Assembly: GCF_020782115.1 (NCBI RefSeq)
Contig: NZ_JAJGMW010000029.1
Location: 1-51,637, forward strand
Direction of reading: 5' to 3'
DNA: 51,637 nt
Source of the DNA: Leeuwenhoekiella parthenopeia
GTDB taxonomy: Bacteria; Bacteroidota; Bacteroidia; Flavobacteriales; Flavobacteriaceae
Position numbers and translations under genes: made by a program. Positions 1 through 51,637 of this stretch are shown piece by piece. A model generated the notes under the pieces. That model was not told the DNA's origin. It searched no databases and saw nothing but the letters and a program-made list of their open reading frames with translations. Numbering within the stretch: the first letter of the stretch is position 1; each line of letters begins with the position of its first letter.

Positions 1-69
1 TCCGAACAGAGTAGTTAAGCCCGTTAGCGCCGATGGTACTGCATCTCGTGGGAGAGTAGGTCGCCGCCT
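1..69 (+). rRNA. rrf: 5S ribosomal RNA, 3' portion
   Basis: The first bases match the 3' two thirds of a bacterial 5S rRNA: the GAACAGAGTAGTTAAGCC segment, the GCGCCGATGGTACTGC segment and the closing GGGAGAGTAGGTCGCCGCC. The 5' part lies outside the window, so this is the end of an rRNA operon running into the window. A strong terminator follows directly. Confidence 0.93.
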
Positions 70-75
70 TGTTTT

Positions 76-110
76 AAAGTCCGCATCAGTTTATGATGCG
101 GACTTTTTTT
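76..110 (+). terminator. Rho-independent terminator of the rRNA operon
   Basis: A perfect 13-bp stem (76-88 with 94-106, core GTCCGCATCA / TGATGCGGAC) with a 5-base loop is followed by an uninterrupted T tract. It starts 7 bases after the end of the 5S rRNA and would end the rRNA operon transcript. Confidence 0.92.
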
Positions 111-177
111 ATGCACTAAACTCAGATGTTAGACTAGAGTTCAGACCTTGAATTTTAAACCTTCAACTTTGAATGAA

Positions 178-269
178 ACCCGCGTTAGGGGTTGTAGTTG
201 AAATCCTTTTAAACACAACAGGTGTTTAAAAGATTGAAACGAAAGACCCGACCCGAAGGGAACGCCCTG
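178..269 (+). ncRNA. Structured RNA-like element (resembles the Flavo-1 type motif)
   Basis: The segment has an outer pairing GCGTT (182-186) with AACGC (261-265), an inner CCCGACCCGAAGGG block, and a strong internal hairpin in which CTTTTAAACAC pairs with GTGTTTAAAAG over a short loop. From memory, this layout (GCGTTAGGG at the 5' side, a variable hairpin, then CCCGACCCGAAGGGAACGCC) is a recurrent intergenic element in flavobacterial genomes and may be the Rfam Flavo-1 RNA. The strand and name are inferred; no function is known to me. It lies between the rRNA terminator and the convergent oxidoreductase gene. Confidence 0.45.
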
Positions 270-311
270 AAAAAACTATTCTTTATTAAGAAGAATGTAA
301 GAAGGATACAT

Positions 312-1784
312 TTAAAAATTTCGGTATGTTCCCATTAAATAACTATTTACCTCTTCTTCTTTAAAACGCGCCTTTTCAGCATCCCAATGCAGGGTTTGAT
401 TGGGAAAACGACCTGCTATGACGCCTAATAGTATAGTTTCGGTTAAACGTGCAGCATAATCAAAGGGTGCAGAAGTTTCACCTTTACCTAAACAGGCATC
501 AATAAATTCGTGATAATGCTTTGGACTTTCGGCTTCATAGTCGCGTACCGGTGTTCCTAAATGGTGTTTTTCAGAAATTGTTTTGATTTCCTTACTGATA
601 TCAACATATTTTCCTTTTACAATTTTAAGAGGTAGTTGCATAAAGTGGGGTAGAAGTAGTCTTCCCTTTTCACCCACAAACATGGCTCCCTGTTCGGGAA
701 GCTGCCCTTTTTCAGCAATACTGGCATCTAAGGAGGTTTTATCTTTTAGACTTTCATTTTTTGATGAATTGGACTTTGTATTTGTCGAGTCAGGAAGGAT
801 TAAATCTTCATTTAGTAAAGGTGCGCCCGGACCATCATACCAGATCCATTTTAAACTTTCTGTCGTGTATTTGGTACCCGGAAACTCATAAGTTACCGTA
901 TTCTGTTCCGGATAGCCGAAATCATTAGGAGGGCGGCAGTCATTTTTTATAGTTTGAGGAACGCCTAATGCCAATGCATTGTATGGTGTGTCAAAAATAT
1001 GCACTCCCATATCTCCCAGTGTCGCGCAGCCATAATCAATCAGTTTTCTCCAGTTTGCCGGATGATAAAAGCCTTCTTTGTAAGGTCTCTCCTGTGCTGT
1101 GCCTAACCACAGATTCCAGTCTAGCTGCGGGGGGATAGGATCTGATCCTTCCGGTTCGGGGCCGTTATAGCCCCAGTTTTTGGGAGACCAGGCGTGAACG
1201 GTGTGTACTTTGCCTATAATGCCCGATTGTATGAGAAGGGTTGCTAACTTGTAATCGTAAAACGAATGCACCTGAATACCCATTTGGGTCACCAGATTTT
1301 TGTCAGCCGCCAATTGCCGCATTTCACGGGATTCTGATACATAGTGCGTTAAGGGCTTTTGGCAGTAAACCGGTTTGTTGTTTTGCATTGCGAGTATCGC
1401 AGCCGGTGCGTGAATATGATCTGGAGCCGAAATAACCACGGCATCGATCTCGTCTCCCAACTCTTTGAGCATTGCGCGGTAGTCAAAGAATATTCGGGCT
1501 TGAGGATGATTTTTATGTGCTACAGCTAAATTGATCGCGTCCACATCACAAAGGGCTTTTATAACGACCTGAGGATGCGAAGCCATAGCCTTTAAATCTT
1601 CAGCACCCATACCGCCAACGCCTATGTGCGCCGTACGAATGATTTCTGTATCCTTATTTAATCCTGATACTTTTGTTACAGATTGGTTTTCGGTTGCCAA
1701 AACGATTCCGGAGGTCATCAGCCCTAAAGCGCCAACCCCACTTTTCTTAAGGAAATCTCTTCTTTTATTGTATTGTGCTGCCAT
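312..1784 (-). CDS. Gfo/Idh/MocA family oxidoreductase, Tat-exported
   Basis: A 490-residue NAD(P)-dependent sugar oxidoreductase of the Gfo/Idh/MocA family. The N-terminus has a Tat-like signal (KRRDFLKKS, residues about 7-15, then a short hydrophobic stretch), so the protein probably acts in the periplasm, as in glucose-fructose oxidoreductase relatives. A Rossmann motif GVGGMG lies near residue 55, and the usual EKP cofactor/substrate motif reads QKP near residue 142. The C-terminal half fits the family's substrate-binding alpha/beta domain. The start ATG overlaps the stop of the upstream DUF1080 gene (TAATG), so the two are translationally coupled. Together they suggest oxidation of a sugar to a 3-keto form and its cleavage; the substrate cannot be read from sequence. 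Confidence 0.9.
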   Translation of the reverse strand: MAAQYNKRRDFLKKSGVGALGLMTSGIVLATENQSVTKVSGLNKDTEIIRTAHIGVGGMGAEDLKAMASHPQVVIKALCDVDAINLAVAHKNHPQARIFFDYRAMLKELGDEIDAVVISAPDHIHAPAAILAMQNNKPVYCQKPLTHYVSESREMRQLAADKNLVTQMGIQVHSFYDYKLATLLIQSGIIGKVHTVHAWSPKNWGYNGPEPEGSDPIPPQLDWNLWLGTAQERPYKEGFYHPANWRKLIDYGCATLGDMGVHIFDTPYNALALGVPQTIKNDCRPPNDFGYPEQNTVTYEFPGTKYTTESLKWIWYDGPGAPLLNEDLILPDSTNTKSNSSKNESLKDKTSLDASIAEKGQLPEQGAMFVGEKGRLLLPHFMQLPLKIVKGKYVDISKEIKTISEKHHLGTPVRDYEAESPKHYHEFIDACLGKGETSAPFDYAARLTETILLGVIAGRFPNQTLHWDAEKARFKEEEVNSYLMGTYRNF

Positions 1785-2590
1785 TATAAGCTTTTGATTT
1801 TAATATTTCTAAACCAAATAGGGCTTGAATGATCCTGCAGCCCAATATAACCGGTTTTAAATTTGCCGTAATCAGGCGCGTTGTCCCACTTACCCGATTG
1901 TTTTTTTTGCTGCCATTCTTCAGACCAGGGAACAAATTCAAGAATTTTTTCACCATTGAGCCAATGTTCCACTTTTTCGGGGGTAAAGACTATTTTGGTG
2001 GTATTCCATTCTCCGGCAGGATTGAGCTGTTTTTTAGACAGGTCTGGAGTATGCATCGCATAATCTGCTCCCGTGCTCTGCCAGTCCTGTAATTCTTCGG
2101 GATGTGCTGCTCCAAATTGGGAGTTGTAGCTCGTGAGATCATGTATTTTGGCATAATTCTCATCATCTATAAGCTGATATTCGGGAGCAACTTCGGGTGG
2201 ACCCGAATAGCCTTCTTTCACATGGTAAAAGATGCCGCTGTTTCCGCCTTCCGGGATTTTCCATTCCAGATACAGTTCAAAATTGTCAAACTCTTCAGCC
2301 CCGTAGATGATGTCTTTTCCACCTTTATAATTTTGTTCAAGGCCCAATTCTGTATCAAACGTAAGCACGCTGTCTTTGACCGTCCAGCCCGGCGGAAGTG
2401 AATCTATACCATAACCCCGCCAGCCTTCGAGCGAAGTCCCGTCAAAAAGATAGGTCCAATCCTGTTCTGTGCGTTGAGAAGCCATTTCTTTTTCCGCTTG
2501 TTCGGTTTTGTTTTTGCAGGAAATTGTATTCACTGCTAAAATGCTTAAAATAAATGCTTTGAAGAAGGATAGTTTTTTGGTCTGAATCAT
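1784..2590 (-). CDS. DUF1080 (3-keto-disaccharide hydrolase-like) lipoprotein
   Basis: A 268-residue protein with a hydrophobic leader ending in a cysteine near residue 25 (AVNTISCK), consistent with a lipoprotein. The mature part is a single DUF1080 domain, a concanavalin-like jelly roll: FDGTSLEGW near the start, GNSGIFYHVKE in the middle, and GYIGLQDHSSPIWFRNIKI at the end. DUF1080 proteins act with Gfo/Idh/MocA dehydrogenases in the 3-keto-glycoside route, where some have been shown to be 3-keto-disaccharide hydrolases. The downstream oxidoreductase gene overlaps its stop codon by one base, supporting a joint function. The precise glycoside is unknown. Confidence 0.87.
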   Translation of the reverse strand: MIQTKKLSFFKAFILSILAVNTISCKNKTEQAEKEMASQRTEQDWTYLFDGTSLEGWRGYGIDSLPPGWTVKDSVLTFDTELGLEQNYKGGKDIIYGAEEFDNFELYLEWKIPEGGNSGIFYHVKEGYSGPPEVAPEYQLIDDENYAKIHDLTSYNSQFGAAHPEELQDWQSTGADYAMHTPDLSKKQLNPAGEWNTTKIVFTPEKVEHWLNGEKILEFVPWSEEWQQKKQSGKWDNAPDYGKFKTGYIGLQDHSSPIWFRNIKIKSL

Positions 2591-2767
2591 AAAAAATAGA
2601 AATTGAAGGAAGATTAAGTTCTAGGGCCTGACTAAAAATACTAAAAACAGGAATAGGTATTCTGAAGACTTTTGAAAGTTTTGGCTTGAAAAGGCTACTA
2701 CCTGTTCAGGCTGTTTCTCAAAGTAAGATAAAGTCAACATGAGCGTATATTTAAGTAACTTGCCCCT

Positions 2768-3403
2768 ATGAAGCACCTGAATCTTAATTGGAGAGAAGAA
2801 GAATTCTGGAATGCCTTTTCCCACGGAATGGGAGTTTTGATGGGTATTTTTGGAATTTATTTGCTGTTGACTGAAGATCATTACAAGTCTGATTACAGCA
2901 CCTTAAGTATTCTGTTTTACGGTTTTTCGGTCCTTATTCTCTATATCGCATCTACCGTTTATCATCTGGTTGCGCACGTTTCGTGGAAACAGATTTTTAG
3001 AAAAATAGACCACATCAGTATTTATTTCTTAATCGCCGGTACCTATACCCCGGTAGCGTTAATATCTTTAGCTGACCGCAACGGGTGGATTATTTTCTGG
3101 ACGGTCTGGGGTATTGCAGCGGTAGGAACGCTTTTAAAGCTATTCTTTACCGGGCGTTTTGAAGCGCTTTCCCTGATTTTGTATCTGGCGATGGGATGGT
3201 TAATCGTACTGGATTGGGATAATCTGGTCGCTGTTTCTTCAGAGCAGGGTATTCAGCTTTTAATGCTGGGCGGGGCGTTTTATACGCTGGGCATTGTTTT
3301 TTATGTGGTTCGGAAAATTCCCTTCAATCACTTTATCTGGCACCTCTTTGTATTGGGAGGCAGTATTTGTCACTTCCTGTTTATCCTGACCGATGTGATT
3401 TAG
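2768..3403 (+). CDS. Hemolysin III / PAQR family membrane protein
   Basis: A 211-residue seven-helix membrane protein of the hemolysin III (YqfA/PAQR) family. The diagnostic segments are an N-terminal HGMGVLMG, STVYHLVAH after the second helix, DHISIYFLIAGTYTP, and a last helix with HFIWHLFVLGGSICHF; the conserved His residues form the family's metal site. Many members are annotated as haemolysins from old work, but their physiological role is unsettled. The gene stands alone on its strand and overlaps the end of the converging DUF4268 gene by four bases. Confidence 0.92.
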   Translation: MKHLNLNWREEEFWNAFSHGMGVLMGIFGIYLLLTEDHYKSDYSTLSILFYGFSVLILYIASTVYHLVAHVSWKQIFRKIDHISIYFLIAGTYTPVALISLADRNGWIIFWTVWGIAAVGTLLKLFFTGRFEALSLILYLAMGWLIVLDWDNLVAVSSEQGIQLLMLGGAFYTLGIVFYVVRKIPFNHFIWHLFVLGGSICHFLFILTDVI

Positions 3404-3828
3404 GCTGTGATAAAATCCTGATACTCGTACCAGAACAATTCAAACTTCTGCATGTGTTCGTTGAAAAAGTCAAAGACTTCCGGCCAGTGCGTTTTGTTGT
3501 GAATATTTACTCCGGTTTTCTCCACATAAATTCTTGAAATGATCTTGCCACTGCTGCGCAAATAGTTTTGTTCTAAACTGATATCTTCAGAGATTTCAGC
3601 TTTCAATAGATTTTTCAGGCTTTCAAATTTCTCAAAATAGTACTCCCGAATGAGTTCGTCGTGTGTTTCAATATCGAAAGAAACCTGAGCTTTTTGGTTG
3701 TCAAAACTGAATTTGAGATTGATTTCCTTGACCTTGGTATCGTAAAGCAACCATTTTCGCGGATAGCGCTTTCCGAAAAAGATCCAGAAATCCTGACGTA
3801 TTTGTTTTGATTCTTCTTTGCTAAACAT
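3400..3828 (-). CDS. DUF4268 domain-containing protein
   Basis: A 142-residue soluble protein that is almost entirely one DUF4268 domain. Typical segments are FWIFFGKRYPRKWLLYDTK near the N-terminus, NYLRSSGKIISRIYVE, and a C-terminal WPEVFDFFNEHM block. DUF4268 also occurs at the C-terminus of some restriction-related proteins, but the free-standing flavobacterial form has no assigned function that I know. It follows the ZIP transporter gene with a gap of one base, so they are probably cotranscribed. Confidence 0.82.
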   Translation of the reverse strand: MFSKEESKQIRQDFWIFFGKRYPRKWLLYDTKVKEINLKFSFDNQKAQVSFDIETHDELIREYYFEKFESLKNLLKAEISEDISLEQNYLRSSGKIISRIYVEKTGVNIHNKTHWPEVFDFFNEHMQKFELFWYEYQDFITA

Positions 3829-3829
3829 A

Positions 3830-4498
3830 TTACAGGATGTAAGCTAAACCAATTCCCAACAGGATTACTCCAAATTTACTCGCGTTAAACTGATGGTTTT
3901 TTGAAGATTCAAAGAGAATCGTGGTTGAAACGTGCAGTAGAATACCCACTACCAGCGCGTTGATGTTGCTTTTTATCACGGGTGACCAAATATCCAACTG
4001 TCCCAGAAAACTGCCTAACGGAGTCATTAAGGCAAAGATCAGGAGGAATACCAATACCTGAATGCGGCTGATGTTTGAGACCAGTAGAAAGGAGCTGATG
4101 ATGATTGCAATGGGGATTTTATGAATGACGATCCCGTAAACAAGATCTTTATTTTCGGCAAGAGGAAAGCCTTCAAAAGCTGAATGTATGCATAAACTTA
4201 TAAGGAGCAACCACGGAATTTGACGTCTTTCGTTATCCAGGTGTAAGTGCCCGTGTTCCGCACCGCGGGAAAGGAATTCGAGTAAAATTTGCAGCAGCAA
4301 TCCGCCCATAATAAACAGACCGGTATTTTTTGAACCGAAAGCATATAAATCGGGTAAAAATTCAAAAATGGTTATCGATAATAAAAAAGCACCGCTAAAG
4401 GAGAGCAATAATTTTACGGCATTGTTGATTGCTGGTTTTAAAAAATAAGCAATAAAAAATCCTACCAGAACGGCGGCTACAGGTAAACTAAAAATCAT
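3830..4498 (-). CDS. ZIP family metal transporter
   Basis: A 222-residue polytopic inner-membrane protein with about eight hydrophobic segments. The metal-binding helices are recognisable: HSAFEGFPLAE (helix IV, with the His and Glu ligands) and HKIPIAI (helix V). A histidine-rich loop (EHGHLHLDN) precedes them, as is common in ZIP proteins. ZIP proteins take up Zn2+, Fe2+ or Mn2+; the specificity cannot be assigned here. The gene lies immediately upstream of the DUF4268 gene and is divergent from the methyltransferase gene. Confidence 0.9.
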   Translation of the reverse strand: MIFSLPVAAVLVGFFIAYFLKPAINNAVKLLLSFSGAFLLSITIFEFLPDLYAFGSKNTGLFIMGGLLLQILLEFLSRGAEHGHLHLDNERRQIPWLLLISLCIHSAFEGFPLAENKDLVYGIVIHKIPIAIIISSFLLVSNISRIQVLVFLLIFALMTPLGSFLGQLDIWSPVIKSNINALVVGILLHVSTTILFESSKNHQFNASKFGVILLGIGLAYIL

Positions 4499-4548
4499 AT
4501 TCTAAATGGCTAGGCGTCGTTAGTCGTACTAAGCCGGTAAAATTAACC

Positions 4549-4556
4549 TATTTTTG
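4549..4556 (+). promoter_or_regulatory. Possible -7 promoter element (TANNTTTG type)
   Basis: TATTTTTG lies 18 bases before the ATG of the methyltransferase gene and fits the Bacteroidetes -7 consensus TANNTTTG. No clear TTTG is present at the -33 spacing, so the assignment rests on one half only. If real, the 5' leader would be only about 10 bases long. Confidence 0.35.
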
Positions 4557-4573
4557 CAATCTAAATTTTTAGG

Positions 4574-5734
4574 ATGGAAGGCAACTTTAAAATGCTGGCC
4601 AAAACCTTGTTTGGTTTTGAAGAATTATTAGCCCAGGAACTTCGTGAATTGGGCGCCGGCGATATAACGATAGGCACCCGAAGCGTAAGTTTTACAGGGG
4701 ATAAAGGCTTTATGTACAAGGCTAATTTATGCTGCAGAACCGCGATTAAGATTTTAAAGCCACTTAAATCTTTTGTGATCAAAGATGAAAACGCACTTTA
4801 TGCAGCTGTTAAAAGTATCGACTGGAGCCAGTATATGCGCGTAAACGATACGTTTGCGGTAAATGCAACCATCAGCGGCGAGCAGTTCACCCATTCGCTT
4901 TTTGTGGCTCAAAAGGCCAAAGATGCGGTGGTTGATCAATTTAGAGAGCAAACGGGCGACCGGCCTGATGTAGATTTAAAATTCCCGGACTTAAGTATAG
5001 ACGTACACATTCGGGAGAACCGCTGTACACTTTCTCTGGACAGCAGTGGTGTGTCTTTACATCAGCGCGGCTATCGTTTGTCTACCAATATTGCGCCTAT
5101 AAATGAAGTACTGGCAGCGGGCTGTTTGATGCTCGCCGGCTGGAAAGGGCACAGCGATTTTATGGACCCGATGTGTGGTAGTGGAACAATGCTCATCGAG
5201 GCCGCGATGATCGCCTGTAATATTCCGCCTAATTTAAACCGAAGACAATTTGGTTTTGAAAACTGGCATGATTGGGATCCTGATCTGTTTGATGTTATAG
5301 AAGCCTCGGCGCTCAAAAAGGTACGGGAGTTTCATTTTACTATAAAAGGCTACGATTTGGATCCTTCAGTTATTGAAAAAGCGAAGGAAAACATCAATAA
5401 TGCGGGGTTGAATGAATTCATTACGCTCGAACAGGCCGATTTTTTCAAGACCGAAAAGGAGAAGGAGCGTCATTTGCATATGGTTTTTAATCCGCCATAC
5501 GGCGAACGGATTCCAGTAGAGATGGAAGCATTCTACAAAAATATAGGAGATACCCTAAAGCAAAATTATAAGGATACCGAAGCCTGGTTTATCACTTCCA
5601 ATCTGGAGTCCTTAAAGCACGTAGGCCTGCGCACTTCCCGAAAAATTAAGTTGTACAACGGTTCGCTGGAGTCGCGCCTGGTAAAATACGATATCTACGC
5701 GGGTTCTAAGAAGGCGAAATATCAGCAGGAGTAG
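4574..5734 (+). CDS. THUMP-domain class I SAM-dependent RNA methyltransferase (RlmL N-terminal-like)
   Basis: A 386-residue protein with an N-terminal ferredoxin-like and THUMP RNA-binding region (about residues 1-155) and a C-terminal Rossmann methyltransferase domain. The SAM motif I reads DPMCGSGTMLIEAA, and the catalytic motif IV reads FNPPYGER, typical of N2-guanine or N6-adenine RNA methyltransferases. The architecture matches the first half of RlmL/YcbY and Bacillus YpsC, which methylate 23S rRNA; it lacks the second methyltransferase domain of RlmKL fusions. The gene is monocistronic here and the target base is inferred only from family membership. Confidence 0.93.
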   Translation: MEGNFKMLAKTLFGFEELLAQELRELGAGDITIGTRSVSFTGDKGFMYKANLCCRTAIKILKPLKSFVIKDENALYAAVKSIDWSQYMRVNDTFAVNATISGEQFTHSLFVAQKAKDAVVDQFREQTGDRPDVDLKFPDLSIDVHIRENRCTLSLDSSGVSLHQRGYRLSTNIAPINEVLAAGCLMLAGWKGHSDFMDPMCGSGTMLIEAAMIACNIPPNLNRRQFGFENWHDWDPDLFDVIEASALKKVREFHFTIKGYDLDPSVIEKAKENINNAGLNEFITLEQADFFKTEKEKERHLHMVFNPPYGERIPVEMEAFYKNIGDTLKQNYKDTEAWFITSNLESLKHVGLRTSRKIKLYNGSLESRLVKYDIYAGSKKAKYQQE

Positions 5735-5867
5735 CGTTTTTTAATGCAGAATTATGAGTTTTCCGAATAGAGTATTTAATACAAATGCCCAATTAACTAT
5801 TAACAGTTAACTGGTTTTAGCACTGAACTCCGAAAGAAGTAGAATTACTTTTAAATAACCCAATAAC

Positions 5868-6617
5868 CTATACCACCTTTTTAATCACCCGAAGTTTATG
5901 CGTATGGGTGCGACGTTCGGCATTATAGATGCCTGTATGGTCAATGCGGTCGATACGCACTTCACCGTGTGCGTGAATGATGTGATTGTCCTGTAGCATG
6001 ATCCCCACGTGCACGATACGGCCCTCATCATTATCAAAAAAGGCCAGATCACCCGGTTCACATTCTTCAATAAAACTTAAGGGTTCGCCCTGAGCGGCCT
6101 GTTGCGAAGCATCGCGAAATAGAGCATGCCCGTTAAGGCGGTAGACCATTTGCGTAAAACCACTGCAGTCGATGCCAAAAGGCGTTCGGCCACCCCACAG
6201 ATATGGACTTTTTAAATACAGAAGTGCCGTATTCACAAAAGCACTTTTGTCTCTTTTTTCAGAAATGGTATTGCCTTCATACTGATCCCCGGTAAGATCC
6301 AGATTGGCCAGTTGTGCACCAAGCGGAATGCTCAATACGTGATTGTCTGAAGAAGTAGCCATCTGTAGCAAATCGGTAGCTAAAACCGGCGTGCGCTCAT
6401 CTGCTGCAAAGTAGTTTTCTTCGGTAATTTCTTTATACTGCTTGTTGTCTATCCAGCCCTCATACTTATCGTGAGCTAAGCGAATGCGGCTCCATTTTTT
6501 ACGGATTTCGAGCACTTTAAAGTGTTCTCCATAAAGCACCTGATTTACCATTTCGCCGGCATCTGAAGGTTCCAGACGCATAGGTACAATACTTAAAGGG
6601 CAAATGCCATAATTCAT
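5868..6617 (-). CDS. NlpC/P60 family C40 peptidase with N-terminal SH3 domain
   Basis: A 249-residue peptidoglycan endopeptidase. Residues about 1-65 form a bacterial SH3-like domain (EGWIDNKQY), and the C-terminal half is the NlpC/P60 papain-like domain with catalytic Cys in FGIDCSGF, His in RIVHVGIM and a third polar residue in HIIHAHGE. The preceding PYLWGGRTPFG is the usual substrate-loop signature. No signal peptide is obvious at the called start. The family cleaves peptide cross-links of murein stems. The gene stands alone, upstream of the convergent methyltransferase end. Confidence 0.93.
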   Translation of the reverse strand: MNYGICPLSIVPMRLEPSDAGEMVNQVLYGEHFKVLEIRKKWSRIRLAHDKYEGWIDNKQYKEITEENYFAADERTPVLATDLLQMATSSDNHVLSIPLGAQLANLDLTGDQYEGNTISEKRDKSAFVNTALLYLKSPYLWGGRTPFGIDCSGFTQMVYRLNGHALFRDASQQAAQGEPLSFIEECEPGDLAFFDNDEGRIVHVGIMLQDNHIIHAHGEVRIDRIDHTGIYNAERRTHTHKLRVIKKVV

Positions 6618-6786
6618 CAGGCTGATTCAAATTTTGGTAAACAACTTCTGCATTATATAGCGAAGCATTTCATTGAACAAAAAAATCGGAGCTTCCTTTT
6701 AACCAAAGTTCACTTCGTGAGTAAAAGTAATTCAAATGATTTTTCTGTACCAAATAGATTATTAACATTTGCCCTGTAAGCTGAAT

Positions 6787-7962
6787 TTATCTGCTAATCA
6801 CCATTGCCGAAGCACCGCCGCCACCATTGCAAATCGCGGCAGCTCCCAGCTTAGCATTATTCTGTTTTAAGACGTTGATAAGTGTTATTAAAATACGCAC
6901 ACCGCTACATCCTAAAGGATGCCCCAGCGATACAGCGCCCCCATTTACATTCACTTTTGAAGCATCAAGGCCTAGAATTTTCATATTGGCAAGACCCACA
7001 ACCGAGAAGGCCTCGTTAAATTCGAAATAATCGACTTCATCCTGATTGATTCCGGCTTTATCAAGTGCTTTAGGTAAAGCTTTAGAAGGAGCGGTGGTAA
7101 ACCATTTAGGTTCTGTTGCCGCATCTGCATAACTTTTAATGGTGCAAAGCACTTCCAGACCCAGTTCGTCTGCTTTCGCTTTGCTCATCACGATAACAGC
7201 CCCTGCACCGTCGTTGATGGTAGATGCATTGGCAGCAGTTACGGTGCCGTCTTTAGAAAATGCGGGACGCAGGCTTGCAATCTTATCCATATGCACGTTT
7301 TTGAACTCTTCGTCTTCTTTAACGACAAGAGGCTCCCCACGTCTTTGAGGTACTTCAACAGGAATAACCTCGTCGTCAAACTTTCCGGCTTCCCAGGCAG
7401 CGGCAGAACGCTTATAGCTTTCAATTGCAAAAGCATCCTGATCTTCTCTGGAAAACTCATATTCTTTGGCGCACAAATCGGCACAAACGCCCATAGCATT
7501 GCCGTCATAGGCGTCTACCAAACCGTCTTTCTGCATCCCGTCAACCAGTGTGGCAGGGCCAAATTTAGTTCCGTTACGCATGTGCACGTAATGCGGAATC
7601 TGGCTCATGCTTTCCATTCCGCCAGCGATGACAATCTCATTATCGCCCAGCGCAACAGATTGTGCGGCAAGCATAACTGCTTTCATACCCGAAGCACAGA
7701 CTTTATTTACCGTGGTACAGGGCACTGTATCGGGGATTCCTGCCCCCAAAGCAGCCTGTCGTGCAGGAGCCTGTCCCACCCCGGCCTGAACGACATTGCC
7801 CATAAAGACTTCGTTAACCAGTTTGGGATCGAGATTTATTTTATCTAAAGCCCCTTTAATAGCGGCAGTGCCCAGTTGAACAGCTGTAAGTGAAGATAAG
7901 CTCCCTAAAAAACTGCCAATAGGCGTGCGTACCGCAGAGACAATTACAATTACCTTTTGCAT
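6787..7962 (-). CDS. Acetyl-CoA C-acyltransferase (thiolase)
   Basis: A 391-residue thiolase of normal length. The nucleophilic Cys sits in NKVCASGMKAV (near residue 88), NEAFSVV carries the structural active-site segment, GHPLGCSG carries the active-site His, and CNGGGGASA carries the second catalytic Cys. It condenses two acetyl-CoA units or cleaves 3-ketoacyl-CoA. Sequence alone does not separate biosynthetic AtoB/PhaA from degradative FadA, although the overall look is closer to acetyl-CoA acetyltransferase. A TAAATTTG -7 element reading toward the gene is present at 7991-7998. Confidence 0.95.
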   Translation of the reverse strand: MQKVIVIVSAVRTPIGSFLGSLSSLTAVQLGTAAIKGALDKINLDPKLVNEVFMGNVVQAGVGQAPARQAALGAGIPDTVPCTTVNKVCASGMKAVMLAAQSVALGDNEIVIAGGMESMSQIPHYVHMRNGTKFGPATLVDGMQKDGLVDAYDGNAMGVCADLCAKEYEFSREDQDAFAIESYKRSAAAWEAGKFDDEVIPVEVPQRRGEPLVVKEDEEFKNVHMDKIASLRPAFSKDGTVTAANASTINDGAGAVIVMSKAKADELGLEVLCTIKSYADAATEPKWFTTAPSKALPKALDKAGINQDEVDYFEFNEAFSVVGLANMKILGLDASKVNVNGGAVSLGHPLGCSGVRILITLINVLKQNNAKLGAAAICNGGGGASAMVISR

Positions 7963-8216
7963 AATAGTGTATCTTGGTTTATGTGTTCTGCAAATTTAAA
8001 GAATACCGTACGAAAACGTTATATTTTAGCAAGGCTTTAGTCTTTAGGTGAAAGCGCATTATTTAGTATTTTTACGAGGTGCGAAGCTATTGATCAGGGC
8101 ATCAGGTTATAAGTTGGTTTTTTTAAGAACATTTAATTCTACCGAAATCATAATTTGTTGTATTCTGAATATATCTGACCTAATTACACTAATTTGCCTG
8201 TTCCCAGAATCTTTTT

Positions 8217-10262
8217 ATGAGTGACCTATTAAACCGTTTTTACAAAAATCAAGGTTCTATTTACAAGGTGCTGCTGTGTATTGCAAGCACCATTCTCATT
8301 GTATACCTGTTTCCCAAAAGCGGAAAGTTTCAGTTTGATTTTCAACAGAATAAACCCTGGCAGTACGATAACCTTTATGCGCCGGTAGATTTTGCTATTT
8401 TAAAGAGCGACGAGCAGCTTGAAGTGGAGCGGGCAGAAGCCCGCGATAACATTATTCCGTATTTCAATTATGATCAGGATATAGCCAATGAAGCCAAAGC
8501 GGCTTATGAAAATCAGTTTGCTTCGGTCTTTACCGATTCGATTTTTAAAAATCGCCAAAAAGAACTCAAGACTTTCGGCCTTCAAATACTGGATGATATC
8601 TACAAATACGGTGTGATAAGTGATATTAGCGCGTTTGAAGATGGCCGTAAGATTTACCTGAGACGCGGTAATGAGGTTGAAGAAACCTCTATTGAAAACC
8701 TCAATACGACCGATGAGATTACCACATTAATAAACAGACGCCTGGTAAACGGACCTTATGTGCAGGCCGTGAACCGTTTTAAGGAACTGTTTTACGACAT
8801 TGTACAGCCTAATGTGTTTTACGACGAAAAACTCACCACAAAAGAACTGAATGCCGAATTAAGCAAAATAGCACCCACCAAGGGAGTGGTAAATAAAGGC
8901 AGTCGTATTGTAGCCAAAGGTGAGATCGTTGAGCAGAAAACCTATCAGATTCTAAAATCCCTTCAGGCGGAATACGAATCGCAAACCTGGACAGCCAGTA
9001 AATACAACTGGGTGGTGTTTGGTTATGTGCTTTTAGTTTCGGTGGCACTTACGATGTTGTTGTTATTCATTCGTAACTACCGGGAGCAGGTTTTTGAAAA
9101 CAATACCAAAGTAACCTTTATCTTTTTCAACATCATCCTTATGGTGTTGTTTACCACGCTCATCGTTAAGTATGATGCAAATTATGTGTACGTAGTGCCG
9201 CTTTGTATTTTGCCTCTGGTTATTAAAGCCTTTTTTGATGCGCGCCTGGGCTTGTTTACACACGTCATTGCCATATTACTTCTGGGGTTTATTGTACCCA
9301 ATACTTCCGAGTATATGTTTTTGCAGGTGATTGCGGGTATTGTAACCATTCTTACGGTTTCTGAGCTGTATAAGCGCGCCAATCTATTTATATCTGTTGG
9401 GCAAATCACGTTTATTTATATTCTGGGTTATTTTGCCTTTCACATCATTCATGAAGGCACGATAGACAATCTGGAGTGGGAAACCTTCAGTATGTTTATC
9501 ATTACCGGACTCGCAACCTTGTTTGTGCAGCCTTTGATCTATGCCTACGAAAAGATTTTTGGTCTGGTAAGTGATCTGTCATTGCTTGAGCTTACCGATA
9601 CGAATTCCAAATTGCTGAAAGAGTTGGCAAACAAAGCACCGGGAACCTTTCACCACAGTTTGAATGTAGCCAATCTGGCGGAAGCGGCGGCGAATGAAAT
9701 AGGAGCGAATTCTATGTTGGTGCGGGTAGGAGCTCTGTACCACGATATCGGTAAAATGGTCAACCCTACAGATTTTACCGAAAACCAGTCAACCGGGATC
9801 AATACACACGAAGACTTATCGCCCGATGAAAGCGCCCGTATCATCATTGATCACGTTTTAAATGGAATCGAAATTGCCCGTAAAAACAACCTGCCTGATC
9901 GCGTCATAGACTTTATACGAACGCATCACGGGACGAGTACGGTTTATTACTTCTACAAAAAAGCTCAGGAGCAGGACGGGGAAGTGAATGTAGAAGACTT
10001 TAGGTATCCGGGGCCATTGCCGTTTAGTAAAGAGACTGCGATACTGATGATGTCTGATAGCGTGGAGGCGGCCAGTAAGAGTCTTAAAAACCCAACTTCG
10101 GTGCTCATTGACTCGTTTGTAGAGAAAATTATCAATAAGCAGATGGACGAAAATCAGTTTTTAAATGCAAACATTACGTTTAAAGAAATACAGACGATCA
10201 AGAAGGTTTTAAAACTAAAGCTCAATAATATTTACCATTTGCGGATTGAATACCCGGAATAG
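8217..10262 (+). CDS. HD family phosphohydrolase, 7TM-HDED (PgpH-like, probable c-di-AMP phosphodiesterase)
   Basis: A 681-residue membrane protein. One N-terminal helix (about residues 17-33) anchors a large extracytoplasmic 7TMR-HDED domain (to about residue 260), followed by some seven helices and a cytoplasmic HD domain. The metal-binding signature is clear: HHSLNVANLAE, then ALYHDIGKM and later IRTHHGTS. PgpH of Listeria, with this architecture, hydrolyses c-di-AMP to pApA, so the same reaction is inferred here. c-di-AMP normally controls K+ uptake, which is of interest because a foreign K+ uptake module lies about 2 kb downstream. The gene is preceded by a 250-bp intergenic region without other genes. 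Confidence 0.93.
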   Translation: MSDLLNRFYKNQGSIYKVLLCIASTILIVYLFPKSGKFQFDFQQNKPWQYDNLYAPVDFAILKSDEQLEVERAEARDNIIPYFNYDQDIANEAKAAYENQFASVFTDSIFKNRQKELKTFGLQILDDIYKYGVISDISAFEDGRKIYLRRGNEVEETSIENLNTTDEITTLINRRLVNGPYVQAVNRFKELFYDIVQPNVFYDEKLTTKELNAELSKIAPTKGVVNKGSRIVAKGEIVEQKTYQILKSLQAEYESQTWTASKYNWVVFGYVLLVSVALTMLLLFIRNYREQVFENNTKVTFIFFNIILMVLFTTLIVKYDANYVYVVPLCILPLVIKAFFDARLGLFTHVIAILLLGFIVPNTSEYMFLQVIAGIVTILTVSELYKRANLFISVGQITFIYILGYFAFHIIHEGTIDNLEWETFSMFIITGLATLFVQPLIYAYEKIFGLVSDLSLLELTDTNSKLLKELANKAPGTFHHSLNVANLAEAAANEIGANSMLVRVGALYHDIGKMVNPTDFTENQSTGINTHEDLSPDESARIIIDHVLNGIEIARKNNLPDRVIDFIRTHHGTSTVYYFYKKAQEQDGEVNVEDFRYPGPLPFSKETAILMMSDSVEAASKSLKNPTSVLIDSFVEKIINKQMDENQFLNANITFKEIQTIKKVLKLKLNNIYHLRIEYPE

Positions 10263-10336
10263 TTTTTTGGCGGAATTCTTAGAATCAATCAGTTAGAGTA
10301 AAAATTAAAATTTCTTATCAAAATAGCCTGAAAAGC

Positions 10337-10368
10337 TTTGGTTGATCAAAAGTTTAAATATATATTTG
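10337..10368 (+). promoter_or_regulatory. Bacteroidetes-type promoter of tRNA-Ser
   Basis: TTTG at 10337-10340 and TATATTTG at 10361-10368 are separated by 20 bases. This matches the -33/-7 consensus of the Bacteroidetes primary sigma factor (TTTG, 19-20 bases, TANNTTTG). The predicted start is about 28 bases upstream of the tRNA-Ser gene. It may also drive the following tRNA-Pro. Confidence 0.75.
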
Positions 10369-10402
10369 CACCCGCGTTTTGAGACAGAGACGCTAGTTCT
10401 TA

Positions 10403-10486
10403 GGAGAGGTGCCGGAGTGGTAACGGAGCAGATTGCTAATCTGTCGACGGGTAACCGTCGCCAGGGTTCGAGTCCCTGTCTCTCCG
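10403..10486 (+). tRNA. tRNA-Ser (GCU)
   Basis: A complete class II tRNA. The acceptor GGAGAGG pairs with TCTCTCC. The anticodon loop TTGCTAA with anticodon GCT is closed by a CAGA/TCTG stem. A long variable arm (GACGGGTAACCGTC) and a T arm GGTTCGAGTCC follow. CCA is not encoded. The GCU anticodon reads AGC and AGU serine codons. Confidence 0.96.
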
Positions 10487-10573
10487 CAACAAATTGAAAA
10501 GATAACCGAAATTCAATTGAAGTGTAGTTTCTTGACAAGCTCGAGATAAATTACAATACAGATTGAAATCAAT

Positions 10574-10648
10574 CGGGGTGTAGCGTAGCCCGGTTATCGC
10601 GCCTGCTTTGGGAGCAGGAGGTCGCAGGTTCGAATCCTGCCACCCCGA
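10574..10648 (+). tRNA. tRNA-Pro (UGG)
   Basis: The acceptor CGGGGTG pairs with CACCCCG. The anticodon stem CCTGC/GCAGG encloses TTTGGGA with anticodon TGG, and the T arm is GCAGGTTCGAATCCTGC. CCA is not encoded. An integrase gene begins 240 bases downstream in the same direction, so the 3' end of this tRNA is the likely attachment site of the element that follows. I did not see a second copy of the tRNA 3' end in the window. Confidence 0.96.
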
Positions 10649-10676
10649 CTTTTTAACATATTAAATTATGTTATTC

Positions 10677-10719
10677 AAAAGGGTAATTATATGTAAATCA
10701 TATAGTTACCCTTTTTTTT
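10677..10719 (+). terminator. Rho-independent terminator after tRNA-Pro
   Basis: AAAAGGGTAA-TATATG (10677-10693) pairs with CATATAGTTACCCTTTT (from 10699) with one unpaired base and a short loop, and runs into eight T residues. It would end the tRNA transcript. If integration took place in the tRNA 3' end, this terminator belongs to the element. Confidence 0.8.
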
Positions 10720-10752
10720 GTATCAAATTGAATCATTTAGCATCATTTTAAA

Positions 10753-10802
10753 CGTGAGTTAATCGTGAGTTTAGTGTGCTAATCGTGAGTTGATCGTGAG
10801 CT
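10753..10802 (+). repeat. Four CGTGAGYT repeats, likely integrase arm-type sites
   Basis: CGTGAGTT, CGTGAGTT, CGTGAGTT and CGTGAGCT begin at 10753, 10764, 10784 and 10795, giving spacings of 11, 20 and 11 bases, all in the same orientation. They lie between tRNA-Pro and the integrase start, where the arm-type sites of lambda-like and CTnDOT-like integrases lie. Binding by the N-terminal domain of the adjacent integrase is inferred. Confidence 0.65.
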
Positions 10803-10890
10803 CATATTTTGTAAATTCATATAGAATTAACCTCGGGTTAATAGTTTGTCTTTCGTGTTCACTAATTGTTTAACTAAACAGTATGATGCG

Positions 10891-12090
10891 ATGCGTACAA
10901 ACAAAACATTCTCCATTTCGTTTTTCATAAGGAAAACAAAAAAGTCCCCATCTAAAGCTTTACTTTATGTACGGCTTACCGTGAATGGTAAGTCTAAAGA
11001 AATAAGTTTAAAGCGGGAATTAGTCACAGATAAATGGAATCAATCTCAGTCTAAAGTGCAAGGATCAGGTATAGAAGCTATTCAGATCAATCGAAAGATT
11101 GAACGAGTTCGCTCCAAACTTTACGACTGTTACGACGAGCTCCTTAATGAAGAAAGTTTCATTACAGCAGATACCATTAAAAATAGATTTCTTGGAAGTG
11201 ACGAAAAGCATAAGACGTTACTAACAATACTTGCTTACCATAGTACTAATATGAAAAGAGTACTAAAACCTGGGACACTTAAGAACTACAGTACTACTGA
11301 GCAGTATTTAAAGGAATTCTTAAAAATTGGTCTAAAAGTGCCAGACATTTATCTTAAGCACATCAATTACGAGTTTACCATAGGCTTCGAAACATTTTTG
11401 CGAAATAAAAGCTCCCTTAATAATAACGGAGTGATGAAACATATGGAGCGATTTAAAAAGATTATGGGTCTGGCCGTTAACTTAGATTGGATTGAGAAAA
11501 ACCCTACTTCACGTTTCAAATTAAGGTTTGATAAAGTTGACATGGTTTATTTAAATCAAAATGAACTAAAGAGACTCAAGGAATTTCAATTCAGCAATAA
11601 TACCTACAGTACTACCAGAGATGTATTTATTTTTGCTTGTTATACCGGATTAGCATATGCAGATGTGAAAGCCCTCAAAACGGATAATGTGCAAATTGGT
11701 GTCGACGGTAAAAAGTGGATATTTACCAAAAGGATTAAAACAGATACAGCTGTAAGAATCCCTCTTTTAAAGGAGGCAGAAAGAGTATTGAAGCAATATG
11801 AGATTGATCCTCGCACAATTAATTCTGACAAATTACTCCCTGTTTTTTCTAATCAGAAAACCAATAAATATCTAAAGGAATTAACACCAATTTGTAAAAT
11901 ACGCAAGAAACTAAGTTTTCACGCTGCGCGGCATACATTCGCAACGACAGTTACTCTGGCAAATGGTGTTCCTATAGAAACTGTATCAAAACTTTTAGGT
12001 CATCATAAAATATCCACCACACAAATTTATGCCCGAGTCATAGATGCTAAAATATCTAGTGATATCGACATATTAAGAACGAAGTTATAG
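10891..12090 (+). CDS. int: Tyrosine-type site-specific integrase
   Basis: A tyrosine recombinase of about 399 residues of the Bacteroidetes ICE type. I start it at the internal ATG (MRTNKTFS), the usual N-terminus of relatives, rather than at an ATG 45 bases upstream. An arm-binding domain and a SAM-like core-binding domain precede the catalytic domain. The catalytic residues visible are Lys in FTKRIKT, HAARHTFATT (His-x-x-Arg), LLGHHKISTTQIYARV (second His and the nucleophilic Tyr). The box I arginine is absent (TGLAYADV), as in IntDOT of CTnDOT, which also lacks it. It lies next to tRNA-Pro and direct repeats, and should integrate and excise the element. The gene is followed after 28 bases by the first 139-bp repeat, which contains a terminator-like hairpin. 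Confidence 0.95.
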   Translation: MRTNKTFSISFFIRKTKKSPSKALLYVRLTVNGKSKEISLKRELVTDKWNQSQSKVQGSGIEAIQINRKIERVRSKLYDCYDELLNEESFITADTIKNRFLGSDEKHKTLLTILAYHSTNMKRVLKPGTLKNYSTTEQYLKEFLKIGLKVPDIYLKHINYEFTIGFETFLRNKSSLNNNGVMKHMERFKKIMGLAVNLDWIEKNPTSRFKLRFDKVDMVYLNQNELKRLKEFQFSNNTYSTTRDVFIFACYTGLAYADVKALKTDNVQIGVDGKKWIFTKRIKTDTAVRIPLLKEAERVLKQYEIDPRTINSDKLLPVFSNQKTNKYLKELTPICKIRKKLSFHAARHTFATTVTLANGVPIETVSKLLGHHKISTTQIYARVIDAKISSDIDILRTKL

Positions 12091-12118
12091 GCTTTGTTGT
12101 TTTAGTGGGATCTAATCA

Positions 12119-12257
12119 ATCAATATTCCCGAAAGTTAAACTCGCAAAATTTTTACGGAAAAGGGACGGCATAAAGCCAGGTTGCTACGCCGCCCTTTTT
12201 TATTCCGTTTCCTTTCCACTTCAAAATTTTGTCTTCCGTTTGATTCAATGCTCAAAT
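12119..12257. repeat. 139-bp perfect direct repeat, copy 1
   Basis: This segment is identical over all 139 bases to 16953-17091. It starts 28 bases after the integrase stop. The two copies bound the potassium uptake module (12258-16952). Each copy contains a hairpin with terminator features, and a G+C-poor right half without any reading frame. Confidence 0.97.
12159..12201 (+). terminator. Terminator-like hairpin inside the direct repeat, copy 1
   Basis: AAAGGG-A-CGGC pairs with GCCGCCCTTT around an 18-base loop, followed by a run of T. The pairing extends to ACGGAA / TTCCGT outside, and because both flanks are A/T-rich it could act in both directions. It would end the integrase transcript. 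An identical hairpin lies at 16993-17035 in copy 2. Confidence 0.65.
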
Positions 12258-12354
12258 TAAAGATTAGGCGGTTAACGGATATTTAATTATGAAAAGGTTT
12301 CAATGAATTTGAAATTAATTAGCCTTACCAAATAATAATAAGTTATTTAGGTTC

Positions 12355-13038
12355 TTAAATTTCAAGCGGATCTTTTGAACTACCAAAGGCCTTTGAAATT
12401 GAGCTAATTTGATTTTTTCGGGATAAAACCACTACGATATCATTGACAAATATGCGTGTCTCTCCTTCCGGAATGATGATCTGATTATTGCGTTTAATCA
12501 GGTTGATAAGGGTGTCTGCCGGAAGAATGCGTTCTTTACTCAATTCCCTGATTTGTTTATTTGCGATTGCAGATTGATGCTCTACAATGATCTCTAGAAG
12601 CTCAAAACCATCACCCAGATCCAGGAATTCTTTAACATTAGGCCCCTGTACCGCACGGTACAAATACCTGCCATTTAGCCGGTGCGGACTTTCCACCGTA
12701 TCTATGCCCAACTGCTCAAAAACAGGAAGCAGATCATCATTATTGACAGAACTTACTAAACGGGATATCCCCAGATCTTTTGCGAGTAAAATGACCAGAG
12801 CATTTACAGCATCATCATGAGTGGTCACAATAATGGCATCAGCCTGTTCTGCTTTAGCCTCTTTGAGTATTTCAACGTGAGTTGCATCACCGTGTATAAC
12901 CACACAATCAAAATTTGTGGCTACCCAGTTTGCTACTTCCTTATCTTTTTCAATCACATAGACATCCTGCCGGTCTTGAATTGCAGCCTGAATGATGTGT
13001 TTTCCGGTTCTTCCTGAACCTACTATAATAATGTGCAT
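12355..13038 (-). CDS. trkA: TrkA/KtrA family K+ uptake regulatory subunit
   Basis: A 227-residue cytoplasmic protein with one RCK_N Rossmann domain ([14 protein letters not shown], then VIHGDAT and [19 protein letters not shown]) and one RCK_C (TrkA-C) domain from about residue 140. It is half the length of E. coli TrkA (two tandem units) and matches KtrA-type gating subunits, which form rings under the membrane channel and respond to nucleotides. It is the last gene of a minus-strand set with trkH 18 bases upstream. A binding role for c-di-AMP at RCK_C is known for some relatives but not visible here. Confidence 0.92.
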
Positions 13039-13056
13039 AATCGTAGTTATTTAAAA

Positions 13057-14619
13057 TTAAAGTTTACGTGATTTCGTTCCATAAAAAAGAATGCGCACCA
13101 GCACCAGCACGGGTATGATCTCAATTCTGCCAGACCACATCTGAAGGATGTATACCGTTTCTAAAACAGGTGACATAGCAGGGTCTGTTATACCTGTGGA
13201 AAGCCCAACGGTTCCCTGGGCAGATGCTGCTTCAAAAAGTGCGTCAGCCAGTGTAAAATCGGTACTCATATAATAAACGGTGAGCATTGCTGAACCCAAA
13301 AGAAACAGGAGATAGATCAAGGTAAAAATGCCCGCACGTGCCAGTTCCTGATTCATCTGAGCCGGCATCAGATTGCGATTGTTAAACCGGACGCTTTTGA
13401 TTGTATTTGTGGAAAGAAAAATTTTATTGATATGCCAGCGCAATCCTTTTTGCAGGAGCAGGGCTCTGATGATTTTGATACCCCCAACAGTACCTCCCGC
13501 CGAACCGCCCACAATCATAGCACCAGCAATTATAAAGAGTATGGAAAGATCACCCCAGCCACCAATATTAGAGGTTTGCCAGCCTGTGGTGGATAGGGCA
13601 CTAATAAATTGAAAAACACCTTCTCTAATGGGATCTGTAATCTCACCTTCAAGCATAAGCAATACCGAGAGCAGGATTCCACCTGCAACCGAAGCGATAA
13701 GTATCGCCCGTGTCTGAATATCGTTCCATACTTCACTAAACTTTTTTAGAATGATGAAGCGGTATAAAAAGGGTATAGAGAGACCGCCCAGCAACATCGG
13801 GAGTAAAAAGAGAGCTTCCATTCGTTTTGACTGATACCCCGCGATGCTGTCATCAAGAGTACTGAATCCGCCGGTTGACTGCCCTGCCATTGCGTGATTT
13901 ATCGCATCAAAGAGGGTTTCACCTACAGGATATTCAGGCAAAATCAATAGCGTGCCGGCTGTGAGGTAGAGAAACATAATCAGCGTAACAATGAAGTATA
14001 CTTTCCAGATGGAGCGAGCGGTTTGTATGACGTTGGTTTTTAATTTAGTACCGCTGGCTTCAGAACCGTAAAGTAAGATGGCTGACTGACCCGGAATATG
14101 TTTAAAAACCGCCAGAGCCATAACGATAAATCCGGCGCCGCCCACCCATTGCGAAAAACTACGGTAGAACAACAGTGATTTTCCTATGGAGGGTTCGTGA
14201 TAAGCCATGGTTAGCCCGGTCGTAGTGAAGGCGCTGGTGCTTTCAAAAATACAGTGCAGTATATTTCTGAAATTGAGCAGGCTGGACTCTACATAAGATA
14301 CCCCGGCAGGAATAAATTCCTGCATAGTGGCAATTGGGCTTATCTGCGCGATAACAAAATAGGGTATAGCTCCTACAATTATTATACTGAGCCAGCCCAG
14401 TGCGGCAATTATTAATGATTGCTGATATTGAGGCTCCTGCGCTGTGTTTAGCAATTTATGCGCGAAGTACCCCAGTGAGGAAGTGAATATACCAGACACG
14501 GCAAAACCCAGTAGCGCATACCATTCTTCATAAATAAGTGCCACTATACACGGCACGAGCATCACGCCACCCAAAATGATTAAAAGGCTTGCTATTTGCT
14601 TAGCTATTGTTTTGTACAT
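13057..14619 (-). CDS. trkH: TrkH/KtrB family K+ transporter, membrane subunit
   Basis: A 520-residue polytopic membrane protein of the TrkH/KtrB superfamily. Four P-loop selectivity-filter segments can be seen: TSAFTTTGLT, AGQSTGGFST, ALSTTGWQTS and AQGTVGLSTG, each with the conserved glycine. The protein conducts K+ (sometimes with Na+ coupling) across the inner membrane and is gated by the RCK subunit encoded just downstream. The start overlaps the end of the 107-residue gene upstream by 20 bases, implying coupled translation. Confidence 0.94.
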   Translation of the reverse strand: MYKTIAKQIASLLIILGGVMLVPCIVALIYEEWYALLGFAVSGIFTSSLGYFAHKLLNTAQEPQYQQSLIIAALGWLSIIIVGAIPYFVIAQISPIATMQEFIPAGVSYVESSLLNFRNILHCIFESTSAFTTTGLTMAYHEPSIGKSLLFYRSFSQWVGGAGFIVMALAVFKHIPGQSAILLYGSEASGTKLKTNVIQTARSIWKVYFIVTLIMFLYLTAGTLLILPEYPVGETLFDAINHAMAGQSTGGFSTLDDSIAGYQSKRMEALFLLPMLLGGLSIPFLYRFIILKKFSEVWNDIQTRAILIASVAGGILLSVLLMLEGEITDPIREGVFQFISALSTTGWQTSNIGGWGDLSILFIIAGAMIVGGSAGGTVGGIKIIRALLLQKGLRWHINKIFLSTNTIKSVRFNNRNLMPAQMNQELARAGIFTLIYLLFLLGSAMLTVYYMSTDFTLADALFEAASAQGTVGLSTGITDPAMSPVLETVYILQMWSGRIEIIPVLVLVRILFYGTKSRKL

Positions 14620-14923
14620 AAGTTCCTGTATTTAAGTCGTATGGTTTTAGCAGAAGTTGAATGTGCTTTAAAGGATCAGCTAATTTTTGAAGCTGATTTA
14701 GCTCCTTAAGCATATGGTTTACCTGTGTGGCCAATTGTTGAAAGTTGCTTTGCGCTTCGGTTTCAGTTGCGCTTGCCAGGATCGCTGCAACCGATTCTTC
14801 TAAGTGGGAATGGAGTTCAGCCAGATCTGTGAAAGCAGCATTCTTTAGAGAATGACCTGCAACCTGAATCGCTTTCAGGTGAAACAATACTGCGACTATA
14901 ATATGGGCGTTTTCTTTATCCAT
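14600..14923 (-). CDS. Small alpha-helical protein of the K+ operon, unknown function
   Basis: A 107-residue predicted soluble, largely helical protein with no signal peptide. It has heptad-like stretches (for example HSHLEESVAAILASA and QLATQVNHMLKELNQLQKLADPL), so a coiled coil or helical bundle is likely. I do not recognise a family. It lies between the kdpE-like regulator gene and trkH and overlaps the trkH start by 20 bases, so it should be made together with the transporter. It could be an accessory or stabilising subunit; this is inference from position only. Confidence 0.75.
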   Translation of the reverse strand: MDKENAHIIVAVLFHLKAIQVAGHSLKNAAFTDLAELHSHLEESVAAILASATETEAQSNFQQLATQVNHMLKELNQLQKLADPLKHIQLLLKPYDLNTGTYVQNNS

Positions 14924-15103
14924 AATTGATGAATCGATCTGATAAAGAAATCTTCGGCTTAAGAAAAGTCGATGTGAAAGGGAACTATAGGTACATCAAC
15001 CGAAACTTCGTATTGCCAGATTTCTTAGACAGTACAAAGTTGAGCTGAAAGTCATATGTATAAAATCAAAGGAATCCCTCAGCGCATAAAGATTTTATAA
15101 AGA

Positions 15104-15781
15104 CTACTGGAACCGGTAACCCACTCCGCTTTCCGTTATTAGGTGCTGCGGATTATTAGGGTTTTCTTCAATTTTTTTACGTAAAGTACCTACAAATACC
15201 CTCAGGTAGTGTGTTTCATTTTGATAACCATAGCCCCACACTTCCTTTAAAATGTATTGATGGGTAAGTACTTTGCTTTCATTTTTGGCGAAAAGGGCTA
15301 GTAAGTTGTATTCCGTAGCGGTAAGCTTGACAATCTCATCCTTGCGCTTGACCACCCGTGCTACCAAGTCTATCTCGAGATCTTTAGCATAAACCACAGA
15401 AGCATTTTCTACAAGCTGGCTTCTGCGTATTGCAGCCCGAATACGGGCAAGTAACTCTCCCGTTCTAAAAGGTTTGGTAAGGTAGTCTGTGGCACCGTTA
15501 TCAAGTGCAGAAACAATATCTTTTTCACTATCAATGACGGAGAGTATAAGTATAGGTTTAGCATACCACTGTCTCAATTCTGCCAGAACCTCGTGGCCTG
15601 TAAGATCTGGTAAGCCTATATCGAGCAGAATAAGATCAGGCAAATGACTTGCTGCGAGGAGTATTCCTTCCTTGCCGGTAGAAGCCTGTAACACTTTATA
15701 ATCATTGCTTTCCAGATTGATCTGTAATAACTTTCGAATTTGCGGCTCGTCATCAATGACCAGAATCGATACTTTGTTCAT
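15104..15781 (-). CDS. KdpE-like OmpR-family response regulator
   Basis: A 225-residue response regulator with an N-terminal receiver domain and a C-terminal OmpR/PhoB winged helix. The acidic pocket is VIDDEPQIRK, the phospho-acceptor Asp lies in LILLDIGLPDL (near residue 55), and the conserved Lys in YLTKPF. The winged-helix recognition region includes THYLRVFVGTLRKKIEENP, which is the KdpE subfamily signature. It overlaps the end of the kinase gene by four bases. No kdpFABC genes are present; the likely targets are the trkH/trkA genes downstream. The 180-bp gap between this gene and the next holds a 9-bp inverted repeat (14945-14953 and 15018-15026). Confidence 0.93.
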   Translation of the reverse strand: MNKVSILVIDDEPQIRKLLQINLESNDYKVLQASTGKEGILLAASHLPDLILLDIGLPDLTGHEVLAELRQWYAKPILILSVIDSEKDIVSALDNGATDYLTKPFRTGELLARIRAAIRRSQLVENASVVYAKDLEIDLVARVVKRKDEIVKLTATEYNLLALFAKNESKVLTHQYILKEVWGYGYQNETHYLRVFVGTLRKKIEENPNNPQHLITESGVGYRFQ

Positions 15782-16845
15782 GCTCCTAATTCGTTAAATG
15801 AGATCGTCTTGACTGGTAGCTGAATAGTAAAAAGCGCTCCTCCTGTTTTTTTATTGACTAATTTTATGGAGCCCGCCAGGGCTTCGGTAAATCCTTTAGC
15901 AATAGATAAGCCCAAACCGGTACCCCCCGTAGATCTACTGCTTAATTTATAGAATTTATCAAATACCTGAGGGATACGTTCTGCGGGAAAGCCAGGACCA
16001 TTATCTGAAACTTCAATTTCCAGGAGATTTGAATTTATTCGGGTATCGATTAAAATGGTCGTCTGCCTGGGAGTGTGTTGCAGGGCATTGTAAACTAGAT
16101 TTTGAAGAATGGTTTCCAGAAAGCCGCCGTCTGTCCATACCAGATCCATTTTTTCAGGACTAAAAGCAATGTGGTGATTAGAATTCAGTTCCTGATTTTG
16201 ATTGATCACCTTAAAAATAAGCTCGTTGATATCAAACCAGTCAAAGGAAGGTTTTAAAATTCCAGCTTCAAGTCTGCTCATGTTAAGTAAATTTTCAACC
16301 TGTCTGTTGAGGCGTAGACTGGCTGTGGCAATTTCACCGAATAACTCGGTTTGGTGTATTTTATGAAGTTTATCTCCCTGATCCTGTAGTGTATCTATTG
16401 AACCAATAATCGTAGCTATGGGCGTACGCAGTTCGTGAGAAAGCGAGTTTAAAAGTATGTTGTACAGATTAATTGTTTTATTCTTTTCTTCTTCATCCCG
16501 TTTTTTACGATTGTAATCTCTGATTTTGTAAGTTAAAACCGTATTTACTAGGGCCAGTATTAGGTACATAAAAAACATAAGTACATCTTCCGGACTTACT
16601 ATTTTGAAAGTATAGAGTGGCGTGATGAAAAAAAAGTTGAGAATAATGGCACTGATCAAAGCAGTGATCAAAACCGGCCAAATATCAAATAACATGGCAC
16701 TGATTGATACTACCAAAAGGTAGATGAGCGCGGCTCCCTGATATCCAATATATTCGATGGAAAGTTTTGAGGCTAGTGTGGCCGTGGTAATGAGCAGTGC
16801 ACTCAACACATATTGATTCGATATCGTAAAGCTTTTAAAGCTCAT
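15778..16845 (-). CDS. KdpD-like sensor histidine kinase (DUF4118, without N-terminal KdpD domain)
   Basis: A 355-residue kinase with four closely spaced N-terminal helices (DUF4118, about residues 10-110), a short linker, a HisKA domain with the phosphorylated His in NSLSHELRTP (near residue 137), and a HATPase domain with N box (LQNLVYNALQHTP), G1 (VSDNGPGF) and G2 (GGTGLGLSIAKG) motifs. E. coli KdpD is about 900 residues long with cytoplasmic KdpD and USP domains in front; these are absent, as in many short KdpD-like kinases. It should sense K+ or turgor and phosphorylate the adjacent KdpE-like regulator. It is the first gene of the operon, 107 bases from the second 139-bp repeat. Confidence 0.92.
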   Translation of the reverse strand: MSFKSFTISNQYVLSALLITTATLASKLSIEYIGYQGAALIYLLVVSISAMLFDIWPVLITALISAIILNFFFITPLYTFKIVSPEDVLMFFMYLILALVNTVLTYKIRDYNRKKRDEEEKNKTINLYNILLNSLSHELRTPIATIIGSIDTLQDQGDKLHKIHQTELFGEIATASLRLNRQVENLLNMSRLEAGILKPSFDWFDINELIFKVINQNQELNSNHHIAFSPEKMDLVWTDGGFLETILQNLVYNALQHTPRQTTILIDTRINSNLLEIEVSDNGPGFPAERIPQVFDKFYKLSSRSTGGTGLGLSIAKGFTEALAGSIKLVNKKTGGALFTIQLPVKTISFNELGA

Positions 16846-16952
16846 CTTAATAATTTTTCGGAAGTTATAACCAAAATTGTAAAGATTTTATAAAAAGCTA
16901 AGACTTAAATAAATTTCTAATACTAAATATAATCTGAGTGATATTTAATAAT

Positions 16953-17091
16953 ATCAATATTCCCGAAAGTTAAACTCGCAAAATTTTTACGGAAAAGGGA
17001 CGGCATAAAGCCAGGTTGCTACGCCGCCCTTTTTTATTCCGTTTCCTTTCCACTTCAAAATTTTGTCTTCCGTTTGATTCAATGCTCAAAT
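16953..17091. repeat. 139-bp perfect direct repeat, copy 2
   Basis: This is identical over its whole length to 12119-12257. It lies between the start of the kinase gene and the DUF932 gene, which begins 25 bases after the repeat. Removing the DNA between the copies would leave one repeat and place the integrase gene directly before DUF932. Confidence 0.97.
16993..17035 (+). terminator. Terminator-like hairpin inside the direct repeat, copy 2
   Basis: The same AAAGGG-A-CGGC / GCCGCCCTTT hairpin with T run as in copy 1. Here it lies upstream of the DUF932 gene and could isolate it from transcription entering from the left. Confidence 0.6.
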
Positions 17092-17116
17092 ATTGTTTAA
17101 TCTAAATTCATAAGCT

Positions 17117-17953
17117 ATGTATTTACAAAATTTGCAGCAGGATGAGATTTTTGTTTCTAATGAACTTACATCCCTTAAAGGTTTGACCCAGATGGAATCT
17201 CGAAGGGGTCTGGAAAATGCCGTTATTTCAAATGGTAAAATCGTTAATGTGGTTTCAAACAGTTATGGTCACATCTCAAATCAGGTATTCTTTGGCCAAG
17301 CAGAAAGTATGCTTAGTGATGCCGGCCTTAGGTTTATAAAACGAACGATCAACAAAAACGACCGGTCTTTTATTACTGATTTTATCATTGATGACTCGAG
17401 TCAATTTACCATTAAAAATGAGGCAGACATTATTCTACCGATGCTTCGCTTCAAGAATTCCTATGATGGTAGTGAAAAGACTTCGGGTCATTTTGGGTTT
17501 TACCGTCAAATATGCTCGAATGGATTGCATGTTTCACAAGCTGAAATCGAGTTTTCAATAAAGCATAGTAAAAACAATACAGATCTTATTATGCCCAGTC
17601 TGACAAATCTCTTCCAACGGTTTTTGGATAATGAATTTTACACGATAACTCAAAAGTTTCATAAGATGATGGATTTGGAAATCATAGATACTCATGAGTT
17701 CGTTAAAACTGTTTTAGATCAAACCAAACTCTTTCGATACGAATGCAGTGATACCAATAGTAATCCGTCAAAGAAATCGAGGACAGTATTAGAAATTTTG
17801 GACTATGAAGCCTTGGTGTTAAAGGAAACTCCAAACTTATGGTTGGGATATAATGCCTTTAATTCGGTTTTGCACAGCATCTTAAAAAAGAGTTTTGGGC
17901 AACAGGAGCGATTAGATAAAAAGCTATTTGATAGTATTTACGAAATGGTGTAA
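17117..17953 (+). CDS. DUF932 domain-containing protein (phage/plasmid-like)
   Basis: A 278-residue soluble protein of the DUF932 (phage/plasmid-like, TIGR03299-related) family. Recognisable are the N-terminal segment with GHISNQVFFGQAESML, the central DIILPMLRFKNSYDGSEK, and GFYRQICSNGLHVS, where the family has a conserved Cys-Ser/Asn-Asn-Gly region. The function is unknown; members are typical of plasmids, phages and ICEs and some lie near anti-restriction or replication genes. It stands alone, framed by the 139-bp repeat upstream and a 770-bp gene-poor stretch downstream. Confidence 0.88.
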   Translation: MYLQNLQQDEIFVSNELTSLKGLTQMESRRGLENAVISNGKIVNVVSNSYGHISNQVFFGQAESMLSDAGLRFIKRTINKNDRSFITDFIIDDSSQFTIKNEADIILPMLRFKNSYDGSEKTSGHFGFYRQICSNGLHVSQAEIEFSIKHSKNNTDLIMPSLTNLFQRFLDNEFYTITQKFHKMMDLEIIDTHEFVKTVLDQTKLFRYECSDTNSNPSKKSRTVLEILDYEALVLKETPNLWLGYNAFNSVLHSILKKSFGQQERLDKKLFDSIYEMV

Positions 17954-17991
17954 ATAGGTAAAGGTTTTCCAGTTCCTTTAAAAAACTGGAT

Positions 17992-18150
17992 TCATATCAA
18001 TATTTGGTTACCCATTCGCTCACCCCATTTCCCTCCATTCCGCCAGGCTCCATTACGGTAAAAGAGCTTCACTCGAAGTCTTGGACCCATCTGTTGTTTT
18101 GATTCCTTCATTGCATTTACCCACTCGCTGCGCTTTTGGGTGCATTTCAT
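17992..18150 (-). CDS. Small basic protein, 52 residues, unknown
   Basis: An open frame from ATG at 18150 to TGA at 17992 encodes a 52-residue, strongly basic peptide beginning MKCTQKRSEWVNAMKE and containing RLRVKLFYRNGAWRNGGKW. The alternation of charged and aromatic residues looks protein-like and the other frames over this stretch are broken. It is convergent with the DUF932 gene. I do not recognise a family. Support is only the composition of the frame, so confidence is low. Confidence 0.42.
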   Translation of the reverse strand: MKCTQKRSEWVNAMKESKQQMGPRLRVKLFYRNGAWRNGGKWGERMGNQILI

Positions 18151-18722
18151 TCTTTCACAAAAAACAGATACGTCCGCTTTTTTTGGAATAGGAAAGCCGG
18201 CATCCTAATTTTCTTAATCGGATTTTGCGGCAGGATCTTCTTGGCTCCTGCTCGCAAATCCTGAAAAACCAGGTGCCGTCTTGGTCATTTTAAGGGGTTT
18301 CTAATGGCTAAGGCCTTGCTTGTTTTTCGGGACAGCGAAAAACAGGCAGAACCTAACCAATTCTAAATTAAACCCGACTGCTCCGCTCACTTAACTTCCC
18401 GTACGCTCGCTTTTCATCCGGCTTTAAAAGAATTGCTAAGGCTCTTATGGAACTTGTCAAGGCTATACAGAGTTTCCAAGAAAAATAAGGTTTCTACTTC
18501 CTTGAAATCCATCCCTGTCACAGGGAGGATTTACTACGTCGCAGACACTCCTGATTTGTTCCCGGAAAGCCCTGACAAAACCCACCTCATCCATTGTGCT
18601 ACGCACGTAAGAAGGCAAACAAACACCCCTTAAAATTTAAGTTCAGTTCCTTAAATCGGGAACGCTTAAATGGAAAAGGGAATTAGTAACCGCCTTTTAC
18701 AGGCATTTAAACCCTTTCAATT
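18151..18722. other. Long gene-poor stretch before ssb
   Basis: Over 570 bases no convincing gene is visible. The plus strand is rich in C and T with scattered CTCGCT/CGCTCAC motifs. A 66-codon plus-strand frame (18433-18633) and a 24-codon minus-strand frame (MTKTAPGFSGF..., near 18270) exist but have no recognised relatives. Position between DUF932 and ssb suggests a leader, regulatory RNA or replication-related region. No function can be assigned. Confidence 0.4.
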
Positions 18723-19061
18723 ATGGGAACTTTAAGAAACCATGTACAGTTAATCGGAAACGTTGGTCAGGAGCCAACCATCACCAATCTGGAAAGCGGC
18801 CGGAAAGTCGCACGCTTTTCCCTCGCCACCAATGAATTCTATAAAAAGGATAAAGGCGAAAAAGTACAGACTACCGAGTGGCACACCGTTGTCGCCTGGG
18901 GTAAAACCGCAGACCTCATTGAGAACTATGTAGTTAAAGGTAAAGAACTGGCCTTAAGCGGAAAACTCAAATCCCGCAGTTATGAGGACAAAGAAGGGGT
19001 AACCCGCTATGTAACCGAAATCGAAGCTTCCGAAATCCTTTTAATGGGCAGCAAATCTTAA
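18723..19061 (+). CDS. ssb: Single-stranded DNA-binding protein
   Basis: A 112-residue SSB consisting of the OB fold only. Typical motifs are MGTLRNHVQLIGNVGQEP at the N-terminus, KVARFSLATNEFY, TEWHTVVAWGKTADL and KGKELALSGKL. It lacks the acidic C-terminal tail that chromosomal SSB uses to recruit partners, which is common in short element-borne SSBs. It would coat the transferred single strand during conjugation. It heads a plus-strand series with DUF6876, radC and a small gene. Confidence 0.96.
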   Translation: MGTLRNHVQLIGNVGQEPTITNLESGRKVARFSLATNEFYKKDKGEKVQTTEWHTVVAWGKTADLIENYVVKGKELALSGKLKSRSYEDKEGVTRYVTEIEASEILLMGSKS

Positions 19062-19134
19062 ACCAGTTTAAAGGCTTGGGCGCTGTTGATTGAAACAGTG
19101 CCCAACCTTTTACTAATTCTTAATTCGTATCACC

Positions 19135-19515
19135 ATGGAAAATTCAAATATCAATTTAGCCCAAGAGCTGCAGCAATTTAGCGGAAGTGCCGTGTACTAC
19201 ACCTTACCGCTGTTTAATTATAAATATACCGAAGGGGTGCACTATCTGGCGGAGCAGGCAGCCTGCTACTGGATGCTTACCGATATCGCAGCAGTCGTTA
19301 AACGCTTTAGAGCCAAGCACAGATTTATTGTGGCTGTGTTTAAGCGGTACGATGAAGAAGATCAAAAACGAACCCACAAAGAAGCGGTAATCACCTATGG
19401 AGAAGGAAACGGAATTACCTTGTTTGAACAGCAGTATGACCTAACTGATTTTCCTTTAGATGAACTGCGCCTGTTTTTTGTAGACGATACCCTTATGCTA
19501 CCCAACGAATATTAA
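19135..19515 (+). CDS. DUF6876-like protein
   Basis: A 126-residue soluble protein. The arrangement of AQELQQFSGSAVYYTLPLFNYKYTEGVHYLAEQAACYWMLTDI at the N-terminus (quoted in parts: QQFSGSAVYY, YTEGVHYLAEQA, YWMLTDI) and a C-terminal LRLFFVDDTLMLP agrees with what I recall of the DUF6876 family, common on Bacteroidetes plasmids and conjugative elements. No catalytic motif is seen and no function is known to me. It sits between ssb and radC in the same direction, 10 bases ahead of radC. Confidence 0.78.
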   Translation: MENSNINLAQELQQFSGSAVYYTLPLFNYKYTEGVHYLAEQAACYWMLTDIAAVVKRFRAKHRFIVAVFKRYDEEDQKRTHKEAVITYGEGNGITLFEQQYDLTDFPLDELRLFFVDDTLMLPNEY

Positions 19516-19525
19516 GCCGATCGTT

Positions 19526-19975
19526 ATGCAAACACAACTCAACGAAATCAAGCTTCGGTATTCCACCAAACAGAAAGCTACAGACTGGATTAAAATCAGT
19601 TCTTCGATACAGGCTGCAGAGGCTATCTATAAGAACTGGGATAAAGACGATATCGCCACTTTTGAATGCTTTAAAATCGTATTGCTCAATAACAGCAACC
19701 AGATCAAAGGAGTATTTCAGGTTTCGCAGGGCGGAATAACCGGAACGCTGGTAGATGTACGATTGATATTTGCGGTTGCGCTGAAATCTTTGGCGGTGGG
19801 GATGATCCTGACCCACAACCACCCCAGCGGAACCCTAAAACCCAGTGAAGCCGATAAAAGCATTACAAGTAAAATCAAAAGCGCAGGGGAGTTTCTGGAC
19901 ATCAAAGTTTTAGATCACATCATTTTAACCCCATCAGGTAAATATTTCAGTTTTGCGGATGAAGGAATTTTTTAA
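19526..19975 (+). CDS. radC: RadC family JAB-domain protein
   Basis: A 149-residue short RadC homologue. The JAMM/MPN metal-binding motif is complete: a Glu-containing N-terminal strand, then THNHPSGTLKPSEADKSIT (His-x-His and downstream Asp), followed by LDHIILTPSGKYFSF. It lacks the N-terminal helix-hairpin-helix domain of chromosomal RadC, as usual for element-borne copies. The biochemical role of RadC is unsettled; early repair claims were withdrawn. The element context suggests anti-restriction or DNA processing during transfer. Confidence 0.92.
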   Translation: MQTQLNEIKLRYSTKQKATDWIKISSSIQAAEAIYKNWDKDDIATFECFKIVLLNNSNQIKGVFQVSQGGITGTLVDVRLIFAVALKSLAVGMILTHNHPSGTLKPSEADKSITSKIKSAGEFLDIKVLDHIILTPSGKYFSFADEGIF

Positions 19976-19986
19976 AATTCAGAACC

Positions 19987-20184
19987 ATGATTTATCTCAA
20001 TTTTACCGATTTAAGTGAGGAAGCACAAGAGCGACTTTTGGCTAAATCAAAGGAAGACGTCAAGAAGAAATACGGCAGGGAGCTGATGAATTACGCTTTA
20101 AAACATCATACCCCTATTGACCAGATGCTGGATGAAGAAGCGATGCGGAATTTATATTCCTATAGCTATGTATTTAAAATATAA
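19987..20184 (+). CDS. Small hypothetical protein, 65 residues
   Basis: A 65-residue acidic/basic alternating protein (MIYLNFTDLSEEAQERLL at the start, HHTPIDQMLDEEAMRNLY near the end), predicted helical and cytoplasmic. I recognise the type as a frequent neighbour of radC on Bacteroidetes mobile elements, without a function. It begins 11 bases after radC, so it is probably the last gene of the ssb-radC transcript, which ends at the terminator 22 bases downstream. Confidence 0.72.
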   Translation: MIYLNFTDLSEEAQERLLAKSKEDVKKKYGRELMNYALKHHTPIDQMLDEEAMRNLYSYSYVFKI

Positions 20185-20205
20185 AAACTCAAAACGGAAA
20201 TCTAC

Positions 20206-20233
20206 AAACGCTCCATAAAACGGGGCGTTTTTT
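20206..20233 (+). terminator. Rho-independent terminator after the radC gene group
   Basis: AAACGC-T-CC pairs with GG-G-GCGTTT around a 7-base loop (one mismatched position), followed by a run of seven T. It closes the ssb-radC operon before the palindrome-rich region. Confidence 0.78.
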
Positions 20234-20389
20234 TGTTTTTGAGATTCTGAAAATTCACAAAATAACGTATATTTAAAAGGCTGAAAAACAGCACACATTT
20301 TAAAAGTAGGGGTATCCATTTTTGACTTTCGCTGATAAACCTACCCAGCAAATACTAACATTTCGGAAATTTTTCCAGAGAAAAGCAAG

Positions 20390-20453
20390 GGTTGCAGATG
20401 ATAATCTGGCAACCAAATTGTAGGGATTTTCGTTCGCCTGCGGCGAACGAAAA
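20390..20453. other. Two strong inverted repeats, candidate oriT region
   Basis: The first hairpin pairs GGTTGCAGAT (20390-20399) with ATCTGGCAACC (20404-20414), with one bulged base and a GATA loop. The second is a perfect 12-bp inverted repeat, TTTTCGTTCGCC (20427-20438) and GGCGAACGAAAA (20442-20453), with a TGC loop. A third imperfect palindrome (TAACA...TGTTA) follows at about 20465-20495. They lie in the 440-bp non-coding gap directly before the mobilization genes, where oriT is found in related Bacteroides elements. A nic site was not identified. Confidence 0.5.
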
Positions 20454-20559
20454 GGAATAGCAAGAGGATAACACGCTGCGCGCTGTTACGGATTCCTTTT
20501 TGTTTTTAATACATTGAAAATCAGCGGTTTAAAATCTATTCAATATGTTGATTCTCAAT

Positions 20560-20615
20560 AATTTGCGACAAATGCCTTCAAAGCGCCTGTTTAATGGGAA
20601 GAATTTGCGACAAAT
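20560..20615. promoter_or_regulatory. Two identical AATTTGCGACAAAT sites upstream of bfmA-like gene
   Basis: The 14-mer occurs at 20560-20573 and 20602-20615, exactly 42 bases apart, that is four turns of B-DNA. Each is a partial palindrome (ATTTG / CAAAT). The second ends 10 bases before the start of the BfmA-like gene. They look like operator sites or accessory-protein binding sites for the relaxosome, perhaps bound by the BfmA-like protein itself. Confidence 0.6.
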
Positions 20616-20624
20616 CAGCGAATT

Positions 20625-20996
20625 ATGGACCCATTTTTAGGCATTCGATTTAAGAAAACAACAGCAAAACGATTTCAGGAATTCTCCCGCAAACACTTCA
20701 AAACGCACACGGAAGCGATGGAGACTATGCTCGACTTTTTCCTGTATAATGAGATTTCTCCCAAAGAACAGTTAGGTCCTACCGGACGAACCCTGGAAGC
20801 CAAACTCCTGAAACGCATCAATGCGGTCATTGCGATTATCAAGGACGTGGAAAAGAACCAAACCAAACCCACTCAGGCTATGCTCGAAGCGCTATTCACC
20901 CAGACGGAAACGCCGGAAGAAAGGCCTTTGATTGTTAAACGGGAAGATGAACTGGATGATGCGCGGTTTGAAGATTGGGATGGAAAGGATTTTTAA
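20625..20996 (+). CDS. BfmA/BtgA family mobilization protein
   Basis: A 123-residue protein with an N-terminal segment GIRFKKTTAKRFQEFSRKHFKTHTEAMETMLDFF (read in parts), which resembles a small ribbon/helix DNA-binding fold and matches the BfmA/BtgA family of Bacteroides mobilizable elements. A helical middle and an acidic C-terminus (EDWDGKDF) follow. Such proteins bind oriT and assist the relaxase. Palindromes and two 14-bp repeats lie immediately upstream. The gene overlaps, or nearly touches, the relaxase gene that follows. Confidence 0.85.
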   Translation: MDPFLGIRFKKTTAKRFQEFSRKHFKTHTEAMETMLDFFLYNEISPKEQLGPTGRTLEAKLLKRINAVIAIIKDVEKNQTKPTQAMLEALFTQTETPEERPLIVKREDELDDARFEDWDGKDF

Positions 20997-21007
20997 ATGC
21001 GAGCACT

Positions 21008-22039
21008 ATGTACATCACCATCACACCTCAGAAATTAGGAACGCATTTCAATCAGAGTTCCAGTGATTTTGTCAGCTATTTAGAAAAAGAAAACGAAGAT
21101 CGTACACTGGAGAATTTTGAGTATTTCTTCAACCAAACGGAGAATGATATCAAACCGGATCGGGTAGTGGCGGAAATTGATTCCAACACCGCAAAACTTA
21201 AGCGCAGTGAACCCCGGTTTTATTCTATCACCGTTAATCCGTCCAGGCGTGAACTCCAACAACTTTCCAATAACTCCGAAGCACTCAGGCGCTACACCCG
21301 GGAATTAATGCACGACTATGTCAAAGCCTTTAATCGGGAGATCAACGGCAGGCCCATACGAGTGGAGGATATCAAGTACTTTGCGAAAATTGAGCTTACC
21401 CGCCGTTTTAAAGGAACAGATCGCGAAGTAATTGCCAATCAGCCCATAGCTTCTAAAATTCAAGCCCTGAAGGATGAAGTCTATCGCATTCAGACCGGCA
21501 CCACCACGGGTAACCTTCAGGCGCTACAGGATAAAATCAGACGTCTGGAACAGGAGGCACCCCATCAACTTAACGGCAAGCGCATTGTTCAGGGTATGGA
21601 AAAGCCCGGGCCTCAAAGTCATATCCACATAATCGTAAGCAGAAAGGATCAGTCGAATTCGATCAGTTTGTCTCCGGGAAGTAAGTACAAGGCATCAGAG
21701 GTGGAGTTTAACGGGAAGCAGATCAAGCGTGGTTTTGATCGGGATTATTTTTTCAGTCAGGCTGAAAAGACCTTTGACAGGCTCTTCAACTACGAGCGTA
21801 ACTTTATCGAGCAATATACCTCACGCAGGGATTTTGTAAAAGATACCACCCAGTTTTACAAAAACCTCCTTAAGCTACCCAATCCCGAGCGTACTGCCGC
21901 ATTTAAACTGATGCGGGAAGCCGGAATTAAATTGCCACCAACTGTTCCGGTCAATCAGGTGCAGCTGGCATACAAAGCCTTTAATGCCCTGAAAAGGGGA
22001 GTGGGCATTGCTGTGAAATCAAGTTCCATCAGTATATAA
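21008..22039 (+). CDS. Relaxase-like mobilization protein (DUF5712/BfmB-BtgB type)
   Basis: About 343 residues. I start at the ATG giving MYITITPQKLG, which follows the BfmA-like stop by 11 bases, rather than at an upstream frame that overlaps it. The sequence agrees with the DUF5712 group of Bacteroidetes mobilization proteins. The segment PQSHIHIIVSRKD near residue 210 carries the His-x-His metal motif expected of relaxases, and an N-terminal YSITVNPSRRE strand precedes it. The catalytic Tyr cannot be picked with certainty. It should nick oriT and lead the strand into the T4SS. The next gene, for the coupling protein, begins 8 bases later. Confidence 0.82.
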   Translation: MYITITPQKLGTHFNQSSSDFVSYLEKENEDRTLENFEYFFNQTENDIKPDRVVAEIDSNTAKLKRSEPRFYSITVNPSRRELQQLSNNSEALRRYTRELMHDYVKAFNREINGRPIRVEDIKYFAKIELTRRFKGTDREVIANQPIASKIQALKDEVYRIQTGTTTGNLQALQDKIRRLEQEAPHQLNGKRIVQGMEKPGPQSHIHIIVSRKDQSNSISLSPGSKYKASEVEFNGKQIKRGFDRDYFFSQAEKTFDRLFNYERNFIEQYTSRRDFVKDTTQFYKNLLKLPNPERTAAFKLMREAGIKLPPTVPVNQVQLAYKAFNALKRGVGIAVKSSSISI

Positions 22040-22047
22040 GTTTTACC

Positions 22048-23616
22048 ATGGAGATCCCTAAATTGATACTTGTAGAGCTCGCCTTATTAGCACTGTACGG
22101 TTTGGCGAAGCGATTCTTTAGCCTTGCCTGGATATTTGGACTTTTGGTTTTAGGCTGCTCTTCAGCGCTTTTGACCTTATATACCGATTGGTATTTAATC
22201 CTGTTGTGCTATACCTGTCCGCTGTTTTTTCTGGGAACCTGTATCGAAGTATTTATTCCAACACTTAATCAGAATACCCGCTCGAAATATCAGGTTCATT
22301 TTACAACACATAATAAGCGCTTCCAGATTGAAAATATCAAACGGGGAGCATCGGTAATTGCTTCTGCCGGTAGCGGGAAAACCGAAAGTGTGGTCTATCA
22401 ATTCCTAAAGCATTTTCAAAAGCATCAGTTTTGTGGCATCATACACGATTACAAAAACTTTGAACTTACCGAGATTGCTTATCCGCTTTTCCAAAAGTCG
22501 GACATCCCGTTCTATACAATAGCTTTCGATGACGTCATCCATAAGGTGAATCCTATTGCTCCACGCTATTTACCAAACGAAGAAAGCGTCAATGAAGTGG
22601 CTCGTGTATTACTGGAAAATCTTCTGGAACAAAAAGAACAGGTAGTGACGGGATCTTCTAAATTTTTTAATGATGCGGCCGAAGGACTTTTATGCGGCAT
22701 GATCTGGCGTTTAAAGGAGGATTTGCCAAATCTGTGTACACTGCCACATATGATTGCGCTCTATCAGTATCTGGATACCAAACAACTGGTACTTTGGCTT
22801 TCTGAAAACCGGACTTCCCGAATTATGGCCAGCGCTTTTATAAGCGGGATGGATTCTGAAAAGCAAACGGCCGGAGTGATGAGCACCCTGGCAAATGCCC
22901 TGAAACGCATCAGTACCAAACGTATTTTTATGGCGCTTTCTGCAGATGAAGTGCCGCTAAATCTAAACAGTCCCGAAAATCCTGCTGTGATCAGTGTTGT
23001 CAATAACCCCAAGTACGAATCGGCTTATTCGCCCGTAATCGCGACCATTCTGCATACCGCAATTAAACAAATGAGTGTACGGGAGCAGCAATCTTCTTTT
23101 TTGATGATGGAAGAAGCTCCCACCATTCGGCTCCTCAATATGCACCGCATTCCCGCAACTCTCCGAAGCTATGATGTGGCTACCATTTATGTGATGCAGG
23201 ATAAGGTTCAAAACGATATGATGTATGGAGATAAGGCTAGCCGGGCCATTCTGGCCAATCTGTCCTATCAGTTTTTTGGAAAGGTCAACGATCCCGATAC
23301 CGCTAAATACTACGAACGCTTTTTTGAAATTATCAAAAATCCTACTAAAAGTGTGAGTAAGGGTTATTCGCTGGATTTTGATACCCGTGTTACTACCGGG
23401 GAGCGGGAGGTTTCTAAAGTGCGTGCTGATGTGTTTTTTCGGTTAAAGCAGGGAGAGTTTATTACCTATGCGGATGGCATCGACCGTAAAGTACAATTTA
23501 AGCTGGATAAAATTAAAAGACAGCTTCCTCAAGCCGAAAAACGCTCTTCAGAGGAAGATTATGAAACCAACTTCAAACGCGTTCATTGGGAAATTTTACG
23601 GCGATTCAGGAGTTAA
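22048..23616 (+). CDS. Type IV coupling protein (TraG/TraD/VirD4-like)
   Basis: A 522-residue ATPase with two or three N-terminal transmembrane helices (about residues 5-70) and a cytoplasmic P-loop domain. Walker A is ASAGSGKTES (near residue 112) and Walker B is SFLMMEEAPTI (near residue 353); a later FGKVNDPDTAKYY resembles the TraD/TraG C-terminal core. It links the relaxosome to the transfer channel. It is the third gene of the mobilization operon (bfmA-like, relaxase, coupling protein). Its stop overlaps the end of a small converging gene by four bases. Confidence 0.9.
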   Translation: MEIPKLILVELALLALYGLAKRFFSLAWIFGLLVLGCSSALLTLYTDWYLILLCYTCPLFFLGTCIEVFIPTLNQNTRSKYQVHFTTHNKRFQIENIKRGASVIASAGSGKTESVVYQFLKHFQKHQFCGIIHDYKNFELTEIAYPLFQKSDIPFYTIAFDDVIHKVNPIAPRYLPNEESVNEVARVLLENLLEQKEQVVTGSSKFFNDAAEGLLCGMIWRLKEDLPNLCTLPHMIALYQYLDTKQLVLWLSENRTSRIMASAFISGMDSEKQTAGVMSTLANALKRISTKRIFMALSADEVPLNLNSPENPAVISVVNNPKYESAYSPVIATILHTAIKQMSVREQQSSFLMMEEAPTIRLLNMHRIPATLRSYDVATIYVMQDKVQNDMMYGDKASRAILANLSYQFFGKVNDPDTAKYYERFFEIIKNPTKSVSKGYSLDFDTRVTTGEREVSKVRADVFFRLKQGEFITYADGIDRKVQFKLDKIKRQLPQAEKRSSEEDYETNFKRVHWEILRRFRS

Positions 23617-23786
23617 TCATTTGATCGTTCGAGGATTTCCAGAGCCATTTCAAGTCCTAAAATCTGATCTTGCAAGGATTGATGGCGTTGCTTGAATTCA
23701 GTATCTTCAAAACCCGTTTTATGAAGTTCCAACGCCTTTTTGCGTAACTCTTCAATGCGAATATGTATCTTCTGAGAATTGGTCAT
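23613..23786 (-). CDS. Small helical protein, 57 residues
   Basis: ATG at 23786 to TAA at 23613 gives 57 residues, starting MTNSQKIHIRIEELRKKALEL and continuing with LQDQILGLEMALEILERSND at the end (quoted in parts). The heptad pattern of Leu, Ile and charged residues points to a coiled coil. It converges on the coupling-protein gene with a 4-base overlap. I do not recognise a family; the composition is clearly protein-like. Confidence 0.6.
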   Translation of the reverse strand: MTNSQKIHIRIEELRKKALELHKTGFEDTEFKQRHQSLQDQILGLEMALEILERSND

Positions 23787-24052
23787 TTTGATACGGGTTT
23801 AGGTATTATATAAAAAGGAACCAGGATGCATTGTTTTTTAAGTTCGGACATTTTCCGCTTTATAGGATTCTGTCCAAAATTACTTCTTTTTTAAAAAAGC
23901 AGACAAGTGGTAGGGTAGGATTTTTGAGTATTTACAAAAGGAATCTGTTAAGTCTTGAAAATGTGTGAATACGCCACATCTTAAATCTATGCTAATCGAA
24001 GTATATTGCTATTAAGATAGACCGGTGGTTATCTTTTCATTTGCAAATTAAG

Positions 24053-24418
24053 TTAAAAAGGACTCTTCTCCCGAAGCCCTTTTTCCGTGACTTTCCATTG
24101 ACCATCTTCTCTTATGAGTTTAAAGGTTTCCGGTCTATCTAAATAGTTGATGTTAAACTGTACCCAGGCGGTATCTCCATTCTGAGTTTGGTGTACTACC
24201 TTAAAATCCATTTCTGTTTCGGAAGTCTCTATAAAGAAATTTTGTATTTGCTTAAGACCCTGATACCCGGTTTGGGTGGTATAGGTTTGTAGTTGTTCGT
24301 TATCCTGTGCATAAAAGCTTTCCAGGACCAATTGGGTGACTTCTTCCGGGCTTTTACTTTTCGGATTGGAACAGGCTGCGAACAGGCCTATCCAGAGCAT
24401 TACATAAATTGTTTTCAT
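24053..24418 (-). CDS. Small lipoprotein at the end of the tra operon
   Basis: A 121-residue protein with a lipobox (GLFAACSN, Cys near residue 16), so probably anchored in a membrane facing the periplasm. The mature part resembles NTF2-like/DUF4878 folds (TQLVLESFYAQDNEQL, DTAWVQFNINYLDR, DGQWKVTEKGL). It ends the traE-traN minus-strand series, six bases after traN. The position of TraO/TraP genes in CTnDOT is taken here by this unrelated gene; a role in the transfer apparatus or in exclusion is only inferred. Confidence 0.75.
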   Translation of the reverse strand: MKTIYVMLWIGLFAACSNPKSKSPEEVTQLVLESFYAQDNEQLQTYTTQTGYQGLKQIQNFFIETSETEMDFKVVHQTQNGDTAWVQFNINYLDRPETFKLIREDGQWKVTEKGLREKSPF

Positions 24419-24424
24419 AGTATG

Positions 24425-25273
24425 TTAGTTTGGATAGTTTATAAAGCGTGGATTGATTTTGAGTTGAAGTTCGCGCTCGCCGTGAGCTTCGCTTAGGTCT
24501 ACAATAAGCCTCCGATCCCTGCTTAGGGAAAATTTGGGTACCACATAGACAAAGCGCCTGAGCTCTCCCGCTTTGATCTTATCGGGAACCCCGTGGGTAT
24601 ATAGCGGTTCTTTGAGCAGTTTTTGCACGGACTTGCGTTTTCCTTTTAAACGGGTTTGGGTGGACAGGTTCAGGTAATTGAAATCATAATCCAGACCGGA
24701 TCGATTCTCCAATTCCAAGACAAAATACAGGGCATCCTTGTGAAAAACGATGTTTTCGACGCTCAGGATAATTCCCTGATTCCGGGTTTTTAATCCACTA
24801 ATTTTTTGGTTTCTTTTTAATAGGTATTCAGCATACCTGTCGAAGGGGAAAGGGGCAGGTTCTGAAGAAGTTTCTAGTTCTTCAGAACCTGGTATCGGGT
24901 CATTATCATTTGGGGTTTCAAAACCAATACGTTCCTGGTTCTGAATAAAATAGGTAAACGTATCTAGCGATTCTTTATACATCACAATAAAGGTAAAAAC
25001 AGAACCCGAAGTGCTGATGACCAACAAATTACTGGGCTTCCCGGGTTTGGCCTGTAAGAGGCCTAAATGCTGGGCTGTATCCCGGTTGAAACTGAATACA
25101 TAATCTGACGAACCCACGATTCCCTGTCTGATGGGTTCCGGAAAGAACAGCGCCACATTTGTGTAATCATTGGCGTAGATGGTGTCTAATTGTATAGCAT
25201 TCTGGTTTTGCCCTTTCGCATTGAAGCAGGTTAACAATACCATCCAAACGGAAACGTAGACTAGATTTTTCAT
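24425..25273 (-). CDS. traN: Conjugative transposon protein TraN (DUF4138, VirB9-like)
   Basis: A 282-residue exported protein (signal peptide ending near GQNQ, residue 22). The sequence fits DUF4138/TraN: LDTIYANDYTNVALFFPEPI, GSSDYVFSFNRD and a C-terminal beta-rich domain with FVYVVPKFSLSRDRRLIV. TraN is thought to be the VirB9-like outer component of the Bacteroidetes T4SS. It follows traM by 11 bases. Confidence 0.9.
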   Translation of the reverse strand: MKNLVYVSVWMVLLTCFNAKGQNQNAIQLDTIYANDYTNVALFFPEPIRQGIVGSSDYVFSFNRDTAQHLGLLQAKPGKPSNLLVISTSGSVFTFIVMYKESLDTFTYFIQNQERIGFETPNDNDPIPGSEELETSSEPAPFPFDRYAEYLLKRNQKISGLKTRNQGIILSVENIVFHKDALYFVLELENRSGLDYDFNYLNLSTQTRLKGKRKSVQKLLKEPLYTHGVPDKIKAGELRRFVYVVPKFSLSRDRRLIVDLSEAHGERELQLKINPRFINYPN

Positions 25274-25284
25274 AGGATACAGAT

Positions 25285-26214
25285 TTAGTTAGCTGGTTTA
25301 AGCAACATTTTATAATTATTGAGCACGGTGACTTTAACCGTACGGTTTCCCCGGCGCAGGATCTGACCGATCCCGCCTACTTGAGGAACACCCGGGATAT
25401 TAACTTCCTGCATTAAATCGTCCAGCACTTCCCGTGTGGCCTCAGCCCGAAAGTTGTTTTCCACATAAATACCTTCCTGTGAATCCTCTAGATCAAAAGC
25501 CTCCAGGTCTACCGGTTGCTGGGCAATACTCTCAATACGGATCTTCACCCGGTTGGGCTGAAAGCTTACAAAGCCAAACACATGAGTGTTCTTAGGAATC
25601 GTTCTGCCCTGATGAACCGTTGCCTCCGTTGTTCGCAGGCGCAGGCGGCTGTTGGCCTTAACCACCTGATCCCCATCCACTACAACCGGAATAATTTCGC
25701 GGGCTATAGCCGGATTTGAAACTAATTGAGGTCGGGCTGCAAAGAACAGCTGATGCTCCAGTCCCAGTTCCTGAACTTCAACTTTGCGGGTTTGGATGCG
25801 CTCCAGAGAATCCAGTTTTGAATCCGTTTGAGGATAGGAACGTGGTTCTTCTTTATCGTCAGGCTCGGAGTAGGTATCCGTATCGTAGTTGATGCGTGCC
25901 GATGCATAGATGCTGTCGATGATGCGTTGCTTTTGGTTCTCCGGATATTCAGGATCAAAATAGCCAAGCGAATCCATCAGGAGTTCGTTATACACACTGG
26001 GAGCCGTGCTCTTCCGTTCTTCTTTTAGCGCATTAATTGCATCCAGTTTAGACCGGTAGATCTCCGGATCTACTTCCAGTTCGGGAACCTGGGTTTCTTT
26101 TAGAAGTTGGGGCTCCTGATCGCGGTTGGCCAGCATCATCGTATAAGAGACTAAAAACATAATGATCACCGCGATAATCGAGGCAAAGACGAGTTTGTTT
26201 TTTTGGATTTTCAT
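25285..26214 (-). CDS. traM: Conjugative transposon protein TraM (VirB10-like)
   Basis: A 309-residue protein with one N-terminal transmembrane helix (about residues 9-27), a long charged, Glu-rich periplasmic linker, and a C-terminal domain with VVDGDQVVKANSRLRLRTTE and GRTIPKNTHVFGFVSF, the VirB10/TraM core. It would bridge the inner and outer membranes in the transfer channel. It lies between traK and traN. The usual traL gene between traK and traM is missing. Confidence 0.9.
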   Translation of the reverse strand: MKIQKNKLVFASIIAVIIMFLVSYTMMLANRDQEPQLLKETQVPELEVDPEIYRSKLDAINALKEERKSTAPSVYNELLMDSLGYFDPEYPENQKQRIIDSIYASARINYDTDTYSEPDDKEEPRSYPQTDSKLDSLERIQTRKVEVQELGLEHQLFFAARPQLVSNPAIAREIIPVVVDGDQVVKANSRLRLRTTEATVHQGRTIPKNTHVFGFVSFQPNRVKIRIESIAQQPVDLEAFDLEDSQEGIYVENNFRAEATREVLDDLMQEVNIPGVPQVGGIGQILRRGNRTVKVTVLNNYKMLLKPAN

Positions 26215-26231
26215 AGTCTTGGTTTTTAGGT

Positions 26232-26849
26232 TTACCTGCTTACCGCATCAATTTTGCGCAGGCTTTTTTCAAAGAAATCGGTAATCAACAATCCGTGAGG
26301 ATTATGCGGAAAATTGCGGTCTACCTGTATGAGTTTGCCGGTTGTGATGAGTTCGTAAGTGTCGGTGATGCTGCCCCGATTGATTTCAAAAACCAAAGTG
26401 GTTTGAAACGCATAGGGGTAGGCATTTAAATCAACCTTCGATTCCATGCCTAATACGTTTTGCACCAGTGAGTACTGAATCAGTCGATTATAAACCCCTT
26501 CAGTCTTTTTTTGGCGGTAAATATTGTCAACTGAATTGTTACCTAGCCACAATGCTTTCTCCAGATTTGTATCGTAATTGCTGGCATCGATATCGTAGAA
26601 ATACGCGTGAAATAATTCGAGATGCGCAAGAGCTTCCACCTCCAGATTTTCGTTTTGATCAACCAGCTTTAGGGGAATAACTTCTCCGGTAGTGCTGATT
26701 GCAAAAGCATTTTGAAGGGATTCCTGATAAATGCTATATGCCATCCAGCCCGAAAACATACTGGATAGTGTTGCGCATAAAACGACCAGCCAAACGATGA
26801 GCCGGTTGGTCTTTAAGGTGGAATACATGGAGGAATAAGGTGTTTTCAT
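26232..26849 (-). CDS. traK: Conjugative transposon protein TraK (VirB8-like)
   Basis: A 205-residue protein with one helix near the N-terminus (about residues 17-37) and a periplasmic domain that is VirB8-like (LAHLELFHAYFYDIDASNYD, then QTTLVFEINRGSITD). VirB8-type proteins nucleate assembly of the T4SS inner-membrane complex. It lies 10 bases downstream of traJ in the same operon. Confidence 0.88.
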   Translation of the reverse strand: MKTPYSSMYSTLKTNRLIVWLVVLCATLSSMFSGWMAYSIYQESLQNAFAISTTGEVIPLKLVDQNENLEVEALAHLELFHAYFYDIDASNYDTNLEKALWLGNNSVDNIYRQKKTEGVYNRLIQYSLVQNVLGMESKVDLNAYPYAFQTTLVFEINRGSITDTYELITTGKLIQVDRNFPHNPHGLLITDFFEKSLRKIDAVSR

Positions 26850-26859
26850 AGTACTTGGT

Positions 26860-27702
26860 TTAAGCCGTGAATAAGCGAAGGGTAAACGAGATGGCCCGGC
26901 GGTAGAGCTTGAATTTTAGAAAAACGATAAAACCTATAGAGCCCAACTGTACTACCGGGGCAAAAAACTCCTGCCCGTAATCGCTTCCAAACAGATTGTG
27001 CCAGAAGTGTTCGTTGATCTCCGTGTAAATCGCATTGATAAATACATTGACCAGAAAGAATGCCGGTACCAGCATATAGACTGCAGCATAGAGTTTAAAG
27101 AATCCGTAAGCCAAAGAGCGGAATTTCTCAAATACCGCCAGACTGATAATCAGTGGAAAAAAGGCCTGCATGATGCCCAGCAGGAAGAAGCGCTCGGCAA
27201 GGAACAACGGGTAGATAAATAAATCCAGAATCCACAAGATAATACCCCCGATAAACGCGAAGATTTTAAAACCAAACAAAGGGGTAACCAGGGCCTCGTA
27301 AAGCAGCGCCATTGCGGCTTTCATCCCTTCGTACATGCCTACTTCCTCTTCAATGGGGATTTCCTGCATCTGTAGCGGTAATAGGGCAGGGGCGGTATCG
27401 CGATACTGCGATTCTATGGCGACCAGAATACCGTCAAAGAAACCCAGAATTTGAGTGGAAAAGACTGCCACCAGTACCACTGCAAAATTCTTAGCCAGTT
27501 CGCCCGGACTCAGTCCCCAGGTGTAACCGTAGCGGTCTGCAATACCTTCATTGTATTTTTTCAGGATGTTTACCAGAAAGAACAGCACCGCCAGGGTTTT
27601 CATTCCGGTTATGGTATACTGGGCTACCGGACTGGCGATGATGGTGTCAAAAATGGTATCTACATACTCCAAACCGATTCCTAAAATCACAAGCGCAGCC
27701 AT
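26860..27702 (-). CDS. traJ: Conjugative transposon protein TraJ (VirB6-like)
   Basis: A 280-residue polytopic inner-membrane protein with six to seven hydrophobic segments, including GFKIFAFIGGIILWILDLF and a late PAFFLVNVFINAIY. Length and hydropathy fit TraJ, the VirB6-like channel component. The conserved central part KNFAVVLVAVFSTQILGFFDG is recognisable. Two bases separate it from the traI stop. Confidence 0.88.
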   Translation of the reverse strand: MAALVILGIGLEYVDTIFDTIIASPVAQYTITGMKTLAVLFFLVNILKKYNEGIADRYGYTWGLSPGELAKNFAVVLVAVFSTQILGFFDGILVAIESQYRDTAPALLPLQMQEIPIEEEVGMYEGMKAAMALLYEALVTPLFGFKIFAFIGGIILWILDLFIYPLFLAERFFLLGIMQAFFPLIISLAVFEKFRSLAYGFFKLYAAVYMLVPAFFLVNVFINAIYTEINEHFWHNLFGSDYGQEFFAPVVQLGSIGFIVFLKFKLYRRAISFTLRLFTA

Positions 27703-27704
27703 CT

Positions 27705-28304
27705 TTAGAATCCGGTTTCGCGGTTATTGATTTTATCCTGCAGTTTCCGAAAAGCGATGATCTCCTTATAGCGTTTGGTCTTTAAATTGATCGTAGCCAC
27801 CATTTCTTTAGACTCCGCTTCTTTTTCTTTTAAGATTTCCGCGCGGTCTGCATCAGACATTTTTAAGTAGTTACTGGAGAGGATCTCGTCTATAAAGTCC
27901 ATCGCCTCCAGCGAGTTGTCTATAAACTGATTGAATGCTTCCGTGATGCGTACTACTTCATCGGGTTTGATATAGGGAGAGCTGAGAATTTCCCGCAAGT
28001 CCTGTCGCATCACCTGAATAAGACGGGCATTGTTTTTCCCGATTTTCTTAACGGCTTTGAGCTGCTTGACCACATTGTTTACCTTTTCCAGATTTTCTTT
28101 TTGTTGTTTCAGAAATTCCACCGTTTTAAGGAGTTGGGTGGTTTGTTTGGCTGATTCCAATAAAGACTTAACCAGACTTACAAAATTGGTATTATCATAA
28201 ACCGGCATCCCCTGGCAGGCAGCGCCTGCAGGCGTTAATAGGACTGTGATTAGGCCTAATCCCAGGACTAGTTTCCTGATGTGACGTGTGAGGTGTGTTT
28301 TCAT
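27705..28304 (-). CDS. traI: Conjugative transposon protein TraI (VirB5-like)
   Basis: A 199-residue exported protein with a signal peptide (ALA-type cleavage region near TPAGAACQG). The mature protein is almost entirely helical with coiled-coil heptads (LLKTVEFLKQQKENLEKVNN). It matches TraI/DUF4141 and is thought to be VirB5-like, perhaps located at the pilus tip. It lies between traG and traJ, as in CTnDOT. Confidence 0.85.
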   Translation of the reverse strand: MKTHLTRHIRKLVLGLGLITVLLTPAGAACQGMPVYDNTNFVSLVKSLLESAKQTTQLLKTVEFLKQQKENLEKVNNVVKQLKAVKKIGKNNARLIQVMRQDLREILSSPYIKPDEVVRITEAFNQFIDNSLEAMDFIDEILSSNYLKMSDADRAEILKEKEAESKEMVATINLKTKRYKEIIAFRKLQDKINNRETGF

Positions 28305-28323
28305 GGTGGTATGAATTAAAAGG

Positions 28324-30753
28324 TTATTGTTTTTGTATTTCAGTCTGGGCCGGTCGTGACGGACTTATGAATTGTTTGATGGCCGCTTCCATATCCTGAG
28401 TTTGCTCATAAAGGCTTAGGATGGCTTCATTTTCACTGCCGTCTGTGAGGTAGGCGGCATAAACTTCAGGGGGAACTTCCAGACGGAAAATGTTACTCTC
28501 CTTACCAATCTTGATAAAAATCTCGGTGTACTTTCGGGAGCCGCTAAGCTTGTTGCGGATGGATTTTAATTGATTGAGATCGTGACTCGAAAGGTTAAGC
28601 CTGCGGGCGAGTTCGTCATAGCCTTTTTCATTATTCAGGCTGTAAATCACCTGCGTGTTTTCCAAAATACTTGCTGAAGTTGCGTTGCCCGGCAGTTGGT
28701 TGATGGATTGCAGAATGATACCAATCGCCCCGTTTTGTTTACGGATCGCCTGATAGTAAAACTCGACGCTCTCCAGTACATTGTCAAACTTGAGCTGCTT
28801 GGCAAACTCATCAAAAAGGATAATTCCCCGTTCGGCCTTGTTTTTCCAGATGGTGCGCTGTATGGCAGTTTTAATAAGCTTCAGCATTACCGAAAGGATT
28901 TCCTTATTGTCTTTGACTTCGTCCAGCTCAAAGATGATCATACGCTTATCTTCCAGGGTATAGGTCTGATCTTCGTCTACTTCAAACAGGTAGCTGTATA
29001 GACCATCGCCAACATACTCCGACATCACGTGCAGGAACGCCTGAATATCGAAGTAGTCGGGATGGATTTTAAGTTGCGCCAGCAGGTCTTTTCGATTGCT
29101 AAAAACAAAGTCGTAGAATCCGTTGAGCGAGTGCTGAGATGGGTTAGCTCTGTAATAAGCGGTAAGTATTTTTTTTAGGGAAACCGATTGGGCTTTAGCC
29201 TGCCTGCCTTCGGTATGGTAGAGTTCAAAAAGAAATACGGTAAGATCTTCCAGACGTTCTGCAGAAGGGATTTCACCTTCAGGGGTATAAAATGGATTAA
29301 TCCCCAGATTCTTCCCGGCCTCATAACGCAGGATGATGTGTTCATCAGGATAGAGTTTGGCAAATTTGGTATACGAGCCTCCCAGATCTATAATTACCAG
29401 ACGCACCCCTTCTTCGTAAAACTGCCGCAGGATGTTATTGGCCAGAAAGGATTTACCTTCTCCGGTGGGTGCAAAGATGGCAAAGTTACGGGCCTTGATG
29501 CGCTTTTTAGATTCATCCCAAACATCTTTAAGTACCGGAATATTATATTGGCGGTCGTTAAAGAGGATGCCTTTAGGGTCGGTCTTGTAATTGGTGCTAT
29601 TCAGCATCAGACACAGCGCGTGCTTCAGATCGGTAACGTACAGGTCTTCATCTGAAAAATGGGAAGCGAATCCGAACCAGGAATTTAGGAAGTAGTTTTT
29701 TCTGGCTTCGCCTATGGGATAGTAGGGAACAATATCCAGCTCCTTGAATTCGGTTTTGATTTTCGCCCCAATGGCATCCAGTTGCTTTTGGCTCTCTGCC
29801 CAATACAGCACACTCAGCTGTCCGCGGATCACCCGAGAGCTCTCATCGGTATTGATCTGTTCCAGGATCTCCTGAATCTTTTTCAGCACCACCCGATTCT
29901 GAGAACCAAAGTTGGAACTCTTGCTGAGTTCTTCAACTTTCTTATCCAGTATTTTACGCCACTTATGCTTGTCATCCAGAATCAGGATTTGATTGACGAC
30001 GTGGTTTTCACTAAGGGTGAGTCCGAGTCCGTCTATAAATCCCTTATGAAATTGAAAATCATCAGCCGTAAAGCGTTCGTCAATACTGCTGGTTTTTACC
30101 TGCTCTCCAAAGCACAGCTCACTATTTACAGCCAGTACCTCAAAGCGGTGTTTACCAATGCTGATGCGGTTTTTATCCAACAGGATATCGGTATTCAGAC
30201 AATCATTAAAGCCGTTGAAATAGGTATGGGTTAGCTTCTGGAAGTCGTCTGCATTTAGAGGATTCAGTTTGATTTTTTTACCCGAATTGAGGAAGCTAAC
30301 AGCATCTTCAACAGCTCCCGTAAAATGGCGTACAGCATCATCCAGAGTGTTCGGTAGGTTTTTGAGGATCTTGCGGAAGGGATTGGTGTAGGTTGCATGG
30401 GTATTGGATTTATGGGTTAGCACAAAAAACAGGTAGCTGGTATGCGCGGTATATTCCCGATTTTGGAAATAGCTTTGGGTAGCCTTTCCCAGAAAGGATT
30501 TATCCGGCAGGGAGGAAGCATCAAAGGCGGTGTTGTGATAGTAATCCTGTTTATGGATCAGCGTCCCGACAGGCAGCGTTTTAAAGGCCTGAAACCAGCC
30601 TGAATGCAATTCTTCAAAATCCTTTTCAGAAAGGGAATAGATCTCCGGCAGATCGAGCCGGTAGCCCAACACCACATTCCCGTTACTGCAAAACATCAGG
30701 TGATCGCTGGTAGCTGCTATGGGATGGAAGTTTTTGTTTTTAATCGTGATCAT
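28324..30753 (-). CDS. traG: Conjugative transposon ATPase TraG (VirB4 family)
   Basis: An 809-residue VirB4-type ATPase. Walker A lies in FAPTGEGKSFLANN (near residue 440), and Walker B in GIILFDEFAKQL (near residue 650). The N-terminal domain of about 400 residues fits the CagE/TrbE/VirB4 part. It energises pilus assembly and DNA transfer. Its start overlaps traF by 14 bases, implying coupled translation. Confidence 0.95.
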   Translation of the reverse strand: MITIKNKNFHPIAATSDHLMFCSNGNVVLGYRLDLPEIYSLSEKDFEELHSGWFQAFKTLPVGTLIHKQDYYHNTAFDASSLPDKSFLGKATQSYFQNREYTAHTSYLFFVLTHKSNTHATYTNPFRKILKNLPNTLDDAVRHFTGAVEDAVSFLNSGKKIKLNPLNADDFQKLTHTYFNGFNDCLNTDILLDKNRISIGKHRFEVLAVNSELCFGEQVKTSSIDERFTADDFQFHKGFIDGLGLTLSENHVVNQILILDDKHKWRKILDKKVEELSKSSNFGSQNRVVLKKIQEILEQINTDESSRVIRGQLSVLYWAESQKQLDAIGAKIKTEFKELDIVPYYPIGEARKNYFLNSWFGFASHFSDEDLYVTDLKHALCLMLNSTNYKTDPKGILFNDRQYNIPVLKDVWDESKKRIKARNFAIFAPTGEGKSFLANNILRQFYEEGVRLVIIDLGGSYTKFAKLYPDEHIILRYEAGKNLGINPFYTPEGEIPSAERLEDLTVFLFELYHTEGRQAKAQSVSLKKILTAYYRANPSQHSLNGFYDFVFSNRKDLLAQLKIHPDYFDIQAFLHVMSEYVGDGLYSYLFEVDEDQTYTLEDKRMIIFELDEVKDNKEILSVMLKLIKTAIQRTIWKNKAERGIILFDEFAKQLKFDNVLESVEFYYQAIRKQNGAIGIILQSINQLPGNATSASILENTQVIYSLNNEKGYDELARRLNLSSHDLNQLKSIRNKLSGSRKYTEIFIKIGKESNIFRLEVPPEVYAAYLTDGSENEAILSLYEQTQDMEAAIKQFISPSRPAQTEIQKQ

Positions 30754-31024
30754 AAGAAATACCGGTGTTTTGTTTGGTACTGATGAGACTTGGAAAGGCG
30801 CTGGCGAACTGCAGAAACTGCATCAGACCTTGTAGTCGGGATAAACAGACGTAAAGCAGGACATTGATTACTAAAGCAACCAAGATGGTCAGCATGCTGA
30901 AGGAGAAGATGACGATCAGCAAGGAGGCGATAAGCGCGCACATTTGAACCGCAAACAGGGAAACCGGCAGCCCGAAGATGACCGCCCGTTTCCGGATGTT
31001 TCTATAGACCGCGTAGCTCTTCAT
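30740..31024 (-). CDS. traF: Conjugative transposon protein TraF (DUF4133, VirB3-like)
   Basis: A 94-residue protein with two adjacent hydrophobic helices (about residues 17-57) after a basic start, as in DUF4133/TraF. It corresponds to VirB3, which supports the VirB4 ATPase and the pilin. It overlaps the start of traG and follows traE by 11 bases. Confidence 0.87.
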   Translation of the reverse strand: MKSYAVYRNIRKRAVIFGLPVSLFAVQMCALIASLLIVIFSFSMLTILVALVINVLLYVCLSRLQGLMQFLQFASAFPSLISTKQNTGISYDHD

Positions 31025-31035
31025 TGGATACCGAT

Positions 31036-31323
31036 TTAGACAACGATGTCTATGAGGTACGTGAAGATTCCCACCACGCCCCCGGCTATAAGTACAAATA
31101 CCAGTACGCGGGTGATGCCCTTTTTTAAGTCGGCATTCTCTCCAAAGAAATGCCCGGCATTAAACAGAAATCCCACCAGGAAAATAACGCCCAGGAGAAT
31201 GGGGAATACGGTGCGTATGGTATCGGAAACATCGTTTACCGAATCTTCAATACCACCTATTTGGGCAAATAGGGGAGTAGATAGCAAAGCCATACTGGCG
31301 AATAAAGCGTTTGATTTTTTCAT
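31036..31323 (-). CDS. traE: Conjugative transposon protein TraE (DUF4134, VirB2-like)
   Basis: A small exported protein of about 95 residues. I start it at the internal ATG giving MKKSNALFASMALLSTPLFAQ (two parts), a standard signal peptide, not 30 bases upstream. The mature part has two helices (VFPILLGVIFLVGFLFNAG and VLVFVLIAGGVVGIFTYLI), fitting the DUF4134/TraE pilin-like family. It is the first gene of the tra operon; the amidase gene is divergent from it with about 160 bases between. Confidence 0.88.
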   Translation of the reverse strand: MKKSNALFASMALLSTPLFAQIGGIEDSVNDVSDTIRTVFPILLGVIFLVGFLFNAGHFFGENADLKKGITRVLVFVLIAGGVVGIFTYLIDIVV

Positions 31324-31482
31324 AATTCTAAGATTTAAAAGATTGGAAATCAATGAGAAGAAAATTACCTATATTTATTTTCAAATAATTGAAAATCAAG
31401 TAATTGTGAATAAAATAATTCTTGTTTCTATTTGATTTCATTTGCTTTTAAATCCCATCAAAACCTATTAAAATGAAAAGTC

Positions 31483-32070
31483 ATGTTGTTAATAACTCAA
31501 AATGCCAGACTTAGAAAAAAGCTCCAAAACGTCATTTGGATGTTTCTGCTGCTTAATATTAGTTTGATCTATGGGCAGGAATTGGACAGACCTTTGCGTG
31601 TAGTAATCGACCCCGGACACGGCGGTAAGGATTCCGGGGCAGTGGGTGTAAATGGAATTCAGGAGAAGGATTTGGTACTGGAAATCGCTTTAAAGATGAG
31701 TCAGCTTAATGAATTTGACGGGAAGCCGGCTGAATACTTCCTGACCCGATATACCGATACCTTAATCAGTCTTAGAGATCGCACAAAACTAGCTCGCATA
31801 CTTAGAGCGGATTATTATATATCCCTGCATTTTAATGATGCGCCGAATCGTAATGCTTCCGGTGTAGAAGTCTTTGTATCTAATCAGGAGAACCGATATT
31901 CCAGGCAATCGATTTGGCTGGGACTTGTCCTTGGGAAAAGTTTGGTAAGGCTTACCGGGCAACGGAATCGGGGTGTCAAGTTTGCAAATTTTCAGGTCTT
32001 GCGGGACCTTAAAGATGTTTGTCCGGTCGTGCTGGTCGAGTTGGGATTTATTAATACCCTGTTTCACTAA
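31483..32070 (+). CDS. N-acetylmuramoyl-L-alanine amidase (Amidase_3)
   Basis: A 195-residue exported amidase, signal sequence to about residue 35. Zn-ligand motifs of Amidase_3 are present: VVIDPGHGGKDSGA (first His), a Glu in NGIQEKDLVLEIAL, ISLHFNDAPN (second His), and the catalytic Glu in VLVELGFINT. The protein ends five residues after this Glu, whereas relatives continue for another 20-40 residues, so it is slightly short at the C-terminus. It lies divergently next to traE and probably opens the peptidoglycan for the transfer apparatus. Confidence 0.88.
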   Translation: MLLITQNARLRKKLQNVIWMFLLLNISLIYGQELDRPLRVVIDPGHGGKDSGAVGVNGIQEKDLVLEIALKMSQLNEFDGKPAEYFLTRYTDTLISLRDRTKLARILRADYYISLHFNDAPNRNASGVEVFVSNQENRYSRQSIWLGLVLGKSLVRLTGQRNRGVKFANFQVLRDLKDVCPVVLVELGFINTLFH

Positions 32071-32204
32071 ATGGAAACGCTAATAAAGTTGATTTTATTT
32101 ATGTGTTTTAAACTACTGTATAATAAAGTAAGATCCGCTTTTTGAAAGTAAAAAAGAGCTGGGTAAAGAAATAAGGTGTCAGCCAATTTCGTAATTTTAT
32201 ACAA

Positions 32205-32348
32205 ATGGATTCTCTGTATAAATAATTAGTAATCAATGATTATGAACTTCATATCGTAAGTGCTTTAGCGCACGGTGTATCCGTGGGCAAGCTGCCAATC
32301 TTTTTTTGTAATAGTGATTTTGAACTGGTTTTGATGAGTAGTTTTTAA
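32205..32348 (+). pseudogene. Remnant of a small HTH regulator (paralogue of the gene at 36460)
   Basis: The frame ATG GAT TCT ... reads MDSLYK, then an in-frame TAA, then LVINDYELHIVSALAHGVSVGKLPIFF (two parts) and ends after 40 further codons. The YELHIVSALAHGVSVGKLPI portion aligns with YERYLLSALAHGVPVGKIPV of the intact 84-residue protein encoded at 36460-36714. The helix-turn-helix half is lost. This shows that the regulator was once duplicated within the element and one copy decayed. Confidence 0.72.
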
Positions 32349-32493
32349 TAGAATTTAAAGAGTAAACTCAAAAAAAGTGGGATGTGTGACTAATACTCAC
32401 TCGTGTATAGCCATCAACTAATTCATCTTAATTTCGACGGTTTGGCTTTATAGTTTTGAACTTTTCAACCAAGAGGATTTAGTATTTAAGTAT

Positions 32494-33408
32494 ATGATCT
32501 ACCAATTAAAGTCCCGAGAAGGGGTTATTTTGCATCAACAACCACAAGGGCTGCTGTTTCCTGATTACCGTTCTGTTTTAGAAGACGCGTTGACCAAAAA
32601 TATAGATTTGACAGGGTTAAGTTTAAAAGATGAAGATTTAAGTAATCTCAAGTGGATTGGAGTACGGGCTACTGAACTCTATTTTAAAAACTGCTCTCTA
32701 ACTAACAATCGATTTGAGGATTGTCGGTTTAACTATTTTTCTTTGCAACACTGTGATTGTTCTCATTCCGTATTTAAAGATACAGATCTTAGATATGGAC
32801 ACTGGTCAAATTTAATACTGGATCATGTACGCTTTTTGACTATGCCTAATATGGAGCTTTTTATTATTGATTGCAGTTGTAAGGCTGTTCTTTTTAGGAA
32901 TTGTAATCTAAGCCATATCACCTTTCATTCCGTAAATCTTACGCAGACCACGTTTAAAAATAGCAGGTTAGGTTACGCCGCTTTTATTAATGCGGAAACA
33001 ACAAATTCATGGATGGATGAAGTTTCCTTTTTAAACTGCAAAATAGGTGAAGTTCAATTCCATAAATACAATAATCTAAGGAATCTGTATTTCTGGAAAA
33101 CACGAATTGTAGACATCGATTTTGCGTATTGCGAAAGACCCGTGATTTTCAGAGTTGAAAATCCAAGCTGTATCGTTGTATATTGCGTAGATCAGGATGT
33201 GCTCTGGTGGAAACCGGAATTCTGGGCTGGAAAGTCTCCGAGAATTTGGAGATCGGGACTTCAGGAATTTGAATTTGAAATTAAGAATACCTATCCTAAG
33301 ACTCAGGTATTGCAGAGTCCTCTGGGGGCTTTTGTGGATGAAGAATTACAGCTGGTTTGTTCCTACTTTCAAGCATTAAAAGCTCATTATCGGCCATCTT
33401 TAGCCTAA
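32494..33408 (+). CDS. Pentapeptide-repeat-like protein
   Basis: A 304-residue soluble protein. From about residue 30 to 230 it shows loosely spaced five-residue repeats of the A(D/N)LXX type: LSLKDEDLSNLKW, RFEDCRFNYFSL, VFKDTDLRYG, LFRNCNLSHITF, TFKNSRLGYAAF, SFLNCKIGEVQF. Such repeats form a right-handed quadrilateral beta-helix. The C-terminal 70 residues have no repeat and are rich in Trp (VLWWKPEFWAG). It has no signal peptide. Some pentapeptide proteins mimic DNA to protect gyrase (Qnr, MfpA); whether this one does is not known. Confidence 0.78.
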   Translation: MIYQLKSREGVILHQQPQGLLFPDYRSVLEDALTKNIDLTGLSLKDEDLSNLKWIGVRATELYFKNCSLTNNRFEDCRFNYFSLQHCDCSHSVFKDTDLRYGHWSNLILDHVRFLTMPNMELFIIDCSCKAVLFRNCNLSHITFHSVNLTQTTFKNSRLGYAAFINAETTNSWMDEVSFLNCKIGEVQFHKYNNLRNLYFWKTRIVDIDFAYCERPVIFRVENPSCIVVYCVDQDVLWWKPEFWAGKSPRIWRSGLQEFEFEIKNTYPKTQVLQSPLGAFVDEELQLVCSYFQALKAHYRPSLA

Positions 33409-33441
33409 AGTAGTTATTAAAAGTATCATGCGCTCAACTAT

Positions 33442-34104
33442 TCATTTTCTTTTATCTCCGGCATTTTGATCAAAAGCTACCAGGTTAAAAAACTCCCGCA
33501 TTCTACTGCGTACGCGGTTGCCGTAACGAGCTTCCAATTCATCGGCGTTTAGGTTGGTCGTGGCATGGGTTTTAAGCTGCCGTTTAGTGCTTAGGTAGAG
33601 TTCGTAGCGCGATAGCAATACTTCCCCCATCACATTCAGGTCTTTGCCGTAATACCGGCCCGCCGGTTCTACGCCCAGATCGTCAAAGCAGTAGTATTTG
33701 GAATTCCCGTATGCTTCAATCGACTTAAACCCTAAATGATTAAAGGCAAAGCTGATGTTACGACAAGGAATGAGTTCGTAAGGCTTTTGCAGGGGTACCA
33801 GAAAACGCAGGAGTTTCATCAGACTGGTTTTACCACAGCCTACCGGCCCGGAAAGCAGAATGCCTTTTTCGATGTCGATGCCCTGAGTTTCGCAAAAGGC
33901 TTTATCGCGAATGAAGTAGGAGCAGAGCTTCCGCAGGATCTCCTGATCTTCCTCGTAAATGCGGAATTTTTTACCAAACTCCAGCTTGCCTTTGGCATTG
34001 AGGTAAATGAGCACTTTAGGAAAATCATAGAGCATTTTTTTGCCGTTGAATGTCCCCAGGCTGTACTCCACGCCACCTTCGATGATTTTAGAGGGGTTTT
34101 CCAT
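33442..34104 (-). CDS. DnaC/IstB-like AAA+ ATPase (helicase loader type)
   Basis: A 220-residue ATPase with Walker A GPVGCGKTSLMK (near residue 85), Walker B YYCFDDLGVEP, sensor 1 in THATTNLN and a sensor 2 arginine region in GNRVRSRMREF. The order and spacing agree with DnaC/DnaI/IstB-type AAA+ proteins. Its start overlaps the end of the winged-helix-like gene upstream by 17 bases, so the two are translated together. It would load the host helicase on the element's DNA during replication. Confidence 0.85.
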   Translation of the reverse strand: MENPSKIIEGGVEYSLGTFNGKKMLYDFPKVLIYLNAKGKLEFGKKFRIYEEDQEILRKLCSYFIRDKAFCETQGIDIEKGILLSGPVGCGKTSLMKLLRFLVPLQKPYELIPCRNISFAFNHLGFKSIEAYGNSKYYCFDDLGVEPAGRYYGKDLNVMGEVLLSRYELYLSTKRQLKTHATTNLNADELEARYGNRVRSRMREFFNLVAFDQNAGDKRK

Positions 34105-34804
34105 AATCCTTGTTTTTGGCGGTTCGCAGGTTGTCCGAATCGAAATCGGGTTTCTCGTTTTTAATCCAGCTGAGGGCTAAAGCCTGCCAATCACGCACAG
34201 GCTTCCCCCCGGCATCTTCCCAGTTTGTTGCCCGGTAGTGATCGTAAAATTTTTCTGCTTCTGTGGCATCTGCGTGTTGTTCTTCAAAAAATTCTAAAAC
34301 GGCCAAATAGTCCTTTGGCTGTTTTATATTGTTTGCATGTTTTGTATTGTTTGTAGTAGATACCAGTGCTTGTCCATCTATGGGACGGTGGCGGCCTACT
34401 AGCGGTACATTATCGGGACGGTAGTGTCCCAGTTGCGGTATCGTGGTGGGATGGTAGTGTTCCGCTACGTGTTCCAGTCTGGTATCAGACCCGTCTGCTA
34501 CCGGTTCATCACTGGTCTCAAATAAGGTCATCTTAATGGTGCTGCCCTTATAGGGATTATTAGACGGCAGATAGGTCAGGTATCCCCAATCGTTAAGCTC
34601 GGTCATACAGCGATGGTAGGTGGTCTTAGAGCCTAATTTGGCCACACGCATCAATACCCCGCGACTCACGTAAAACCCATCACTAAAGCGGGAACTGTTC
34701 CATTCCTGAAACAAAGCCATATAGAGGCTGATGTGAGTAGGGTTTAGGCGTTCGTCGTCGTAGAAAAGCGTAAAAGCTGCGTGAAGTAGCTTTATGTAAT
34801 TCAT
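34088..34804 (-). CDS. Winged-helix-like replication or regulatory protein
   Basis: A 238-residue protein. The first 110 residues (NPTHISLYMALFQEWNSSRF, VSRGVLMRVAKLGSKTTYHR, ELNDWGYLTYLPSNNP) look like the winged helix domain of DnaD- or Rep-like replication proteins; the middle is low-complexity with a run of His, Pro and Gly, and the end contains a second domain with FYDHYRATNWEDAGGKPVRDW, which resembles the DnaT/DnaD-like C-terminal box. It is followed at once by the helicase-loader ATPase gene. Together they look like a primosome pair for replication of the element. Confidence 0.7.
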   Translation of the reverse strand: MNYIKLLHAAFTLFYDDERLNPTHISLYMALFQEWNSSRFSDGFYVSRGVLMRVAKLGSKTTYHRCMTELNDWGYLTYLPSNNPYKGSTIKMTLFETSDEPVADGSDTRLEHVAEHYHPTTIPQLGHYRPDNVPLVGRHRPIDGQALVSTTNNTKHANNIKQPKDYLAVLEFFEEQHADATEAEKFYDHYRATNWEDAGGKPVRDWQALALSWIKNEKPDFDSDNLRTAKNKDYGKPL

Positions 34805-34807
34805 CGT

Positions 34808-35092
34808 TCAAGGTTTTAGACCGTAGTGTACCCGGTTGTCTTCCATTACTTTTTGAATATCCTGGGCATCGTAGTAGATGATACCGCCCACTTTGGTAAA
34901 GGGCAGGGTTCCGTTGATGCGTAGGTTTTGCAGGGTGCCGGGGCTAACCTGAAGCAACTCCATCACCTCGGAGGATTTGAGGTACTTCTTGAGTTTCTGG
35001 GTTCCCTGATTGTTGATAAGGGTTTTAATCTCTTTAAGCAGTTCGCGTTTGAACTCACGCAGATCGTCTGTGGTAATAAGTGTTGCTGGCAT
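34808..35092 (-). CDS. MerR/excisionase-type helix-turn-helix protein
   Basis: A 94-residue protein with a helix-turn-helix domain of the HTH_17/excisionase type: KYLKSSEVMELLQVSPGTLQNLR followed by INGTLPFTKVGGIIYYDAQDIQKVME (in parts). Such proteins act as recombination directionality factors (Xis) or as regulators. It starts a minus-strand set of three genes (HTH, winged-helix protein, ATPase) with three bases to the second gene. A perfect inverted repeat lies 25 bases upstream of its start. Confidence 0.87.
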   Translation of the reverse strand: MPATLITTDDLREFKRELLKEIKTLINNQGTQKLKKYLKSSEVMELLQVSPGTLQNLRINGTLPFTKVGGIIYYDAQDIQKVMEDNRVHYGLKP

Positions 35093-35116
35093 AATAGAAC
35101 GTTTTTAAAAAAGAAA

Positions 35117-35153
35117 GGGACTATCGTGGTTATCCTTTTTTTTTGATAGTCCC
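35117..35153. promoter_or_regulatory. Inverted repeat upstream of the HTH gene
   Basis: GGGACTATC (35117-35125) and GATAGTCCC (35145-35153) are a perfect 9-bp inverted repeat separated by 19 bases that end in a T tract. It lies just before the start of the excisionase-like gene. It may be an attenuator of the rightward reading strand or a binding site of the HTH protein. No T-run follows the outer arm, so a simple terminator is less likely. Confidence 0.45.
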
Positions 35154-35349
35154 AATCCCGGTTTGACTTTCGTTCTACGAATTTGAGGTCATTTGTAACC
35201 ATTTGTTCCCAGGGAAACCGGAGCCCCGGTTAAACTTTAACAGCCGTCAAAAACCGGTATTTCATCACAGAATGAAGGGAATTGTAGAAAATGGCTAAGC
35301 AGTTAGTACAGCTGATTTTTCTTTTCGGGGGTATACCGGAGTGGGGGAT

Positions 35350-36171
35350 TTAAAAGTCCTCACGGTCCATTGCCAATGTCAGATTCATAGTCATCTCGTC
35401 GAGGAATTTGGTTCTGCTTTTTTTACGGGATTTGATTTCAGAATAGGTTTTATAGACATCACCGGGATCCATATTGAAGAAATTAGCCAGTGCCCGGGCG
35501 ATCTCAATAATGTCGGCTTTTCCTTTATGGATGACTTTAGCGTGATACAGGGCGTAGGTAAGTTCGATAAGATCGGTACGCGACCCGCTCCAGTCTAAAT
35601 GAGGAGTGTCTGGTACAGCTACAGGGCGGTCAACCAACTGCGTAATTTTGGTTTTAAGGTATTCGGTAAGCAGTGTTGCAGCTGCCAGTTTTGCGCTCAA
35701 AAAATCTCGTGGTGTTGAATAATTTGGATTGTATTGGAGCCTGAGATCATCGGGATCGTAGGGGAGGGGTTCCCTGCGTGTAAAGTAGATTGCGTCTAAA
35801 TGGGTTTGTTTTGATTTAAGGTAGTAGGCAAAGGCTTTATGTCGCAGTTTGAAGCGGTACTCTATATCGAATTGTTTTTTGTAAAACTTTATTTGTGTTT
35901 TAAGCCCTTTTACAGGTTTCTCATGCTCTATTTGGATAATCTTCCTGTAGAACAGGTTATGTGCACTAACAATGGGTTTAATGTGCTTAAAAAAGTAGAT
36001 TTCTTCCGTTTCTTGTAGATCTGATATAGCTTTAAAATCCTGTTTCAATTGCTTTTGAACCTGGGCCACATAGTTTAAACACAATACATTCAGCCTTGTG
36101 CTATAGGCATGTTCTTGCTGCAGATGTTTCAAATCTGCTTTAAACTTTTGTATGTGCTCATCCCATTTCAT
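35350..36171 (-). CDS. rteC: RteC-like protein
   Basis: A 273-residue soluble protein with a long charged helical N-terminal half and a C-terminal part with DLIELTYALYHAKVIHKGKADI and FFNMDPGDVYKTYSEIKSRK (in parts), which is the RteC signature. In CTnDOT, RteC binds DNA and switches on the excision operon (xis2c, orf3, exc), and is itself controlled by the RteAB two-component system. RteA and RteB are not visible in the window, so another control is likely here. The HTH gene downstream could be its target. Confidence 0.86.
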   Translation of the reverse strand: MKWDEHIQKFKADLKHLQQEHAYSTRLNVLCLNYVAQVQKQLKQDFKAISDLQETEEIYFFKHIKPIVSAHNLFYRKIIQIEHEKPVKGLKTQIKFYKKQFDIEYRFKLRHKAFAYYLKSKQTHLDAIYFTRREPLPYDPDDLRLQYNPNYSTPRDFLSAKLAAATLLTEYLKTKITQLVDRPVAVPDTPHLDWSGSRTDLIELTYALYHAKVIHKGKADIIEIARALANFFNMDPGDVYKTYSEIKSRKKSRTKFLDEMTMNLTLAMDREDF

Positions 36172-36294
36172 TTATGCTCCGCTAGGCAAAAGAAATTAAT
36201 AGGATTTGATGGATTTTGCTGTACTTTAGATATGTAGGTTCTATTGATTTATAAAAAACATCCAATAGCAGTTTACTTTTATAAAATGCAACAG

Positions 36295-36347
36295 CTGGTA
36301 AGAAAATTAAAAACGGGCCAACTCCCTACAGTTGGCCTGCTTACCAG
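36295..36347. promoter_or_regulatory. Nested palindrome in the rteC to HTH intergenic region
   Basis: An outer perfect 8-bp pair CTGGTAAG (36295-36302) with CTTACCAG (36340-36347) encloses an inner perfect 7-bp pair GGCCAAC (36316-36322) with GTTGGCC (36331-36337). The whole element is 53 bases long with asymmetric internal loop. It lies between two divergent genes in a 288-bp gap. An operator, regulatory RNA fold or recombination site are all possible. Confidence 0.5.
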
Positions 36348-36459
36348 TCCGATAATTAGTTTTTATAGTTTAAGACTTGTTTTAGCGTTATTAGGATAAC
36401 ATGGGATTTATGAATTGGCATTTTAAATCGCTTCAACTATCTTTATCTAAACGCTAAAG

Positions 36460-36714
36460 ATGAAAACCTCTGCTAAAATGCCCAATCTCAGCTCCTATGA
36501 GCGCTATCTTCTAAGTGCTTTGGCTCACGGAGTTCCTGTAGGTAAAATACCGGTAATTCTGGAATTCTACGCTATAGAGGCCAACTCCATGAGCAGTGTT
36601 GACAAACACCTTCGCAGCCTGCGTAAAAAATTCAATTGTAAAACCAATACCCAACTGGTTTACGAATTGCGCAACCGGGTCATTGCATTAGATCTGGAAC
36701 GTATGGGCTTATAA
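36460..36714 (+). CDS. Small LuxR/GerE-type HTH protein
   Basis: An 84-residue protein. Residues about 10-30 contain SALAHGVPVGKIPVI, and the second half SMSSVDKHLRSLRKKFNCKTNTQL resembles the recognition helix and following segment of LuxR/GerE DNA-binding domains, with no receiver domain. It could be a regulator of the element. A degenerate copy of the first half lies at 32205-32348. The gene stands alone, divergent from rteC. Confidence 0.72.
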   Translation: MKTSAKMPNLSSYERYLLSALAHGVPVGKIPVILEFYAIEANSMSSVDKHLRSLRKKFNCKTNTQLVYELRNRVIALDLERMGL

Positions 36715-36795
36715 ACTTTAGGTTTTGAAAATCCCGAATAGAAGGGTTGCCGAAGAATAAGGGGATATTTGACACCTCACTTCGTATTTCAGATG

Positions 36796-38053
36796 CTACA
36801 CCTTCACCTCAATCACCTCATTTAATCGCGTAGAATACCTGCGGGAAAGGTGTTTTTGCTGCATTTTCCAGACTTTCTTTAAATCCTGTGCGCCGAGTTT
36901 TACCTGATCAAAACAGGTGCGGTTGAGCTTATCAATAGTTTGCATCAGGGCTTTATGCCGGGGATCTTCGTTGTAGAAAAAGGTGAGTTGTTTTTGGGAA
37001 TCCGGTGTAAGGCCCATAACAATGATACCCGCTTTTTTATAGTGATACCCTTCTTTATAGATGCGTTTTAAACCGGTCATTACGGCTTTGGTAATCACCA
37101 GAGACGAATTGGTCTCATAAGGCATTTGTACGGTGATGCCGTTATGGTATTGCGCCAGATCATCGCGGTGTACGTTTGTGTGCAGAAAGATGTAGGCCAG
37201 TTTACAGCAGGAGTTTTGTTTACGCAGTTTGTAGCTTACTTTGCCGGCATAAGTGGCTACCCGTTCGCGTATATCCTCAAAGTCGGTATACATACGTTCA
37301 AAAGGAGCGGGTAACGGCAATGTTTTTCTTTTTTGCCACGTCTTCGAGATCCAGTGTAGCTTCACCGGATAGGTCTCTTTTAAGCCTTAAACCTACCACA
37401 CTCAGTTCTTTTCGTACATATTCATCCGGGAGGTTGGTAAACTGCCAGGCATTAAACACCTGTATGTTTTGGAGTTTTTTGGCATACTGCCTGCCGATAC
37501 CCCAAACGTCACCAATTTGAGTCCACTTCAGGCCTTTTTCGATCTGATCGGGTGTTTGCATTAGGTATGCACCCCGCGTGCGTTCCGGAAATTTCTTGGC
37601 GATTTTATTGGCTACCTTAGCCAGTGATTTGGTAGGGGCTATGCCCACACTGATGGGAATACCGGTACTGCGTTTTACTACCTCGATCATTTTATGGCCA
37701 TAGGCGGTAAGATCAAACAGGTCAAAGCCCTCCAGTTTCAGGAAAATTTCATCGATGGAGTAAACTTCCAGCTCCGGGGAGTAGTTTCCCAGAATGTTCA
37801 TTACCCATGCGCCCATATCGCCATACAGGGTATAGTTAGACGAAAAAACGTGTATGTTATGCTTCCGCAACAGTTCTTTAATTTTAAAGGCGGGCGCTCC
37901 CATAGGGATGCCCAGAGCCTTGGCTTCATTAGAGCGCGCTATCACACAGCTGTCGTTGTTGCTAAGTACGACCACAGGTTGCCCGTTGAGACCAGGGTTA
38001 AAGACGCGCTCGCAGGAGGCGTAGAAATTATTACAATCAATTAGCGCAAACAT
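36796..38053 (-). pseudogene. umuC: UmuC-type Y-family DNA polymerase, frameshifted
   Basis: Two overlapping frames together make one UmuC of normal length (about 420 residues). The N-terminal part (37298-38053) holds the palm and fingers: [16 protein letters not shown] with the catalytic Asp, [10 protein letters not shown] with the Asp-Glu pair, and [17 protein letters not shown]. It breaks at VTRSF followed by TGA. The other frame continues directly with ERMYTDFEDIRERV and the little-finger domain to VIEVKV. The break is a run of four T (minus strand TCCTTTTGAACG); with three T the frame would be SFERM. One extra base thus disrupts the gene, either truly or by a sequencing error in a homopolymer. 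The umuD stop is 2 bases upstream of the start. Confidence 0.88.
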
Positions 38054-38054
38054 G

Positions 38055-38477
38055 CTAAAGATCTTTAATCACATTGGTTACCACCCCCCAGATTAAAAAG
38101 TCGTTGTCTTTAGTAACTTTGATGGGTTTGTAATTGCGGTTCTCAGCCACTAGCCAGATCGTGTCTTTTTCGATCTTAATACGTTTTACGGTAAACTCCC
38201 CGTCGATAAAGCATACGGCGATCTTACCGTCTCTAGCCTCCAGGCTTTTATCGATGATGAGTAAATCCCCATCTGCCAGCCCGGCGCCCAGCATCGAATC
38301 GCCTTTAACCCTCCCAAAAAACGTGGCTTCCTTATTGCGGATATAGGCGGTATTTAAATCAATGCCATCGTCTAAATGATCGTCTGCTGGGGAGGGGAAA
38401 CCACATGATAAACTGGATACAAAAGGGATAAAACAGGAATGCAGTATAGTGGAAATGGGGCTTACTTGAACAATCAT
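38055..38477 (-). CDS. umuD: UmuD-like S24 family protein
   Basis: A 140-residue S24/LexA-fold protease-like protein with UmuD length. The cleavage region [12 protein letters not shown] (Cys-Gly) lies near residue 24, the catalytic Ser in GDSML (near residue 61) and Lys in FTVKRIK (near residue 97). It self-cleaves in the RecA-stimulated SOS response to UmuD', the partner of UmuC in error-prone polymerase V. umuC follows after two bases. Two 11-bp palindromes lie just upstream of its start. Confidence 0.94.
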
Positions 38478-38491
38478 AGCGCTTGTTTAAT

Positions 38492-38521
38492 GGATTTAAT
38501 CCTTTAATTAGGATATAATCC
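38492..38521. promoter_or_regulatory. Pair of 11-bp palindromes in front of umuD, candidate SOS operator
   Basis: GGATTTAATCC (38492-38502) and GGATATAATCC (38511-38521) are near-identical, each nearly palindromic (GGAT...ATCC) and are separated by 8 bases, 19 bases start to start. They begin 15 bases before the umuD start. They look like operators for a LexA-like or element-borne repressor. I know of no matching Bacteroidetes SOS-box consensus. Confidence 0.6.
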
Positions 38522-38529
38522 AAATTTAG

Positions 38530-38793
38530 CTAATTTAGCTTTGGCTTTAAAGCAGGCTCGACTAATTTTTTCCAACAAAGATTTAAGGCCAGCTTTTCAG
38601 AATGATTACGAAAGTGAAACTGGGGATGTGGACCGGTATACGTATGCTTGCGGTGACACAAACAAAGGTAGTATGGGGTATTTTTATAAAGCACCTTGTA
38701 GAGGCTAAAAGTAGGATCATGTGCCATACGCTCAATAGAGGCATTGAGGTAGAAATGATTGGCGAGATCGTAACGTTCTTTGCGGGTAGGCAT
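38530..38793 (-). CDS. Hypothetical protein, 87 residues
   Basis: An 87-residue basic soluble protein starting MPTRKERYDLANHFYLNAS and rich in His, Tyr and Cys (YYLCLCHRKHTYTGPHP), without a recognisable domain. The Cys/His cluster may be a metal site. It is divergent from the SRAP gene by 41 bases and 52 bases upstream of umuD in the same direction. The shared context suggests the SOS group, but its role is unknown. Confidence 0.6.
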   Translation of the reverse strand: MPTRKERYDLANHFYLNASIERMAHDPTFSLYKVLYKNTPYYLCLCHRKHTYTGPHPQFHFRNHSEKLALNLCWKKLVEPALKPKLN

Positions 38794-38834
38794 ACTCCTT
38801 CTAAATTACTAAATTAGATAAAAATGTACGACCT

Positions 38835-39569
38835 ATGTGTTATGCAACCAGTTTGACTAAATCGAAAAAGGAAATCGAAGAAACCTTTAAGCGGGATTTT
38901 GCCGTTCCCCTGGAATACCAAAAGCATTATCATTTAAACGGTTTTGGCAGCGGAATGCTTTATATAATCCCCATGGAAACAGATCAAATTTATCCCTCCA
39001 GCTGGGGATTGATACCGGAATATGCATTTGAGGATCCGGCGGGTTTTAAAGCGGATTATAATACCCTCAACGCGCGAAGTGAAAGCATTTTCAGCAGCAG
39101 AACCTATAAAAAGAGCGCCGCAGAAGGCCGCTGCCTGATCATTGCTGACGGGTTTTATGAGCCGCATCATTATAAAAATAAATCACAGCCTTATTATTGT
39201 AGACTGGAGGGACATCAAGTCTTCGCCTTTGCAGGATTGTATACGGAACTTGATGATGAACTCTATAGTGCCAGTATCATTACCGTACCGGCTAATGAGC
39301 TGTTTGAACAGATACACAATAAAAAGAAGCGGATGCCCCTGGTTCTTGATGATCTATTTTTGGATAGCTGGATCGAGTCGGGATTAAATCAAAAGCAGGT
39401 GGAAGAATTGATGCGGGTAGGTTTTACCAATACCCCATTTGAAACCTATCCGGTAAGCAATGCCATTTATAAGCGGGGAGTAGAAACCGATGTGCCCGGG
39501 ATTTTAGAACCGGTACAACCCATAGACCCGGCCCTGGGTGGGGGAACGGAAGAGCTCACGCTTTTTTAG
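38835..39569 (+). CDS. SOS response-associated peptidase (SRAP/HMCES/YedK family)
   Basis: A 244-residue SRAP protein. The catalytic Cys is residue 2 (MCYATSL), NARSES follows around residue 80, then RCLIIADGFYEPHH with the Glu and a His residue characteristic of the family, and VPANELFEQIH near the C-terminus. SRAP proteins form covalent thiazolidine links with abasic sites in single-stranded DNA. It sits in the SOS cluster with umuD and umuC, so protection of incoming single-stranded DNA or repair is likely. A TCTAA...TTAGA inverted repeat lies in the 41-base gap to the divergent gene. Confidence 0.93.
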   Translation: MCYATSLTKSKKEIEETFKRDFAVPLEYQKHYHLNGFGSGMLYIIPMETDQIYPSSWGLIPEYAFEDPAGFKADYNTLNARSESIFSSRTYKKSAAEGRCLIIADGFYEPHHYKNKSQPYYCRLEGHQVFAFAGLYTELDDELYSASIITVPANELFEQIHNKKKRMPLVLDDLFLDSWIESGLNQKQVEELMRVGFTNTPFETYPVSNAIYKRGVETDVPGILEPVQPIDPALGGGTEELTLF

Positions 39570-39618
39570 ATTTGGACAAATTGGACTAAACAAATAGACC
39601 AAACCGACTACATATCAA

Positions 39619-39690
39619 GAGCCGAGTGAATCGAGAGGTTTACGTACGGTTCTTTGAGCGGTTTAAGGGTGAAACCCTCCTTTAACTATT
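39619..39690 (+). mobile_element. Group II intron domain V and VI remnant
   Basis: Bases 39619-39652 form a 34-base domain V: GAGCCG pairs with CGGTTC, an inner GTGAATC pairs with GGTTTAC and closes a GAGA tetraloop, with the ACGT bulge region characteristic of domain V. The following stem (GGTTTAAGGG with CCCTCCTTTAAC) fits domain VI. No 5' part of the intron is present upstream, where sequence unrelated to introns begins. It lies on the plus strand opposite the 3' end of the DUF2971 gene, whose last codons run into domain VI. Confidence 0.8.
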
Positions 39691-40604
39691 TGATCAGCAA
39701 CTGTGTTTTTTGCAACCAGTTTATATTCGTTTGGATGTTTAGTCATTTGAAATATAGGGATTTTTCTTTTATGAGCTAACTCAAATAATTCTCTTATTAA
39801 ATCTTTGTCATTTTGGTTAAACCTTGTACCAAGATAAATTGCTTTCGGATTTGGAACATTCATTTTTTGAGGGAAATACTCTTGCTGTTTGAACATTGTA
39901 AGTCTCCATTCTTCTTCATATTCCCAATCCTTAGATTTAATTAGGCTTGACCCAACCATTTTCATAGTGTTGTAAGCCTCCAAAAAATCAATTTTTTCGA
40001 TTTCTTGTCTATAAATTACTGGTTGTAAAAATGTTCTCAATTTATCAGTATCCAAAAAGTCGTATTCAATTGCAACTCCTTTATGTTGGTCAGCGTAGTG
40101 GCTCCACAATAAAAGTGATTGATTTGACACACTAAAACTGCATATTCGTATTTTCTCATTGGTTTCACGCACAATAACATTCCAGCGTTTATTCACCTTT
40201 TCCAAATGCTGTTCTGATGTAAGTGATAAAGGAATTTTTCTCTTCTTACAGATTTTTAAATAAGTTTCCCAAGGACTTTCACTTGTCTTAAGAGCTTTGA
40301 TTTCTTTGTCCGTTATATTTTGTCCAGAGATAAAATGAAAGTTTTTCTTGAATCCGTCCGTGGAAAAATAATTCCTTAAAGCTTCGTTGTTGTCAATTTG
40401 AATTGAACATTCAAATGGGTCATTAAGTGTTGCAATATCAGCTAACCAAATATAATTTTGCTCAATATTCTCTAAAGTCCGTTTAGAAAGGTTTCTGAAC
40501 TTATAAAATGATTTGGGAAAGTTGTCTATTTTCAGGGGAATGGCTTTTTCAAAATCTTCCGCCATCATATATTCCAAATATTCGCTTTTCCAATTTTCAG
40601 TCAT
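39663..40604 (-). CDS. DUF2971 domain-containing protein
   Basis: A 313-residue soluble protein of the DUF2971 family: PKSFYKFRNLSKRTLENIEQ near residue 28, NYIWLADIATLNDPFECS, IRICSFSVSNQSLLLWSHYADQHKGVAIEYDF (in parts), and DWEYEEEWRLTM in the middle. DUF2971 proteins are common on mobile elements and some lie in defence or abortive-infection-like neighbourhoods; the activity is not established. Base composition is visibly more AT-rich than the tra region. The last codons overlap the group II intron remnant, so the native C-terminus may have been changed. Confidence 0.82.
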   Translation of the reverse strand: MTENWKSEYLEYMMAEDFEKAIPLKIDNFPKSFYKFRNLSKRTLENIEQNYIWLADIATLNDPFECSIQIDNNEALRNYFSTDGFKKNFHFISGQNITDKEIKALKTSESPWETYLKICKKRKIPLSLTSEQHLEKVNKRWNVIVRETNEKIRICSFSVSNQSLLLWSHYADQHKGVAIEYDFLDTDKLRTFLQPVIYRQEIEKIDFLEAYNTMKMVGSSLIKSKDWEYEEEWRLTMFKQQEYFPQKMNVPNPKAIYLGTRFNQNDKDLIRELFELAHKRKIPIFQMTKHPNEYKLVAKNTVADQIVKGGFHP

Positions 40605-40631
40605 TAATTAATACGTATTTTCAATAATTTT

Positions 40632-40763
40632 GCCAACATTCCAGGTTAACTCAAGTGGCGGATTGGGAAACGTAATTTATCGGTTCGATTATCTCTTTTA
40701 AGGTAGTTAAAAAAGGTTATTTTTGAACGATCTGCCGCTAATTGCTCGTTAACCGCTGTTGGT
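40632..40763. repeat. Nested inverted repeat between the two DUF2971 genes (attC-like)
   Basis: CCAACA (40633-40638) and GGTTAAC (40644-40650) find matching GTTAACC (40748-40754) and TGTTGG (40757-40762). The order is outer arm, inner arm, about 97 bases, inner arm, outer arm, as in the R and L arms of integron attC sites. It lies directly after the 3' end of the frameshifted DUF2971 gene, where an attC site would stand in a cassette. The core does not fit GTTRRRY well, so the call is tentative. Confidence 0.35.
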
Positions 40764-40774
40764 AGCTGAGCTAT

Positions 40775-41526
40775 CTATAAATCTACTTTTTCAGGTTTTA
40801 ATCTGAAGGAATTTTTTGGTTTTGTCATTTTATAAACTTGTGTTTGAACTAAGCTTTGTCTGGAAAAATTCTTAATCCACTTCTCATTTTCTTCCATCAT
40901 TTTGCTGCCTAATAATATTTGAGAAATTGCGCTTTTATCAAACTCAAACAGAAATTTCTGATGATGATTAAATTTTAAGTTTGAAATAAAATTCTTACTT
41001 CTTCTTCATAGCTCCATATATCCGATTTTGTACTAATCCAGTGGTAGATTGATGCATTGTAATCTTCAAAATAATCCAATGATTTAAAGGTGTCCGTATA
41101 TTTTACTTGAATTAATGCTAATTGATCTTTTTTTAAATCTCTTAGGCTGAAATATAATTTGGTTAAATCAAATCCTATACAAACTCCTTTATGCGATCGT
41201 GTGTAATGTGACCACATTAAAGAATTATCCCCTTTTTCGCTAAAACAGGAAACACCTATTGTTTTGGCAAAATTAGGGAAAGCATAATTTTTATAAATTT
41301 CAATAACCTTATCATCTGTAAGACTTTCTAAATCAATTTTTCTGTGATTTTCAGACGTACTTAATTTGGAATTAAAATCTGGGATAGATTTTCTTGTTCT
41401 ATCTTTTAAGGCAGAACTGAAATCTAATAATTCAAGGTCACAATCGTAAGGATCATTAAATTCAGTTGGGCTTTTTGCCATTATTGTCATATTTTCTAGA
41501 AGCATTTTTGCTCCTTCAAATGGCAT
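40775..41526 (-). pseudogene. DUF2971 domain protein, frameshifted
   Basis: The frame from ATG at 41526 codes for MPFEGAKMLLENMTIMAKSP, TEFNDPYDCDLELL, a DNSLMWSHYTRSHKGVCIGFDL core and WSYEEEVRILFQT, then stops at 40975. In another frame the protein goes on at once: SNLKFNHHQKFLFEFD, ILLGSKMMEENEKW and up to a stop at 40775. One base missing from a run of T (minus strand AGAATTTTATTTC) explains the break: five T would give VRIFISNL. Upstream, an in-frame VPIIYQY precedes the ATG after a TAA, so the first residues may also be lost. It is distinct from the neighbouring DUF2971 protein. Confidence 0.72.
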
Positions 41527-41729
41527 ATACTGATAAATAATAGGAACTTAACTAATTAACCTTTCTATATCTTTAAAAGTATCGTCCTTACTCATCAAAT
41601 TATTTGCTTTGTTGGCCACTTGTTATATCAACACTAAATATATCAATCTCTTTTCAAAATTGGCGGGACATCAACACTTTTAAGTTCCATTAATACTATG
41701 ACTATTGTAATTTATATGCTTGTTGTAGA

Positions 41730-41843
41730 ACCTATATGGGAGGGTGGGCAGTAGCCCAAGGCCCTATACTGCGTACTACAATTTCTGAGAAACGTTCAAG
41801 ACAAGGAGGTTTTAATAGAATTACTTCAAGGAAAACATTTTAG
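41730..41843 (+). pseudogene. C-terminal fragment of a group II intron maturase
   Basis: One plus-strand frame reads TYMGGWAVAQGPILRTTISE and KRSRQGGFNRITSRKTF then TAG. The GGWAVAQxPIL-TTI block, followed by a KR-x-R-x-x-GF segment, matches the last residues of Bacteroidetes group II intron-encoded reverse transcriptases/maturases. No reverse transcriptase part is present, and no domain V follows. It is on the same strand as the domain V/VI remnant 2 kb upstream, but in the wrong order to be the same intron copy. Identification is by memory of the family's C-terminus. Confidence 0.6.
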
Positions 41844-42877
41844 TTATCGAACTGTAAAATGGAAATATCATCAATTCCAAAATTCCCTTTATATTCCCAG
41901 ATATAGCCGGGTATTGAAAGCTCTTTCAAAACCTCATCTACAGCTTTTAAATATTTTATGCGTGATTGTTTATCTGCGTTTTGTGTTACTCCATATTCTG
42001 TACACCATACTTCAACACCATAAGTACTTCTCCATGTGTTTAATAAAGATAATTTATCACGAATAGCCTGATAGGTACCGGTTTGAGAATAATCCCTGTA
42101 ATTTATTGCTCCTTCAGTACCCATAGCTTTTTCAGACAATTGAGGCATTTGTATAACTTCGGTAGAATCAGGATATGGAAATGGAATCCCTGTAGTTGCG
42201 TTCTGATTTCCGGTCCAGGTCGTTCCCTGATGAGTGAATATAAAAGGTTCATAGAAATGAAAACTATAAATAATGGATTTAAATGGAAGCGGTTGCATCC
42301 TTGATAATTCATAAATACTATTATAGTTGGATGCGCCACATACTATAATAACTTCAGGATGACTTGTGCGGATACTGGTGATGATGTTTTTAGCTGTTTC
42401 CTCCCATTCTTTAGGGTAAAGCACCGGCTCATTGACGATATCAATATACAGCTCTGGGTAAAGCAAATGTTTGTCATTTAAAAAGTCAAGTAATTGCAGC
42501 CAGTTCTTAGAAATGAGCTTCCCTTGAGACTTGTAATTTTCCTGAGAAAGATGGTGATTAAAATTTGAAAGTATCAAAGCCATCTTGTGTTTGGAAGCAT
42601 ATCGTGTTATGCGCTTTATCCACTTTTTAAATTCCTTTAATTCATTCTCGTTTGCATTTTCAAAAAAAAAGTTTAAATCTACAGGGAGTCTTATATTATT
42701 TATACCCTCTTGCGATAGCAATTGCAAATCATTAAACAGTCTTTGATACGCTGTTATTTGCTCTGATTTCCAGGTTTTTTCAAGACCTGTAATGTTAACT
42801 CCTTGAGAGTGAGTAGTAAATATCCTACACGATATAAAAATAAAACTTAAAAAAATCTTCCAATTGATTGATGTCAT
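41840..42877 (-). CDS. Glycoside hydrolase family 5 (endo-beta-glucanase/cellulase type)
   Basis: About 345 residues. I start at MTSINWKIFL, which gives a normal signal peptide ending near THSQG, rather than at an ATG 42 bases upstream. The GH5 barrel is clear: ININRLPVDLN-like INNIRLPVDL strand, acid/base Glu in DIVNEPVLYP, a YSFHFYEPF with conserved His, and the nucleophile Glu in VWCTEYGVT. GH5 enzymes cleave beta-1,4- or mixed-linkage glucans. The gene is divergent from the synthase operon with 40 bases between starts. Cellulose synthase operons often carry such an endoglucanase (BcsZ is GH8), so it probably trims the polymer. Confidence 0.9.
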   Translation of the reverse strand: MTSINWKIFLSFIFISCRIFTTHSQGVNITGLEKTWKSEQITAYQRLFNDLQLLSQEGINNIRLPVDLNFFFENANENELKEFKKWIKRITRYASKHKMALILSNFNHHLSQENYKSQGKLISKNWLQLLDFLNDKHLLYPELYIDIVNEPVLYPKEWEETAKNIITSIRTSHPEVIIVCGASNYNSIYELSRMQPLPFKSIIYSFHFYEPFIFTHQGTTWTGNQNATTGIPFPYPDSTEVIQMPQLSEKAMGTEGAINYRDYSQTGTYQAIRDKLSLLNTWRSTYGVEVWCTEYGVTQNADKQSRIKYLKAVDEVLKELSIPGYIWEYKGNFGIDDISILQFDN

Positions 42878-42917
42878 AGCTGTAATTATTATATTCGTAC
42901 TGCACCCAAACAATTCC

Positions 42918-44249
42918 ATGAGTACCAGGTTATCTAAAACTTACTTTTTAGAAGCGCTCAATGCGCAAATGTGGAAAGCTTCAAACATCTTAATTTGGGG
43001 TTCTATTTTCTTTATGATATTTATTTCCATTCTGGATTTTCTTTTAATAGAAGATAAATACATAATCCTTACATTTCTTAACGGTTGTACTTTAATACTA
43101 ATTGCAACATCTAATTATTTGCTTACCAAAATACTTAAAAAACCCACGCTTATACTACATATAGTATTAGTCCTTTTAAGTTTTTTATTTCTTTATAGTA
43201 TGAGCCTTACCGGAGCCATGGGCTATTATTTATACCTGTCACTTATTTGTTTGGCTTTTATAGCATTTAACAGTATTGCTGTATGGACATTGGGAAATGC
43301 AGTTTTTCAGTGTTTTGTATTGAGTATTTTACTTATTACAATGGATTATTTTAAAGTACTCCATTTTTCTGAGCTTGAACATTATGGGGTGTATACCACA
43401 CTGGCTGTGGTAGCGTTCAGTATAACCTTTCCCTCTCTGAAAATGCTGAGTCTCGTGGATGACTTGAAAGAGTTTTACAGATTAAAACAAGAAAAAAAAG
43501 AGGTATCTCGTCTCAATCTATCACTCCAAAAAGAAAATGATATTCAGAAGCAAAAACTGAATCGTTATGAGAACAGTGCAAAAGTATTTAGGCACGACCT
43601 TAAAAACAAATTAGGTAGTATAGAATCCCTAATAGAGTTGATAGAACTTGAAGATCAATATCATTTGTTGCCGGGTCAAAACGATTATCTGGATATGATA
43701 AAAAATTCACTTGTAGAAGCCTCTGGTGAGCATACTTTTTTTAAAACATTCATGGAGGAAGCAGAAGAACAAATAGTACTTAATAAGTCTATGGTTGATC
43801 TGCACGAACTGGTTAAAAATAGTCGTTTGAAACTTTTTGAAAAAACATCTTCCCAAAATATAAAGCTTGATATTGACTTAAAAGCAGCAAATTCACTGAT
43901 TTATGTGGATCAAAATTTAGCAAACTCGGCTATCTATAATTTGATGAATTACGCCATTAGGTTCTCAAGGAATAATGATACCCTGATGATCACTTCCCGC
44001 AATACTCAGGATGTGATAATGCTTGAGATTGTAAATACCATGACGGGTCTACCCATGGCACAATTGGAATCTTACTTTAAGAATCTTTCGTATTATCAGT
44101 TAGAGGACAAACAAAATAATAAGGGCTTAGGTCTGAGTATAGCAAAAAATAATATTGAACTTCTGGATGGTCATCTCAGGTATAGTTCGTCTACCACGCT
44201 GGGCTTTGAATTTCTCATTGAATTTCCACAGAACGCTAATTTGAATTAA
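42918..44249 (+). CDS. Sensor histidine kinase, membrane-bound
   Basis: About 443 residues, started at MSTRLSKTYFL, not at an upstream ATG that would run into the GH5 gene. There are six hydrophobic segments (residues about 30-190) without a large periplasmic domain, then a coiled coil (RLKQEKKEVSRLNLSLQKEN), a HisKA-like segment with RHDLKNKLGSIESL (His phospho-site), and a HATPase_c domain with N box NSAIYNLMNYAIRFS and G2 NKGLGLSIAKN. The G1 Asp is replaced by Asn (IVNTMTGLP). It is the first gene of the exopolysaccharide operon; the single-domain regulator at the end is the likely partner. Confidence 0.9.
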   Translation: MSTRLSKTYFLEALNAQMWKASNILIWGSIFFMIFISILDFLLIEDKYIILTFLNGCTLILIATSNYLLTKILKKPTLILHIVLVLLSFLFLYSMSLTGAMGYYLYLSLICLAFIAFNSIAVWTLGNAVFQCFVLSILLITMDYFKVLHFSELEHYGVYTTLAVVAFSITFPSLKMLSLVDDLKEFYRLKQEKKEVSRLNLSLQKENDIQKQKLNRYENSAKVFRHDLKNKLGSIESLIELIELEDQYHLLPGQNDYLDMIKNSLVEASGEHTFFKTFMEEAEEQIVLNKSMVDLHELVKNSRLKLFEKTSSQNIKLDIDLKAANSLIYVDQNLANSAIYNLMNYAIRFSRNNDTLMITSRNTQDVIMLEIVNTMTGLPMAQLESYFKNLSYYQLEDKQNNKGLGLSIAKNNIELLDGHLRYSSSTTLGFEFLIEFPQNANLN

Positions 44250-44272
44250 ATAGTTGATTATAAATTCTAACT

Positions 44273-46312
44273 ATGAAGAAGAAACAAATAGGATTTACCG
44301 TTTTAGCTTTACTAAGCATCTTAAATGTATTTGCTCAAGTTACTCTCGATTTTACAGAGTTTAACTATCCCGAAGAAACAATTACCTGGGGATCCCATAC
44401 TAAAATGACCTATTTCATTCCGGTGGATCGTACAAAACTCCTTAAAAATAACAGCATACATTTAGATTTTAAAACGTCTGAAGTCTTAACCCGAGAGAAA
44501 AGCTTTATTACCCTGGTCATTGCGGATACTCCAAGAGCGACAAAATCACCTGATGGAGATGACTACACCGTAAGTTTTACTGAAGCTTTTGGAGCTAAAG
44601 ATGTTGTTTCCGGATTTTTAAAAATTGAAATCTTAAATAATTTATCAATTACCGATGATATATGCGAAATATATAATGAAGGTGCTTTTTGGATCCGACG
44701 ATTAAATTCATCTTACATCAGTCTGGACTATGATCAATCCTACATCACACCAAATACTATCTCCGAATTTATTCCCAGGGTCGAGAGGCTTTTTATCCCT
44801 GAAAATCCTTCCTTTGAAGAATTGAATTACGCTGCCTACACACAATTTTTCTTTAAACGGGAGTGGGGAAAAGAACTTCAAATTGAATACATTCCTCAAT
44901 CCTTTGACACCATACAAGCCAATAGTATCACACTGGGGAAAATTGAAAACCTGCCCTTAGGTATTAAGGAATCTGTTCCTGCTGATCTTAAATCAAAAGG
45001 ATTAATCAAATTATTAACTCTAAGCAAATCAGGATCTGATGCTAAACCCAATGAGAATGAGTTGATTCAAACCTTATTAGTTACCGGAGCCGATCTAAAA
45101 GGCTTTTTCAAGGCTGCCCAGAGTTTACTCGCTAAAGAAATAACTCAAAGTGCATTTAGCACTACCTATCTTGTAAATGAAGGGATGGATATGAGCTATA
45201 AGCGTCCTTCAGCAGATCGTAAGCTCAATTTCAAACAGCTTGGAGTTATTGATGAAATAACTGAAGGTATAGGTAAACTTTCAAAAGAATTCACACTTTC
45301 CAGGTCGGTTTATGGTGCCGATCTCTCTGAGTTGACCATGCAATTATCATTTACCTATCGACCCCTGAAAGAAAACGAAAATGCTTATGTAAATATTTAT
45401 CTAAATGATGAATTGGAATTGAGTGAAGCCCTAAACTCAACAGGTAAATTTGAACGTATTGTAAATTTTGAAAATTTAAATCTTGGTAAAAACAGTCAGT
45501 TTAGGGTAGAATATTACTATGTACCGGCAGGAGGTCTCTGCATTAAAAATCCCATCTTATTTTATGCTCAAATCAATCTGGAACGTTCATTTGTGCAGGC
45601 CGCGGGATATCGTGAAAATAAAGATCTGGATTTTTACTATTATCCGGAAATTTTGTCTACAAATCACCCGGCGGCTATCTATTTAGACATGCCCTATCAA
45701 AAAGATCACATACCCGCTTTAAGTAAACTCATTGGCAGTATAAATCCCATCGATAACGGCAATTCGTATTTGTATCCCAGAATAATGCCTGCCGACAGCC
45801 TGAAATTAGATGAGAAAAAGTACAGCCCAATTATTATTTCTTCAAAATCAGGTTCGCTAACCCAATTTAATGCGTCTACAGAAAACTTCACACTGGAAGG
45901 AAATCAATTCAATTTTGAGAAAACGGACTACACCAGGTATTTTAATATATCCTATACTGACGAACTGGGAGTGTCTCAATTATTCACTAAAAATGATGTT
46001 AAAGGTTTATTTATGTTTGTGCCCGAAGGAAAAGCATCCATTTTAAACTTTTTAGTAGAAAAATTGAAAGAACAGGGCAGCCAGAGCAGGGGAGACCTGA
46101 TTTTAGCAAGCGACAGTGAAGCATTTGTATTTGACTTAAACACATTAAATAGTCAGGCAAATAAGGAAGAGATACAAAGTAATTTTGACGTTTTTTGGCT
46201 TAATTATCGGGTCTTTGTCATTTTCGCATTGTTTGTAATGATGGTGGTTACTCTAATTTATATTTTCCAAAAATCCCAACAGTCGAAAAAAAATATAGTA
46301 AATGAAAACTAA
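44273..46312 (+). CDS. BcsB-like periplasmic subunit of cellulose/beta-glucan synthase
   Basis: A 679-residue exported protein with a signal peptide (ending near VFAQ), a large beta-rich periplasmic part, and one C-terminal transmembrane helix (YRVFVIFALFVMMVVTLIYI) with a short cytoplasmic tail. That is BcsB architecture: two carbohydrate-binding/ferredoxin-like pairs, then a tail anchor which docks to BcsA. Motifs that look BcsB-like include NPILFYAQINLERSF and DLDFYYYPEILSTNHP. It would guide the polymer through the periplasm. The end overlaps the barrel gene by 11 bases. Confidence 0.8.
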   Translation: MKKKQIGFTVLALLSILNVFAQVTLDFTEFNYPEETITWGSHTKMTYFIPVDRTKLLKNNSIHLDFKTSEVLTREKSFITLVIADTPRATKSPDGDDYTVSFTEAFGAKDVVSGFLKIEILNNLSITDDICEIYNEGAFWIRRLNSSYISLDYDQSYITPNTISEFIPRVERLFIPENPSFEELNYAAYTQFFFKREWGKELQIEYIPQSFDTIQANSITLGKIENLPLGIKESVPADLKSKGLIKLLTLSKSGSDAKPNENELIQTLLVTGADLKGFFKAAQSLLAKEITQSAFSTTYLVNEGMDMSYKRPSADRKLNFKQLGVIDEITEGIGKLSKEFTLSRSVYGADLSELTMQLSFTYRPLKENENAYVNIYLNDELELSEALNSTGKFERIVNFENLNLGKNSQFRVEYYYVPAGGLCIKNPILFYAQINLERSFVQAAGYRENKDLDFYYYPEILSTNHPAAIYLDMPYQKDHIPALSKLIGSINPIDNGNSYLYPRIMPADSLKLDEKKYSPIIISSKSGSLTQFNASTENFTLEGNQFNFEKTDYTRYFNISYTDELGVSQLFTKNDVKGLFMFVPEGKASILNFLVEKLKEQGSQSRGDLILASDSEAFVFDLNTLNSQANKEEIQSNFDVFWLNYRVFVIFALFVMMVVTLIYIFQKSQQSKKNIVNEN

Positions 46313-47192
46313 AATCACCTGCTTCTTTATTTGTTTTAGTGTTTATCTGATACGGGCTCAAAATCCAGAAGGTTTTAGTAGTCTGTCGCCAGACACAACC
46401 CTGGCAGATACGTCGGTTAGGTTAAATCCCTGGCAACAGGCTAAAGGGGAGGTTCTCATTGCTCCTTACCTAAGTCATTACATTGCAAATTCATATCGAG
46501 ATTCTGAAGGAAAAAAAATTGACTTTGCCAATAATGGAAGGTACAGCAATTTTAATCCCAGAGTATTTATTGCAGCCCCTTTGATTTCAGAGAAAATAAA
46601 TCTTATCGGTTCTATTCCCTATTTCTTTAATAAATATGAAACTGGTGCCGGTTTAGATACGAATGTGGATTTTGGGGATATAGAATTAGGACTACGTTTT
46701 CACCTGGCAAAATTTAAAAACAATTACCTGCTTGGAAGCTTAATAGGCTATATACCAGCTTATAATAATACACGACCGCCTTTTGCCGGTTATGATCTTT
46801 TTGCTTTGGAATCTCGCCTGGCCCTGGTAGGTAATCTACCCTTCCTGGGAGGTTATAATAACTTTCATAAAGTAGAGTTGGGCTTTCGTTATTTTTTTCC
46901 CAACGATCCTGCACAGATCCGTTTTTTACTTTCTGAAGGCTACCGCATAACCGATAAGTTTAGTATACTCGGAGAACTTGAAGGAATGTTTTCATTTAGT
47001 GAAAATGAAGAATTTTTCAATACCAATTTACAAGCTGTTGCCGACTACAAAATGATTAAAGCTTCGGGAAATCTGGGTTATGAGTTTACTTCAGATTTTA
47101 CAATTTATGGAGGCTTTTTTCATGACATCTATAACCGAAATGCAGCAATTGGTCACGGATTTCAGCTATTCTCGGTGATTAAAATCAATTAA
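46302..47192 (+). CDS. Probable outer-membrane beta-barrel protein of the synthase operon
   Basis: A 296-residue exported protein with signal peptide to about residue 19 (IRAQ). It is built of amphipathic beta-strands with alternate aromatic residues (for example FFNKYETGAGLDTNVDFGDIELGLRFHL in parts, NLGYEFTSDFTIYGGFF), typical of outer-membrane barrels. I see no TPR repeats, so it is not BcsC-like; it may serve as the outer-membrane pore or as an anchor. It sits between the BcsB-like and the glycosyltransferase genes, two bases from the latter. Confidence 0.7.
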   Translation: MKTKITCFFICFSVYLIRAQNPEGFSSLSPDTTLADTSVRLNPWQQAKGEVLIAPYLSHYIANSYRDSEGKKIDFANNGRYSNFNPRVFIAAPLISEKINLIGSIPYFFNKYETGAGLDTNVDFGDIELGLRFHLAKFKNNYLLGSLIGYIPAYNNTRPPFAGYDLFALESRLALVGNLPFLGGYNNFHKVELGFRYFFPNDPAQIRFLLSEGYRITDKFSILGELEGMFSFSENEEFFNTNLQAVADYKMIKASGNLGYEFTSDFTIYGGFFHDIYNRNAAIGHGFQLFSVIKIN

Positions 47193-47194
47193 TA

Positions 47195-49090
47195 ATGCTG
47201 AATCATTATAGAAATGACATATTCTTAAAATCAGGTTTAATTACTCAGGATATCTATGCACGCATAGAAGAAATGAGTAAGAGTCTTAATAAATCATTTC
47301 TAAAGATTACCCTTAACTACGCATTTCTTTCCAGACTTAAGTTTAAAGAACACCTGCAATCATTAAACATTTGCTTTTTTCAATTTGATTACACTAATCT
47401 TGTTGAGATCAAAAAAAACCTTACTAAAGAAGAGTTTGACTTTTTACTGGATCAAAATTTATATCCTTTAGCACTAGATAACGGAAAGGTTGATTTGGTT
47501 ACAGCAGATCCTTCTGATGACATAAGTATCACTCGATTTAAAGATTTCTTCGGTTATGAAGTAGGAGTTATTTATATAGGAGAAGATTTAGATATCGTAA
47601 AAGCTTTACATATGACTTATGGGGGAGCTATTTTACACAAAGCTGTTTTTGATTTGTATGAGAGGGATACTAAAAGTTCTGCCTTAGAAACATTTACTTT
47701 AAGACAGGTACTGGTGTTAGGAATACTGGGGTTCATTTTTTTAATAATCTTGCTTTTTTATCCAGTAACCACACTCATAGGACTCAATTTATTTATCAAT
47801 TTGTTTCTACTCCTGGCAATAGGATTTAAATTTCTTTTGACAGTTGTAGGAGCCAGGTCTGAAACGATCCAGAAGATATCTCAGGCAGAGCTATCTGATA
47901 TCAAAGATGAGGAGCTGCCTTTCTATACGATTCAATTACCCGTATTCAAAGAATCTGAAGTGATTTATAAGCTTGCTTCAAACCTTCAAAATTTAGACTA
48001 CCCCAAAGAAAAATTAGATGTAAAATTACTTATAGAGTCAGACGACGAAGTCACCTTTAATGCTGTAAAAAACCTTAAGTTTCCGTGTATTTTTGATCCG
48101 GTAATTATTCCCTACGCTCAGCCTAAAACAAAACCTAAAGCCTGTAATTATGGACTCCATTTTAGCAAAGGCACTTATCTAACTATTTATGACGCAGAAG
48201 ATATTCCGGATAGTGATCAGCTAAAAATGGTTCATAAGTTGTTTAAGAAGCTTCCGGAGGAATATATTGTAATTCAATGTGCGCTGAATTACTTTAATAA
48301 AACAGAGAATTTTCTTACCAGGATGTTTACGTTGGAATATTCGTATTGGTTTGATTATATGCTTCCGGGCCTAGATGGTCTAAAGGTCCCTATACCCCTG
48401 GGAGGGACCAGTAATCATTTTAAGTTTGACAAACTTATTGAACTGGGAGGATGGGACGGCTTCAATGTTACTGAAGATGCTGATTTGGGGATTCGGGCTT
48501 ATGCTAAAGGCTATAAAGTCACAGTTTTAAATTCTACTACCTATGAAGAAGCAAATAATGCCTTCTACAATTGGATTAGACAGCGATCCAGATGGATTAA
48601 GGGTTATATGCAGACTTACCTTGTTCATATGCGAAATCCCGCTAAATTGTACAGGGAAGTAGGACTTAATGGTTTCCTGGGATTTCAGTTTTTTATAGGG
48701 GGTACTTTTTTTACCTTTTTGGCTTATCCGGTGCTTCTGTTGCTGTTTCTGTTTTATATTTTTTTGACTTTTGACATTAGTTCCTATGTTGTTGGGTCTT
48801 TAAATACTGAAATCGTCAACTTTTTTAAATTGATATTTCCTGAATGGGTAATAATCATTTCCGTTTTTAATTTTATGGCCGGGAACCTGTTGATGATTTA
48901 TATCAACATGATAGCTGTTTTTCGCAGAAAATCTTACAGTTTAATTTTATATGCTATTACCAATCCTATTTATTGGCTAATGCACTCCATATCTGCATAT
49001 AAGGGATTGTTTCAATTGATATCTAAACCTTTTTATTGGGAAAAAACCAATCATGGGCTCACCAAAGAGCATAAACCAGAGATAGAATGA
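47195..49090 (+). CDS. Family 2 glycosyltransferase with N-terminal GspE/MshEN-like domain (synthase catalytic subunit)
   Basis: A 631-residue protein in three parts. Residues about 1-145 resemble the N-terminal domain of type II secretion/pilus ATPases (GspII_E_N or MshEN), with FKEHLQSLNI and LYPLALDNGKVDLVTADPSD, IAD-like IYIGEDLDIVKAL. Two hydrophobic helices follow (about 170-220). The GT2 domain (about 240-480) has LLIESDDE, YDAEDIPD, TEDADLG and QRSRW, the D, DxD, TED and QxxRW motifs of processive synthases. Several helices end the protein. It is close to XagB-type glycosyltransferases. It has no PilZ domain; MshEN domains can bind c-di-GMP, so a different second-messenger input is inferred. 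Confidence 0.87.
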   Translation: MLNHYRNDIFLKSGLITQDIYARIEEMSKSLNKSFLKITLNYAFLSRLKFKEHLQSLNICFFQFDYTNLVEIKKNLTKEEFDFLLDQNLYPLALDNGKVDLVTADPSDDISITRFKDFFGYEVGVIYIGEDLDIVKALHMTYGGAILHKAVFDLYERDTKSSALETFTLRQVLVLGILGFIFLIILLFYPVTTLIGLNLFINLFLLLAIGFKFLLTVVGARSETIQKISQAELSDIKDEELPFYTIQLPVFKESEVIYKLASNLQNLDYPKEKLDVKLLIESDDEVTFNAVKNLKFPCIFDPVIIPYAQPKTKPKACNYGLHFSKGTYLTIYDAEDIPDSDQLKMVHKLFKKLPEEYIVIQCALNYFNKTENFLTRMFTLEYSYWFDYMLPGLDGLKVPIPLGGTSNHFKFDKLIELGGWDGFNVTEDADLGIRAYAKGYKVTVLNSTTYEEANNAFYNWIRQRSRWIKGYMQTYLVHMRNPAKLYREVGLNGFLGFQFFIGGTFFTFLAYPVLLLLFLFYIFLTFDISSYVVGSLNTEIVNFFKLIFPEWVIIISVFNFMAGNLLMIYINMIAVFRRKSYSLILYAITNPIYWLMHSISAYKGLFQLISKPFYWEKTNHGLTKEHKPEIE

Positions 49091-50649
49091 AAAGGATAGT
49101 GACCGTTTTTTTTATTGGTATTCTTATTTCTGCGTATTATATCGGAGTAGGCTTTTATCAACAATTTTTGGGTTTTCAATTTTTGGAACCCTTATTTTTG
49201 ACAGATCGTCTTCAGCTCCTTTTTACCAATGATGTCAAAACTCTTGAACTTTTTTACTTTACCTATCCTTCGTTAACGCATCTTATAAATATCCCGGCAG
49301 CATTTATCAATCCTTTGTGGGCACCCCTTATCACCTCGGGTATCGTGGTAGGTTTTTTCGCAGCACATATTATTGTAGAATTATTTAGCAAACAATTGAA
49401 AACTGTTTCTGTACTGGTAACCATCTACTTTCTCACCAGTCCTGTAATTTTATCCATTGCCATTTCAGGTACTTATCTCTATTTATTCCTGATTCTTTAT
49501 TATCTATTTTTTAATTTTCTATTTCGATACACTCGTGATTACACTTCTTATAATTTTGTGATGATAAGCTTGTGCTTAACATTATTTGTCCTGCTTGATT
49601 ATACTTTTTTGTGGATTATAATTTTTATTATTCCGGTGATCTTTTTGTTCAGTCTTTTTAACTTCAAAGGTTATGAAAAATCATACATAGGTATTTTTGA
49701 AGAACTTACACAAAACAGAGTATCAGCAAGAGAACTATTGAATAAATCGTTATCAACTCTTTTAGTTATTCTCTTTACACCCGTAATCAGTTTTGTGTTG
49801 TTTTTAATTATTAATTTCTGGTTTACGGGAGATTTTATGTTTTTTGCCGATGCAAAAACTACTATGTGGAATAGTCAACCTGAATTAAGTTCTATTTTTT
49901 ATCAGAGGGAACACAAGGACTCCTTATTTTTTGATGGCTGGAAGTATTCGGTTACATGCTGTTTTCTTTTATCTGCACCGTTCTTGCTATCATTTTTAAT
50001 AGGCAGAAAGAAATTACTGTTCCAAATTATCTTGTTTTTAGTGCCGATATGGCTCTTATATAAAATGAATTCTAACCCCTTAGAAAGTCTTCCCTTAGAA
50101 GACCTACTCATTATAACCGCTGCAGGGATAGCAGGTTTCATTCACCTTTTTCAAACTCCCTTGATTCACGTATTTCGGTCTAATAAATTAGTTTACTTGA
50201 TTAGCTTTGCGCTTTTGTGCTTATGTCTTATTAGCGAATATTATTATTTTGATTTCTCAAAAAATCCAAGGGATGAAAATATGCTTTCGTTTTTAAAACA
50301 AGAAGTTCCTTTTAATACTATAGCTGTAAACGAAACTGTGCACTATATTCAAGAAAATATTCCCCGAGGCTCTAAAATCTTAACCGATAATTCGTTAACC
50401 TATCCGGTGAGCGCCTTGACTCGGAATGCTGTACACTACATTGATCAGTTTGATACTAATTATTATTTAGTTTTACAAAATCCGTCAATTCAGGCAGATT
50501 ATGTGTTGATTGTAAATACCAGATATTATGATACACAAAAAGGCTTGAAGAATAAAGTTAATGGAGATATTGCGTCTCTTCCACTAATTTACCAAAATGA
50601 GGTTTTTAGTATCTTAAAGTCACAAGATAAGAACGATGATTTCAGGTAA
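49087..50649 (+). CDS. Polytopic membrane protein, GT-C-like
   Basis: A 520-residue inner-membrane protein with 11 or more helices in the first 390 residues and a C-terminal soluble part of about 120 residues (HYIQENIPRGSKILTDN, ADYVLIVNTRYYD). This arrangement is that of GT-C glycosyltransferases of the dolichyl-phosphate-mannosyltransferase (GT39) type. No definite catalytic DxD near the first loop is certain. It overlaps the synthase stop by four bases and the response regulator start by 14 bases, so it belongs to the same operon. It could add a side chain, or help translocation; this is inference. Confidence 0.68.
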   Translation: MKRIVTVFFIGILISAYYIGVGFYQQFLGFQFLEPLFLTDRLQLLFTNDVKTLELFYFTYPSLTHLINIPAAFINPLWAPLITSGIVVGFFAAHIIVELFSKQLKTVSVLVTIYFLTSPVILSIAISGTYLYLFLILYYLFFNFLFRYTRDYTSYNFVMISLCLTLFVLLDYTFLWIIIFIIPVIFLFSLFNFKGYEKSYIGIFEELTQNRVSARELLNKSLSTLLVILFTPVISFVLFLIINFWFTGDFMFFADAKTTMWNSQPELSSIFYQREHKDSLFFDGWKYSVTCCFLLSAPFLLSFLIGRKKLLFQIILFLVPIWLLYKMNSNPLESLPLEDLLIITAAGIAGFIHLFQTPLIHVFRSNKLVYLISFALLCLCLISEYYYFDFSKNPRDENMLSFLKQEVPFNTIAVNETVHYIQENIPRGSKILTDNSLTYPVSALTRNAVHYIDQFDTNYYLVLQNPSIQADYVLIVNTRYYDTQKGLKNKVNGDIASLPLIYQNEVFSILKSQDKNDDFR

Positions 50650-51019
50650 TTTACGCTCAATACTAATAGTTGATGATAATCCGTTAAATCGTTTTTTAAT
50701 CACTACCATGGTCAATAAAATAGTTGTAGACGTGACGATACAACAAGCTGAAAACGGATATGATGCCTTACATTTTTTCAAATCAATAAGTCCGGACCTT
50801 ATTTTTATGGACATTAAGCTTCCCGACCTGAATGGTTTCGAGGTTATTAAGCAAATACGAAATTTGGAGACCGAAAATCGAACACCAATTATTGTAATTA
50901 GTGGGAATCAGGCATCTGATGAAAATCATTTAAAGAATGAAAACCTTATCGATGCCTATCTTGAAAAGCCTATACGGTTTACAGAGCTTAAAGCAATTTT
51001 GGATACGATTTTTTATTAG
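50636..51019 (+). CDS. Single-domain response regulator
   Basis: A 127-residue protein that is only a receiver domain. The acidic pocket is ILIVDDNPLNRF, the phospho-acceptor Asp in LIFMDIKLPDLNG (near residue 60), the conserved Ser/Thr in IIVISGN, and Lys in YLEKPIRF. No output domain is present, as in CheY/SpoIIAA-type control by protein contact. It is the last gene of the operon, and the kinase is the first, so the pair brackets the synthesis genes. The phosphorylated form probably acts on a synthase subunit. Confidence 0.92.
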   Translation: MISGNLRSILIVDDNPLNRFLITTMVNKIVVDVTIQQAENGYDALHFFKSISPDLIFMDIKLPDLNGFEVIKQIRNLETENRTPIIVISGNQASDENHLKNENLIDAYLEKPIRFTELKAILDTIFY

Positions 51020-51077
51020 GCTGGCCCTTCCTAAAATACCTATACCACTACCTAAAAATAAGGATACATCACTCCCT

Positions 51078-51320
51078 CTACCTGAGCTGCTCATCTTCTA
51101 AAAGTACTGAGCCAAGGGAGTTAAGATTTTCTATTTTAAACTCCGGTGCAGGGGTCCTATCGTATTTCCAAGTATCTACAGGAGCAGCTGAAGGCAGCAG
51201 ATTCCAGAGGGCCTTATTTTTCCATACTGAAAACGGAATAACGTGGTCTATCGCATACTGCTCATTCGCTTGCCGGATTGTAAACAAGACCTGGGTACAA
51301 TCTCTAGTGGCACAGGAGGT
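51078..51320 (-). pseudogene. Remnant of an HNH endonuclease
   Basis: The minus-strand frame reads TSCATRDCTQVLFTIRQAN, then EQYAIDHVIPFSVWKNKALWNLLPS (in parts) and ends at 51078. IDHVIPFS-W-LWNLLP is the core of an HNH nuclease, with paired Cys residues ahead of it. An in-frame TAA lies directly upstream at 51321, and no start codon or intact N-terminus is present. The C-terminal 35 residues no longer look like the family. This is a decayed gene fragment. Confidence 0.62.
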
Positions 51321-51392
51321 TTAAATGGATCATCCTGCCTTTATAGTAGCTTAATGCTGGAGGTATGTATGCCTTATCGTAGCCTTTTACTT

Positions 51393-51421
51393 GAGTGAAG
51401 TACGGGTGAAACACGGGTGAA
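51393..51421 (+). repeat. Three GGGTGAA-type repeats with 11-bp period
   Basis: GAGTGAA, GGGTGAA and GGGTGAA follow each other with 11-base spacing (TGAA ending at 51399, 51410 and 51421). Spacing resembles the integrase arm sites at 10753, although the sequence differs (CGTGAGYT there). They lie in a gene-free 200-base interval between the HNH remnant and the transposase fragment. A role as recombinase or insertion sequence end site is possible. Confidence 0.4.
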
Positions 51422-51518
51422 CCTTTCACTAGTGGTATTGAATGATTTATTTAGGATAGTGAGCATCCCCCCATTTGTAGGGCAGTTTTCAGCTTAAATT
51501 AAGTTCCGGCTATATTGA

Positions 51519-51637
51519 CTAAGCTGCTTTTTGTTGTTTGTTTAAATACTTTACCAGCGGTATTTCGTTTTCTATTCCCTGATGCCTTCTTTTTGTATTG
51601 TAATAACTAAAATACGTTTTTAATTGTTGGTATAGAT
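51519..51637 (-). CDS. IS3-type transposase (OrfB), C-terminal end, cut by window edge
   Basis: The frame entering from the window edge reads LYQQLKTYFSYYNTKRRHQGI and ENEIPLVKYLNKQQKAA, ending in TAG at 51519-51521. The YYNTKRRHQGI-N-PL-KY segment is the last part of the DDE integrase core of IS3-family OrfB transposases. The rest lies outside the window. It marks an insertion sequence at the right-hand side of the accessory region. Confidence 0.8.
   Translation of the reverse strand, partial: LYQQLKTYFSYYNTKRRHQGIENEIPLVKYLNKQQKAA

Follow-up and report, generated by a model that had tools for sequence, protein, structure and literature searches.

An Sfz-type (xag-like) exopolysaccharide operon of Leeuwenhoekiella parthenopeia in which a sensor-kinase homologue may replace c-di-GMP as the post-translational switch

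The stretch of DNA analysed in this study (the window; 51,637 nucleotides of Leeuwenhoekiella parthenopeia, contig NZ_JAJGMW010000029.1) carries a synthase-dependent exopolysaccharide operon of six co-directional genes and, divergent from them, a gene of the GH5 endoglucanase family (Table 1). All seven open reading frames named in a preliminary description of this DNA were present, and the six genes were as close-set as it had claimed. The kinase-like and BcsB-like genes lie 23 bases apart and the barrel and synthase genes 2 bases apart; BcsB and barrel, synthase and GT-C protein, and GT-C protein and receiver overlap by 11, 4 and 14 bases, respectively. For the kinase, the ATG at 42918 is a likelier start than the TTG at 42864, and the GH5 protein probably begins at its second Met, at about 42877; the first start codons of the related locus L022 occupy matching positions, with 40 bases between them. 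Scans for sigma-70 promoters and for terminators gave fewer hits than expected by chance (27 versus 40.5 and 3 versus 5.3 in shuffled sequences).

Table 1. Genes of the operon and its divergent neighbour in the window
Gene product	Position	Strand	Basis
GH5 endoglucanase-family protein	41840..42919	-	PF00150 8.6e-24; N terminus signal-like
Sensor-kinase-like membrane protein	42918..44249	+	HATPase_c 4.9e-11; FRHDLKN, NLMNYAIRF, VNTMTG
BcsB-like periplasmic subunit	44273..46312	+	PF03170 4.7e-15
Outer-membrane beta-barrel, 296 residues, without TPR part	46302..47192	+	AlphaFold2 and Foldseek
Polysaccharide synthase, MshEN-like module followed by membrane GT2	47195..49090	+	PF05157 2e-6; PF13632 5.4e-22
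GT-C-fold membrane protein (TM)	49087..50649	+	AlphaFold2, Foldseek and conservation
Single-domain receiver	50636..51019	+	PF00072 6.1e-23

The product assignments proposed earlier for the BcsB-like, barrel-like, GT-C-like, synthase, receiver and GH5 genes were each borne out by profile or fold. The synthase joins an N-terminal MshEN-like module to a C-terminal GT2 domain with the motifs DAED, TED and QRSRW, which are kept in all 79 aligned rows and mark it as a processive-type enzyme by its motifs; no PilZ domain was matched on it at E 0.1. The BcsB-like subunit, as read by eye, has a signal-like N terminus and a hydrophobic helix at the C-terminus. A phmmer search of the PDB with the single sequence gave one chance match only (E 0.56), and the family profile matched six sequences, all of them BcsB (best 2.6e-5). 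The barrel and the TM protein had no Pfam match at E 0.1, and both were modelled with AlphaFold2 (pLDDT 84.5 and 84.4). Foldseek placed the former with 4rl8 (E 8e-10, TM 0.65) and FapF (8.5e-9). The latter matched 17 chains of the PDB with E values no higher than 0.001, which were classed as GT-C by their titles (DPY19, OST or translocon complexes, PglB and ALG9), with query TM-scores of only 0.34-0.46; ArnT gave TM 0.52 at E 2.6e-3. GT-C glycosyltransferases have an acidic residue in the first periplasmic loop, and Glu34 in that loop of the TM protein is kept in 36 of 37 rows, in all of which Asp434 is invariant. Moreover, a Geobacillus relative annotated as GT39 matched the window's family by hhalign (3.6e-13). 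The nearest solved relatives of the GH5 protein were FnCel5A (2e-23) and CelC (1.1e-21).

The preliminary description knew of no described cluster with this gene set; this did not hold for the core. A BcsB-like gene adjoining a synthase with an EpsE-type (MshEN) N-terminal and a GT2 C-terminal part is found in the published Sfz/Sfb (xag-like) stalk clusters of iron oxidisers, together with a glycosyl hydrolase and a third gene (Sfz3/XagC), whose product has some 500 residues and no recognised domain, and c-di-GMP control has been proposed in the sfz paper (PMC8250860, PMC4643136). The window shares the BcsB-like gene and the MshEN/EpsE-type and GT2 synthase with TED and QxxRW, and its GT-C protein agrees in length with the product of the third gene (about 500 residues). 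The Kryptonia locus (L087) is flanked by a gene for a CotH protein, reminiscent of Sfz6. The differences are GH5 in place of GH10, the sensor-kinase gene at the front, of which none was seen in the sfz/sfb clusters, and the loss of the c-di-GMP residues. The novelty of the operon thus lies in its control and not in its core. The related Xag synthase of Xanthomonas is required for biofilm (PMC3609779); no statement was seen that the xag cluster of Xanthomonas contains BcsB. The BcsB-synthase-GT-C set is also carried on a Geobacillus plasmid.

Two other systems bear comparison. In the Bcs cellulose synthase (BcsABZC), the synthase carries PilZ, the hydrolase BcsZ belongs to GH8 and the exporter is a TPR-barrel. 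The window operon shares with it the BcsB subunit, the processive GT2 motifs, a cellulase-type hydrolase and an outer-membrane pore; unlike it, the operon lacks a PilZ match, has GH5 and a barrel without TPR, and includes extra GT-C and kinase genes. NfrBA-YbcH of E. coli makes an exopolysaccharide with GT2 and MshEN in one inner-membrane protein and a TPR-barrel exporter in the outer membrane; UDP-ManNAc is its proposed substrate and BcsB is not mentioned (PMC8669469). The window likewise has an inner-membrane GT2-MshEN protein and an outer-membrane exporter, but in NfrB the GT2 domain comes first and MshEN last, identity in the GT2 region is 21%, and the c-di-GMP motifs that NfrB has are missing from the window synthase. 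Among the literature matches listed, most of which were judged from the listing, there was no account of this operon in Bacteroidota.

The locus was then compared across the window and its 80 nearest relatives kept (L022-L101), and only loci with enough flank were scored. The gene order recurred widely among these relatives. The kinase was present in 70/71 loci, the TM (GT-C) gene in 76/76 and BcsB in 74/75, lying further away in the remaining one (L087); these counts put the arrangement beyond chance. Kinase, BcsB, synthase and GT-C protein form a stable unit, and GH5 (beside the operon in 51/70 loci), the barrel (18/75) and the receiver are variable. The receiver, counted as single-domain if under 150 residues, was found in 10/66 loci, in four kinds of position. 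The earlier view that kinase and receiver are the operon's own pair therefore stands for the kinase only, the receiver not being a fixed partner, and a fixed pair as a general rule was dropped. Replacement of GH5 by another hydrolase was also dropped after inspection of 14 loci. In the Mucilaginibacter-type loci among those inspected, the divergent gene encodes a putative desaturase of about 326 residues, which in L036 stands behind GH5; in L019, L091, L094 and L095 the GH5 slot is filled by what appears by eye to be an ABC transporter ATPase. Excluded from the operon counts were the paralogue in the window's own genome (L002/L021) and a weak relative without a BcsB found (G361; L011, L020; 31% identity). 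L012-L019 came from a separate search (L012 is L062 and L013 is L041) and were left out of the final counts; totals with them added agree (kinase residues H, N and D intact in 53/83, c-di-GMP motif in 0/87).

The MshEN-like module appears to have lost its ligand site. In the 78 readable synthases (the window and L022-L101 without the gapped L064 and the split L052 and L082), Arg1 and Gly3 are missing from both motifs throughout, and Gln24 is retained in two at motif I and one at motif II. The published relaxed c-di-GMP motif was found in none of 88 loci, and the same scan finds it twice in the NfrB control, twice in a Hyphomicrobiales relative and once in Geobacillus. Furthermore, no GGDEF domain was found in the window's own genome, and one was found in 2 of 40 operon carriers and not in the other 38; GGDEF occurs in 7/295 genomes of the class, hence the rarity is class-wide and not specific to the operon. 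To judge from its residues, the c-di-GMP switch of the operon's synthase is worn away. It is improbable, on this evidence, that the module still binds a nucleotide (c-di-GMP with reduced affinity, or a different dinucleotide) as its main input, although its alignment to relatives that have the motifs is almost gap-free and it is still recognised by PF05157 (4.9e-13 in L083). A Frigoribacterium relative with a different operon type likewise fails the relaxed motif, a point against the reading favoured below. The Hyphomicrobiales relative has a receiver protein and a kinase downstream of its motif-passing synthase, so such genes do not simply substitute for c-di-GMP.

The kinase at the front of the operon is itself altered. 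In the window, the phospho-His is kept (FRHDLKN), whereas Tyr replaces Asn in the N-box (NLMNYAIRF) and Asn replaces Asp in G1 (VNTMTG). Ordinary phosphotransfer by this protein appears doubtful, because these two residues are lacking and some relatives lack the phospho-His as well. Outside the operon, N-box Asn and G1 Asp were kept in all ten readable control kinases of 13 found, one gene being met twice among the ten. The phospho-His is retained in 68/75 operon kinases (one truncated), and a tree places its loss on at least three occasions; H, N and D are all intact in 47/75, nearly all from Mucilaginibacter-type loci. Such decay in several lineages might mark the kinase as a passenger without a part in polymer synthesis, but this is very unlikely, given its retention in nearly every scorable locus and its constraint even in L031-L033, where the His is gone (pN 0.19-0.23 versus pS 0.61-0.67, near saturation). 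Between the window and L022, dN/dS was about 0.08, with dS near saturation. The proposal that the membrane part is better conserved than the catalytic part was rejected: mean pairwise identity over 23 rows was 0.235, against 0.227 for DHp and 0.272 for CA. The two parts are about equally conserved, and the membrane part is thus not marked as an interface.

Ordinary transcriptional control has a lesser but real claim: an active kinase would phosphorylate a response regulator encoded elsewhere, which would drive the operon, the local receiver, where present, being a phosphate sink or unrelated. The kinases with an intact phospho-His, or with H, N and D together, and the small share of loci with an adjoining receiver all fit this explanation, as does a protein encoded a few genes downstream in L055, whose 350 residues comprise a receiver and a CRP-like tail (by eye). 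However, the clade that includes the window has lost the N-box and G1 residues, and the His has been lost at least three times, yet the gene appears constrained; all ten counted receivers are single-domain, but size was the counting criterion. The window's receiver, judged from its PF00072 match and its sequence as read, retains the acidic pair, the phospho-Asp, Ser and Lys.

The likely role of the operon is to synthesise and export a coat of sugar polymer, for which the beta-glucan or cellulose-like product suggested earlier would be a candidate. The GT2 domain would use a nucleotide sugar to build a beta-linked polymer and extrude it, BcsB would guide it and the barrel would be its exit, with the GT-C protein adding a lipid-carried sugar or shaping the exit and GH5 trimming the product. 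The MshEN module, a c-di-GMP receptor in related systems, would no longer bind, its residues being lost and GGDEF mostly missing in the hosts. We favour, with somewhat more confidence than doubt, an Sfz-type operon in which the membrane sensor-kinase homologue most likely took over as post-translational switch. In the window's lineage the kinase would probably be weak or inactive and act by conformation, perhaps through the intact-looking receiver and the MshEN module. More tentatively, the kinase of several lineages, including this one, may have turned into a regulatory subunit of the synthase with weak catalysis or none. Such a subunit would sense either receiver phosphorylation, by DivL-like reverse signalling, or a cue from the membrane, and relay it to the degenerate MshEN module. 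If signalling is reversed, the receiver would be charged by another kinase. Directly after the receiver of L023 and L024 comes a second kinase, larger and with H, N and D intact; it may be the phosphate donor, leaving the degenerate kinase merely to read the receiver.

Precedents exist for both elements. DivL is a pseudokinase whose kinase scaffold is reused to read the phosphorylation state of a response regulator (PMC4211667); it differs in acting in cell-cycle signalling, and the His is still present in the window's kinase. EpsW of Myxococcus is reported to be a single-domain receiver that activates the exopolysaccharide enzyme EpsZ post-translationally, and is thus a precedent for a receiver switching such an enzyme, although EpsZ serves a Wzx/Wzy pathway as its phosphoglycosyl transferase (PMC12802240). 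Against a switch by contact between kinase and synthase, the kinase might instead affect transcription by way of a regulator encoded elsewhere. Further points against the favoured reading are the 47 of 75 kinases that keep H, N and D, and the Kryptonia locus L087, which lacks both the kinase and the c-di-GMP residues although GGDEF is matched in its genome.

In conclusion, synthases of the BcsA/B and MshEN types are known c-di-GMP effectors, and the same chassis is seen here with the site lost, which raises the question of how a synthase-dependent polymer is switched on without c-di-GMP. Mucilaginibacter is named for its slime, and since 84 of the 100 genomes sampled in this genus (that of G421) contain the synthase, the slime may well come from this operon, which is a concrete candidate. 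If homologous, the third sfz gene, whose function is unassigned in print, would be suggested to encode a GT-C transferase. Should the kinase indeed be such a regulatory subunit, a BcsB-type polysaccharide synthase would be under allosteric control without any cyclic dinucleotide across Bacteroidota.

The operon of Leeuwenhoekiella parthenopeia is an Sfz-type, xag-like system with an unusual regulatory twist. All seven ORFs of the preliminary description were present, namely six co-directional genes with spacings of 23, -11, 2, -4 and -14 bases and a divergent GH5 gene, on one of the 58 contigs that make up a 4.42 Mb genome with one BcsB copy. Pfam matches covered GH5, HATPase_c, BcsB, MshEN plus GT2 and the receiver. 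The BcsB-like assignment was borne out by a window-family profile, which hit 6 PDB sequences, all of them BcsB chains (best 2.6e-5). The two proteins without a Pfam match also modeled as proposed: the 296-residue protein as an outer-membrane barrel (pLDDT 84.5; top fold hits COG4313 channel 4rl8 at E 8e-10 and FapF) and the 520-residue protein as a GT-C fold (pLDDT 84.4). The latter model matched 17 chains at E <=0.001, whose titles point to DPY19, PglB, ALG9, and OST and translocon complexes, and its top TM-score was to ArnT (0.52, at E 2.6e-3); because the TM-scores are modest, the fold class is credible, with no close family to be named. In GT-C enzymes the first periplasmic loop bears an acidic residue, and a Glu in this loop was conserved in 36 of 37 sequences. 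Rates within the operon are uneven: between the window and relative L022, identity was 95% for the synthase, 81-83% for the kinase and barrel, and 73-76% for BcsB, the GT-C protein, the receiver and GH5.

A genome-collection scan confirmed at least 567 synthase relatives, the closest among the matches listed being that of Leeuwenhoekiella polynyae (95% identity). Only the best 80 (L022-L101) were retained, so the survey covers near relatives, mostly Mucilaginibacter. Gene order was scored by profiles, and only loci with enough flank entered each denominator. Among these 80, the GT-C protein accompanied the synthase in 76/76 scorable loci, BcsB in 74/75 (in L087, from Kryptonia, it sits further away), GH5, divergent or convergent, in 51/70 and the barrel in 18/75. 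The proposed two-component pair belonging to the operon held for the kinase, which lay beside the synthase in 70/71 scorable loci, but not for the receiver (<150 residues and adjacent to the operon), which was found in only 10/66. The receiver stands at the operon's 3' end in the window, L022-L024 and L099 (not scorable), upstream in line in L083-L085, upstream and divergent in L031-L033, and downstream and convergent in L078. In L023 and L024 the second, larger kinase has all three catalytic residues (phospho-His, N-box Asn, G1 Asp) intact. BcsB was split over two ORFs in L032 and L093, possibly by frameshift or assembly error. The synthase is patchily distributed: it occurred in 84/100 sampled Mucilaginibacter genomes and 1/120 genomes of the window's family (its own), both at E 1e-60, in 5/13 genomes of its genus, its own included, and in 10/395 of its class at E 1e-40, again including its own and a weak relative of another kind (G361).

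Coordinates of features in the window and in relative loci
Locus	Feature	Coordinates	Strand
Window	SRAP gene	38835-39569	
Window	Two adjacent DUF2971 genes next to GH5	39663-40604 and 40975-41526	-
Window	Divergent GH5/kinase start codons, ~40 bases apart with the downstream GH5 start; identical spacing in L022	~42877-42918	
L023	Receiver, second larger kinase, second single-domain receiver	13361-17687	
L024	Receiver, second larger kinase, second single-domain receiver	13463-17055	
L087 (Kryptonia)	CotH protein, BcsB, 312-residue protein (weak PPR repeat match), barrel, synthase, GT-C protein	3452-11830	
L110 (conjugative-type plasmid, Geobacillus stearothermophilus, Gram-positive)	BcsB, MshEN-GT2 synthase, GT39-like gene, with an integrase/transposase gene on one side and a recombinase gene on the other	4694-10052	
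L111 (plasmid, Hyphomicrobiales)	309-residue protein (receiver domain plus ~190-residue C-terminal part, the latter with no Pfam match) beside XagB-like synthase	10428-11357	

The statement that no described cluster with this exact set was known overlooks the sfz/sfb clusters. These pair BcsB with a GT2 protein bearing an EpsE-type domain, and they also encode a GH10 hydrolase and a third protein, about 500 residues long, in which no domain is recognized (PMC8250860, PMC4643136). The Kryptonia locus, in which a CotH protein (counterpart Sfz6) adjoins BcsB, looks like a bridge towards them. At E 1e-20, synthase relatives occurred in 11 plasmid records, of which three were examined. L110 encodes BcsB (2e-11), a synthase (50% identity) and a GT39-annotated protein that matches the window GT-C family (hhalign E 3.6e-13); thus, the BcsB-synthase-GT-C core occurs at least once outside Bacteroidota, on a plasmid. 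L111 has a synthase, a membrane protein with a weaker GT-C-family match (1.6e-7), a downstream receiver protein and kinase, and an upstream 713-residue ORF whose weak BcsB match (0.012) is below the cut-off. L112 (Frigoribacterium) has a synthase, and its annotation names no BcsB.

The MshEN domain binds c-di-GMP through two copies of an RLG...Q motif, for which a relaxed expression has been published (PMC5013675). This expression matched NfrB twice and none of 88 operon-type loci. Synthase rows comprised the window and L022-L101 minus L052 and L082 (split synthase ORF), and L064 was gapped at the motifs. Arg1 and Gly3 were absent from both motifs in 78/78 readable rows of the window and best 80 relatives, in which motif I began with Pro in four rows and Gln24 persisted in two rows (motif I) and one row (motif II); the GT2 motifs were intact in 79/79. 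The alignment, which included the plasmid relatives, was nearly gap-free across the motifs. Of these relatives, L111 passes the relaxed expression twice, with Pro in place of Arg in one motif (the first) and Arg in place of Gln in the other. L110 passes once; R, L, G and Q are present in its first motif, but the middle Gly is replaced by Lys. L112 fails. A GGDEF search found none in the window's genome, and GGDEF occurred in 2/40 carrier genomes (those of L024 and L087) and in 7/295 genomes of the class, 5 of which exceed the cut-off; this class-wide scarcity makes it a feature of the class rather than of the operon.

The kinase is degenerate in part of the family. Among 75 kinases (the window and 74 from the best 80; the L086 row is incomplete), 68 retained the His, 60 the N-box Asn and 47 the G1 Asp; all three were present in 47, these being Mucilaginibacter-type rows plus L083 and L085. 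In this residue order, the window and L022-L024 have H, Y, N; Belliella, Algoriphagus and Arthrospiribacter H, Y and A or G; Algibacter, Wenyingzhuangia marina and Polaribacter Q, F, N together with a change at the first G2 glycine; and L025 Y, Y, T. The His position is K in L090, N in L097 and E in L017, a locus from a separate search. On a quick synthase tree thinned to 47 rows (42 intact rows omitted, two outgroup rows on long branches), His changed at least three times, the N-box once and G1 twice. The control set consisted of 13 further kinase-like ORFs from the retrieved loci; N and D were kept in 10/10 readable at both positions, two of which are one gene met twice and one of which has Gln for His. 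The window kinase looks constrained, as suggested by dN/dS of ~0.08 against L022 with dS near saturation, and the window receiver retains its phosphorylation residues.

Taken together, the observation in the preliminary description was confirmed and its interpretation supported in part. The GT2-BcsB pair would make a polymer, putatively of the beta-glucan or cellulose-like type proposed there; the barrel, where present, would export it, the GT-C protein might decorate it and GH5 would trim it. A simple swap of c-di-GMP for a kinase is argued against by L111, which has two-component genes yet passes the c-di-GMP motif, by L087, where no kinase was found in the locus and the motif is absent, and by the intact majority of the sampled kinases. 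On the reading favored here, a kinase-derived membrane protein, not c-di-GMP, would control the synthase by acting on it, through a putative contact and with a presumed direction of signaling from kinase to synthase. Kinase-based control is plausible in view of two published precedents: EpsW, which directly activates an EPS enzyme (PMC12802240), and DivL, a repurposed kinase that reads DivK (PMC4211667). The regulatory twist of this operon is both unusual and testable.
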